Of a DNA stretch of 64,000 nt, positions 1-64,000 are shown in pieces. The position numbers were made by a program, and so were the translations under genes. The DNA comes from Vitis vinifera (taxonomy: Eukaryota > Streptophyta > Magnoliopsida > Vitales > Vitaceae): the NCBI RefSeq assembly GCF_030704535.1, contig NC_081816.1, forward strand, positions 9,412,001 through 9,476,000, read 5' to 3'. Each line of letters opens with the position of its first letter. Within the stretch, counting starts at the first letter, position 1. The notes under the pieces were generated by a model. That model saw only the letters and a program-made list of their open reading frames with translations. It was not told the origin of the DNA and ran no database searches.

Positions 1-1334
1 TACCTACCCTTGTAGCAACTCATTCAAGGGTCTGAGAAAAGATTGAATGCACAGATATCTGAATATCAGCTTTGAGTTGCTAAAATCTGATAAAACTATT
101 ATCTTGATAGCTGCTCAATCATATTTATAGCTCCAACCATAAGCTGACAGAGGTGGGTGGTGTTCAGCTGGGCTCTGAAATGCAGGCTTCAAAAACAAAT
201 GTAGTTTGGACAGAATACATAGTGGTTCAACTGTTGATTTTTGCAGAAGATCGAAACATCCATGGCAAAGATGTGACTTAGAGCACATGTGGCAAAAATA
301 CTTTCCTCTCGAAAGTGCACCTAGCCATGTTCATTGCCAATAAGGCAAAGATGTTGATTGTCATAATTTTAAGGTATGGAGAAAGAAGATAGATAGATGG
401 GCAGAAGGCACTTCATAAAGAAGGCTGTTAGATGTTCAGTACTGCATCTGAGCAGTTACTAACATCAGTGATGGTGGTGGTCCTGGGGGAGAAATGCAAA
501 CACAGAATCTCATAACTTTGAATTGTTATTGACAAGTTTGGAAAAATGGGATATTGTGTTTTACAGTGCTGCATACTCCATTACCATGAATATGTCTATA
601 CCTACTTAACAATGCCATGTTACACACATATCACAAACACTTAAACCTTCTTATATGCCTCCTACAGACTGTCTCCACCCTGGACTATCAGGCAGTTTTG
701 CATCTCTATATGCCTTTTGTACTCCTGCTTCAGCTGTGTTACTAGGACGTTTTGGCCAACAAGTTTGGCTAGAAAGTGATAAACTGATGGTTACCTGCAA
801 GACCAAAGACAGTGAGTTATTCATCATAGGGCCCTCACAATGTTTCTACCCAGAATGTGTTTTTGGTCAAGCTCAGTGAAGATATAAAACCCATAATGTA
901 ATTGATCTTGTTGTTTGCTGCAGGTGCCAATAATTCGCTAATCTAATAGGTGGATAAACAAACCAACCATGCAAAATTTTGTTCAGTTGATGCCAAGTGT
1001 ATTGGCTGTGTGATTTTCATCATTATGTCAGGATATATTGCTCAAGAAAATTCAAAAAGATCCACATCCATTTATTCTTTGATCAGAATTGGTCCACCTC
1101 ATTACATATTACTTGTTCAAATCATCATCAAAGACAAACTTACAACCTGATTCGAATCATTCTGGCTCTCAACATGCTTCTTGACCGCTATATATATTAA
1201 ATACTAAAAATCCCCATTGAGCGAATATCTCTAAATTACAACATATATTGGAAAGAATCAAACTTACCCAGTGAAGGTTTTGAAACTGGAAGCCACCATG
1301 ATCATGCAAAATCCTAGAGTGGAGCTTTTCACTA
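1..1334. other. Intergenic / 3' flank of G6PDH
   Basis: No gene is recognisable here. The short reading frames show no domain, no splice-site logic and no family resemblance. The stretch lies downstream of the minus-strand G6PDH stop at 1335, so its right end probably contains the 3' UTR and polyadenylation region of that gene. Confidence 0.5.
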
Positions 1335-4300
1335 TTACAATTCCTCGCCACTGAGATCTCCCCATCGAACATTATGCTTTGCAGCAAGATAATGTGCTCC
1401 AACTGGTCCCCTGCTACCATAGGGGTAGAGCTCTGGAATGATTTTCTTCTCTTCCGATTCCTTCAACAATGGTGTGAATAGTGCCCAAGCAGCATCAAGC
1501 TCATCACTTCTAATGAACAACCTTCGTTCTCCTTCTATTGCATCTAAGAGCAGCCTCTCATAAGCATCTGGTATTCCTCTTGGATACCTTCAAGATTGAA
1601 TATAAATCTTAGGTTAACAGAAAGAATGTGATAAAATTCCATCCGTTCCATGAGTAATTGACATTTGAAGGAAAATATATTTCGTAAGTAAACAGAGCTC
1701 AGCAATGGTTAATGTAACTTCTTACTTTATACCCATGTCTGTAGCCTTGTAAGCTGATAAATTAAAAGCTGTGTATCTATTCAATCAAATGCCTTTGTCA
1801 CTTTTACCTCGCTCTGTATAGGAGATTAAGATCACTACGGTCCAGTTTCATTCCAAGACCAGGAACCTTGTTGTTAATCTTCAAGTAAATTGCTTCATCT
1901 GGTTGCACGCGAAGCACAAGCTCATTTGTAGCCTTGTCTAAATCAGTCCCAAAGTTCCGCTTGTACAAGTTACCTGGGACATGTCTGAACTGCACTCTGA
2001 TCTCTGCTCTGAATTTTCATTGCAAAAATATTTTCGGTCATTCCACTGTTCAAATTCCCACAGAATGCAAGGACGAGACTAAAAAAATGAATTTGTATAA
2101 GGAAGAAGAAGATGATGATAACGGTTTGCCCACCGCCTAGTATGGAGAGCTTTGCCTGCCTTCATCAAGAAAGGAACCCCATCCCATCGGGCATTATTAA
2201 TAAAGAGAGCTGCAGCTGCAAAAGTTGGGGTGATACTGCCTTTTGGCACAGTTGGATCATCAGTATAAGCAGGATATGATTGGCCACCCTTGCTATGGCC
2301 TTTGTATTGGCCCACAATCACGTCTTCAAGCTGCAGTGGTCTCATTGACCTCAAAACCTTGACCTGAATCAAAACCATGGACGCTATGTTATGATAAACT
2401 CATAGAATTTCAATAATGCTAGCCTTTTCCAATAACATCCTGAGGTTTCTTTCTTTATTTTTAGGTGATGAGGGATAGATATTAATTTATAGCTTTTTGC
2501 CAACCTAGAATATGGATTCTTTTGGACAGCCATGACAAAGAATGGAAAATCAGAAAAATGAAAAAAAGAAAAAAGGGAAAACAATGAATACATGGCCAAT
2601 ATCGTCAGAAAAATACTCTCAATACCTTTTCATTTCTAATGTCCTCAGCATCTAAGCTGACAGGTGTCTCCATTGCGAATAGTGCCAGTATCTGAAGGAG
2701 ATGATTTTGCATTATATCTCGGATGATACCATAATTATCAAAGTATCTGAAGGCAAGAACAAACACATTAAAGCTATGTTCATTCTTGGGGAATGGGTTT
2801 ATCCAATTATAATATCAGACAGTAGCATAAGGAACTCACCCTCCCCGTCCCTCTGTGCCAAAATCTTCAGAAAATATCAGCTGCACATTGCGGATGTAAT
2901 TCCTGGACCATAAAGGCTCAAAAACAAGATTTGAGAATCGAAGTACTGACAGATTCTCAACCAGCTCCTTCCCCAAGTAATGGTCAATCCTGAATAAGTA
3001 TTAACAGAGTCAAAGATCTGTCTTTATCTCTATGATTCATTCCCATTGAAAAGCACCCTCTCTAAATTCTTTAGATTCATGTAGAAAAAACTCAAGGCAG
3101 CAAAACATACCTGAATATTTGGTCCTCATTGAGGTACTTCTTCAAGGATCTAGTGAGCTCTCCAGATGACTGTGAATCACGGCCAAAAGGCTTTTCAACA
3201 ATGACCCTTGTCCATCCACTTGCCGAAGAAGCTCTGAGACTAGCACATCTCACCACATCCACAAAGATGTTTGGAGGTATTGATAAGTAAAATAACCTAT
3301 TTGGTAGTTTTCCACCCTGGAAAGAGTATTTAAATAGGAACAAAGTAAGAGTTTAAAACTAACAATCTCCAATCAATTTTTTTTTTTTTTTGTCATAAAC
3401 AAATGGTGCATCCTACAGCAAACATAGAGAAACTAATTTGTGCAAAGTCTCCTTGTGCTCGGTTGACACCAGTTTGGCATTTTGAATTTTACATGAACAG
3501 ATCATCAAATTCAGGTTGTCATTCAAATATTTGAATTTAATTCATTGTTTCCTTCATTGGATGAGAAAAAAACTATTCACGATAGGTCGTGCAAAGGAGA
3601 AAACTTCACTACTGTACTAATTGGAGGATGGTGAGTTAAATATGATTGACACAAAAATGGAGCCACACATGGATTACGACTCAAGCAATAAAAGGAGAAA
3701 ACTTGAAAAAAGAACACTGCATGACAAGGCTGCCAGAACCATCTGAAAACTCTGGAGATGTTGAAGTCTAGAGTGCATATGGTTTGGACTTCTCTAGTAC
3801 TTCTCTCAGAGTAAAAAGAACTTCTTTAGCTTTCTCCCTTTTTCCCCAATTGAGCATCAAGGCTGAAGTAGCAGTTCTAAATGGAATTAAAAATTCAAAA
3901 GCTTTTGAAGGCCAGTTCTTTCCTAGTCAAAGTTTATAAACCTAGTGACAGTAACTGGAAATGGTATTCACTTCTTTCCATTAATCTCCAATGGGTTTTT
4001 GGTACAAAAGGAACAGGATTGTGTTTTATCCCAAGTCAGCTCGACACACTTTCTTAGCCGATTACCTAATAGCTTAAACTTTTGGGTAAGTTGGTAACTT
4101 AATGTGGTACCTGAAGATGCTAACATTCTTCAGATAATTCAGTGAGCAAGAAGAGAAGGATCACTCTCTAAATATACCTCTTTATTCAAAAATATGCCAT
4201 GAAAAATAGAAGAGAGGGCTTAGAGTTTGTTAGCACAATGGGACTTCAACAGAGGATGACTTGCCCTTCCCTTTACTCTTACTAAGGAAGCTAAATTACT

Positions 4301-6658
4301 TCTGTTTGTACTATGAGGAGAGACTTGACTTTCATCCCTTTCCCTTTGTTATTTAGAGCTTTTATTTGTGCTTCTTTTGGGAAACTTCTTAGTTTGGATT
4401 TTAGGCTTCTTCTAGGGAGTTTCCTTGAATGGATTGTTTCTCTTTTTCAGATGTCAGAGATGGCTATCTGGTATGGCTTGGAACCATTGCTTGCAGCAGA
4501 TTTTTCTTGGCAGATGTGTTTTGTGTTTCTTTCTAGTCAAACCATTAGATCGGGTGATTTTACGGACCTTCAGAAAAAAAAAAAAAAAAAATCTGCACCT
4601 CTAGTACCAAACCAAGGTGTTCGGGTGGTTATAAATTTGAACCTAATATTGAAACACATGCAAGTGAGAGAAAGCAGAGCAGTGCCTGAGAAAGGTATTA
4701 AGACTTTAGCCCAGGTCGACTTGATATGCATTGTTAAGCTTTTTGGTAGCTTAACATGCCTGAAAAAAATTCATACCAAGACAAATTAACCATACTGCAA
4801 CAGGTTGATATGAAACAGCCAGAGAGAAATTCAAAATGCTCCTTACTTCTTTCTCTTTTAGCTTCTTGTCCAATTCTGCAAAATGCTCCTCAGAGCTGTA
4901 CTGACCCGAATGGTAAAAGCATCTTTTTAAGAACTGGTCCATCTTGTCACCACAATTTGCACTGCAAGTTTTCTCCACATATTAATGAACATGAAAAGAA
5001 AAGCATGGTTAGATTAAATATGACATATGAGAGATTGTTTAGCAAAATAGAACACCTCTTATCAATTCTGCAAGTCAAGGTTTTGCTAATCATGTCCCTT
5101 AGCTCCTCATCTGTCATTTTAGTTCGAGCATAACCAAAAACTGCAAAATTCTGCATAAAAACAAGTAAATGAAAAGAAAGAAGAAACTGATCAGAAATAC
5201 TTAAATGTGTGACAATGGAAAAAATGCATCTTGTTCTTCTGAAGTATCTCAATTTATCTCTATCATTATAAAACGGAAGCTTAGATCAACGAAGTATACA
5301 ACCTCAGGCAGCCAATCTTCATAGAAAAGAGCAAAAAGTGCTGGAAAAATTTTCTTCTTTGCAAGGTCTCCTGAGGCGCCGACAACTGTTATGCTGAGAG
5401 TAGACTCTGGGCTTTCTGATCCTGAGATAAATGGCCTCTCTTTCAGTTGAGGTGCAATGTGATCTTCGGTCAGAGGATTTCCTGATAAACATGATCCAAA
5501 AGCTCATCAAAGTTTTGACAACTGGAAACAAACTAGAGAAAACAAATAAACTAATGAGGGAAGTAGAACAAGTTATGAATGACAACATCTGAGTGTGAGA
5601 ATTAAAAAAGAAAAAAAGGCATATTGAAAAGCCAAAAATGCATCTTAATTTCTGAAGGCAGAAATTAGTTATTGCTCATGAACCCTGGTACATGAGCAAA
5701 ATATTCTTTCTTCACAAATTCTTTTCCTCGGTTATCTTTGGTTTTATGAGCTGATTCTTTTTATTGCCACATTCAATTGCTTTAAGGTCCTTGGAGAAAC
5801 TTGGACAAATTAGAATTTTTACAAGTTTTTTTGGCAAACTTTACCATTTTGGGCAGATCCCCATTGCAAGTAAGGCAAAAATAAGTTATCTTTCTGCAAA
5901 TATGCATAGCTTGAGTATGAGGCGGCTGCATGGAATTGGAATGGCAGTTGCCAATTCCAAATTCCAGTACACTGGTCCCTTGGTTTACATACCAACAGAA
6001 CTGGAATTGAATTTCAGTTCCATAGACCACAAAAATATGCAAACTATTTCAAATTAAAAGAAAGAATTTTGAAATCCACAAGAATTAGAATCCCTAAAAA
6101 ATTCCAATTTTGTTCAACCAGACAGTCTGAACAATATTGCAGATATCCTCCAGTTTTCCTTTTGGTTCCTGTTTTCTTATCGTGAGGTTGAAGACGGTGT
6201 TCTTCCCCTTTCTTCCAAATTCAGAGTTCCATCATACCAATCAACAAACTCTCACTAAGCACAATCTCAAAACCAATTCAACAAATATAGTGGTTGAACA
6301 TTGTGATGTGGGGGCACATTTTTTCAAACAAAAAGAAGAATCAAATACAGAAAAAAGAAAATGAAAAGTTGGGGAAACACCAGAAACCCATTTCACCAAG
6401 GGAAAACATAAAAGAAGACAAAAGGATAGCAGTTTGAGGAATCAAGAACTCACCATCCTGCAAAGGAACAGCATTTAGTGGATACCCATTTGAGGATTTG
6501 AGCTCCAAATGCCTTTTTGCATGGATTCCTGAAGATATCTGAGAGACCCATTTGGAAGTACGATATGTTCTAGATGATGCAATTGTGATCCTTCTTGTGG
6601 GTATGTGTACATCATGCTTGAATGAAGAGGATGAACAAGGATTAATACGTGTTGCCAT
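1335..6658 (-). CDS. G6PD1: Glucose-6-phosphate 1-dehydrogenase, chloroplastic
   Basis: Catalyses the first step of the plastidic oxidative pentose phosphate pathway: glucose-6-phosphate + NADP+ to 6-phosphogluconolactone + NADPH. Ten exons with GT/AG borders and consistent phases: 6454-6658, 5303-5481, 5056-5150, 4847-4961, 3111-3316, 2840-2989, 2626-2746, 2134-2363, 1808-2008, 1335-1587. They give 584 residues, a full-length plastid isoform. Residues 1-50 are Ser/Thr/Arg-rich, as in a transit peptide. The NADP-binding [10 protein letters not shown] is at about 103-112 and the active-site IDHYLGKE at about 268-275. Cys155 and Cys163 are eight residues apart, the spacing of the thioredoxin-regulated pair of P1-type enzymes; this supports the chosen exon 3/4 junction. 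The C-terminus ends in [12 protein letters not shown]. The intron at 3317-4846 is the longest. The P1 (G6PD1-like) assignment rests on remembered similarity to Arabidopsis G6PD1. The first ATG is used as start. Confidence 0.95.
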
Positions 6659-8815
6659 GCAATTGGGCTACGGGTAATGTGGTATCTAAGTATGGATTTC
6701 ACCTTAAATGAATTGAGATCTATTGTTGAGATATCATATCCACTATATAAAGATATTTGCTGAAGATTGAAGAAGGGTTAAAGTATAGATACCACCTATA
6801 ACTGTAATAGTGGCCATCTAAGTACTTGAAAAGGCCAGTGTATGAAACTACTTCTCAAATCTTTTGCTAAAGAAACCTTGCATATGAGGCTAAGAATATC
6901 TTATCCATACAGATCTTATTGTGAACTGTGATTGGCTTTTCTATACCTAAATCAACAATTAATTAGCTATTAATCCTAATCTCTTGGGCCCTTTCTGTGC
7001 TAGCTTTGGAAAACAAACTTGGGAAACCACCACTTAATGGATTCATTTTGCATTAATAAAATTTTATTTCAAGTTATTATTAAATGAGACCCATCAAATT
7101 ATCGGTATGATGTAATTTTGGAATGAATAAATAAGTAAATTGAACTCACAGGCAGTCCATGAAAGTGGTAGCTCTGGTATTTCAGTGGGTTGTAACTCTG
7201 GCTTCTAAGTCCAATTTGAGAATAGGCTGAAGCTTTCGCTTGGGCCAGTTTGAAACACCTACAAGGGTTTTAGAGCCCAGGAAAACATTGCTAAAACGCG
7301 AGTACCAGAAGGAGGGATTGGGCCCAGCCCAGTTCAGCCCTAGGTCTGTTAAAACTGATAAGAGTTGAAATTAGTCTTTCCCGTGGACTATGTGTGCACC
7401 AAACCTGGGGTTAAGGATGAATTTCTTGCACAAAAACTGAAAAACCACACACAATCTGATTTTTTTCTCTTAATAATCATCACTTGTAAATCAATATGAT
7501 GATGATAGTGAAAATTTGAAGTAGTGTATGAAGTTCTGGAATCCATGTCGACCTTCATTCTTGGTGATGACTCTAATTTTACAGTTCAATTTTTACAGAA
7601 AAATCAAATGTTTATTTACAAGTTTGGGTAAGTGCCAAAGAAGAGCATAGCAAAGATGAAATTCTACCAAAGTTCATGAATCCTCTTTACTGGACAAATT
7701 TCAGACAAATGGCTCGGTAGTCTTTTGAAGTGACTCTGTCCTACTAATTGATCGTCCTGTTTTTTTTTTGAAGTTCAGGTCCAGCCTGTGGAATGTGAAT
7801 ACATCTTCCATTCAACAACCTTCCAAGAAGATGTTTGTGTTCACATTGCTCTTAGTCAATCCTGGTGTCATTAGCCTTAGCCGTGGAGCCCGGGTCATAT
7901 GATGTAAACTTCCATGTCCCATCCTGGTGTGCCCCATCTGGTCCCATTTTCAATGGTAATTGTACTGTTACATCGACCGAAAAGTCAAGTTGACTCAATG
8001 CATTATTGGTAACCCTCCAAAGTGATCCCCATTCCCCTTTGCCCCTTTTCCCTGATCATAGTCCTAAACCTTGGATTCAAAGATTGATTTAGAGTGGAAA
8101 TAGTTTACGAATGTGATAGTTACTCGAGAACTAGAGGCCCATCTTTGATGGACAAAAACGAATTAAATTTAAGTATACTCACCTACTCAACCATCCTGGG
8201 AATAAAGCCATTTTAAAGATGAACAACCCTATAAATGAGCCAATTAAAGCCTATACTAGCAGCCTTAAAGGCCTAATTACAGCTACAAGGTTCCCATTAC
8301 CTGCCCATCTCCATCAAGTGTTCCTAAAGAGTTAGTTGACAGACATTGCTCTCAACTCAATTTCCCTCAACTGTTTATAGTTGGTTGTTTAAATTTTTCG
8401 CGGTGCCCTTCCATCTAGGGCTATATGCCTTCCACTAAACCATAAATATTCCACAAACAACACCCCCCCCCCCCCCCGCCCCCCCCTTTTTTTTTCCTCC
8501 CCTCATCATTGAATTCCAGATTCATTCATGTCAATTCTTAGTGCTAGTGCCATTTTTGTTCTCTTTTTCTGTGGGTAAATTACCTTGGACTTGGTCTATA
8601 GAGAAGTTCCCAACATCTTCCTTCACTGATTAACAAGAGTTGAGCCAATTTCTAGATTTAAAAAGTCTTGGGTACTCTAAAGCTTAAAAAAGGGTGGTTG
8701 GCTGACTTGGGGTCTACTCATTAAAATATTAGAAGTTGGACAAATCTTCTCTCTGATGAGAGGATAGCTTTGTAAATCAACACACAACTTCCCTCAGCTA
8801 CAGGGTTTTGAACTT
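6659..8815. other. Intergenic spacer
   Basis: No coding potential was recognised. It holds the 5' flank of the minus-strand G6PDH (left side) and the upstream region of the plus-strand gene at 8922. The only striking sequence is a homopolymer block at 8463-8495: 15 C, one G, 8 C, then 9 T. Confidence 0.5.
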
Positions 8816-8818
8816 GTC

Positions 8819-8824
8819 TATAAG
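8819..8824 (+). promoter_or_regulatory. Candidate TATA box of the 8922 gene
   Basis: TATAAG (in the context CTATAAGTA) lies about 100 bp before the ATG at 8922, a plausible plant TATA-to-start distance with a short leader. This is inference from position and consensus only. Confidence 0.4.
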
Positions 8825-8921
8825 TACCCCATCCCACTACACTTCTATAGGCATGCTTTCAAAGGTCTCTCCCACCCCTTTTGTCTATCAGAGTTCCTTT
8901 TTCTGATGCCATAAAGAAAAT

Positions 8922-9560
8922 ATGGATCATATCAAGCATCAAAGGATCAAAACTTCCAGCAAATCCCACTTTCTGAAGAAAGCCATCCAGTTCCTACTTT
9001 CACTATCCTTCTTTTCTTTCCTCCTTTCCTACTCTTCTTTGGTCCTTGTCCTCCCCCATTCCTTCAACTTCTACTTCTCAACTTTTTCGATGAAACTCCA
9101 TGACTATGGCATTGACAGGCACTACATATTCCTACTTTGCAACGGTATACTAGTTTTTATTGTTAAAAACTCTGGTTTGATCAATAATTCTCCATCTTGG
9201 GGGACGGATCTTAACGATGTGGGCATCAAGAACAGGGACAGTCAAGGTCCAGCACCTGAATTTTACAAAATAAAACCACTGGCCGCAAGGGAAAAAGCTG
9301 TTATGGAAGTTGAGGAAGAGGAAGGGAGAGAAAATGGACTAGTGATCACAGAGGAAGAAGTTGATGTGGAAGTTGAAGAAGAGGAAGAAAGACAAATGGG
9401 CCAAGAAAACTGGTTTCTAGTTATCAAAGAAGAGGAAGAGGAAGAGGAAGAAGAAACTGGGTTGCTGAGTGCAGAGGAATTAAACAAGAAATGTGATGAT
9501 TTCATAAAGAAGATGAGGGAAGGAATCAAATTTGAAGCACAACAACTGGTTATGTTCTAA
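8922..9560 (+). CDS. DUF4408/DUF761-type membrane protein
   Basis: Intronless, 212 residues. The N-terminal basic stretch is followed by a hydrophobic segment (about 22-46). A second hydrophobic segment (about 66-80) carries the motif YIFLLCNGILVFIV, the layout of plant DUF4408 proteins. Residues about 125-185 are strongly acidic, with Glu-rich runs encoded by GAAGAGGAA-type repeats. The last 25 residues (EELNKKCDDFIKKMREG) match the short DUF761 helix found at the C-terminus of this family. Members are small, poorly characterised, probably membrane-anchored proteins; no biochemical role is claimed. A TATA-like box at 8819 supports the start. It is a stand-alone plus-strand gene between two minus-strand genes. 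Confidence 0.8.
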   Translation: MDHIKHQRIKTSSKSHFLKKAIQFLLSLSFFSFLLSYSSLVLVLPHSFNFYFSTFSMKLHDYGIDRHYIFLLCNGILVFIVKNSGLINNSPSWGTDLNDVGIKNRDSQGPAPEFYKIKPLAAREKAVMEVEEEEGRENGLVITEEEVDVEVEEEEERQMGQENWFLVIKEEEEEEEEETGLLSAEELNKKCDDFIKKMREGIKFEAQQLVMF

Positions 9561-11841
9561 TCTTTGTGACCGAAGTATTCATGCTAGTCACTAGCCTTTT
9601 TTGGTTCTGGTGTAAAAATCACCTCCCCAGTCCTTTCTAATTTCAAATCCAGTTGTAATTTACCTGAGATGTGCTGGGACGAGAATTCTTAGGCCTATAA
9701 TAACCATGTTTAGGCTCTTTTCTTTATCAAATAAGTAACTGACACAACTCTTGAGCATGATGTTTGGCTGATCATCATACTGAACAAGAGAAATTGTTTT
9801 GCTTCTAATATTTTTCCTCTCTATTATTTGTAACATCCAAAAGGATCTGCAATTCCAATGGGCTATCAAAGTTTGGTGCCAAATTGACCAAGTGGAGAAG
9901 ATCCTTCTGTGATATTACTGAGACCCTTCTTAGATATTACTGAGGTATGGCTATGGACAGGGAAATCAAAGAGAATATATCCCTCCTGGGGCTGATGAAA
10001 TGGTTCACTTTTCTTTTCTTTTTTTCTATTAGAAAGTCTTTGTTTTTTTGCTTTTGCTGGTGATTGAGACCTTTTGGTTTCTTTCCCATTTTTAAAATTC
10101 TTAGGAAGAAGACCCGGCAACTACCTAATTGACTTGGAAGTCTCTGGGGAAGAAGCAGACAAGAGAGTTCCTTGGGTCCATTTTGCTTCATTCCCGTTCA
10201 CATTAGGGAAAAGACATTGAAGGGATTAGATGCTAACTGGCTTAATGTTCAGCCATATCCATCTGGGCAAAATCCAACTTCTGATGCAATCATCCTGTTA
10301 AAGTATTGTTCCAGACAAATGAAGACACCCTTGACCCAACTAGAGGGGATCTCCTCAAATCTTAAGGGTATGTTTGGGTTACATAATGAGGTGCCCAATT
10401 TCCATTCCCTAGATCATGGACGAAAGAGGTACAAGAAGCCTGATCTCCACTCTGATGGACAGCAAAACAATGCCAAAATCTAACAATGCCTTTTCACTTG
10501 CTCACTTTTGAACACTCCCAAATGGATGGATAGACAGCTAGGCATGGTGAAACAGTGGGAGACAAAAATCACAATCAGACTTGGCCCTGCTCCCATTGAT
10601 AATCACCCACAATAGGATTTGGTCATTTGGTCGCCTTAATCTCAAATTAATTACTAGAAGTATGTCCTTTTCAGTCTGATTAGCCAAGGAAAGAAGCTGT
10701 GGGAAATTTTTGAGATGCCATGGACGCCCCAAATGTGGACCTCCATTGAACAGTAGTCATTGATGGATTGATAATCACCCACAGTAAGATTAGGTCAATC
10801 GATTGCTCAAATTAAACTTAAATAAGCATGTGCTTTTCAATCTGATTGGCCAAGGAAAGAAAGTGTGGCAGGTTTTGAGACGCCATGGATTGAACAGTAG
10901 TCATTGATACTCCAATGGAGACTTAGTCCTTGCACGGGGTGGGATTCAAACTAATGGAAAATGTAAAATTCACAGCTGTGGATGAGCATAATAAATGGAG
11001 GATAAGACCTAAAAAGGAACTTCAGATATGGAGAAAAGATAGCATCCCTCTTAGGGAGGATTTCATTACATCTGTAAAGTGGAGACAAGATAGTGACAGT
11101 AGAAATTGTTTTGATTCCGGCTGAGAAAGACAGGTATTCTAACCAGAGAATTGAAGGGTATTCTCTGACACCCTTTGGCCTTCCTGTCACACCACAAAGG
11201 GAAACGTGTGGTTGCAGGGGCCATGGTGGATAAGATCCACAAAGGATAGTTAAGGTCTGATGTTGTTGCAGGGTTATGGCTGTTTGTGATACAGGAAAGA
11301 ACAAGTTCAGAGTCATGTTCTCAATTGTTGTTTAGCTCAAGAACATCAGAGGACGATTCAGTGTGCTAAATATCAAGGAAATAGCTATTTTAATAAATTG
11401 ACGAGGGCAAAGAATGAAAACTTAAGAAGCAAAAGAACTCGTTCCCAAACATCCTAACATCAAGGGAGGAATTTTCAGATGCAGACCCTGTTCATTCTTC
11501 AAAAATAAAAAATAAAAAAGAGAGAAAAAAAAGCCTTTCACATAAAAGTGTATTACATTTTACAATAAAGAATAAAAAGTGCCTGCCTACCTCTTGTCAG
11601 CCTGTAGTGACAATTCAAATAAATACAGAAAAATAAAGCCACTCAATCCAGAATCTAGGATGGGCTGTTGGAAGTTGAACTAAATCTATATTCCCCTGCC
11701 TCTATTACGTGCCTATTAGCTTAAAAGCAAAAAAAATAAAAATAAAAAATTCAATCTTTACTTCTCTTTTTGGCGCTGTCAACACCACATTTTAACTACT
11801 AGGACAGTATATTTGGAGGCCATTTGCTATATTGACAAAAA
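9561..11841. other. Intergenic spacer with a local duplication
   Basis: No recognisable gene. The longest open frame (10172-10483) has no family resemblance and no supporting splice or start context. The notable structure is the tandem repeat listed separately at 10590-10908. The right end is downstream of the FRS10-like gene and should contain its 3' UTR. Confidence 0.5.
10590..10908. repeat. Diverged tandem duplication, about 172-bp offset
   Basis: Two adjacent related copies. Both contain GATAATCACCCACA (10598 and 10770), a TCTGATTRGCCAAGGAAAGAA segment, GAGAYGCCATGGA and TGAACAGTAGTCATTGAT in the same order. Copy 1 runs to about 10766 and copy 2 to about 10908. The copies differ by many substitutions and small indels, so the event is not recent. 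Confidence 0.75.
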
Positions 11842-14086
11842 CTAAGACTCATCAACATTGTTAGGTGCCATATTCAAAGAAACTTCATCAACAACTGGCA
11901 TATTCCTAACATGATCAAGAAGCCCTGTGAGTTCTTTATGAACATAATTAAACCTTTCCTTGGAAACCAATGATTCTGTCAGCAGAGTTGCAGCAAGAGA
12001 ATGGAAGGCTTGAGAACACTCATCACTGTTGCTTTGAGTGTTGTGATCATCCATAGTAATTAAGGAACTCTCCTTTCGCCATCTAAGTGGGAAGTATTTA
12101 TCTGGGAGTTGAAAGTAGTTCTTTACAACAAGTAGTCGGAGAGAATGCCGGCATAAAAGCCCTGAATGTTCAAATTCCTTACAGGAACAGTGAATTTGCT
12201 CTTCTTCTGGCATCCAAATCACAAGACATCCCCCATCCACTGTCTTATAGTGACGCACAAGATATGACCCGTTAGCCATTTCTCTTGTTGCGTATTGCAT
12301 AGACAGCACTATTTCATGTTGTAACACATTGAAGGCATAAGGCGTAAGAATACTCTGTGCATGTTCTTCAATAGGCATGCATGTCTTAATATGCATATAT
12401 TGCATGTTTTCTCTGGTCTGATTTGCCCAACTAGCAGCAACACCAACCTACAAGAGTTTCAAAACTGTATTTACATCACAATAATATCAATACAATAAAT
12501 TGAGACATAAAATCTAAGGAACCATCATACCTGCTCAAAGAAAGCTTGCAAACATGTTTGTGCACTCAAGATTCTTTTGAAGAACATGTCCAAAGATTTT
12601 GAGTACTCAGACGTCATCATACGAGCTAGAAAGTAACCTCTAATGCAGGAAAATGGCCAGGATGCTCGATAAGAAAAGAGCAGACCAATATGTTTATCAG
12701 AAACAAGTCCAAACTGAGCAACAAGGTGATGCCACTGATGTTCAAAATCCTCTATGCTCTCCAGACGACACAATATATCAAACTGAGATTTAAAATCCAT
12801 ATACTGTGGTCCAAGTGGCAAAGAAAACCAACTGGATAATTTAGACAGAATATGCCATAAACATATTACATGTTTAGTATTTGGCAATTCACTAGTTATA
12901 GCATCTCTAAGCCCAGAATCTATATCAGTTAGAATTGTTTGTGGACGTCTTCCTCTCATAAACCGAACAAAAGTCTGTCCAGAAGAAGAAAATCATAAGA
13001 AAAATAAATAAATAAAAGACGTACCCAATATCATCACAATGATATGCACCTACAAACCTGTAAAGCCCATGCAAATGACTGAGAAGTTTCGTCTTGCAGC
13101 AAAACACATCCAAAGAAGATTGCCTTGCCATGATTATCTATGCCAAACCACACACCCAAGAGCAATCCATAGGTGATAGAGCGATATGTAGTGTCAAAAG
13201 CAACCACATCACCAAACACTGAATATGCATGAACAGAGTTCCCATATGACCATGCAATATTCTCAACCTTATCATTTGGATCCATAGTAAAATCATAAAC
13301 AAAATCCGGATCCCTCTCTGACAAAGCCTTGCAAGTTTCAAGGAGTTCCAATGTATCATTTTCTCTTTTCTCAGTGAGCAAAGCATCATTTTCTTGAACA
13401 GTTTTCTTACATGTTCGAACAAAATTCCTAACATCCTTCTCTATAAAGGGAAGTTGCCCAGGTTGAACTCCCTTTTCTGTTTCCAACACCCTCACTATCC
13501 GATTCACAGGAAAACCAGCTTTGGAAAGCAAAAGAATGCGTTCCTGATCAGCCTCCTGTATTTTCCGATATGCAGGAAGCAGACGCACTTGGTCATCTTC
13601 CAGCAATTCATGATTATGAACATTACTGAATTGTGAAACATACCATTGAGTAACGCCATCAACAATTTCCTTGGTCAAGTACAGCTTTGCATCACACCCA
13701 CATCGTACTGATTTCCGATCCCTGGGGTGCTCAACATTGGCCTTTTTTCTTGGTTGATTAAACCCAGAACGATAACAAACAAAATCTCTTCGGTAAATAC
13801 CCAAATTTTGGCTTTCAGTTGAGCGTGCTTTTCTTATTGAAAACCCATTCTTCCGAGCAAAGTTGCTGTAGTACTCAAATGCTTCATCATCACTTTTGAA
13901 TATCTGACCCACATATGGAGTGAAGACGACTTCTGATGCTAAAGATGACGATGATGTCTCACTCTTTACCAATTGAGAGTTTGCTGAAGTCTGATCATCT
14001 CCTTCATATTTGATATAGCATTTCCAATCTCCACATGGGCATTGCTGGCGACGAATCCAGATGTTGTTTGATGGCTTCATTGCCAT
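11842..14086 (-). CDS. FRS10: FAR1-related sequence protein (FRS10-like)
   Basis: A member of the FHY3/FAR1 family, transcription factors derived from Mutator-like transposases that act in the nucleus. Exons: 13058-14086, 12531-12974, 11842-12447, all with GT/AG borders and phase 0, giving 692 residues. The N-terminal NNIWIRRQQCPCGDWKCYI block is what I recall of Arabidopsis FRS10 (At5g28530) and fixes the start. The FAR1 DNA-binding zinc-finger region is at about 65-165 (EYYSNFARKNGFSIRKAR ... HNHELL). A MULE transposase-like core follows (VVAFDTTYRSITYGLLLGVWFG; ILTDIDSGLRDAI). The C-terminal SWIM zinc finger is CSCKEFEHSGLLCRH. All domains are intact. The FAR1 family acts in phytochrome A signalling; the specific role of FRS10 is not well defined. 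A 5' UTR intron (about 14158-14817) is possible from GTACGT/CCTAG borders. Confidence 0.93.
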
Positions 14087-16237
14087 TTTCAGGAAAAAAA
14101 AAATCTAAGAAATATCCCAACTTCCAAACCCTTATGCTCAGTTTTTTGGCAGGAAACCTAGGGAAAAAAAAAATAGAAGGTTAGAATCTTAGAAAGCAAA
14201 CCAACCACTCCAATGAATGTACATAAGCTTGGATGAGTAATTTTCAATTTTTGGAAACTAGAACAATCCTTTTATTTTTCTCCCTTTTAGCATCAACCAA
14301 ATGGTGCATAACCGGCTATGAAATCGACATTTGAATTATAGTTTAGGAATTAAGAAACCCAAAGTTGAAATTCAAACCCTACATTCCCAGATAAAAGAAA
14401 AACATTAACTGTTATAACACATTATTCAAATTCAACTGCTTGATCACTGAGAAGGAAAAAAAAATTGATCTTCCAAAAAAAAAAAAAAAACAACCTAAAA
14501 CTTCAAGTCCCAAAATTTCATTTTTCTTTTCTTCCCCACGATTTTCTGAGAATCCCAACTGAAAGGAACTTGAATTGGGCATCACAGAGTAAATTGTTTA
14601 TTCACTGAGCTGGCCACCACGTGTCAACAAAAGGGTCCAAACAAATAACTGAAAAAAAAAAAAAAAAAACCTAAACAAAACAACAAAAACAACCAATTCA
14701 CAACAGAAATTGAAACGTACAATACAAAACCCTAACTTCAACTTGAGATACTAAAAACCAAAAAAATCCAAAAAGAAAAAAAAAATGCGCATAACTAATT
14801 GATGAAAAGCCACGTACCAGTCAAGAACAGTGCAATAAAGCCCATAAACGTTTCTGATTGTTCTGCATCTGACAATGTGGTAATGCACACCACCTGTTTG
14901 TTAGGGATTACAGATTGCAATAAATGAAATAATTTGGGGGAATTCGAAATAAAGAAGCAAACTTTATTGTGAATAACGACAAAACAGAGTGTATTAAGAA
15001 CGATATTAGTGATTAATCACATACCCAGAAGAGAAATGTGCCAAAAATTCAGTAAAAAAAAGAGACCCTATTCACATCCTCTGTTCTTCGAGCTTTGGGT
15101 TCTCCATTGATTCTGTGATAGGGAGTATAGAAAAGTCAATGTGGGCTGTTTTTAGATTTTGGCCCTTGTGGGCTTAATGTAGAAAGGCCCACTATAGGTG
15201 GGCTGGGCTCAATTGAACCTTCTTATGTTACGAGTGTGATGACAGCATTTTGAATTTTTTTGCCCTTTTCCTAGTTGAAGATATTTATAGAATATTTATT
15301 TGTAATTAAAACATTTTAAATAGGTTTGAGACATAAAGACATGGTCTCTTTTGAATGCTTTTTTGTGGGTTGGTAAACGGTTTGGTATACCAACTTAATA
15401 ATTTAATTTAAATCATTAAAATAAATTAAATATATTTGATAAAATAACCTAATGATATGAATTAAAATAAAAAATAATTTTAAGTAATAAGTGAAACTAA
15501 TTAATTTATGTTTAAGTTTACATTTATTTTACCATTTAACCCTCATTTGTTTTAATTACATTTACAATATCTTTTACTACTTCACAACGTTCTTTGTTAC
15601 TTAACTTTCTTTACCCTAATTATAATTTATGAGGATGAATATATCAATTTGATAATTTAAATAAATTTGAAAGTTAATTTTATCAAACTAATTTAATATT
15701 TAAAGTAAAATTAAGTAATAAGTTTTAAGTTAACAACTTAAATATAATTTAATTTAAAGTTAACTTAAATCATCAAATAATAATTATTAAGTTTTACCAA
15801 ACATTTTCAACTTAATAATTTAAAATGACTTAATAACTTAATTTAAGTCATTAAGTCAATTAAGTATATTTGGTAAAACAATTTAATGATATGACTTAAA
15901 ATCAAAAATAATTTTAAGTAATAAGTAAAAATAATTCATTTATTCATAAGTTAATATTTTCATTTTATTTTAATTTATTTATAAGTTCATATCTTCATTT
16001 TACCTTTTTACCCCTATTTGTCCTAATTACTTTCACCATATCTTTTCTCACTCCACGACCTCCATCATTACTCCACCTTTACCCCCTATAGGAGGAAAAT
16101 TATAAAATCATGGCTAGTCCCCTCTCATAATCTGCTTCAACCCATATGAAATAATGTTGAGTATATTCCATCAGTGTCTCCCAAATGACGAGTTAAGCTT
16201 TTACATACCTAGCTCTACAAAAATGGCACCAAGTTGA
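14087..16237. other. 5' flank of FRS10-like gene, then AT-rich repeat DNA
   Basis: 14087-15100 probably holds the 5' leader and promoter of the minus-strand FRS10-like gene, with several A-homopolymers and one G-box (CACGTG, 14618-14623). From about 15300 the sequence is very AT-rich and contains the inverted/direct repeat element described at 15380-16115. No gene is recognised. Confidence 0.5.
15380..16115. repeat. AT-rich MITE-like element plus second partial copy
   Basis: The left end reads GTTTGGTATACCAACTTAATAATT. The sequence around 15770-15802 ends in TTATTAAGTTTTACCAAAC, its imperfect reverse complement, defining an element of about 420 bp. A related direct copy starts near 15810 and repeats the order CTTAATAATTTAA, TAATGATATGA, AAAAATAATTTTAAGTAATAAG and TTTAC...CCC...TTTGT at an offset of about 430 bp, but without an obvious right terminal repeat. 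No target-site duplication could be fixed. Likely a non-autonomous DNA element; the family is not assigned. Confidence 0.5.
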
Positions 16238-19200
16238 TTACCAGTAATCCCCACATGAACATTTGCCATCTTCAAAATGATGAAATCTGTTTGAATCTCG
16301 TAGGACTATTTGTCGACCGACAATCTTTGAAATGTATCCAAAGGCAGAGTGACAGTCACCACAAACCCGGAGATTTTTCATTATCCTTATAGGCAATGCT
16401 GATTGGCGGGTGAGGACAAAGGCAACTGCAATTTTCTCACTGTGGTAGCTCAGGAGTTCTTCCTTGTTCTCCAGCTCCAGATCAAACAGTGCATATTTTG
16501 TCTGCGGAATGTACCCTGCATCCCTCATTTTTCTGTTCAGTTCCCGGAGTTTGTCATATATCAAGTCTTTTTCAGGGTGTAATTTGTCTCCAGCTACAAA
16601 AACATGAACTCCATCCTTCATGGTGACCCAACTGCAGCCCGCTTCCTTCTTCACTGCCGCCTCCTTCATTGCCGTCCGAGCCTTTGCAACGTCTTCCCAC
16701 TTCTCTCCAGAGGCATACATGTTAGCAAGAAGCACATAGTTCACAGCATTTTGAGGTTCCAACTCCAAAAGCATTTCAGCAGCCCTCCTACCCAGCTCTG
16801 TGTTGCGACCATTTGCTCGACAGCAAGCCCCAAGAACTGTCCTCCAAATGAGAACATTAGGCTTCATTGGCATGCTATTGATGAAGTCCCCTACCTCATC
16901 GAGTTTGCCCGCCCGCCCAAGAAGATCCACCATACATGAAAAGTGCTCCACCCGAGGAGACAACCTGTATACCTCACTCATAGATTTGAAATGCTCAAAC
17001 CCTTCTTCTACAAACCCCACATGGCTACAAGCTGATAAGACCCCAACAAAGGTGACATGATCGGGTGGTTGACCATCTAGCATCATTCGTGTAAAAAGCT
17101 TTAAAGCTTTCTCCCCATGCCCGTGTCGTGCATATCCTGATATCATTGAATTCCATGAATATACATTCCTCAGGGGCATCAACTCAAAGAATCTTGAAGC
17201 ATAGTCTATTCTTCCGCATTTGGAGTACATGTCTACAAGTGCACTCCCAACTACAACATCAGATTCCAAACAAGCTCTAATCCCACATGCGTGAACTTCC
17301 ATGCCACGCTCCAATGTTGCAACTGAGGCACATGCACTAAGAATGGTGGCAAAGGTGAAGCTATCTAATCTCTGACCCTTCTGCATCATAAACCAGACCA
17401 AATCCATTGCCTTGTGCAGGAGTTCATTATGTATGTATCCAGAAATCATGGAATTCCAACTCACTTCATCCCTTGTCTCAGACATTCTAGCAAAAATTTT
17501 CTCACACTCGTTCATCTCTCCACACTTCCCATAGCAAGAGAGAAGGGCGTTCCCAATAGCAGTGTCATCAGAAAGACAGTATTTTAGCACCAGAGCATGA
17601 ATCTGATGGCTTACTTCATGAAGTGAAAGAGATGACACAGCTGAAAGAATGTTTATAAAGGTTACTCTACTAAGACCCCATCCGCCTCGCATCATTTGCA
17701 AGAAATATTTCACAGCTTGGGAAACTGATGCCTCTGAATCGGATAATGCCCCAATAACAGAATTCCATGAAACTTGATCATACTCTGGCATCAAGGAAAA
17801 CACTTTTAGGCATTCAGTGAAACATCCAGTCTCTGCATATAATGCAAGAAGGGCATTTGAGACTGAAACATCTGTATCAAGTCCTAATTTAAGCCCATCA
17901 CAATGTATTTGTTCCCCCAACATGATCCAACCCAAACTTGCACAAGAGCTCAAAGTGCTTATCAATGTGAAATTTGAAGGCATCGATCCAGTTCTCCTCA
18001 TTCTATGGAAACTCTCAGCTGCATCTTCAGAACATTCATTCTGGTCAAGACCAGAGATTAGGGAGTTCCAAGAGACTGAATCTTTCTCAACCATGAGTTC
18101 AAAAACGGAGCAAGCATCAGCAATGGCTCCAGATTTGGCATACATATTGACTAGCCCATTTCCAATTGCAACCTTATTGTCATTTAATCCAGTTCGGATT
18201 ACATGTGCATGAACTTCTCTACCCTTTCTTCTTCCTTCTTCCAACACAGAAAATTCGGAAAAAGCGCTTAAAAGGACCACATAAGAATCAGAGTTTATTC
18301 CAACCAAGTCCTTCATCTCATGGAATACCTTAGCTGCTGCTTCTCCTTGCTTCTGCTTTACCAATCCAACCATCAGCCCATTCATGGAAACCACATTCCT
18401 CACACCCATCTGCTCAAAAATATTCTTGGCATCGTCTGTTAACCCAAACCTCGCAAAACCACTAACCAAAGCACTACTTACATACAAATCTTGTAAGAAT
18501 CCTGATTTCTCAACCCTGGCAAGCATCTGCTCAAGCACACACAAACCAAAATCAACAGAAGAGCAGGCTGTGGTTATTAAGCTCCCAAAAGTATACTCAT
18601 TGGGTTTAAAACTGAATCCTAAGCCTTCCTTTTGCATGCTTGAGAAAAGGTCATATGCAGAAACAGCATCTCCTCTACGAGAATAAACAGAAATGATTGA
18701 ATTCCATGATATTGAATTCCTAATTCCTATCCCATCAAAAACAGAACGAGCGTCATTGGCAGAATCTAAACAACTTCCATACATGGAAATCAGCACATTA
18801 CAAACAACCACATCGGATCCATACCGTGTTTTCGAAATTAAACCATGAATTTGCACCCCAAGTTTGCACCCACTTGGCCCAGACTCCTGGCACGCCCGTA
18901 GAGCACTACCAAAAGCATAATGATTTGGAATAAATCCTGCTCTAACCATGTCCCGAAAACGAGCACACGCCTCATCAGGCTTGCCATTCTGAGTATAACC
19001 CGAAATCAAGCAAGCCCACGTAACCAAATTCCTATTTGACATTTCATCAAACAACTTCTGTGCTGAACCCAGATCGCCAATTCTGACATATATATTAATA
19101 AGGGTGTTGGATAGGAACAAATTGCCCACAAACCCATATTTGATACTTTGCAAATGAAGCTCTCTAGCCTCTTCAGAGCAGCAAGAACCTTGATATCGGT

Positions 19201-19435
19201 TAATCAGGGACTCAAACGTTTCAGAACTCGAAAACAGTGTGGTGTTGCAATGGGAAGTAGATGTCTTGTAATGATCAACCAAGTCTTGCAATGATTTGGT
19301 ACATTGATTGGGGTTAAGGGGTTTGAAAAGAAGAGATTTGAGTGGTGGAAAAGGTGAAGCAGTGAATGTAGTAAAAGTAGGAGTTGAATTGTAGGAGATT
19401 CTCCTCGATTTGCATGAGTGGAAGCCGCGAAACAT
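16238..19435 (-). CDS. PLS-class PPR protein with DYW domain (RNA-editing factor)
   Basis: Intronless; 1065 residues from the ATG at 19435. The frame stays open to an ATG at 19519, but the MFRGFHSCKSRR start gives a typical Ser/Arg-rich organelle presequence and is preferred. Many PPR repeats fill the central part (pattern VVxNxLIxMYxKxGxxxxAxxVFxxM). The tail has E/E+ motifs and a complete DYW cytidine-deaminase-like domain: GCSWV, the H-S-E zinc/catalytic signature near 1026-1028 (in numbering from the upstream ATG), CGDCH near 1053 and terminal CSCGDYW. Such proteins bind organelle RNA and specify C-to-U editing. It resembles what I remember of Arabidopsis At5g09950 (MEF7, mitochondrial), but orthology and target sites cannot be proven here. 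All key DYW residues are present. Confidence 0.92.
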   Translation of the reverse strand: MFRGFHSCKSRRISYNSTPTFTTFTASPFPPLKSLLFKPLNPNQCTKSLQDLVDHYKTSTSHCNTTLFSSSETFESLINRYQGSCCSEEARELHLQSIKYGFVGNLFLSNTLINIYVRIGDLGSAQKLFDEMSNRNLVTWACLISGYTQNGKPDEACARFRDMVRAGFIPNHYAFGSALRACQESGPSGCKLGVQIHGLISKTRYGSDVVVCNVLISMYGSCLDSANDARSVFDGIGIRNSISWNSIISVYSRRGDAVSAYDLFSSMQKEGLGFSFKPNEYTFGSLITTACSSVDFGLCVLEQMLARVEKSGFLQDLYVSSALVSGFARFGLTDDAKNIFEQMGVRNVVSMNGLMVGLVKQKQGEAAAKVFHEMKDLVGINSDSYVVLLSAFSEFSVLEEGRRKGREVHAHVIRTGLNDNKVAIGNGLVNMYAKSGAIADACSVFELMVEKDSVSWNSLISGLDQNECSEDAAESFHRMRRTGSMPSNFTLISTLSSCASLGWIMLGEQIHCDGLKLGLDTDVSVSNALLALYAETGCFTECLKVFSLMPEYDQVSWNSVIGALSDSEASVSQAVKYFLQMMRGGWGLSRVTFINILSAVSSLSLHEVSHQIHALVLKYCLSDDTAIGNALLSCYGKCGEMNECEKIFARMSETRDEVSWNSMISGYIHNELLHKAMDLVWFMMQKGQRLDSFTFATILSACASVATLERGMEVHACGIRACLESDVVVGSALVDMYSKCGRIDYASRFFELMPLRNVYSWNSMISGYARHGHGEKALKLFTRMMLDGQPPDHVTFVGVLSACSHVGFVEEGFEHFKSMSEVYRLSPRVEHFSCMVDLLGRAGKLDEVGDFINSMPMKPNVLIWRTVLGACCRANGRNTELGRRAAEMLLELEPQNAVNYVLLANMYASGEKWEDVAKARTAMKEAAVKKEAGCSWVTMKDGVHVFVAGDKLHPEKDLIYDKLRELNRKMRDAGYIPQTKYALFDLELENKEELLSYHSEKIAVAFVLTRQSALPIRIMKNLRVCGDCHSAFGYISKIVGRQIVLRDSNRFHHFEDGKCSCGDYW

Positions 19436-19767
19436 GTTCAGAGAAAAAAAGGACCGTGTGGCCCATTGTTTTCCCTCCTTGACACTTTCAAATTGAATCT
19501 TTGTTAGGTATAAGAGCATAAGGTATCTAGAGAGTATGTTTGGATCTCAAGGGGAAAAAACCAGTGGAAAGGAGGAGAAAAAGAAAATAAAACTAAATGA
19601 TGTATTAATTTATCCTGCTTAATTATGATTAAAAGAGTAAGAAAAGAAAAAAGAGAAGAAAATGTTATAGAATTCTTGCTTATAAGACTTCTATCTTATT
19701 TGTTTGTTCATGAAAAAAATTAAATTATTGAGAAATATATTTATTAAAGATTTTTCCTACTTTTATC

Positions 19768-22700
19768 ACAATGTTTTTAGAATCGGACCAGTTATTGAAC
19801 CGAAAAAGTTACCAACGATCGAACTAATGACGTCATAAATATATATTTTATTATTTTATATATTATTAAAAATTAAAAATTTAATAAATTTTATCTAAAT
19901 TTTGACAGCATCTACTTTTTTAGTTGAGTTTTTTCACAAATTTTTTTACCTATAAAAGTTATCAATCATCATATATGATATCTATAATACAATATAAGAT
20001 GTTATACATTTATAATGTCGATAAACCCAATATTTATTAAATAATCAAACCATTGCTATCCTATAATAACCAAATTATCAAAGAGTTGTTAACTTAATAC
20101 ATTGTCCATAATAGATAATACAAATGTCAACCACAACACTTAAATAGTTACTCAAAATATAACATGTCAATGTTTGGATATTCATGAAGATTTTTGCATA
20201 CTAATAAATATAAAATTCATGTCTTCATTCAATTTGGAAATTAGAATATGGAGATTGAAAATGAGCATCCGGAAAACCAAAGTTCTCCACATCAAGCCCT
20301 TCTATAGCCACACCACCACCATCCTCATTATCTACAAAAATATTGAATATATATCAACAAGAAATCATTTTTGAAGAAAAAAAAATATAATTATTGAACT
20401 TTTATAAGTTTAAATATTCTACTAACCAATATGAGAACTTGAACCTTCCACTTCATTTATTTGAATTGACCCTTCTTTATATAGAAAATTTTCCAATTCT
20501 TCAACATCTAGCTCTACTGTCTGATCCTCATCAACTATCCAAAAATTGGTCTCATCAATGCATGCATAGTCAATGGGATCATAGATTCTTTTCTTGTTAT
20601 AAAACCTAAAAAAGAAACACATATAATTATTCATAATTGTGAATAAAAGAATTTAAATTCAAAACAACTAAGAAAACATTTATATCGATTTTTTAGCCAC
20701 AAATTGTAATGAATGTATACAAGATCATTAAGCCTTTGATGTTCCAATCTATTCCTTCTTTTGGTATGTATACGTTCGAAGACACTTCAATTCCTCTCAC
20801 ATCTAGAAGACGATGCAGTTTGACTTAATATTTGAATGGCCAACTTTTGCAAATGTGGTGCGCTGTAACCATGTAGCCTCCACCATTCATCTAATTACCA
20901 TTTCACATTAAAAATAAGAAAAAAAAAACATTAGCAAGTTTAAAATATTAAATAGTAAGTAGGTAACTAATGAAAAAGAACAATGGCACTAATAAATGAA
21001 AATAATCTTTTACCCAATTGAAGTACTTCACGTGAAGAATAAGCAAAGTCTCTTCCAAAACTTCCCAATCGATCACAAAACAATTTCATTTCATTCATTG
21101 TATCAAGCTTGCCTTTCAAAACTTTCTGATCAATAACATCCATGGCACCTCCAATAACAATTGGCTTAGTACAAAAGTTTTGCTGATCATTTTGGAAACA
21201 TGGATTCAACTAATAAGCTATTGAATGAATACTTTTATTTAGTTGATCCCAACATTGCTTTATGATCTCTATATAAGGCTTGTGTAGTTAAACAATTTCT
21301 TGATGCCCAAATGAACCCTATACATGCTTTCATACACATATCCCATCGAATGCCTCTCATCACAATCAACAATACGCAATAAGAGCATTAGTGGAGACAT
21401 AAGATTCACAACAATCAAACAATCATTCCAAAATATATTATCCAAGATGATGAAAACTACAACTTTGCTTTTATTATCCTTTGAATATCTACAGTCCACA
21501 AAGAACTTGCTAGTCACCAAAGCTTGCAAGTCATGTTTATGATCATGAAGACTCTTGAGTGCAATGAATGTAATAGTAAAGCGAGTTGCACCAGGTCGGA
21601 GAATCTCCCTCCATCCGTCTATTTTTCTCAACCAACTTAACAAAGCAACATGATTATGCACAAAAATGCTCACCTTTGATGCACGTCTTACAAGTTCAGC
21701 AACATGGTCCATCTTACTAATATCCTTAAAGATCAAATTAAGACAATGAGCTGCACAAGGTGACCAATTAATGTGTTTATGCTTCTGAGAAATCAATCTC
21801 CCTGTGGCCACATAATTTGTTGCATTATTAGTCACTATATGAACTAAATTGAGTGGACCCACCCATTCAATCACCTCATCAAATATCATAAACAAATTAG
21901 TTGCATCTTTGACAATGTCTGAAGCATCGACAGATTTCACAAACGATATTTCTTCAGGATAATACAAAAGGAAGTTGATGAATGTTTTTTGTCTATTATC
22001 TATCCAACCATCATCCATTATTGTACACCCAACTTTTGCCCAGATTGCACGATAAGAGTCCACAAGTAACTGAACTTCCTTCTTGGCATCTTTTAAAAGA
22101 TTAACCCACAACTAATGGTAATTTGGACCCTTATATCTAGGACCAATTGCAGATATAGCATCCAACATTGGTTTGAAGTAGAAGAAATTAACAACATTAG
22201 TAGAAATGCATGCATCATAAAAGAATCTCCCAACCGCCATATTTGCTCTCCAAATAGCTTCTTTCCCAGCTAATACATTCCTCATGGAAGGTTGAACTCC
22301 TTGAGTATTTCTTGGTATAAAATACTTATCCACTGTTGATTTTTTTCTTTTTCCACTACTAGCTGCCATAGGACTTTGCATTTCTTGAACCTCTTCTTTA
22401 CCTTCTGCCATATCCCCTTCAAATTGTGACATATTAGGACCATAAGGATTTCTATATTCATATGCTTATTGGGTTGCTTTCTTGGAATTCACAAACTCTT
22501 GCAAAGAATTTTCCATTCGAAATCTGACATCAGGAGGAACCGATTTACATGGACCAATATCTCCTTTCACTTCAGCAAGATGTTGTTTCATTCTATGAAT
22601 ACCCCCACCTTTTGCAATCTTTTTACAATACAAACAAATGAGAGTTTTCCTTCCATTTGCACATCTTTCTTCAAAAATATGCTCCTATGTAGGGTTGGTC

Positions 22701-23826
22701 TTACTTCTAGTTATTTGTGAATTGGTAGTTGAATCTTGGCCAGAGGATGGAGTCAAGTTTGATTCCATTTTTTATTTCTCTATCAAATTAGAAACAAAAA
22801 TCTCACATTAATCTAGAGAATGAAAGTTATCAACAATTTAATGATTTATAATCAAGTCATCAACAATTTATAAAAATCACATATTAATTTAAAGAATAAA
22901 AGTCATCAACAATTGAAAAAATTAGAAATTTACTTTCAAACCAAACATTTATCTAAAATTTATAATTATTAAATATTATAAAATGTAATTCTTGAAATTC
23001 ATAATATAATTATTAAATATTATGAGATTTAGATAAGAACAAAAAATCTGAATAGTTGAATATGTATAATGAGATCTAGATAGTTAAACAAGATACAAAT
23101 GAATGAAACTAAAGTATATAGGTTGATGCAAACTGTGAGACTTAAAATTATATATGTGACATCACTTGGTCGATGGTGTCTTTAAATAGATATCGAAAAA
23201 GTATATTTCTGTAACGTAACCAGATGCAAACCTCCATTCTACATTCAACTCTATTGGAGGTATGAGATTCAATAATAGTATCGGTCACCAACCATATGCA
23301 ACATCATTCTCGACTTTTTTATGACATGAATCAACATGTAAATTGTTTCCCACACCAACCAAATGCAACATCATGCCTGACTTTTTGCAGTTGGGGTTCT
23401 AGCGGCAAGGGGTGGCTTATCGGCTTGCAATGGCACAACAGGGAAGAGGCAACTCAGGCGACAGTGATCTTGCAACGGTCGGTGGAAGGAGATTTTGCAC
23501 AGTGAAACGGTAGGCGGTGGGAGCTTGTTGCAGCGCGTTGAGGGCGGGCAACAACTGCGGTTTGGAGAGGGAGGGTTTGGAGAAGGAGGTTTTATATCCT
23601 CCAAAACAACATCGTTTTGATGCTGACAATAAATAAATAAATATATTGAATCAAACTGGACGATTCAGAATGAACCGACCGGTTTATCTGATTCACCGGT
23701 CGGACTGTCGGTTCAGTTGGTCCGATTCTATTTCAACCTATTTTCGGTCTAATTGATCGGATAAGACCGGAACAGTGACCGACCGCCAATTGGATCGATC
23801 GATTCGATCCGATTTTTAAAACCATG
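19768..23826 (-). mobile_element. hAT-superfamily DNA transposon, degenerate
   Basis: About 4.06 kb. It is flanked by the 8-bp direct repeat CTTTTATC (19760-19767 and 23827-23834), the duplication length expected of hAT elements. The ends are short imperfect inverted repeats: left (A)CAATGTTTTTAGAATCGG, right GATTTTTAAAACCATG (reverse complement CATGGTTTTAAAAATC). Subterminal regions are rich in short CCGRT/GATCG motifs, as in transposase-binding zones. A damaged transposase lies on the minus strand. The last 300 bp on the right are GC-rich compared with the AT-rich interior. Confidence 0.85.
20700..22735 (-). pseudogene. hAT transposase remnant (BED, DUF659, hATC)
   Basis: Read on the minus strand from right to left. 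A BED-type zinc finger region (about 22460-22735) has LICLYCKKIAKGGGIHRMKQH followed by an in-frame stop. Next are a linker (MSQFEGD..., 22112-22432) and the DUF659/RNase-H-like catalytic region (21269-22111) with DDGW, NNATNY and CAAHCLNLI motifs. A hATC dimerisation stretch follows near 20750-20890 (DEWWRLHG, then SSRCERN). In the last motif the conserved Trp after ERN is a TGA stop. Further stops lie before the BED finger and between BED and linker. No intact transposase can be made, although introns cannot be fully excluded for one gap. Confidence 0.85.
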
Positions 23827-23834
23827 CTTTTATC

Positions 23835-24607
23835 TAAGGATAAGTAGAAAAAAATTTATTATTTTTCCTTTTTTCTGGCTAGTTTTTCACCACATCCAAA
23901 CATAAAATATAAGTGAATAAATAAAAACACACACCCTTTCTCTTAAAATAATATTTTAGAACTAAACATAGAGTACCAAACATCTTTACGACGAACACAC
24001 ATTTAACATCATATATGATGGCTTATAAGTGAGCTAATTCTGCACATTTTTGGATTAAAATTAGCTCTGAAAATAAAACAAATAATATTTATATGAGAGG
24101 AAGAGGTTATTATAAATGTTATTATAGTTGATATTCAATTCTAATATGGTATTCAATCTATTTAGGCTCATAAAGGATGTCGATTTGTATAACTTTGTAA
24201 TTTTCTAAGACATAATAAGAATGTTGTGTCTATATGAGAGATGACTGTAATATGTCCTTTTAAATTTTTAGATGTGTTTTAAAACTATAAAAGTTCATCA
24301 AGTTTAGAACAAACAAAATATACATGAAAAAAAGTAGACGTTGTGTTTGCATATGATGATAATTGTACTGTTTCACATCGATTAAAGAAGTTTTTAACGC
24401 TATATCATGTAAATGTTCTAGTATTTTAAAGCCAAGAGTCAATTATCTTACAACAAGTATCTATCTAATTCCATAATTTTGTAGGATGAAAGGGGGACTC
24501 TTCTATCTAATTTCATAATTTTGTAGGATGAAATGAGGACATTGAACTTGTATGAAAGAATTAGATAAAAAAAGAAAAAATTATAAAATATTACCCACCT
24601 CACTAGC
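23835..24607. other. AT-rich spacer between hAT and solo LTR
   Basis: No gene or further repeat recognised. A short duplicated phrase (TCTATCTAATT.CATAATTTTGTAGGATGAAA) occurs twice at about 24460-24535. Confidence 0.4.
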
Positions 24608-24612
24608 CATTA

Positions 24613-26846
24613 TGTCACACCCCGGTTTTCAAACTTAACAATTGATACTCAAATACAACATAAGTACTCTAAAAAATATGGGAATACAAAAATTTAAATG
24701 TTGTGTTCCTACTTGATTTTGTGTAAAAAGAGAATATGAAAACCTATTATAAAGAAGTATAAATCTTGTACAAAACTTTGTAACTATTAGTTAACAAAAT
24801 ATGATTTGTTTTACAAAAAGAACTTGTATTACGTTAATTTACATATACCAAAACCCCATGGTTCACTACGGGTAGCCCATACTACAAGTGTACATAACAA
24901 ATATACATTACATCATTTCTTCAAAAAGATTTAGTCTTTGATACAAAGGCAAAACCTCAAAACACTTTCAATGCAAGCAAACAACATCCAATCAACAGTA
25001 AAGCAATGCTCAAGTATTATTTCCAGCATAGGTCTTTTGACTTACATCTAAAGGTGGAAGGGATAGGGTGAGTTCACAACTCAGTAGGAAAGTTCATAAC
25101 CATCCTAAACATACCCTTAAAAGCCTTGGATTAAATGTATAATAGCATGCATGATAAACATTTTTATAACCATTAACAAATATGCAATAATGTCAAACAT
25201 GTATGCATGTATTTGCTGGTTTTATCCCTGTTTTTCCTCATCCATCCTTTTAGAACTGATAAACTGCTAACCCCTAACAATGTACACATCAGATATCAAT
25301 GCTCCACAAGATACTCAGTCAATATAATTATAATTATTCTGGGACTATAACCCAAGGGTAAGTTACCTTATGTCTTCTGGGACTCATACCTAAGAGAAGG
25401 ACCAACCTCGTGTCTTAAGGGACTAAAACCTAAGGGTAGGACTAACCCTATACACCCACATTGGAGTGTCTTTCTTGAGGGCTTTAGGGACTTCACCCAA
25501 AGGCCCACGGTCCCACATAAACAATATATCAAAGGATAGTGACTGTAGCTTCACATAAACACTTCCCACCAATCGATTCTTTGGATATCATATGTTATTA
25601 TTCCATATCCTTCTTGCAATGCAACCACACCATGAACCATTTCCACAACACTGAACCATGAATCTTCATACCAATATATGTTCCAATATTGTTGTAATAT
25701 TTCAATATAATAAATCGAGATGCAATGATACATTAAAACATTTCATGAAATCATATAAATGACATGAAATTCCAATAAATGTTGTAAGGAAAGAAATCAA
25801 ATACACCATGGAACAACATAAAATTCCCTACCTTACACCAACTTCCCCTTTGTGATTCTTCTATGTAGGCGATCTTTACTTATTACAAGGAACTGAAATG
25901 AAACACATAATTTAGGTTTTCTAACCATGAAAATTTATACAATTAAAACTTATGACATTTTCCTTTCTTACTAATTTTTAACAACTTACTGTTGTTAATT
26001 TTTAATTCTCATATTCTCTAATCTACAAGGCCATAGGTTTTCAAATCAAATTTGAATTGAATTAAACAATCTTTACAATGCATAAGAATATTCCCCAATT
26101 AATTACCAAACACTAATTATTTTGATTTTCCTAAAGCCTAAACAATTAACAAGTCCCAAGTGTCTAAATAACCTAATTAATCACATGTTTTACTAATCTA
26201 TTTTTCAATCAAACCAAACTAAACAAAGATGTATGCTGATCTTACCATCAATAAAATACTTAAGTTAAAAAATTTTAAACCTTAATTAATTCTAATTTTC
26301 AACTAAAACATGTTTATAACTAATTACACTCAACTTTTACACAAACTGCACCATTAATTTGTTTCAACATACCATTAGGAACCCAAATATACCAAAATTA
26401 CTAAATTAATCAACTTGCTTACCTTAAATCTTCACTTTCTCTCTCTAGATTCTCTCTCTAACCTAGGTTGCTATAGGTATAATGCTGCAAAACGAGCTAC
26501 ATGCCCTTATAAAGGGGTCTCAATCCAACCAAATAGGAGGTGGCATGCCACATGGCTACCACCAACCCCAACTTTCCCAATATTGTAATTCAGTCCTCCA
26601 AATTAACCAATATTAAACCTACAATTGCCCATTAGTCCTTTAGGTTTTCATAACTCTAATAAGCCCTAAAAACCTAATAAGCATGCTTAAGTCATTAACC
26701 AATTCCACTTAACCTTAAGTAAAGTTTAATTCATAATTAAATAAGATTAATACTAAACTAGTTTAACCATTTAATTAAGCATATTTAAAATTAAGTACTA
26801 TGATAATCATTATTCCCTGTTTAATTCATTAGTGGTAGGTATTATA
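24613..26846 (-). mobile_element. Probable Ty3/gypsy solo LTR
   Basis: About 2.23 kb, flanked by CATTA on both sides (24608-24612 and 26847-26851). On the minus strand it ends GGGGTGTGACA, nearly identical to the end of the chromovirus LTR at 50105 (GGGGCGTGACA), and starts TATAATACC, a plausible decayed TGTAATACC. Inside, the minus strand has a TATA box (TTTATAAGG, about 26505), a leader and a GGTAAGC-type donor. It also has a GAGTTGTGAACTCACCC block resembling the GGGCTGTGAGCTCATTCC block of the complete LTRs. No internal gag/pol is present, so it is best explained by LTR-LTR recombination. The start end is less certain than the finish. Confidence 0.65.
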
Positions 26847-26851
26847 CATTA

Positions 26852-27544
26852 GTCTTAGGTAGATAAAGGCTATGATGAGGTTAAGACATACTACACATTC
26901 TAGATAAAAAAATATTCATTTTACAACTCTCCTTTCCTATTTATTAAGCTTCCTTGAAAAGGGCTTCCTAGACACTAAAGTCAACCTTTGAAAGGAAAAA
27001 CACAACTTTTGATAATATCTGGATAGAGGTTTGAGTAGAAATAGAACCCCTATTTCCAAACCCATTTATCCAAGTTTAGGAAAACTTTACTAAAGCGTTG
27101 ATCAAGAGGTTTCTCTATACAATGTTCACTTGCCTGGCACTGTTTCTTCCAGTGTATGAAAGTTATATGAATTGAGTCTTTACGAGGAAAACATACAATG
27201 AAACCTAAGAATGATGATACAAAGAGTAGAAAAATAAAGTACAGAAGGTGGGAAGCCATGAAAATTTTACACTCAACTTAGGGGTGTTCTTCATTTGCAT
27301 AATCCTTCGAGCAATTCAGCGAACAGCCCCTGATTTTCAATCCATGATTAACCAATATGCCAACCTGAGTTGCAGATACTCCAGCAACTTACAGCCTTCA
27401 AAGGGTCGTCCAGTCCAATCCTGGGCTGTTTCGGAACTCATTTTGCCAACACAAGATGCCATTGAGTAGGGTTCTTGTGAAGGTGGCTGTGCAGATTGTT
27501 GAAGTCTCAGTGTCAAGCTCTCACTGGATTCATTGGCTGTTGTT
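26852..27544. other. Spacer and 3' flank of PHYC
   Basis: No separate gene. The right part (about 27250-27544) is probably the PHYC 3' UTR, since it directly follows the stop codon on the minus strand and is less AT-rich than the adjacent repeat DNA. Confidence 0.4.
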
Positions 27545-30500
27545 CTAGTGAGCCAATGGGAACTCTATGAGAATGATGAAGGATGATCCCTGTGCCTCTC
27601 TGAGATACTGAACCGTGCCGTTCATGATCTTCACAAGCTTTTGGTTGATGTATAGGCCAAGACCTTCCCTTGATACACCCTGGCTGTGGTGAAACATCTG
27701 TTGGATCAAGTCTTCTGGGATCCCAGGTGCTGGATGGGCAATCCTGCCATTATAACCAGTATCGGATTCAATGTTTTATGACATATGGGGATATTTAGAA
27801 ATGTAAATGACAAATACCACATCTACTCACAAGAAGAGAAAGTATATGGGAAGAGACCATAATCCCCACATGCAGGTAGGAGAACTTGAACCCGAGACTT
27901 CTAGTTAATTAGAGTTTTGATACTATATTATGCTATTAATTTTGTTTAAGCTATGTAGAACAGCAGGCCAAGTTGGTGAAGTATTAGATCATTCGTAGGG
28001 AAAGATAAAAACATATTGAAAGGTTTAAATGAGAATTACCGAAATTCAAGATGTACAATGTGAACCTTTGTCCCTATACACTCCCTTCTTGGAATTACTC
28101 TGAGTGCAACTGATGATCCTTCAAATGCAGGGGTGAAGAGAAGCGCATTTGTTAAGAAATCTGAAAGGACTTGTTGAAGCCTCAAGTTGTCACCATACAA
28201 AAGCATGGACGACACTTCAGCAGGTGAATCATAGATGATCTCCACCCGACGCTCCCGGCTCAGAATCATCGCTTGACTTATGACAACCTCCAAAACTTCC
28301 CCTAGGTTAAACTCACCAGAATTCAATTCCATATAGCTGAAAATGGGTATCACATGGATCAAATGTTGTTCAAACATTTCCAAAAGTACAAGGAAGAAAG
28401 CAATAAAGATACAATGCAAGAAGGTTAGCTGCTAATGGTGCATGCCATGAATAAAACAACAAAAGGAAACAAATAAAAAGGAAAATGCAACATAGCATGA
28501 TTTCAAATACACTGATTCTTATATAAGATACATAAAGAAATAAAATATACAAGTTAATCAGGAAGAAAAGACCATCCAAAGACCATAACAAATAAATTTG
28601 CTGCATTACTCAAGCAGATAGACAAGAAATGATGAACATCCTCAAGAAGAGTGCATGGGGTTGATTATTATCAAATTGTGTTAACTATATTAGGTTTCTC
28701 AGTTTTGTGATTCAATAAACGGTCTAACCTGCTTCCTTTCTTTGTAGGTTTATGTTTTTTTTCATAGCTGATGTTATTAGAGTGGCAGTCATATCAAGCC
28801 AACCATTTGGATCAGCAAGATAAATCCTGCTGGATCACTTCAGCCTCTGCCAAAAAGCTATTATCTTCCTCTAAAGGCATAAGATCTTAAAAACATTCTA
28901 CTGATTCAATGATGCCCCTTAGCATTCTTTAGAAATGTATCCCAACCATCCTCGCACTGTTCTATTTTCAATCCCAACAGTCCAAGTTCTAGAGACGAAC
29001 AAGAATATGGTTTCCAAAACATTTTATCAAATGTTTGAGATGATTTGAATTATTTCACTCAAAATAATTCAAATATCATCAGACTTCTAGGAAAGAACTC
29101 ATCATGGGTCACATCTACAGCTGCTTCATGCAGTTAACATCTATATTAGCCGTTTCATTGATGGCAAGAGGGAAAATTGCTTAGCAATAACCTTAAGTAT
29201 GTAAACAAGCATAGAAATAAACACTACAGTTGAAAGACCATACCATTCCTCAATGCTCTCGAGATCAGTGTCATCAACGATCTTTGTTAATTGTTCTTGA
29301 CACATCATGCTTGTCCTCAGGAATTTTTTCTGGTCTTGACTTAGCTCAGATGAGTCCATCAGATTCTGAATGAACATTATTCCATTTAAAGGCTTCCTGA
29401 TCTGCTGACGAATATATGCCAATTTCTTGAGGCTATCAGCTGCAGCCTGTTCCGATATTCTCTGCACCTGCATGGCGTGTTGAAGTTCAGGACTAGCCAC
29501 GTGCAAAAAACACAAAACCCCAGTGATCTTTCCCTCTGCATCAGTCCTTTTGTTTGCAGAAAGTAATGCTTCAATGTATTTACCGTGCTGATCAAAGAAC
29601 CCAAATAACAATTTCTGTGCATCCTGACCTGCAATGGCTCCATTTAGTAATATCCTGAGCTTGGTTAATGTGTCATGATCTTTAACCTGACAACCAAAAT
29701 TATTGACCGTAAAAACCTCCCCGAGAAGCATCCTATCAGTGGCTTCTTCTCTCTTCAGACCAGACAAGTTTTGCATTGCATCATTCCATTCCAAGCATCG
29801 ACCATGCTCGTCCATCATAAAAATGGGAGGAATTAGTGCAGATGGGTTCCGCACAATTCCAACATAATCACCTTGGATACGAGTATATTTGTCCATAACC
29901 ATCTTTTGCCCTGTGATATCTTGCCCAACGAAGCAAACCCCTACGACATTATCCTTTATGTCTCGGCTACAACATGCATTAACTACCAATATAACAGGGC
30001 CATTGTTTTCCTGGGGACCAAATGTCTTGAGTTTGATCTCAACATTTTGCTCTTCTATACCTGCCATTTACTGTGAAATCAGATTGAGATCCCTCATGTA
30101 TGTCTCAAAAAGAACAGAAAAATATAAAGAATGATGTACAGAAGTGGGAGAGGTGGAACTCAACAAGCAAAGTTCAATTATTTTGAACTTCAAATAGTGA
30201 TGTTCGTAATAGCAGAAAGTTCAATTGACCAAAGCTACGCTATCTGCCTTCTTCTTCATAAGTAAATAAATATGACAATAAAAAAATGAGCATCACAAAG
30301 GGGAAAACTATGATGTCTGCCTTAATTTGACGAGCTGGGCATGTAGTGGGTACAAATCTAGAATAAATTATACAACTACTCACAAGAGCAAAGGATGTAG
30401 TTCCATCTCCTTAAAAATAATTTTCATGAGATTGGCACAAGCGGCATTCATGCAAATATAAAGTCAAGCCCAAGCAGTGAGCCTGTTTAGTCTATTATGT

Positions 30501-32876
30501 TTAATATTCAGAAGCGTGAAAAAAGCCCATGTATATACACCTTATGCCAGATGCTCATATAACTTGAAAAACTCAACCTTCTACCGAGCAATATATTTCT
30601 TATTCCCTACATATAAGTGTACAGGTAAAAAAACATCCAACAGAAAAACTATCTGATCATGATCAAGTCACACATTTAAACCTAAGATTGAAAAAAAAAT
30701 GTTCAGAGGAACAAATTCAAAACAAACCTAGCACCACTGTACAAATTTCTGAGTGTAAAAGACAAAGATTTGCAGATATGACATAATTCGCAATTAATGA
30801 GCTAAAAGCACAAAGGTAAAGTTTAGTGACACCTTGCAATGCCATGGAGAGCATCTTCTTCACCATGTCGGCTGAATCATTCTCAACAAGATTAATTAAG
30901 GGCATGCCAATGGCTTGCTGCATGATCAATCCTGTTAGCTCGGCCGCTTTGTTATTCCACCCATTTATGCAACCAGCGGCATCAACAGCCAGGATGGGAA
31001 CAGAAGCTGTTTCAATAAGACGAACCATTTCATTTGTGACTATGCGCAAGTCATCAGCCATTTTTATGCTGGCATCAACTGATGGAACATTCACAATCAT
31101 TTTAGAGTCATCTGCGCTCTTATCCTGCAAGGAGCCTCTCAATATCAGCTGCAAGGAATGGATGGCATCCATTTCCACATCTTCCCAAGGTAGGCTCCGC
31201 CGCTTTACCACCTCCAGAAAAGCCTTGAATGAGGATCTAGGGTGCATCTTTCTCCCATCATCCTTATCATCAGGATCATGTTTTGCACCACCCCACTTAA
31301 TCTCCTTTGCCGTGTGGGACCGGAACCAAAAAAGGAAATCGTTTGAATTAATCTTAACGGCAGCAATCCCACAAACTGCATCACCAAGAACTGAGGCAGC
31401 TGGGTAGCCAGCTTCCATCAGGCTATCAGTACTTAAGCCTGTACTCCCACTGTGGTACTCAAGAAGCCACTCAACTATATCTCTAATCTGTGCCTCTGTA
31501 GGGGTGACCCCAAGCAACCAAAATTTCTTCTGGTAGTAGAGCGCAGCTCCATCACACCTAACCAGGTCCATCACATTGGGTGATTGAGTAACAATTCCTA
31601 CAGGTGCATCTCTAAGGAGCATGTCGCAAAGCACGGTTTGTGTCTGCAAAATATGCTTCTCCTTCATTTGGGCAGCTAGCTCCATTTCCTTGCTAATTTG
31701 TACACCAAAAACTTGAACCAAAAACTCACAGGCATACCTCAAAGGGAACGGAACAAACCTAGGGCTTGTATTATGGCAAACCACCAAGCCCCACAATTTT
31801 CTTCCCTTTTGTTGCTCACTCTCTGTATCATCATCTTCCTCATTGATGGTCACAGACATCACAAGCGATGCAACCGAACCCATATTCGCCATGTACTGTG
31901 CATGACACCCATGAGGAGATCTCAATGTGGATCCACAGAGGCTCAATGGCTGAGCTAATCTTTTGTTTTGAATAACTTTAACAGGCGGGGCCAAACAATC
32001 ACATATCATCCTAACCTTATTTTTCATGAAGAGGAATCTTGAAGCTTGTGGTATATCAGTAGCTGGGTAATGCAAACCAAGATAGGGTTCCAAGTCGGGT
32101 TTGCGGCACTCTGCAATAACTTCCCCATGCTCATCCTCATGAAATTTATACACCATCACTCGATCATAACCCGTTAATTCACTCGCTTCCTTGACTAACA
32201 CGTCACATAACAGTGATATATTCCCACTTGGCAAAGATTGCAATCTTGAAATGGCTTTGGCAGCAAGCTTATATGACTTTAATGCCCCAGCCGCTGTAAC
32301 TGGGACATCAGCTGGATTCACTGGCTCCAAATCTATAATTAACCCTACATCAATTCGGTGCAGAATTGCATAGAAGGGCTTACCGGAGTTTCTACAATGG
32401 ACCAATATGGGATTGAGGAGATTGACTTCCCCAAAATTGGCTGCTTTCTGCAAGGCAGCTGCCCCCGAGGATCGAAAGAGTGTCCGAACATCTGTTCCAA
32501 TTGCCAAGGCCTCTTGCTGCTCAATGCTTGGAACAGCATGTGGGGCTAAGTCCAACATTTCAGGGGCATTTTCGCTGTAGGCAAGAACTGTGAGATTCTG
32601 CTCATCAACTGCAATCATGCAGCCAAATGGTTGGATCAGGTTTCCCCTCTGCATCTTTTGGAGGTAAGCTGAGACCGTAGAAGAGGGGACATCACTAGTG
32701 GAACTTGAGATATTGAAGTCAACTGAAGCAGAGTAATCAAAATGACGTTCAGACTCCTCAAAGTTCACATGAAGCTGGGCATCAATTGGGGTCTGTGCCA
32801 CCACACGGGCGCCATGTTTTGATCGAGCAGAGCTGCTCCTAGAACAATTCGTCTTGTTAGTAGACTTTGAGGACAT
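27545..32876 (-). CDS. PHYC: Phytochrome C
   Basis: Red/far-red photoreceptor carrying a covalently bound phytochromobilin; cytosolic as Pr and partly nuclear after light activation. Exons 30833-32876, 29244-30060, 28040-28336 and 27545-27743 splice in phase (GT/AG) to 1118 residues, the normal phytochrome length and intron pattern. The Ser/Arg-rich N-terminal extension ([20 protein letters not shown]) is followed by PAS/GAF/PHY photosensory domains. The chromophore cysteine is Cys324 in [16 protein letters not shown], and [13 protein letters not shown] and the PHY tongue WGGAKHDP are visible. Two PAS repeats follow (about 620-890) and then the histidine-kinase-like module, which ends in EFPLAH. 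Overall sequence is closest to PHYC as I recall it. An in-frame ATG 15 nt upstream exists (32891), but the MSSKS start fits the family. A 5' UTR intron (about 32909-33779) is inferred from splice consensus. Confidence 0.96.
27830..27960 (-). repeat. Possible tRNA-derived SINE fragment in PHYC intron 3
   Basis: On the minus strand GTCTCGGGTTCAAGTTC resembles an RNA polymerase III B box. It is preceded by AGTATCAAAACTC and followed by CATGTGGGGATTAT, an order seen in plant SINEs. No clear A box, poly-A/T tail or target duplication was delimited. Confidence 0.3.
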
Positions 32877-34550
32877 CTTTTCTTCTCCCACCAGCTCCTT
32901 TAATCAATCTGATCCATGAAACTGGAGTAGTAATACGAAACCTTCCACCATAAAATCCCAAAGTATATACTCCAAGAAGAAAAAAAAAACAGAAGAATAT
33001 CACAGAAGAGAAAAACCAAAATCAAATCCAAAGCCCAAACAAATTAGTTCCTCTCTATCAAGTAGAATCTACGGGACCCAGGAATCATCATGAAAGGGGT
33101 AATAGTGAAACCCACCACAAAACATAAAAGAAATCCCTTTCCTTTATCGCCAGAGCCCATGTAGCCATTCAAAGCTCGATAAAAGGAAGTTGATAATTCA
33201 CAGAGTACGCATGATTCGATTCTCAACAGATAAAGGCACCAAAGTAAAGGGAAAGAAAAGGGTCAACAAAAACGGATTCTCCAAGAACATCAATAAAGTG
33301 GGTTCTCCTTATTGCCTCCAAAAAGTCCCTCCATAAACAATGAAGAACTACTACCCAGATAGTCAAATCATACAAACCCAGATTGCATAACTTCCAAATC
33401 TATTGAGACGCATCCACAGAATCGCTTTGCATTGCCTAATTCCACTAAGCAGCAACTTATATCTCCGTTCTCTTCAGTACCTCCATAAGCCCCTTTGGGC
33501 CCTCAAGAAACAAAACCCAGATAGATACGCCAAAATCACCAGTGACCCATTACTCAAATTCTTCAACCCTCACACAGAATTCAAGTAATCAAAACCGTTT
33601 CTTCCAACCCATACCTGAAACGTTCATACCTGAGGGGATAAAACCTCAAACCCCCAAACCAAAACAGAACACAGAGCTCCAAAAAGACCGAATAAATAAC
33701 CAAAAGAAACTGACAGAGTTGCGAGTGTGTAACTGACCATCAAATTTGCAAGACATGGATCAGCAACACGTGAACCCACCTGATTTCTGAAGCTGACCCA
33801 TGAACCCTGAAGCTCGAAACTTGCAACCAAAATTAAACAAAGATGAATCTGAAGATTGAAGCCACTATCTTCTTCTCATGGAATTTGTTTCATAGTGTGT
33901 TTTTCTGGTAAACTACTTTCCAATTTTCCACTCAATAGTTAAACGAGGAGACTTGGATTGCTTACTTCAAATGAGGCAACGGAGAGGTGAATCCTTGTCG
34001 GATATGGCCTTGGGAAAGAGACTTCTACACTGTTGAGTAATACGCTCCAACCTCATCAATCTTCCTCTTTTGCTTCATGAAAACGATAAATTGAGCATGA
34101 ATGGCTTTGAATTTATTACGCACAATTACATCACGTTTGTTTGGATTGTAAGAAAAATAATTCAACTTCTCAGACCTTTTCAGTTCTGCTGCTTCATCAT
34201 AAATGTTTTAAATATATTTTTATTTTATTCTATAATTTATAATGAAATTCACACCCTAAAACAAAATTCTACTTGCATTTATTAGTGATGAATAAGTGGT
34301 AAGAATTAAAGTTTTTTTAAAAGAAATTAAATAAAAATAAAATATTTTCTATTACTTAAAATATCCTTTTTTATAGAAATTATGTATAATTTAAATTTTA
34401 AAAATTATTTTAAATATATATTAATTAATTAAAATAATTAAAATTATTTTATTTATATAATATGCTATAAAAAAATTATAAATAGTGAAGGAATTTCTAG
34501 AAGTATGTGTATAAAATTATTAAAACATACGTCTACCGTACGTCTTCTTT
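32877..34550. other. PHYC 5' leader, inferred leader intron and proximal promoter
   Basis: On the minus strand an acceptor TGGATCAG (ending at 32909) and a donor CAG/GTGGGT (33780/33779) would remove an 871-nt leader intron, as is common for phytochrome genes. The leader exon would be upstream of 33780, with transcription probably starting around 33850-34000. 34200-34500 is AT-rich with no recognised gene. Confidence 0.45.
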
Positions 34551-34718
34551 AAAGAGAAAAGGAGACTTCTTTTTCAGTGCTCAATGAAATGACTGATTTG
34601 GCCCGACGGTACGGAGCTTTTGGGCACGGGGAATGCGAGGTCTTGTTTGGTAATTTAATAATAATAAAATTATTCTTGAAAGTAGGTGGTCCCAAGGCTG
34701 CGTGAAAGTGGCTGACGG

Positions 34719-34808
34719 CACGTGGGTGGATGACGCGTGGCGGAATAAGGACCACAGGTTGTGTGTGGGGCTGATACGGATAGCGAAGACACGTGATCTT
34801 GCCACGTG
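34719..34808. promoter_or_regulatory. Cluster of three G-boxes upstream of PHYC
   Basis: CACGTG occurs at 34719-34724, 34790-34795 and 34803-34808, the outer two within GGCACGTGGG and GCCACGTGGC contexts. G-boxes are bound by bZIP and bHLH factors such as HY5 and PIFs. They lie roughly 0.8-0.9 kb upstream of the inferred PHYC leader; a link to PHYC expression is inference. Confidence 0.5.
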
Positions 34809-34902
34809 GCTAACGTACCTTCTTTTTTCTCATGTCTCAACAAATGGGGAGTATGGATTTAAATTTGCAATGTGTTGAGGAAAATAATTAATAAATAATT
34901 TA

Positions 34903-35908
34903 CAATATTTTTAGAATCGCATCGATTCAATAATCGGAAAAGTTATCGATTTACAGTTCACTGGTCGGACGAGCGGTCGAATCACGATCGAATCGGTGAC
35001 GTCATAAATATATAATTTATAAATTATTAAAATTTAAAATAATTATAAAAATAAAAATAATAATTTATATATTATTTTAAAATTAAAATTTTATTTGAAA
35101 TTTAGAAAATTAGTTTCAAATTATAAATTCAAATTAAAATCATAATTTAAATTTAAAATTCATTTTAAAATTAAAAAACTCATTTTAAAATCAAGAATTT
35201 ATTTAAAATTGTAATATTTTCATTAATTTAAAAAGCATAAGTTTTAAATATCATAAAATAATAAATATAAAAGGAAATAAATAGTAATGAGATAAGGTAA
35301 AAAATAATTTTAAAAAAAATCTGGAAGAAGAGAGGAGAGGAGCGGGCAGTGGGGTTTTCGGGGGTGGGTTTCCACTTCCAGCGCAGGGTAGGGGGCTTCC
35401 GACGGACATTTCCAGCGTCGGGTGGGAGGTTTCTGATGGGCAAAAAGGGGAAAGCTTTTCGGCTTTTCTAGTGCAAAGGGTTCCAACACAGGGGAGGAGA
35501 GTGTTTTCCAGTGCGAGGGGTTCCTGCGAGCAAGAAGAACTTTTTCGGCGAGAGCAAACAGGGGGTGGTGGTGTTCCAGTGGGGTCGCGGGCTGGCTTTG
35601 CAAGAGTGGCGGGGGTCCTACTGGCAAGGCTTTTCCGGCGTGGGGACAAGGAGGGTTCCAACGGGGTTACCGGGAGGGTTTCGACGGAGAAGAAGAGTTT
35701 TTCCAGCGGGGTGGCTTTGCAAGTGGGGTGGGGGAAAATAAAAAATAAAAAATTGAACCGGACAGTTCATCCAGTTCGTCGATCGAACCATCGGCTTAAC
35801 TGGTCCAATTCCAGTTTGACCATTTTTCGGCCCATTGACCGGACTGGACCGGAATCGTGATCGACCAACAGTCGGACCGGCCGGTCTGGTCCGGTTTTTA
35901 AAACCATG
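34903..35908. mobile_element. Non-autonomous hAT derivative
   Basis: 1,006 bp, flanked by exact 8-bp duplications ATAATTTA (34895-34902 and 35909-35916). Its ends (CAATATTTTTAGAATCG left, GGTTTTTAAAACCATG right) match those of the hAT at 19768-23826. The left subterminal segment also matches (GAAAAGTTA..., then GTGACGTCATAAATATATA). It has no transposase. The interior is an AT-rich left half and a strongly G-rich right half (about 35325-35740). Open frames in the G-rich part are low-complexity and are not called genes. Confidence 0.9.
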
Positions 35909-36224
35909 ATAATTTAAGTAAATGGGTTTGATAATTAATCGAACATATTAATTAGAACTTGTTTGGATCCCGAAATCTTATGATTAAAAAAAAAAAAAAC
36001 TTAATATAAACCTTAGAAAAATATATATATTTTTTTTTAAAAGGAAAATTTTTATTGGAAGCAATATAAAAAAAAATTCATAGTTATTGAAACTTTGAGA
36101 ATATTAATATTGTTTTATAAAAACCATGACTTTTGTTTTAACTTCGACCTAACGTTACCATCAATAATGTGAAGTTCTTCTAAACGAGGCTTTAAAAGTA
36201 TATTAATAAAGATAATAAAATAAT

Positions 36225-36564
36225 TATTATAAAACGAGGATAAATGCAACACAAGTCAAAAGTAGTAGAGATAAAATATATATTACTTTAACAATATATA
36301 TAAGGGTAAAAATGAGTCAAAGAAGAGAGTTGAGAGAAAAAGAGAAATTTCTTTTTTACTTAGGGATGCATATTATAGGGGATGGAAAACCCTTTCATAG
36401 GTTTTCCAAATGGCTTCCATTAATATTCCCAATAATGAATATTAATGAAACTCATAAATAACATTAATGGTTTCCATTAATGAGTATTAATGAAAGTCAT
36501 AAATAATACTTAATTAACATTTATTATAATTAATGTAGTGACATTCATTACTTCAGTTATAACA
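36225..36564 (-). repeat. Copia 3' LTR
   Basis: 340 bp. On the minus strand it begins TGTTATAACTGAAGTAATG. The opposite end reads TATTATAAAACGAGG on the plus strand where the partner LTR has TGTTGTGAAATGATG, showing G-to-A changes at the terminus. Confidence 0.9.
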
Positions 36565-37123
36565 CTCCCCCTTGGATGTCCACTACATTCAAGAATATGC
36601 CTCATTAAAGCCTTGCTAGTAAAAAGCCCTATGGGAAAAACCTAGCGAAGGAAAAAGAATACAATATTCTTATAATTCTTTAAATTGCTCTTGGTATGTT
36701 AGGACTGTCTCGTTAAAAACCTTGTCAATAAAACCCAGTAGGACAACACCTGGACGAAGGAAAAAAGAGTATAGCATACTAACACCCTTTTACAAGCATA
36801 CTCCCCTTCATGTTGATATCCTTGAGTTAACGCATTCCAATCCTGTGTATTAATTTCCTGAATGTTGAGGTTGGCAATGATTTTGTGAATAAATATGCTA
36901 GATTATCACTTGAGCGTATTTGTTGCACATCAATTTCACCACTCTTCTAGAGTTCATGTGTATAAAAGAATTTTGGTGAAATGTGTTTAATTTTATATCC
37001 TTTAATATAACCCCCTGTTATTTGTGCAATGCATGCAGCATTATTTTCAAATAATATTGTCGAGTCACTTTTGATAGAGAAGAGTCCACATGATTCCCGA
37101 ATATGTTGGATCATAAATCTTAG

Positions 37124-38095
37124 TCATATACATTCACAGTTTGCTCCATGAATTGTTAGTATTTCTGAATGATTTGATGATGTGACCACTATTATTTGTT
37201 TGACAGATCTCCATGAAATAGTAGTACCATTACAATTAAACAAATATCCTATTTGTGACCTACCTTTATGTGGATTTGAAAGATATCGTGCATCTGCATA
37301 TCCAAACAATTGTTGCTTTGATTCCCTTGAGTAAAATAGACCTATATCAGTAGTTCCATAAAGATAACATAATATATATTTGATACCATTCCAATGTCTT
37401 CGAGTTGGAATAGAATTGTATCTTGCTAATAAATTGATAGAAAAAACAATGTTTGGATGTGTATAATTGGCAAAATACATAAGTGCACTTATAACACTAA
37501 GATATGGTACTTCAGGACTAAGTAATTCTTCATCTTTTTTGTAAGGACGAAATGAGTCATTTTTCACATCAAGTGATCAGACAACCATTGGAGAACTTAA
37601 ATGATGCACTTTATCCATATAAAAACGCTTCAAAACTTTCTTAATGTATGTTGATTGATGTATTAAAATTCCATTTAGAAAATGCTCGATCTGCAGGCCG
37701 AGAAAAAATTTTGTTTTTCCAAGATCTTTCATCTCAAATTCATTTTTCAAGTAATTTGTTGTTCTTATGAGCTCTTCAGGAGTTCCAACAAGATTTAAGT
37801 CATCAACATACACTGTAATAATTGCAAATCCGGTTTTTGATTTCTTAATGAGGATGCATGGGCATATAGGATTATTCACATACCCTTCTTTTAGCAAGTA
37901 TTCGCTAAGACGATTGTACCACATGCGTCCAGATTGCTTTAATCCATACAAAGATCGTTGTAACTTGATTGAGTACATGCTACGAGGCTTTGTACTATTT
38001 GCTTCAGACAATTTAAATCCTTCAGGGATTTTCATGTATATATCATTATCAATGGATCCGTATAAATATGTTGTAATAACATTCATGAGACGCAT
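37124..38095 (-). pseudogene. Copia reverse transcriptase / RNase H remnant
   Basis: Minus strand. 37577-38095 carries the copia RT core (SLYGLKQSGRMWYNRLSEYL, catalytic YVDDLNLVG, LGLQIEH). After one in-frame stop just below 37580 the same frame continues in 37124-37567 with the connection/RNase H region (ADARYLSNPHKGRSQIGY, near the usual ADADW motif). The N-terminal part of RT upstream of 38095 is disrupted. Non-functional. Confidence 0.88.
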
Positions 38096-38159
38096 ATCCA
38101 GTCATTTTGAGACTACCAAACTAATTAAAAAACGAAATGTGATTACGTCCATGACGGAA

Positions 38160-40354
38160 GAGTAAGTTTCCTAGTAGTCAATAGCAGGTCTCTACGAGAA
38201 ACCTTGTGCTACTAATCGCACTTTATATCTTATGATCTCATTATTCTCATTACGCTTTCGTACAAATACCCATTTGTACCCAACATGCTTTACATCTTTA
38301 GGTGTTTGGACTACAGGTCCAAAAACTTCTCGTTTTGTTAATGAGTTTAACTCTGCCAGTATAGCTTCTTTCCATTTTGATCAATCATTTCTATATCGGC
38401 ATTCTTCCATATTTCGTGGTTCGAGATCTTCATAATTTCTTTTGATATCGGAGGCTACTTGGAAAGAAAAAATATTGTTAATAATAATATTATTTCAATT
38501 CCATTTTTCTCTCGTGTGTACATAACTTACTAAGATCTCACAATTTTCAGGTACCTATGCCTCTTCAGGGGTTTCTTGTTCAATATGTGCTCTTCAGGGG
38601 CTTTTTGTATTATTTTTGCCTCTTCTGGGGCTATAGATTTATCAATTTTAAATTGATCAGTCATTTTGATGGTCTCTTCTAGAGTGCCAAGTTTTTCTTG
38701 GGTTCTCATTTTTTGGGGAGTTACATCATTTGAGCAGACAGGTTTACCACGCTTCAGGCGTATCTTAAATTCATTTGTTAATTGTCCTACATGGACATCA
38801 ATTCGTGCTAGAGTATTTGCAGCCGGGATATATGACTTTGTCACTTTTTTGTATCAATGAATGCATCTGGTAATTGATTTGCAAGATTTTGCGAATGAAA
38901 GATCCTTTGAACTTCTAGTTCACTTTGATTTGTATGAGGATTAGGATGGGTCATAGTAGATGTCTTCCAACTAATTTCTCATCATTCTTCAGGAATCGAA
39001 TTTTCTCTCCCTAATGACGAGAAAACATTCTCATTAAAATGAAAATCTACAAAGCGGGTTGTAAAAACATCGCCTGTTAAAGGTTCAAGATATCTTATGA
39101 TAGATGGAGAATCAAAACCTACATAAATCCCAAGTCTTTGTTAGGGACCCATTTTAGTGCGTTGTGTAGGTGCAATTGGTATATATATTGCACAACCAAA
39201 TATTCATAAATGAGAGATATTTGGTTGTTTTCTAAGCACAAGTTGTGAAGGGGAGTATTCATGGTAAGTTATAGGTCGAATACGAACTAAAGTTGTAACA
39301 TGCATAATAGCATGTCCCCAGGCGGAAGTAGGTAATTTGGTTTTCATTAGTAATGATCGAGCTATTAATTGCAGACGTTTGATGAAGGATTCTGCTAAAC
39401 TATTTTGGGTATGATTATGAGCAACATGATGCTCAATATTTATCCCTATTGACATGTAATAGTCAATGAATGTTTGAGAAGTAAATTCGCTAGCATTATC
39501 AAGACGTATTGTCTTAATTGGATAATTTGGAAATTGTGCTCGTAATCTTATTATTTTTGCAAGGAGTCTAACAAAGGCAATGTTACGTGTAGAAAGGAGA
39601 CAAACATGTGACCACCCAATAGAAACATCTATTAAGATCATAAAATAACGAAATGGTCCACATGGTGGATGGATAGGCCCACATATGTCCCCATGTATTC
39701 TTTCTAAAAGACTAATGACTCATATATGACTTTAGTAAAAGATGGTCTGATTATCAATTTACCTTGTGAGCAGGCAGCACATGAGAATTCATTGGGTGAA
39801 AGAATCTTCTGGTTCTTTAGTGGATGCCCATGTGAGTGTTCAATTATTCAACACATCATTGAAGACCTTGGGTGACCTAACCTGTCATGCCAAAGGACAA
39901 AAACTTTTAGGTCGTTGAACTTCTGGTTCACGACAACATATGATTCAATAGGCTTTATAGTTGTATGATAGAACTCAAAGAAGAAAGTCGAGAGTTTTTC
40001 CATTATAAGCTTATGGCCAGATATAATGGAAGTAATGTAAAGATATTCTACATTATCTTCATTCATAATTTCAATATGATATCCATTTCTATAGATATCT
40101 TTAAAATTGAGCAAATTTCTTTTGGATTTACTAGAATATAAAGCATCATTTATATGGAATCTATTTTCATTTGGTAGTGTTATGTTTGCTCTTCCAGAGC
40201 CTTCAACTAAGTTTGTAATACCATATATGGTACTTACATTAGCTTTTATTAATGTCAATTTAAGGAAATATCTTTTATCTCGAAAAATTGTGTGCGTGGT
40301 TGCATAGTTTACAAGACATACATCATCCTTATTCATCTTGAGACTAAATAACAC
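38160..40354 (-). pseudogene. Copia gag-pre-integrase, protease and integrase remnants
   Basis: Minus strand. 39848-40354 holds the end of protease, where the usual catalytic Asp of the D-S-A-T-T-H type motif reads Asn (CLVNYATTHTIF). It also holds the GAG-pre-integrase zinc region (LWHDRLGHP). 39204-39641 is the integrase core (LIDVSIGWSHVCLLS, IKTIRLDNASEFTSQTF, HHVAHNHTQNSLAESFI). The stretch 38160-39200 is the degraded integrase/RT linker with stops and frameshifts. Confidence 0.85.
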
Positions 40355-40646
40355 ATAGATTTCAGATATAACTAAAAAAACAAGGCATAATGTAAATAAT
40401 AAAAGAAAATCAAATGACAGAATAATATATTATTCGATATATAAAGTAACATTAATCAATGTTAATCTTCTCATCATTTATTAAATGGTCTATTTTTTCA
40501 TTGGGACCTCCAAATAAATCAACGTCATAGTAGGTTAGGTCCAATCCATCACCATCGCTAAAGTTCATCTATCTCTTTTCCTTTTGCTTTTATTGATGCT
40601 TGGCAAAGGTCCACCAAATGTTTGGGCATACGACAGGTACGCGAAC

Positions 40647-43037
40647 TGTAACGCCCAAGTTTTTTTTTAGGGGCAATTTAGGAAAATATTAAAAATATTA
40701 AATTAATTATTTATTTATTTTAATAAAATGGAAGAATGGTGAAAATGTAATTTTACGAATAATACCCTAGGTATAAATTAGAATTTTGTTCTTCCTCTTC
40801 TTTTCTGAATCGCGTTCCTATTCGTAGAGAGTTCCTGTGAACGTAAGATTGGAGTTGGATTTCAGGGTTTGAAGAACAGATCTCTATAGGTAAGATTCTA
40901 ACCCCTAGATTAATATTTTAAATTCCTTAATTAATTTCAAACACATTAGATATTTTTTGAAAAATCCAAATCTAGGTTAGGGTTTGTTTATTTAACTTTT
41001 AGATCAAAATGTTTGAAAATTTGCAAGTATAGGTTGATTTATTGATGAAGATAGGAAAATTTCAAAAATTTCAATGGAATGGAAAAATAAATAAATAAAT
41101 TTAAAATGAAAAAAAAATCAGAGGAAGAAAAGAAATTTTAGATTTATATAATAAATAAATAAGTCGTTTGTGGAGGCTTTAGATTGAAAGGAAAATAAAT
41201 AAATAAATAAATAAATAAACAACAATGGGAATGTGTGGATCCGTTGGGCGTGGAGTGTATGTTTTCTTATTTAATGTTTAATGGTTGGTGTGTGCTGGAG
41301 ATGGTAGGATAGGTGTGGAAAGTGAGGTTTTGAAAAAAAAAAAAAAAACATGTGGCAGAATAGTGATTAAAAAGAAAATGTGGAGATCATGGAGACATAC
41401 TGTGTGTGGGTTTGGTTATGTGGTTGAAAAGTCAATGACTTGTGATATTGAGGGTGGAAAAGAAAAAAGATATATAGAGGATTGTGGGATAATCTTATTA
41501 AAATATGAAGTAGGTCCTAGGAAAAGTTGGAATAAATAATTAAAGAAATAAATTCTTATGTAAAGTGATGAAAGAGATTATTGTAAATAAATATTTTTAG
41601 GAAATTCAATTTAGTTTAGGAAAGAGAAATAAATTATTGAGGATAAATTGTTATTGGTTAAAAAGTTGGAAAATAATTTTTGTAATAATAATATTGACTT
41701 AAAAAAATAAAATAATAAAATAAAATAAAATAAAATAAAATAAAAAAAATAAATTGTAGTATTCCCAAACCTATTTTAAATGAATAGTCAATAGTGTTGA
41801 TAGTACCTTTTTGTTATGTTAGGTGATAAGTAAATTTTGGGGCCAAACTTTTCAAGATTTGGAGTGCTTATTTGAGGTAAGGGAAATTAATGTAGTTGTT
41901 AAATTTTTTTTTGAAACAATTTTATATATATATATACATTATTTGAAAACGTTTGAGTTATATTCCGTTATATGCATGGATTAAACCTGTTTTGCATGAA
42001 AAGTATGTTAGAATTTTATATTTTGTTTTTGACAAATAAATTTGGAGATATTATATGTTGTAAATTTGAATAAATGAAATAAATATTTGACTCTGGTTTG
42101 TTTGGCCTTTGTCAATGGGATATAATAGTTGACTTTTGGTAATTGTCAATGGGATATAATAGTTGACCTTTACATTTCTTGGTGGGCAATGTAATTAATT
42201 TGAATCCCAGCCTCTAGGGGTTTTGGTTAGAGGTTACTAGTACTAGCAGTGTTTGGTTCCGTCCACCTTAAATGAACAATTTGAGGCTAGCCACCCATTT
42301 GAAAAGTTCCACCTAACTGGGCATCCTTTGATGTTTGATGACCAGAGTAAATAAATTATTGGAATGTTTTGAACGAATTTGATATAAAAATGTTTGAATA
42401 AAAAATAAATGCATATAGTTAGAAATTTTGAATGTATTGGCAAAAAAAATATATATATTAACTCACAGGTTTATGAAAATGATTGATTACAATATCTCAT
42501 ATTTTGCAAGTGAGTTTGAAATATTTGATCCATGGACTGCATTAATGTTCCTTATTGGGCTGTGAGCTCATTCCTATTTGTTGACTACTTTTCAGGTACC
42601 CTTAGTTCGGGTGAGGAATGATGGCTAGGTTGAGGAATGATCATCATTAGAATTTGACTTAAGATTTTATATTGAATTTTATTTAACTGTTAGTTATGTT
42701 CATTTCGATCTTTTGGTATTTGGAAGCTATTTGAATATTGATCCTTTAAATTTTCTGTTAGTTCAAAGTTGAGTTTTGGAGATTTTGAAATTTGTTTTAG
42801 TACTTGAATTGTTTAAGTTTGCAAATATTTGGACAATGGATTTGGATAGTGGATGTTTTAGTTAACAAAATCGAATTTTGAGGATTTTAGATTTTGTTCC
42901 GCTACTCTGAATAGGTATTTGGTAATTGGTAACTTCCGATTACAAGATAATTGTTTGGGTCAGGTTACATTGTAAGCCTTTGGGTTTGAAGTGTGAAATG
43001 ACCGTCATGCCCTTGGAGTGGGTCTTGGGGCGTAAAA
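40647..43037 (+). repeat. Gypsy 5' LTR
   Basis: About 2.39 kb, closely matching 47709-50105, with scattered substitutions and different lengths of A/T and TA repeats. Its last bases are GGGGCGTAAAA where the 3' LTR has GGGGCGTGACA, a mutated terminus. Confidence 0.93.
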
Positions 43038-43229
43038 GAGTGGTATCAGAGCACTAGGTTGTGATTTTGATGATAACTTGTTTAGTTTACCTTTGGGAAT
43101 AGATGAGTGACGCATTAGTTTAAGTTTCAACTTCATCTAGTCTGATTCATTTTATTCCTTACAATTCTAATTTGCTTATTTGACTTCTTAGTGACTAATT
43201 TAGTTATACCTGTTGCTTTATAGGACATT

Positions 43230-44395
43230 ATGCCACTAAGGAGACCTGCATCTTCCCAAAACAGTCAGGCTAATGATGATATACCTCCTCCACCTGAGGC
43301 TTTGCCCCTTATGAGTACTGAAGGGCTTTATAGATATTTAGGGACTTTGGTTAGCTTGGTTGAGCGTCAGGCTAGAGCTATTGGAAATAATGGTCAAGGA
43401 CAATCCTCATCTACTAGAGGTAGCTCCTTTGACGACTTTAAGAAGTTGGGTCCCCTTACTTTTCTGGTACTTCAGATCCAATAGAGGCAGAGGCTTGGAT
43501 TATGAAGATAGAGAAATTCTTTGATGTCATTGATTGTTCTGAGGAGCAAAAAGCCTCATATGCAGCATTTATGCTAGACAAAGAGGTAGACCATTGGTGG
43601 CGCATGACTAAAAGGCTTTTGGATGATCAGGGACCTATTGTTTAGAGACAGTTTAGGGAGGCTTTTTATAAGAAGTATTTTCCTGATAGTGTTCGATGAC
43701 AAAATGTGGGAGAGTTTGTCCGTTTGGAACAGGGGAATTTGACTGTGACCCAGTATGAGGCTAAGTTTACCGAACTATCACGTTTTGCCCCACAGTTGAT
43801 TGCTACAGAGGAGGAAAAAACAATAAAGTTTCAGGATGGACTGGAGCCTTATCTGAAGAATAAGATATCAATTCTGAAGCTTAGTGTTTATTCAGAGGTG
43901 GTAGACAGAGCCCTTATTATAGAGAAGGATAATGAAGAGTTTCACCAGTATAGGGAACAACAAAGGAAGAGGAATAGAAATGATGGTGCTCATAGTAACC
44001 AAGCACATAAGAGGTCTGCTCCAAGTAGAAATCAGAATAAAGGAAAAACGACACAAAATTTAGATGGGATTTGTGAAACTTGTGGCAAAAAGCATGGGGG
44101 TAGACTATGCTATAGAGAGACAAGAGCTTGCTTTGGTTGTGGAAAACAGGGACATATGGTTCGGGATTGTCCAGAGAGTAGGAAGTTTGTATTTGGGAAG
44201 CCTAAGGAGGAGAATAAAGAAGATAGACAAAAACGCAGGGCTCAAGGGCGAGTATTTGCTATGACTCATAGAGATGCTCAAGCTACGTCTGATATAGTGA
44301 CAGGTACTCTTCGAATCCACACCTTATTTGCTAGAGCCTTAATTGATCCTGGATCAACACACTCTTTTGTTTCTGTATCTTTTGCTGGTTTGTTG
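43230..44395 (+). pseudogene. Gypsy gag and protease remnant
   Basis: Starts MPLRRPASSQNSQ at 43230. A frameshift near 43465 and stops near 43644 (TAG at an expected Trp) and 43698 (TGA) break it. The capsid region continues in 43706-44395 (LEQGNLTVTQYEAKFTELS). The CCHC zinc knuckle CFGCGKQGHMVRDC is intact, and the aspartic protease motif ALIDPGSTHSFVS is present, with Pro at the position usually Ser/Thr after the catalytic Asp. Confidence 0.88.
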
Positions 44396-44397
44396 GT

Positions 44398-47300
44398 ATG
44401 CCGATTGATAACATGGACTTTGATTTATTTGTTGCTACTCCTTTGGGAGATTTTGTTGTGGTTAATAAAATAATTAGAGATTGTTGTGTGATGATTGGGT
44501 ATAGAGAGATGATAGTTGACTTAGTACTTCTTGAGTTCCGGGATTTTGATGTGATTTTGGGAATGGATTGGTTAGCTTCATACCATGCATCTGTTGATTG
44601 TTTTGGGAAAAAAATGACGTTTAGCATTCCTGGTCAGCCTGATTTTAGTTTTGAGGGGAAGCATGTAGACAAACCATTGCGTATGATCTTAGCATTGCTG
44701 CTAGTTCTTTGCTTAGGAAAAGTTGTCAAGGCTTTTTGGCTTATGTTGTGAATGAGGAAAGTGATTTAAAGTTGAAAGACATACCCATTGTAAGGGACTA
44801 TCCTGATGTCTTTCCAGATGATCTACTTGGCTTGCCACCAGAGAGGGAAGTGGAGTTCACCATTGATTTGGCACTAGGGACAACTCCTATCTCTAAGGCC
44901 CCTTACAGGATGGCACCTATGGAGCTTAAGGAGTTGAAGATTCAACTTCAGGAGTTGTTAGATAAGGGCTTCATTAGGCCTAGTGTTTCACCTTGGGGAG
45001 CTCCTATTTTATTTGTAAAGAAGAAAGATGGATCTATGAGACTCTGCATTGATTATAGAGAGTTGAATAAGGTGACGGTAAGGAACAAGTATCCCCTTCC
45101 TCGGATTGATGATTTGTTTGATCAACTTCAGGGTGCATGTGTGTTCTCTAAAATTGATCTTCGGTCTGGTTATCATCAGTTAAGGGTTAGAAGTGAGGAT
45201 GTACCTAAGATTGTTTTTCGAACTAGATATGGACATTATGAGTTTTTGGTTATGCCTTTTGGTTTGACTAATGCACCTGCTACTTTTATGGACTTAATGA
45301 ATAGGGTATTCAAGCCCTATCTAGATTAGTTTGTGATAGTTTTTATAGATGATATTTTGGTGTACTCAAAGAGTAGTGAGGAGCATGAACGCCATTTGAG
45401 TATTGTATTGCAGACTCTCAGAGATAAGCAATTATATGCTAAACTAAAGAAGTGTGAGTTCTGGTTAGATAAAGTCTCTTTCCTTGGGCATGTGGTGACC
45501 AAGAATGGCATCTTTGTTGACCCTGGAAAGGTAGATCCTATGTCAAATTGGAGAAGACCTAATACCGTGACAGAGATTCGAAGTTTCTTAGGACTGGCTG
45601 GTTATTATAGGCGGTTTATTGACGAGTTCTCTAAGATTGCCCTACCTTTGACCAGGTTGACTCAGAAAAGGGTTAAGTTTGAGTGGTATAATGATTGTGA
45701 ACGTAGTTTCCAAGAGTTAAAGAACAGATTAGTGACAGCTCCTATTTTGACTATTCTTTCAGGCTCAGGAGGGTTTGTGGTGTATAGTGATGGCTCTCGT
45801 CAGAGTTTGGGTTGTGTTCTTATGCAACATGGGAAAATTGTAGCTTATGCTTCTAGGTAGTTGAAGCCTTATGAACGAAATTATCCTACTCATGATTTGG
45901 AGTTAGCTGCAGTGGTTTTTGCACTTAATATTTGGAGACATTTTTTTTTTTGGTGAAACTTGTGAGATATTCACAAATCATAAGAGCTTGAAGTATTTAT
46001 TTTCCCAAAAGGAGTTGAACATGAGACAGATGAGGTGGATTGAACTACTTAAAGACTATGACTGCATTATTCAATATCACCTAGGGAAAACGAATGTTGT
46101 GGCTGACGCCTTAAGCAGGAAATCTGTTGGTTCTTTAGCAGCTATTAGAGGTTGTCAGAGGCAATTATTGGGAGATTTGAGGAGTTTTCAAGTACATATG
46201 AGAGTTTTGGACTCGGGAGCTCTTGTGGCGAACTTTAGAGTGCAACCAAACTTAGTTGGGAGAATTAAGGCCCTACAAAAGAATGATTTGAATTTAGTGC
46301 AACTTATGGAAGAGGTTAAAAAGGGCAGTAAGCCTGACTTTGTTTTATCAGATGATGGGATTTTGAGGTTTAGGACTAGACTTTGTGTCCCAAATGATGG
46401 AGACTTAAGGAGAGAGCTTTTGGAGGAAGTTCATTGTTCTAGGCTTGCGATCCACCCAAGAGGGACAAAGATGTACAAAGATTTGAGACAGAATTATTGG
46501 TGGTCAGGTATGAAGCGAGATATTGCGCAATTTGTGGCTCAGTGTTTGGTGTGTCAACAAGTGAAAGCTGAGCATTAACGACCAACAGGGTTTTTGCAAC
46601 CACTTTCTATTCCCGAGTGGAAATGAGAACATATTACTATGGATTTTGTGACTGGGTTACCAAGGACCTTAAGGGGCAATAATGCAATTTGGGTGATTGT
46701 TGATCGATTAACAAAGTCTACTCATTTTCTACCTATGAAAGTTAATTTTTCTATGGATCGTTTGGCTTCTCTTTATATTAAGGAGATTGTGAGAATGCAT
46801 GACATACCTATTTCTATAGTATCTGACAAAGATCCTCATTTCACTTCCAGATTTTGGCATAGTTTATAGAAAGCATTAGGTACTAAGTTGAGTTTTAGTA
46901 CTGCTTTTCATCCGCAGACTGATTGTCAATCAGAGAGGGTAATTCAGGTCTTGGAAGATTTGTTGAGAGCTTGTGCTTTGGACCTAAAAGGTAATTGGGA
47001 TGATTATTTGCCCCTAGTGGAGTTTGCCTATAATAATAGCTTTCAAGCTAGCATTGGGATGACAACTTTTGAGGCGTTGTTGGTAGGAGATGTCGATCTC
47101 CTGTTTGTTGGGATGATGTTGAAGAGAAGAAACTTTTGGGGCCTGAACTTGTGCAGTTGACTATTGAAAATGTCTCTTTAATTAAGGAAAGATTGAAAGC
47201 AGCACAGAGTAGACAGAAGAGTTATGCTGATAATCGCAGACGAGATTTGGAGTTTGAGGTGGGTGATCATGTTTTCTTGAAAGTTTCACCTATGAAGTCT

Positions 47301-47707
47301 ATAATGAGATTTGGAAGAAAAGGGAACTCAGTCCTTATTTTGTGGGACCATTTGAGGTATTAGAAAGAGTAGACACTTTGGCTTATAAAGTGGCCTTGCC
47401 CCCAAGTCTATCTAAGATTCATAATGTATTCCATGTTTTGACCTTGAGGAAATATATTTATGATCCCTCTCATGTTGTGGAGTTGGAGCCTATTCAAATT
47501 TCTGAGGACTTGACCTATGAAGAGGTACCCGTTCAAATTGTGGATGTGATGGATAAGGTACTATGACATGCTATTGTCAAGTTGGTAAAGGTCCAGTGGA
47601 ACAATCATAGTATCCGAGAGGCCACTTGGGAGTTAGAAGAAGATATGAGAGAAAATCATCCTCAATTATTTCAAGACTCAAGTATGTCAAGTTTAGAGGA
47701 GGGGAGG
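44398..47707 (+). pseudogene. Gypsy pol remnant (protease tail, RT, RNase H, integrase, chromodomain)
   Basis: The plus-strand reading order is intact as domains but not as one frame. Protease C-terminus: ILGMDWL (about 44560). [14 protein letters not shown], the [10 protein letters not shown] catalytic motif at about 45345, with a stop just before it at 45327. RNase [11 protein letters not shown], with a frameshift near 45945. Integrase has an HHCC-type zinc region ([23 protein letters not shown]), stops around 46577 and 46624, then a core with [25 protein letters not shown] and a DDE-like QTDCQSERVIQVLED segment. A C-terminal REATWELEEDMRENHP chromodomain-like tail places it in the Tekay/Del chromoviruses. 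Confidence 0.9.
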
Positions 47708-47708
47708 T

Positions 47709-48964
47709 TGTAACGCCCAAGTTTTTTTTTTTTTTTAGGGGCAATTTAGGAAATATTAATAATATTAAATTAATTAATTATTTATTTTACTAAAATGGAA
47801 AAAGGGTGAAAAGGTAATTTTATGAATAATACCCTAGGTATAAATTAGAATTTTGTTCTTCCTATTTTTTTCTGAATCGCGTTTCTGTTCGCAAAGAGTT
47901 TTTGAGAACGTAAGATTGGAGTCGGATTTTAGGGTTTGAAGAACAGATTTCTATAGGTAAGATTATAACCTCTAGATTAATATTTTAAATTCCTTAGTTA
48001 ATTTCAAACACATTAGATATTTTTTGGAAAATCTAAATCTAGGTTAGGGTTTGTTTATTTAACTTTTAGATCAAAATGTTTGAAAATTTGTAAGTTTATG
48101 TTGATTTATTGATGAAGATAGGAAAATTTCAAAAATTTCAATGGAATAGAAAAATAAATAAATAAATTTGAAATGAAAAAAAAATCAGAGGAAGAAAAGA
48201 AATTTTAGATTTATATAATAAATAAATAAGTCGTTTGTGGAGGCTTTAGATTGAAAGGAAAATAAATAAATAAATAAACAACAATGGGAATGTGTGGATC
48301 CGTTGGGTGTGGAGTATATGTTTTCTTATTTAATGTTTAATGGTTGGTGTGTGCTGGAGATGGTAGGATAGGTGTGGAAAGTGAGGTTTTGAAAGAAAAA
48401 AAAAAAACATGTGGTAGAATAGTGATTAAAAAGAAAATGCGGAGATCATGGAGACATACTGTGTGTGGGTTTGGTTATGTGGTTGAAAAGTCAATGACTT
48501 GTAATATTGAGGGCGGAAAAGAAAAAGGATATATTGAGGATTGTGGGATAATCTTATTAAAATATGAAGTAGGTCATAGGAAAAGTTGGAATAAATAATT
48601 AAAGAAATAAATTCTTATATAAAGTGATGAAAGAGATTATTGTAAATAAATATTTTTAGGAAATTCAATTTAGTTTAGGAAAGAGAAATAAATTATTGAG
48701 GATAAATTGTTATTGGTTAAAAAGTTGGAAAATAATTTTTGTAATAATAATATTGACTTAAAAAAATAATAATAATAAAATAAAAAATAAATAAATAAAT
48801 TGTAGGATTCCCAAACCTATTTTAAATGAATAGTCAATAGTGTGGATAGTACCTTTTTGTTATGTTAGGTGAGAAGTAAATTTTGGGACCAAACTTTTCA
48901 AGATTTGGAATGCTTATTTGAGGTAAGGGAAATTAGTGCAGTTGTTAAAATTTTTTTTTTAAAC

Positions 48965-49012
<48 letters not shown>

Positions 49013-50105
49013 TATTTGAAAACGTTTAAGTTATATTCCGTTATATGCATGGATCAAACCTGTTTTGCATGAAAAGTATGTTAGTTATATTTTGTTTTTG
49101 ACAAATAAATGTAGAGATATTATATGTTGTAAATTTGAATAAATGAAATAAATATTTGACTCTGATTTGTTTGGCCCTTGTCAACGGGATATAATAGTTG
49201 ACTTTTGGCCATTGTCAATGGGATATAATAGTTTACCTTTACATTTCTTGATGGGGAATGTAATTAATTTGAACCCCAGCCTCTAGGGGTTTTGGTTAGA
49301 GGTTACTAGTACTAGTAGTGTTTGGTTCCGTCCACCTTAAAGGAACAATTTGAGGCTAGCCACCCATTTGAAAAGTTCCACCTAACTGGGCACCCTTTGA
49401 TGTTTGATGACCAAAGTAAATAAATTAGTGGAATGTTTTGACTGAATTTGATATAAAAATGTTTGAATCAGAAATAAATGCATATAGTTAGAAATTTTGA
49501 ATGTATTGGCAAAAAAAATAAAAATTAACTCACAGGTTTATGAGAATGATTGATTACAATATCTCATATTTTGCAAGTGAGTTTGAAATATTTGATTCAT
49601 GGACTGCATTAATGTTCCTTATTGGGTTGTGAGTTCATTCCTATTTGTTGACTACTTTTCAAGTATCCTTAGTTCGGGTGAGGAGTGATGGCTAGGTTGA
49701 GGAATGGTCATCATTAGGATTTGACTTAGGATTTTATATTGGATTTTGTTTAATTGTTAGTTATGTTCATTTGGATCTTTTGGTATTTGGAATCTATTTG
49801 GATATTGATCCTTTAAATTTTATGTTAGTTCAAAGTTGAGTTTTGGAGATTTTGAAATATGTTTTAGTACTTGAATTGTTTAAGTTTGCAAATATTTGGA
49901 CAATGGATTTTGGATAGTGGATGTTTTAGTTAACAAAATCGAATTTTGAGGATTTTAGATTTTGTTTCGCTACTTTGAACAGGTATTTGGTAATTGGTAA
50001 CTTTCGATTACAAGATAATTGTTTGGGTCAGGTTACGTTGTAAGCCTTCGAGTTTGAAGTGTGAAATGACCGTCATGCCCTTTGAGTGGGTCTTGGGGCG
50101 TGACA
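47709..50105 (+). repeat. Gypsy 3' LTR
   Basis: About 2.40 kb, the partner of 40647-43037. It contains an expanded TA tract (about 48970-49009) where the 5' LTR has a short one, and retains the canonical TG...CA ends. Confidence 0.93.
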
Positions 50106-50588
50106 CGAACAATGTCCCTTCATACCATATCTATAACAATTATTCTCATGATTCTTAGGAGGTTTATCTTGTAAACACTTCCCATTTTCTTGTTTTGCCT
50201 CAGAATTGTTCCACTTCTGGTGGTGCAATGAGGCTTTCCTTTTATGAGAATTTTAGGAATTATTACCATACGAACCATGGTTTGGGGATTTCTTTCACAA
50301 CCATGTCCACGATTTTGGGACGATATTGCATTCACTTCAGGGAATGATTCAAATCTAGTTGGACGAGACTGTGATTTATCATCAAAAGTTCATTTTTTTA
50401 AAACCTTCATGGAGATGACGACGAAAGAAAATCAGTGTTTTTATGCGATCCTGCAAGGATGCTTGATTTCCTTCTTTGATCATAGCTCCAAGATTCATTA
50501 TATCAAGATGTATTTTAGCGTCAAGGATTCAAGATAGATAGCCCGAAATGTCAAGTGCCACAAATTCAAGTTTTGTGAGATTCGACAT
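50106..50588 (-). pseudogene. Copia gag remnant, split by the gypsy insertion
   Basis: The minus-strand start MSNLTKLEFVALDISGYLS (ATG at 50588) is interrupted by a stop after about 19 codons, followed by DRIKTLIFFRRHLHEGF in the same region. The middle of gag appears deleted. The end carries a decayed zinc knuckle, CYRYGMKGHC, whose second Cys is Tyr. The sequence left of the gypsy element (before 40642) continues it with SRTCRMPKH. The insertion therefore sits inside the knuckle. Confidence 0.8.
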
Positions 50589-50822
50589 TGTCAAATAATT
50601 TCAAATATATGACAAAACAATATTATTAGAATTAGTTATAATAAATTGATAACATTGGTATAACTTTGATTATAAACAAAATCAAATAATTTATTTATAA
50701 CTTTTAAGAATATGTAACAAAACAAATCAACAATAATATAAATATGTAAAATTTTATTCTATATAAATAACTTCAATTTTAAGATACGAGAATTACCTTC
50801 AAAGCAATTCGTGCTGATAACG

Positions 50823-50886
50823 TGTTGTGAAATGATGATAAATGCAACACAAGTCAAAGTAGTAGAGATAAAATATATATTACTTT

Positions 50887-50927
<41 letters not shown>

Positions 50928-51200
50928 GGTAAAAATGAGTCAAAGAAGAGAGTTGAGAGAATAAAAGACAAAGAGAATGAGAGAAGAAGAGAAATTTCTT
51001 TCTTACTTAGGGAGGGGATGGGAAGCTCTTTTATAGGCTTTCCAAATGACTTCCATTAATATTCCCATTAATAAATATTAATGGAACTCATAAATAACAT
51101 TAATGGTTTCCATTAATGAGTATTAATGGAAGTCATAAATAATACTTAATTAACATTTATTATAATTAATGTGGTGGTATTCGTTACTTCAGTATTAACA
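50823..51200 (-). repeat. Copia 5' LTR
   Basis: 378 bp, partner of 36225-36564. It is longer because of a TA tract (about 50890-50925) and an extra purine-rich insertion (around 50961-50990). Plus-strand ends TGTTGTGAAATG and AGTATTAACA. Confidence 0.9.
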
Positions 51201-51205
51201 ATAAT

Positions 51206-53507
51206 GAAATATTATCTTATCCATTTTGATTAGTCCTAAAATAGGAAGGATTAAACAAATATATGATCAAATCAAAGTAATTATGATTATTGACAATACT
51301 TTTATAAAACACTTCTAGCATAAAAAACATTTTCAAAAAATAAATTAGATATTTGATAAAATTTGAAAAAAACTTTTACAATTCTCCCGAAAATACTTTT
51401 AGAGGGAACACTTCAAATAAAAACATTGTCAAACTTTTATTCTAAAATATTTTAAATTTTAATGTTTTTCTAAAGATTTATTTTTAGAAGAATCGCTTAT
51501 TAAATTTCTGTTTGACAATATTTTTAGAAAACATTTTTAATATAAAAAGTGTTTTTTTTTTTTTTTAAAAAAAAGAGTAAAATAAACGTTCAACAAAATT
51601 TAGAAAACGCTCTTAAAAATTTGAAAAATCATTTATAATATTTTTTGAAATAGTATTTAATAACTGATTCTTTAAATAAACTTGACTTATATTTATAAAT
51701 TTTTTTTATAAAAATATTAATTAAGACAAGAGAAGTAGAAGAAATTACTGGGATATACTTATTTAATTAAATAATTTTTTAAAGGAAAATTATGTTTTCG
51801 TATACACATGTGGAATAAACACAAAATAAAATTCAAATTAACATATAAATCTAAAAATAATTAAGATTCTGTGTAACTTTCAATAATATAAATGATGCCT
51901 TCATCATAAAATCCAAATTAATTATGAAGGATTACTATTTCTTTTTCAAATGAGTGGGGCACATACTTTTCCCTGTTTCTTATATCTTCTCTGAAGCGTG
52001 AGAGGAAAAGAATGAGATTTTCTTATAACAATCATGCCCATAACAAAAGCAGCCCTCAAATCAAATTGCCTAATCCATGGCTGCAGAGCCTGGGAAGTGG
52101 GAAATGGGGATCAAAGTGGTGCCACATGGCCTGAGGCCACCGAGCACTAAAGACAAAGTGTGGTGGTGGTGCCTCCAAAGGTATGTCAATGAGGCCGGTC
52201 AGTGCTTATCCTACTGCTGTTAGCCAGTCTTGCACCACTCATTGGAATCCCATTTCAAAGCTTGGACCATCTACAAAACCAGCCTGCCTTTTGCGGCCCT
52301 GCTGGTAGGTAGCTCCCAACTCCCAACTCCCCCCACCCTTACCAAACTTATGGTTGCACTGCCTGCTTTTGAGGGTCTACTCAATTTTTTATTTTTTATT
52401 TTTTTATTTTTTTTATTTTTTATTTTTTATTTTACAAATCAAAGGTGGACAATGAACAGAGGAAACCAGCAAAACCAAGTATATTTTCGGTAATGATTTT
52501 GAAAACCATTATTAGAAAATAGTTTTTAAAAATATGTTTATTTATAACAAAAACTTGAAACGTTCTTAATCTGTTTCATGTGTTTTCAAATATTTTTTTT
52601 CTAAAATAATTTTCATATGTTGTGTTTTATTTTCAATCATTCTCCATATTTATATAATTATTTTTAAAAAAATCCCAACAAAACAAATGAAAACAATTAA
52701 AATATATTTTCAAAAAATACTTTGTTTTCAAACCAATCCTCACAAACATATTTTAGGAACAATTAACAACCGAACATATTTTCATATATTTTTTTCTAAA
52801 AACCAAAAAGCTGTTCTTGAGAACAGATCCAAACATAGCCTAGGTCTTCCTGGTTCTTACTTCTCATAGGGCAATGGTTCATGTATGGTGTGTTAAACAT
52901 GTGAGATCCCATATTGTATAAGGGAAGATGTTCCTATCATTATACATATATACAGCGAACTTCTCTTAAGTATGGCCTGCATGGCAGAAATGTTCCCCAA
53001 CTCCTCTGAACCGTGTAAATATGATTTAAAGCGTAGACACGTTTATGACCAATATCTATGCGAGAGAGGTTGAGGGCCATTACAAATCATACCAACTTAA
53101 CCAACCTAAGTTAAAACACACTAAGGTACAACGATCAGCTCATTCCTCCAAATGCCTAGAAAGTATGGATTCAAGCTAAAAGAAACACGCACAAAAAAAG
53201 TAACTGTTTTCTTCATAGATCTATTTGCAGAAAACCAAGTGTACTTGTACACATGCTAATAAGAGCTAAACAAAATTCCTAGCACCAATTAATCAGAATA
53301 GCGATATGGTCAATCTTGCAAAAGCAGAAGCTCAAGAACATCAAACCAATACAAATTTGCCCAATAGAGAAGAAAAATCAGATTTCATTTATGCGATATC
53401 GTGGAAAAATAATATGAGAAATCCTACAAGATGTTACAAACAACCAGTTGCTAATTATGCCTTTCCTAAACTACTCAGCAGAAGAATCCAGGATCTCACA
53501 AGGCACC
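51206..53507. other. AT-rich intergenic spacer
   Basis: No gene recognised. It contains a TTTTATTTTTTA-type low-complexity run (about 52383-52435). The right end (about 53100-53507) probably holds the 3' UTR of the minus-strand GnT-II gene. Confidence 0.5.
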
Positions 53508-54821
53508 TCAACTCGTTGCAGATGGAGATGGATAGTCGCGCAAGTGATACATGTAAGCAAAATTCAAGCACAATTCACGATCCCTTTTGTCCCCCCAGCC
53601 TCCCCAACCTTTGAACCCAGCTTGATACCCAGGCTGTTTCTTATACACATGCACTCCCCATTCTGGTTTGATGTTGACAACCTTATCAATGTCTTCTACA
53701 TCAATCTTCACCGAGCCATGATCAATGCAAGCACCCCTCTCCCCCTGGCCCTGATGAAGACCACACTTCCCAAAGTGAACAGCAGTAGTCCTTGGCCCAC
53801 GTAGTGTGTAAACAGGGCGACCAAATGAGGGGAAAACTGTAGCCCACATTGTTATATCCCAGTTGTACTCATCAAAAGAACAAAATTCTGTAGCCTTCCT
53901 ATGGATTTTCCTCCACACAGTCCGATTAAAGGCATAGCCGATATTTCCCATCCTCTCAGCAATCAGATTCTCCCATCCTTCTCCCTTGGAGTTCACATCA
54001 CATGGTGCTAAATTCACAGCATAGCAATCAGGACATTTCTTTGGCTTCAGAGCTGTGAGTAGCTGCAGGCTGCGATATGCATTAGGGAAAATGAAGTGGT
54101 CTTCCTCTATGAAAAGAATATGACCCGAGTGACCCCGAGTCTCCTCCAATCCATCCCACACTGTGTTCATCATCCACCACCAATGATGCTTCAATGACAC
54201 AATCTTTGGTGACCTATGGTTCCCATACTGATCAGGATTTCCTTCACAATGTTTCTTTCTCGGGTCATCCTTATCCTTGCAGTCTGTTGCTGAGATACCA
54301 GGAAAGCTATTGGGAAAGACATGGGGAGAGTAGGAAGCAAATATCTGTTTCACTTGGCAGAACTCAATGCCTTCCACAATCTTGTTCATCTCCTCAAAAT
54401 ACCCATCATGGCTGACAATAAGTAAAGTTTCACTAATCCCCACTACCTGAGAGAGGCTCTGAACTACAACTCGGAGATACTGAGGTCGATTGTGAACATA
54501 TAGGACAATAGTTATATGATCCTTAGCTAGATTTGGATAAAGATCTATGTTTCTAGGAGGCATCTGGTTGAGCTTGTCCAATCTAATTGACAATTTATTC
54601 TGTTTAGGAAGATTAAGTATTTGTCTATAATGGGAGTAGCTATCATTCAATTTGTAGCCTTCATCTACTTCTTCATCCTGAGGCCCATCAACAAAACTTG
54701 AAATTGAATTCGTTCTAAGGAGAAAAATCAACAGAAAAACGCCTAACAAAGTAATCAAAACCACAGCCAAGAATCTGCGAAGAGCTGCATATCTGATTCT
54801 GGGTTTCTTGTTGGAAGCCAT
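53508..54821 (-). CDS. GNTII: Alpha-1,6-mannosyl-glycoprotein 2-beta-N-acetylglucosaminyltransferase (GnT-II)
   Basis: Golgi type II membrane enzyme that adds GlcNAc from UDP-GlcNAc to the alpha-1,6 mannose arm, completing biantennary complex N-glycans. Intronless, 437 residues from MASNKKPR; an in-frame ATG 18 nt upstream (54839) is possible, but MASNK gives the normal short cytosolic tail. A single membrane span is at about 17-36 (FLAVVLITLLGVFLLIFLL). The lumenal GnT-II (MGAT2 family) domain starts near HITIVLYVHNRPQYLR. The metal/nucleotide-sugar EED motif is at 239-241 (FIEEDHF). WWWMMNTVW and the Cys-rich ECSFDEYNWD-like and GKCGLHQG segments are typical. No breaks. It faces the plus-strand gene at 57050 across about 2.2 kb. 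Confidence 0.95.
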   Translation of the reverse strand: MASNKKPRIRYAALRRFLAVVLITLLGVFLLIFLLRTNSISSFVDGPQDEEVDEGYKLNDSYSHYRQILNLPKQNKLSIRLDKLNQMPPRNIDLYPNLAKDHITIVLYVHNRPQYLRVVVQSLSQVVGISETLLIVSHDGYFEEMNKIVEGIEFCQVKQIFASYSPHVFPNSFPGISATDCKDKDDPRKKHCEGNPDQYGNHRSPKIVSLKHHWWWMMNTVWDGLEETRGHSGHILFIEEDHFIFPNAYRSLQLLTALKPKKCPDCYAVNLAPCDVNSKGEGWENLIAERMGNIGYAFNRTVWRKIHRKATEFCSFDEYNWDITMWATVFPSFGRPVYTLRGPRTTAVHFGKCGLHQGQGERGACIDHGSVKIDVEDIDKVVNIKPEWGVHVYKKQPGYQAGFKGWGGWGDKRDRELCLNFAYMYHLRDYPSPSATS

Positions 54822-56848
54822 GAAGCCGACAACACACAAAGCCTCAAAACCGTTCTGGGGCAGTTATGGTTGCAGCTTCTACCGCTTCAAAGTTCATAAA
54901 AAAAACCAGAAAACCCACCATTCCAAGGAAAGAAAAATCAAAACTTGATAATCAAGCAGTCAATAATAAGAAAAACAGCACCAACCCGTTTGAGAAGAGA
55001 TTGAATGAGCAAAAGGGTAAGCGTCAAAAACCTCCAAAACTGCCCTCACAGTGAGATTGAAGCATCCAAAGCTTCATCAGATTGAATCCCTGAACTCAAA
55101 CCTGAAACCCCAGCCCTCAGATGCTGCAAATCAAATGAACAAAAGAAACAAGGTCCTCTTCTATATGCATATCACAGATCAGAAGAGGAAAAACCCCAAA
55201 TGGGTACTCAAAAAGTCTGATCTTTAAGCTTTGAAACGTGATAAATCTGCGAGATCAACGGAGGAGATTACATGGTTGACCGAGTCTGCACAGCAGAAAA
55301 CAGACTAGGAAGACTCCCGGGATACTTGTCAGCAAAAGACTTTGAAAATGGAAAATTGTAGTTTATCTGATAGTTTAATAAGAGTTTGGAGTTCTAAATC
55401 CGGAAACTTCAAGAGAAGCCCTGAATGCAAAATAATTTCATAATGATATGGGGATTCAATCCATCAATCAGATTCCATCTCTGCATAGAAATAATCTCTT
55501 TTTTTTTGGAATTTTTTTTATCAAATTGAAGGCTGCAGCTTCATAATATCAAATTTTGATTGATAAGTGGTTGACATATGGGCAAGTGACAATGAAAAAA
55601 AAAAAAAAAAAGGTTAAAAAGTGATGAAAGAAATGGCATTTCTCTTATTAAAAATATTTCACCACCATGATTTATTTTAATGAATTTAAAATTTTAAGGT
55701 AATAAATTTGATTTTTATTTTTCAAATTTATTATATCAATCATAATTAAAGAAATGTTAGTTTAGAGAATTAATTAATTAAAAGGAATGAAAAAGTTAAA
55801 AAGTAATCACTTTTTTTTTTCATACAAATGTGATTTATTTATAAGTAGCTTTTAAAAGAAAATATTATTTTTGTAAAAAATAAATAAAAATATTTTAATA
55901 AAAAATAGTTAGATTTTTAAATTGAGAATTATTTCATTATTTTACATTGTAAGAAAGAGAGAGAGCATAAAGCAAGGGATGATGGAATAAGATAAAAGTA
56001 AATTTTATTTATTAAATATAAATTTTTCATGATGTTTTGGTGCAAGTGGCTAGTAGGAATTTTCATAAAGAGGGAAAAGAAAAAGAAAAAGAAAAGATAA
56101 AAATGATGAGGGGGGCATTAGCATTTTCTTGAGTGGAATGAGAGGAGAATACAATGATGGGTCAATCGGCTTACCCATCAAGGAACCAGCAAAATTGGTA
56201 GTATGGTTCATTGTGTGACTTCAAAGTTCAAAGCCACCCACTTTACCTTACCTTCTATGTGTTCTCCCTTGCTTTCCATGGAAAATGGCCTTGCGAAAAT
56301 CATGTTCCTAATGATACATTTCTTGTCAAAGAAGGTGATGTGGTGGAATAATGGAAAGTTTGTTGGTAAAGTTGAGTTTGGTTTCAAAGGGTTCCTCCTC
56401 ATGAGAGAAGTGCTATTTTTGAAATAAATGTTCATAACAACCTCTTCTTGCCATGTACTCCACCTTCCAGATTTCTTTCAAAATATTTGTTGAAAACTAC
56501 ATCTTAACTAAACTAATATTAATACAAATTTAGAGATCACATCTTAAAGTTACATATTTAGAAACTGTATTTTAAAATTGTAGTTACTAATCTCTATAGA
56601 ACCCCTATTTCAAACTAATTTTAAAAAATAAAAATCAAGTGCTTTCAACCATACTTTTTCAAGGTGTCAATGAGCTGCATGCTGTTTGATTGATGAAAGG
56701 CTCTTTTTTCACCCAAAATTCTTGATTTATGATCTAAGGCCAATGGGAAGCTGTCAGTTCATTGACACTTGATGCAACCCCATATGGAGCAGTGTAGCTG
56801 TGTCCACTGACCCACATATGAAGATGCTGGCTCAACACCACATATATC

Positions 56849-56887
<39 letters not shown>

Positions 56888-57049
56888 CCACTTGGGCATG
56901 TTGGTCATATGATGTTAGATAAGGTTAGTATCCAGAATACCAAATATCAGTGCCTCTGCTACATCCATTATCCAAAACCTTATGCATATATGTGATGGTC
57001 AAGAAATGATGGGCAAAGAGACCAGACAGTGAAAAAAAACAGAGAAAAA
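54822..57049. other. Divergent promoter region between GnT-II and the small plastid protein
   Basis: Left part: leader and promoter of minus-strand GnT-II. The middle is AT-rich with no gene. An AG microsatellite at about 56851-56886 lies about 165 bp before the next gene's ATG and could fall in its promoter or leader. Short frames at 56203-56435 are not supported. Confidence 0.5.
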
Positions 57050-57643
57050 ATGGCAGCCAAAGTGGCTCTCTCTTCTTGTTTTTGCACTAGACTTCCACTC
57101 CCTTCCAAATCATCCTCACCATCTTCTCTCACCCACACCCCCACTTCACCAAAGAAAAGGGCACATCATTTTAGCATTCATGCAAAGCTCGGTAAGAGTC
57201 TTGAACTCTTCATCCCCCCATATTCAATTTTGTTGGTTTCTTTCTTGTTTGCATTTTGTTTTTGTGTTTTGGGTCAAAATGAGGCTGAGATGTCAAACTT
57301 TATGGAGATGGGTTTGGTGGTTTTAGGAGGAGGAGATGGAGAGATCAAGCAGGGAGGGAAGAAGAAGTTCATAACTAGAGAAGAAGAACCAGAACAGTAA
57401 GCCTTCAACTATCATCACTTTTCTTTCATCAAAACATTGAAATATCAATTCATATTATATTATATCAGTCATCAACAACAGAGTTTTGTCAACTGTAGGT
57501 ATTGGCAAACAGCAGGAGAAAGGGAAGGGGAGAACCCCATGAAGACCCCCCTTCCTTACATTATCATATTTGGTATGTCCACCCCTTTTGTTATCTTAGC
57601 CATTGCCTTTGCTAATGGTTGGGTTAAGGTACCTGTTCGATGA
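57050..57643 (+). CDS. Small plastid-targeted single-pass membrane protein
   Basis: Three exons inferred from splice consensus and phase: 57050-57191 (CTCG/GTAAGA), 57327-57396 (TTTTAG/GAGG, CA/GTAAGC) and 57499-57643 (TGTAG/GTATTG), giving 118 residues. Residues 1-45 are Ser/Thr/Pro-rich with few acidic residues (VALSSCFCTRLPLPSKSSS), typical of a chloroplast transit peptide. A Gly/Lys/Glu-rich linker precedes EEPEQYWQTAGEREGENP and a C-terminal membrane span (PYIIIFGMSTPFVILAIAFA) ending GWVKVPVR. I do not assign a biochemical function. From memory it resembles small unannotated Arabidopsis thylakoid proteins next to GnT-II (At2g05310). The exon 2 acceptor is the least certain border. Confidence 0.75.
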
Positions 57644-58021
57644 TGTGATTATACTAATCTGATTTGATTAGTAAATCCACCAAGTGCCATCTCATGTATA
57701 AGCATATACTTCTACAGATCTGCTTTGAATTTCCATGTCATGAGTTTTGCTATAGTTTTGTTAATACAACACAATAAGCTTATTATGCCTTGTTCAACAA
57801 AAAAAGGGAGAGGACAGAGGAAGAGAATTATCAGAAAAGGTGATTAAGAATTGCATAATTCTGCTTATAAGGGCAAGATCCTGTTTTTTCTTACATTAGC
57901 TCTCCTTCTAAACCTTAAAAGAAGGCTATTTGGCTTACATTTTCCCAAGCAATATCACTTATACTGAGTAAAACCAACTCAATAAATGTCAACAAAGGAA
58001 AAAAAAAAAAAGTAATGAATT

Positions 58022-61007
58022 TTAGCCTCTGCGAGGCTTGTATAGTACTATTGTGACATGTTTTGTGCAAAACCGATGTGTTGAACTAAGTGCCACCACA
58101 TTCTGGTTCATTTTCTGGATGTACAAATGATTTAAAACGAAGGTTTGAGGTCTTGTTAAAGACTGGGAACTGTCCATGGAGAACGATGGGCCATTTAATG
58201 GTGTGATTTCAGCTTGTGGAGGTAGCTCAGGTGGCTCCCTTTCAAAATCTTGAGCTACAAGCTGTGGGTTGTTATAGCTTGACCCTGGGGAAGAAGGGGA
58301 TTCAGGGTCCTCTGGAACATAATTCTGCACAGTAGATAAACTAATTTCTAAAATAACAGTTGATGTATTCAAACAATCAAAAGCATCTAGGAGGATCGTG
58401 AATACTAAGGATCAAATTACAAGAAAATATATAGCTTCACCCAGTTGTAAGGATCTTTCATGCAATGGAAGAAATCCTGCTGAAACCACACTAAATGAGA
58501 GAAATGTTCATCAAATACTACGGCATTTTTCACATGTAAATGCAACAAACCAAGTTATTTCTGCTGTATGGAGGGTTTTGATCATAAGTTCTTAGTATTT
58601 TTCCTGAAATTTATATGATGAGAATGTGCTAGAGGAGTGGTGGAAACTATCAGTATGTTCTCTATAACCCAATAGGTTGCAGGTGCTGGCATCAAATTTC
58701 ATCTGTTTAACGCATTCACAACCAAATGGAGCCCTAAGATTGTCGCAAGAGGAGTATTAAGATAGCTGTTTTCTGGGAATTTGTTTAGGACTGAACCCAA
58801 GTGCAGGCATAATCCAGAGCCTCACATCCCTGGCCAGGGTATGGAGTGCAAGCAACAGCAAAAGCTTCCCTCCTCAGACAAGCAGCCTAATTTACTTAGA
58901 TGTCAAGGTTGGCCTCGCTTCAAGGTGAAGCCTTAAAGGGGGTAAGCTTCAAAAGCGTAAAAAGGACTTTCCCATCACTACAGAATGCCTCATTGTTGCC
59001 AGTAGATTAAGATTATTTATCAACTAGAGGCTTTACCATAAATCTGTGAAGTTCCTGTAGGATGTTGAATAGCCAGTGGGACTAGAAAGGGGCCCAAGAA
59101 AAAATTTGGTATTCCAGAAAAGATCTTCTTGCCGATTGTATCCAGATATTTCATCTCATTTTCAGGTAAAACTTGCATAAACTAGAATAGAGAGGCATTG
59201 AAACAATGCAGCAGAGAGAGGCATCTTTCCACAAACAATAGTTCTAAGAAAAGGATGCAACGATGATATTTAGAATGAGAAGCATAAGTTTACCTTCAAG
59301 TCCAACACGTTATAGGCATACCCAGTATTATCATAGACCAGAGGCAATTCAGGGGTATTTCTCCACTGTCCATCAACAATAAATCGGAAGTGGTAAATGC
59401 CTAATGGAAGCACCTTTGTAATACTGAACTCTTTGCCTGATCCAGCCAACAGCTCTCTGAGACGGAAAATGATCCATGTTAGTGCTGAAAGCAAAACATG
59501 AGACAACTTGAAAGAAAAAACTTAGAACATATCCTTGTACTTTGATTTCCAGTCATCCCATGATCCCTCAACAGCTACTTGCTTGCCACCATAGTTCCAT
59601 CTGATCTGTATAGTCACCCACCTCCCATGGAGCATGCCCTCATTTTCTGTTGTATTCCCCACCAGTGCACGGCCATGGATCTGCACACTCCTAACCGGTC
59701 TTTGTGAAGGAACCATCAGGGGCTGGAAAAGGAATGAGAAAACAAAATGACTATGGAGTTTTGTATAAATGTTTGTGTTCGTTTCTGCCTAATGAAATGA
59801 ATACTCTGCAGCTACCTGCCAAATTCCACTGAAAAACAGGGCTACCGTTCCTTTTGTAGAGAGCATCTCACATCATATCGACCCGAAAAGGGCCAAAAAA
59901 TTAGGTTTCCAGAGGTAGAATATCACAAATTTTCATGGGTAACTTACAAATTGAAAGTAAACTTTTCTTCAAAGAAAAATTCATCAAGCAAAAGAGTTTT
60001 AATAACTATGGGAATCACAAACTCAAACTCCCTACAGATCAGGGACTGATAGTTACACAAATGAATGTTAGAACTGCCTGTCTAAACACCTGAACGATAC
60101 CGATATACTTCTAAATTAAGACATCAACACTAAGAAAGACTAAATATAGAGATAAAAACTGACCTGAGGAGGGAGCATTATAGCTGTGAGAGAAGGCCCA
60201 AGGTTATGGGAAGGGGCCAAACACACGGATGTTGGAGATGCACCACGCCTAAACTCCACATATTGCTCACACCCTTGGAACTTCTTAATTCCAGAATGGC
60301 CTTCACCATTTATCCCACCACCAACATTGCCCATTACTGAAAATACATAGCCATCCAGTTAGGGCTAAAGGAGGGTTTTTGAAAAATACTTTATAAAACC
60401 AGTTTTTGTGAGCAAAAGATCAGTACCAAACATTAAGACAGAACAAACCAATTGGCTATGAATACACACCATGAAACCCATACTGTGAAAAGTCCATACA
60501 CTGATGGCCTTCTTCCCACTTCTTGACTCCAGAGTTGCCTTCTCCATTTCTTCCATGACTGACATTACCCTTCACTGAAAACTAAAACCCAGTTGGAATC
60601 TAAAGATTGTTTTTCAAAAACGCTTTATAGAAACAAAATTGAACAAGAAATCAATAGCAAAAAAACAAAAGCAGAAAATACCCTTTGACTAAGGGTACAC
60701 ACCATGTGCAGAGTTCATATACTGTTGGCACTCTTCAAACTTCTTGATTCCAGAAGGGCCTTCTCCATCTCTCCCACCATGAGGATTGCCCGTTCCTGAA
60801 AACAAAAATCCAGTTACCATCCAAAAGGATGATTTTGAAAAACACTTAACGGAAACAATTTCAAGAACAAACAAACCAAAAACATCATCAGAACAGACCC
60901 AGCGATTGTCAACACTCACCATGAGTTCCACCTGCAGAGGATTCCATAGACTGATCAAAATCTTCACACTCCTCCACTCCATCTTTCCTAGTACTAACAT
61001 TGCCCAT
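58022..61007 (-). CDS. SnRK1 (SNF1-related kinase) regulatory beta subunit
   Basis: The beta subunit scaffolds and localises the SnRK1 energy-sensing kinase. Exons: 60920-61009 (ATG at 61007), 60703-60795, 60470-60574, 60164-60336, 59541-59722, 59294-59456, 58022-58324. All are GT/AG and in phase, giving 368 residues if every exon is used. The CBM48/glycogen-binding-like domain is in exons 5-6 (QIRWNYGGKQVAVEGSWDDWKSK, FSITKVLPLGIYHFRFIVDGQWR). The C-terminal ASC domain (kinase/gamma binding) is NYVPEDPESP ... HVTIVLYKPRRG. The N-terminus MGN is a myristoylation signal. The first four exons are tandem homologous copies, described separately. Starting at the ATG of the fourth copy (60334) would give 272 residues, nearer the usual beta length. 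Whether this is beta-1 or beta-2 type is not settled. Confidence 0.88.
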
Positions 61008-61110
61008 CCCTGAAACAAAAACCCAGTTAGAATATTTGAAAAACACTTCACAAAAACAGTTCTTTTGAGCAACAAAAACAGAAACAGAACATACCCAAAA
61101 GAAAACAGAG
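60164..61110 (-). repeat. Four tandem copies of the SnRK1-beta N-terminal exon with intron
   Basis: Units of about 215-240 bp contain both exon and intron. Exon copies from upstream to downstream: 60920-61009, 60703-60795, 60470-60574 and 60164-60336 (the last extended at its 3' end). Each follows a TTTCAG acceptor. Three read GN...GR.GEG.SG(I/V)KK(F/W), and the first has a shortened GNVSTRKDG form. Copies 1-3 end CATG/GT. The methionine before GN is present in copies 1 and 4, but is ACG (Thr) in copy 2 and AAG (Lys) in copy 3. Introns share CAGTTAG...TTTTTGAAAAACAC...ACAG motifs, including the one before copy 1. Confidence 0.88.
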
Positions 61111-63714
61111 AAATCAAAGCAAAGTCTGTAAATTTCTGGGAGTTTGGTCACATAACCAAGTCATTAACAAATCACAAACACAAAAAGGGAAGAAGAGAAC
61201 CCAGAATTAATTAAATGAGGCGGTAACATTATATTATAGCTTTGTGTTGATAAGTGATTGATTGATGGAAAGTGCTATTTGTCTCTTTCCCTCTTTCCTT
61301 CTTTCTCTCCCTAAAGCAAATAATGGAAAGTGATTTTATTCTCCAATGAGTTTGGAAGATCCCTCCATCGTGATCATGGCCTGGTTTTCAAAAGGGAATG
61401 TTGCATTGGCATCATCAAAAGGAGAATTGCTGCAGCATTGCTTCTCTGCGGTCCATGCAGTTCCCACTCACAGCCCACCACGTGGTATGCTGTTTCATGA
61501 AGCTTTGAGAAAAGTAGTTGCAGAAGATCATTGCCCTTTTATGTGGGAGAATTTTAAAATTTTAATTTTTTTTTTTAGTGCAAGATCCTGTTTTTGAATT
61601 TAATAGACTCAATATTACCTAGATTTGGATCCCTAGTGTTTCATTTTGATTTTAGAAGCCCTCAGCTACTAAAAACATTTTATAGTCGGCTAAACTCGAT
61701 TTAGATTATGCAAAGTACTTCAAAAGAAAAATCGATTTTACAACTATTTTGATTTTCTTGTACTTTTCTTTTTGTTTTCTTATTTATTTTCTTTCCCGAA
61801 ACTTTCTAAGATGACATAAGGGTTAAACAACTTGGTTTTCAACTAATTCAATAGCATCTAAGGTTCTTAGACTAATCATACCAACTTGAACTAGGCTTAT
61901 TTATAGCTAATTTCTCCTCTGACCACTTGCTCCAACAGCTCAACTTAATTGAAGAAAAAAAAAAGTAATAATAATGTATACTATACAAGCCAAAATTTAG
62001 TTTGATATAAGACATGCAGAGTGATTAAAGTAGTTGTTCATATATAATAATGTAGATGGGTTCAAAGCATGGCCTTAACTTATTCTGTTGGATAACTTTC
62101 CCTCAGAACTATGTTCCATGGGAATAAAATTACAAGTTCCTTGAGCTCCAAATAGAAGAAGAAAAAGGGAACCTATACCCACAAACTGAACAATATTATG
62201 TAAAGGAATCCAAATTCCAAACCCCATGAGGTGGAAAGAGAAGACTTATGTGTATATAAATATGAGTGGCAGTTGGTTTGCTTTTTGCTACCCCTATGAG
62301 AAATAGGACACATAAAAAAGAGTACCAGGCATTCTTTCATAAAAAATGAGCTCCCAATCTACCATGCAAGGCCCTTTTCTATTTGGGTCCTGGAGTATCT
62401 ATCTATCTTCCCATGTGACTTGTCCACATTTTGTGGTTGTTGGGCATCATTTTGATGACTCCCAATGTGAAAAAGAGCTCATTGCTTTTGTGGGGAAAAG
62501 AAGTTTATAAACCAAATAATGGCCTTTTCTGGACAAAAAAATCTCATTGCCATCTAAACAAAAAGGAAAAGGGAACCTTCATGATCAGCACTAGAAGTCA
62601 CTTTCAAAGTTCTAAATGATCTTTGTTGTATGAGTTTGAATTCCATGAGATTAGTGAAGTATATATGAAGTGGACATCTCCTTTTGTCCATCCAATGAAT
62701 GATAACAAGCTCAAAAGTAATGGAGATGCTGAGCAAATCCTAGGCTTGCAATTTACTCATCTTGGGTCATTTTGCCTTTGAAAACAATGGTTGTGAGAAT
62801 CAAATGTGAGTGATTTTCTCTTCAAGAATCCTTAGCAGGAAGGTAAAGGGAAGAAAAATAGAGAAAAGAGAAGCCCACATACACTAAAGAAAGAGAGTTG
62901 GTCTTGAATAGAATCATATATTTTATATCTATAGGTTGGTAGTTAGAAGTTGGCCTCATCACATAGGAGGAAGATGTGACAAGGGGAAGAGCATCTGCCC
63001 TAGTCACCTTCAAAGGCCCACCTCCCATGGCAACATATTCTAATTGGGACAATTGTTTGGAGCCACAAAAATGTCCCTCAACTGATATGATCAATATATT
63101 AATGCACTAATGCTTTGTTTGTTTGCCGAGGAGACGGGGAAACCAATACCAAATTCAACAGATACAGTGCTTTTATCAGCATGAATAGAGGCCTGTCACA
63201 CACTGAAAATGTGTACTACTGCACATACAAGAAGCCAAACCAAGAAAAGTATATGTAGATGCAGACATCCTTGAGGAAAAAAATAGGGTGTTTGGCCTAA
63301 TTTTTGGGATTTTTCAAGTAAAATCCTTGTGGTTAGAATATAGTGCTTGGTCAAATATTCCAAGGCATTTGGAAAACCTCCTGGTTTCTTTGTCCAATGG
63401 CAGCCCAGACCTTTATGAACATGGGCCTATGTATAGTATCTCTGGATGCTAGCTAGTATGAGTGTTTTAATTCCCTTCCTGATCATCTCTCTGAGGACTA
63501 GAACCCTTAATCAAAAGCAAGATTTCATGGGCCTAGGTTTCTTCTTTTCTAAGGCTAGCAAGCCTCTTTTGACTCCATGTTTTTGTGCTGAAGAAGTTGC
63601 TTGTAAAGGAGTCATGAAAGAATGAAGGTGGGGGAAACATCAAATACATACATTTTCCTGGTAATGACTCATGAAGATGGTTCAAGTTTATGAGTTTGAT
63701 CCAAACTCAGTAAT
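61111..63714. other. SnRK1-beta promoter side and intergenic spacer
   Basis: A donor GG/GTATGT at 61095/61094 suggests a non-coding first exon upstream of 61095; an ATG at 61151 within it is out of frame with the main protein. The rest (61250-63714) is AT-rich; its reading frames show no domain and are not called. Confidence 0.45.
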
Positions 63715-63908
63715 TTAGATACAATTGTGTAATCCTTGTAGCTCTTCTGCATCCCAAAGTATCGCGTAAAGCAAAAACAAAACCAAGACTAATCCACCTT
63801 GAAGTATGAAGTTTGTGATGGATAAGAGCAAAGTAATGGAAAAAGTCCATGTGACAAGCATGGGGGTGACAGTTTCTTGCAATTTTTGTTGATGATTTTG
63901 CTCACATT
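63715..63908 (-). CDS. Possible last exon of a membrane-protein gene (partial)
   Basis: The minus-strand frame after a good acceptor (pyrimidine-rich TTTTCTTTCAG ending at 63909) encodes CEQNHQQKLQETVTPMLVTW. Two hydrophobic stretches follow (about TFSITLLLSITNFIL and GGLVLVLFLLYAILW), then DAEELQGLHNCI and a stop. The upstream exons would be beyond the right edge of the window. I do not recognise the family. It could equally be a chance open frame. Confidence 0.3.
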
Positions 63909-64000
63909 CTGAAAGAAAAGATACATATATAAACAAAAGTATTAGCTAAAAGTCATAGCTCAAGATTCAAAGCAAGATTATTAACTTAGCAAATTCCACT

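What the first reader, a model, noticed from the sequence alone, without database searches (positions are those of the whole stretch)
60164..61110. Quadruplicated, phase-preserving N-terminal exon in an SnRK1 beta gene
Seen: four tandem exon/intron units whose exons start and end in the same phase, so any combination splices in frame. Only the outermost copies keep ATG before the GN motif; the two middle copies have ACG and AAG, as expected once they became internal. The N-terminus of beta subunits carries the myristoylation signal that fixes SnRK1 at membranes. This array could therefore produce isoforms with one to four N-terminal modules, or different start exons with or without a myristoylated MGN. 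I know of no described beta subunit with such a module array.
Basis: partly seen in the sequence, partly recalled or inferred. Interest (0 to 1): 0.75.

Follow-up and report, generated by a model that had tools for sequence, protein, structure and literature searches.

The report
SnRK1 beta gene with quadrupled start-exon
In this plant, a regulatory subunit of the energy-sensing kinase SnRK1 carries four tandem copies of its first protein segment, and an independent public protein sequence has all four in one chain; this probably lengthens the flexible arm behind the predicted membrane anchor, while a switchable set of isoforms remains possible but unseen.

Summary
The array is real and very probably expressed. 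On the minus strand an SnRK1/AMPK beta-subunit gene (58022-61009) has four related N-terminal coding exons: U1 61009-60920, U2 60795-60703, U3 60574-60470, U4 60336-60164. U1-U3 are phase 1-1, so any of them can be in or out without breaking the frame; U4 is not symmetric. A public protein (P0001, 368 aa) equals the product of all seven exons except at two residues. Its longest contig is 1,527 nt, the genomic ATG-to-stop span 2,986 nt, so it must come from spliced RNA. The form seen has all four modules: one myristoylation-type start plus about 96 extra residues, predicted disordered. No shorter isoform appeared, but 90% clustering could hide one. None of the 119 other homologues listed has two MGN modules. 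The array looks like intron gain by tandem duplication across an intron-exon border, as described in a potato gene (abstract). Verdict: a new variant of a known family; the isoform switch is unproven.

The parts
61095..61200 (-). probable 5' leader exon (3' end predicted at 61095 before GTATGT; its start is unknown, 61200 is arbitrary); holds a 16-codon upstream ORF starting at 61164
   Evidence: inferred from sequence; not covered by the protein evidence
61010..61094 (-). leader intron I0 (GTATGT...CAG), the probable parent of the intron copies
   Evidence: homologous to I1-I3, 76-79% identity; splicing inferred
60920..61009 (-). U1, 90 nt, phase 1 exit; ATG at 61007 starts MGNVST, the start of P0001
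60796..60919 (-). intron I1 (GTGAGT...CAG)
   Evidence: U1-U2 join in P0001
60703..60795 (-). U2, 93 nt, phase 1-1, ACG in place of ATG
60575..60702 (-). intron I2 (GTGTGT...CAG)
   Evidence: U2-U3 join in P0001
60470..60574 (-). U3, 105 nt, phase 1-1, AAG in place of ATG
60337..60469 (-). intron I3 (GTGTGT...CAG)
   Evidence: U3-U4 join in P0001
60164..60336 (-). U4, 173 nt, full-length original first coding exon; MGN kept; exit phase 0
   Evidence: its MGN aligns with the MGN of all 51 homologues in alignment A2
59541..59722 (-). exon E5, first part of the CBM
59294..59456 (-). exon E6, rest of the CBM
58022..58324 (-). exon E7, AMPKBI domain and stop

Best explanation
One SnRK1 beta-subunit gene whose N-terminal coding module was multiplied by tandem duplication of a stretch running from the leader intron into the first coding exon. 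Each upstream copy kept the old acceptor and took a new donor (CATG|GTGNGT) from former exon sequence, becoming a short phase 1-1 exon. The form seen joins all of them (U1-U2-U3-U4-E5-E6-E7) into a 368-residue beta subunit. U1 gives the start and the myristoylation-type MGN; internal U2 and U3 have lost Met. The ~96 extra residues most likely act as a longer flexible tether between the lipid anchor and the CBM/kinase-binding part. Shown: gene model, open frame, family, residues across the six coding junctions. Inferred: leader intron, myristoylation, tether role, duplication history, and that full inclusion is the main form.
For: Gene model. P0001 (source 'lgn', 14 member sequences, 5 contigs, E 4e-255) is identical over 368 aa except N57D and N196S; its longest contig, 1,527 nt, cannot hold the 2,986-nt genomic ATG-to-stop span. 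CBM and AMPKBI domains. Introns I0-I3 are homologous. In 3 of 3 units the sequence after the donor resembles the orthologues' VSYHAH best in the frame that continues the old exon. Donors of U1-U3 match MAG|GTRAGT at 8, 7 and 7 of 9 places, against 8, 5 and 7 for U4, E5, E6, so no sign of skip-prone sites. No secondary structure is predicted before residue 188, and pLDDT block means over residues 1-180 are 36-51. Loss of ATG in U2 and U3 fits exons that are normally internal.
Against: The RNA evidence is a protein record, not reads; 'lgn' read as assembled public sequencing runs is my inference. Clustering at 90% may hide shorter isoforms. Constraint on the modules is weak: NG86 dN/dS between copies is about 0.33, 0.38, 0.59, 0.70, 0.79 and 1.5, and exon copies are no more alike than intron copies. 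U4 kept its ATG, which a purely internal module does not need. Low pLDDT may partly reflect the lack of aligned relatives for the array; the AMPKBI region was also modelled poorly. Post-donor similarity beat shuffles clearly only for U3 (27 of 2000; U1 103, U2 253) against 14 homologues chosen by a motif that itself begins V[SNCT].
Confidence: 0.7

Rival explanations
1. Regulated cassette array: U1-U3 are alternatively included, giving beta subunits with one to four modules, each starting at the MGN of U1 or of U4.
For: U1-U3 symmetric in phase, all 8 combinations open; five combinations start cleanly at an MGN; U4 kept ATG in good context (GTAATGG) and matches the myristoylation pattern.
Against: Only the all-four form was seen. 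Donors and acceptors are not weak. Phase symmetry follows from copying one unit. Exon skipping is not the main mode of alternative splicing in plants; intron retention is (passages of PMC6581706).
Confidence: 0.2
2. Relic array: the extra modules are spliced in by default but do nothing; a neutral, lineage-specific lengthening of a disordered N-terminus.
For: Weak constraint between copies; predicted disorder; no relative with the array found.
Against: All copies kept open frames, a 4-10% outcome in simulation at 20-30% divergence, and P0001 differs from the window at one of about 96 residues of U1-U3.
Confidence: 0.4
3. Only U4 is used and the upstream copies are untranscribed or decayed.
For: U2 and U3 lack ATG.
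Against: P0001 contains all four modules.
Confidence: 0.03
4. Assembly artefact.
For: Tandem repeats can be mis-assembled (general knowledge).
Against: Copies differ at 28-40% of exon positions, and an independent record has the same order.
Confidence: 0.01

Closest known systems
Plant SnRK1 beta1/beta2 subunits (AMPK/SNF1 beta family)
   Same: MGN start, CBM, AMPKBI; U4 corresponds to the usual first coding exon; the same small neighbour gene lies beside the beta gene in other eudicots (consecutive locus tags in Nyssa sinensis and Escallonia rubra)
   Different: Of 119 other homologues listed, 113 have one MGN ahead of the CBM, 6 none, none two; here four modules and about 96 extra residues
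[quoted passage not shown]
   Same: Duplication crosses the border of the first intron and second exon; new donor comes from a formerly exonic segment; other splice signals inherited
   Different: Here three new introns and three in-frame coding modules; donor origin only moderately supported
Arrays of mutually exclusive exons (PMC6071210, search listing with start of abstract)
   Same: Homologous tandem exons
   Different: There one and only one exon is included; the form seen here includes all copies

Membership tests
SnRK1/AMPK beta subunit | carbohydrate-binding module (AMPK1_CBM) | tested here: met
   PF16561, 90.7 bits, cut-off 26.8
SnRK1/AMPK beta subunit | C-terminal interaction domain (AMPKBI) | tested here: met
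   PF04739, 79.5 bits, cut-off 24.3; solved AMPK beta chains match
SnRK1/AMPK beta subunit | N-terminal myristoylation signal (beta1/beta2 type) | tested here: met
   U1 and U4 starts match a PS00008-like pattern typed from recall; with a Met put in front U2 would match and U3 would not. The modification itself cannot be tested here
SnRK1/AMPK beta subunit | assembly with alpha and beta-gamma subunits | not testable with these tools
   needs protein-protein assays
[quoted passage not shown]
   I0 homologous to I1-I3, exon halves homologous
[quoted passage not shown]
   expected frame best in 3 of 3 units; shuffles reach the score in 27 (U3), 103 (U1), 253 (U2) of 2000
[quoted passage not shown]
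   0 of 119 other listed homologues has two MGN; protein level only, no relative's DNA compared
Alternatively spliced exon array | alternative inclusion in RNA | tested here: inconclusive
   only full inclusion seen; cluster members cannot be viewed

The most novel reading that the evidence does not exclude
A four-module, phase-preserving exon array lets this plant make SnRK1 beta subunits with different numbers of N-terminal modules from one gene, each starting at a myristoylatable MGN (of U1 or of U4), so that splicing sets the tether length and with it where the kinase sits.
Probability: 0.18. Interest if true: 0.72.

Novelty: new variant of a known kind. Interest (0 to 1): 0.45.

Why it matters
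N-myristoylation of beta subunits is reported to control where SnRK1 sits and how active it is, and how it does so is still under study (passages of PMC9664234). A natural beta subunit with about 96 residues inserted behind the predicted anchor is a ready test of whether distance from membrane to kinase matters. The array also looks like a clear plant case of repeated exon and intron birth by tandem duplication, with module-start codons lost in the internal copies.

Tried and rejected
Assembly artefact and 'only U4 used': rejected on P0001. Open frames as proof of selection: rejected as too weak, and dN/dS is not clearly below 1. Naming the species: not achieved. One search was partly meant for this; the neighbour gene's best named match is 80% (Corylus avellana, Populus trichocarpa), the 100% matches are unnamed ('lgn', 'ena'). 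My impression of a grape relative rests only on recall of phytochrome E and is not used as evidence. Searching the window's own genome: not completed. Rfam and tRNA scans of the window: nothing. Literature: seven searches, of which I saw the listed top rows only, showed no description of such an array; the library is open-access papers only. Papers: PMC9664234 and PMC6581706 passages; PMC4974935 abstract and outline; PMC6071210 search listing; nothing else opened.

Full report
Gene. The finding lies in the 5' part of one gene on the minus strand, coding exons at 61009-60920 (U1), 60795-60703 (U2), 60574-60470 (U3), 60336-60164 (U4), 59722-59541 (E5), 59456-59294 (E6) and 58324-58022 (E7). The joined product, 368 aa from the ATG in U1, has AMPK1_CBM (PF16561, 90.7 bits) and AMPKBI (PF04739, 79.5 bits) and matches solved AMPK beta chains. 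It is an SnRK1 beta subunit.

Array. U1, U2 and U3 are 90, 93 and 105 nt and phase 1-1; U4 is 173 nt, phase 1 in and 0 out. With U4-E7 kept, all 8 in/out combinations of U1-U3 are open to the final stop. The repeats are visible without any gene model: a 37-nt core in four copies and a four-way alignment at 70% mean column identity. Module-start codons are ATG, ACG, AAG, ATG.

Expression. The top hit of the protein search is P0001: 368 aa, E 4e-255, source 'lgn', 14 member sequences, 5 contigs, longest contig 1,527 nt. It equals the predicted protein except N57D (in U2) and N196S (in E5) and carries the predicted residues across all six coding junctions. Genomic ATG to stop is 2,986 nt, coding sequence 1,107 nt, so a 1,527-nt contig holding the whole frame must be spliced RNA or cDNA. 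That 'lgn' denotes assemblies of public sequencing runs is my reading. A search with the N-terminal 152 residues alone returned P0001 only, of 22 candidates, at E up to 10. A third search, with U1-U3 joined to the neighbouring gene's product and lengths from about 118 to 374 aa, again gave P0001 as the only protein of the array that I saw among the 120 rows listed of 244. So the four-module form exists; shorter forms were not seen. The limit is that each row stands for a cluster at 90% identity and members cannot be viewed.

Uniqueness. Of the 120 homologues listed (173 passed), P0001 is the only one with two MGN ahead of the CBM; of the other 119, 113 have one and 6 none (for 21 of the 120 the CBM anchor was not recognised and the first 150 residues were scanned). 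In an alignment of 52 of these, picked by me, the MGN of U4, not of U1, lines up with the MGN of all 51 others: U4 is the original exon.

Orthology. This rests on table columns, not on opened records.

Origin. The intron before U1 is homologous to the introns between units (76-79%), and those are 61-68% alike; exon copies are 60-72% alike. The likely history: a segment from the leader intron into the first coding exon was duplicated, the upstream copy kept the acceptor, and a GT in former exon sequence became the donor; the finished unit was then copied. In U1-U3 the sequence after the donor, read in the old frame, gives VSVDNR, VCTLSQ, VCIHSQ; the matching place in U4 reads VCLAPS, and 14 of 113 homologues read V[SNCT][YH]H there. 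This frame is the best of three in 3 of 3 units, but only U3 stands clearly above shuffles (27 of 2000; U1 103; U2 253), and the 14 were chosen by a motif that favours this outcome. The potato RdRp case is the same kind of event (PMC4974935, abstract).

Selection. NG86 dN/dS between copies is about 1.5 (U1-U2), 0.38 (U1-U3), 0.70 (U1-U4), 0.79 (U2-U3), 0.59 (U2-U4) and 0.33 (U3-U4) on 25-34 codons. Exons are no more alike than introns. Three unselected copies would all stay open in 4-10% of simulations at 20-30% divergence. Constraint is therefore weak or relaxed.

How it works. With U1 first, the spliced context is GGGATGG, and there are no in-frame ATGs upstream before a stop at -24. Leader upstream ORFs exist if the transcript starts far enough upstream. 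U1 (GNVSTR) and U4 (GNVGGG) fit a recalled PS00008-like pattern. Forms beginning with U2 or U3 would start out of frame. AlphaFold2 on alignment A2 gives no secondary structure before residue 188 and low confidence over 1-180; the CBM is confident, the AMPKBI region is not. The plain reading is a long flexible arm between one lipid anchor and the rest. Beta myristoylation is reported to hold SnRK1 out of the nucleus and to affect activity (passages of PMC9664234), so a longer arm could change reach or release; this is inference, and a functionless relic is a live alternative.

Verdict. New variant of a known kind.

Noticed in passing
57050-57640 (+): Small three-exon gene (118 aa, no Pfam match) ending tail to tail with the beta gene; copies in Fagus crenata and Hibiscus syriacus are named as an AMPK beta-2 subunit protein, probably an annotation carry-over from this linkage.
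   Followed up: partly
29141-32891 (-): Phytochrome gene (PAS_2, GAF, PHY, PAS, HisKA); by recall it looks like phytochrome E of a grape relative.
   Followed up: partly
60164-61009 (-): Every module holds a cysteine at or near the same place (EEC, EEC, HQC, QGC), where the single-module homologues I read mostly have EEG; possible acylation or chance.
   Followed up: no
61095-61330 (-): Leader region holds three upstream ATGs with short ORFs (21, 16 and 1 codons); whether they are transcribed is unknown.
   Followed up: no
43706-46578 (+), 37577-38095 and 39848-40354 (-): Retroelement fragments: RVT_1 at 44709-45326 and RVT_2 at 37580-38095; the rest by look of the ORFs.
   Followed up: partly
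16238-19519 (-): Long intronless PPR protein with DYW domain.
   Followed up: partly
11842-14086 and 21269-22111 (-): FAR1/MULE/SWIM pieces and a DUF659 protein, both of transposase kind (kind by recall).
   Followed up: partly
53508-54839 (-): Intronless MGAT2-type N-acetylglucosaminyltransferase II.
   Followed up: partly
protein P0122: An 'ena' protein of the neighbour gene reads on past the stop with two window TGA codons given as Trp, as if translated with another code.
   Followed up: no
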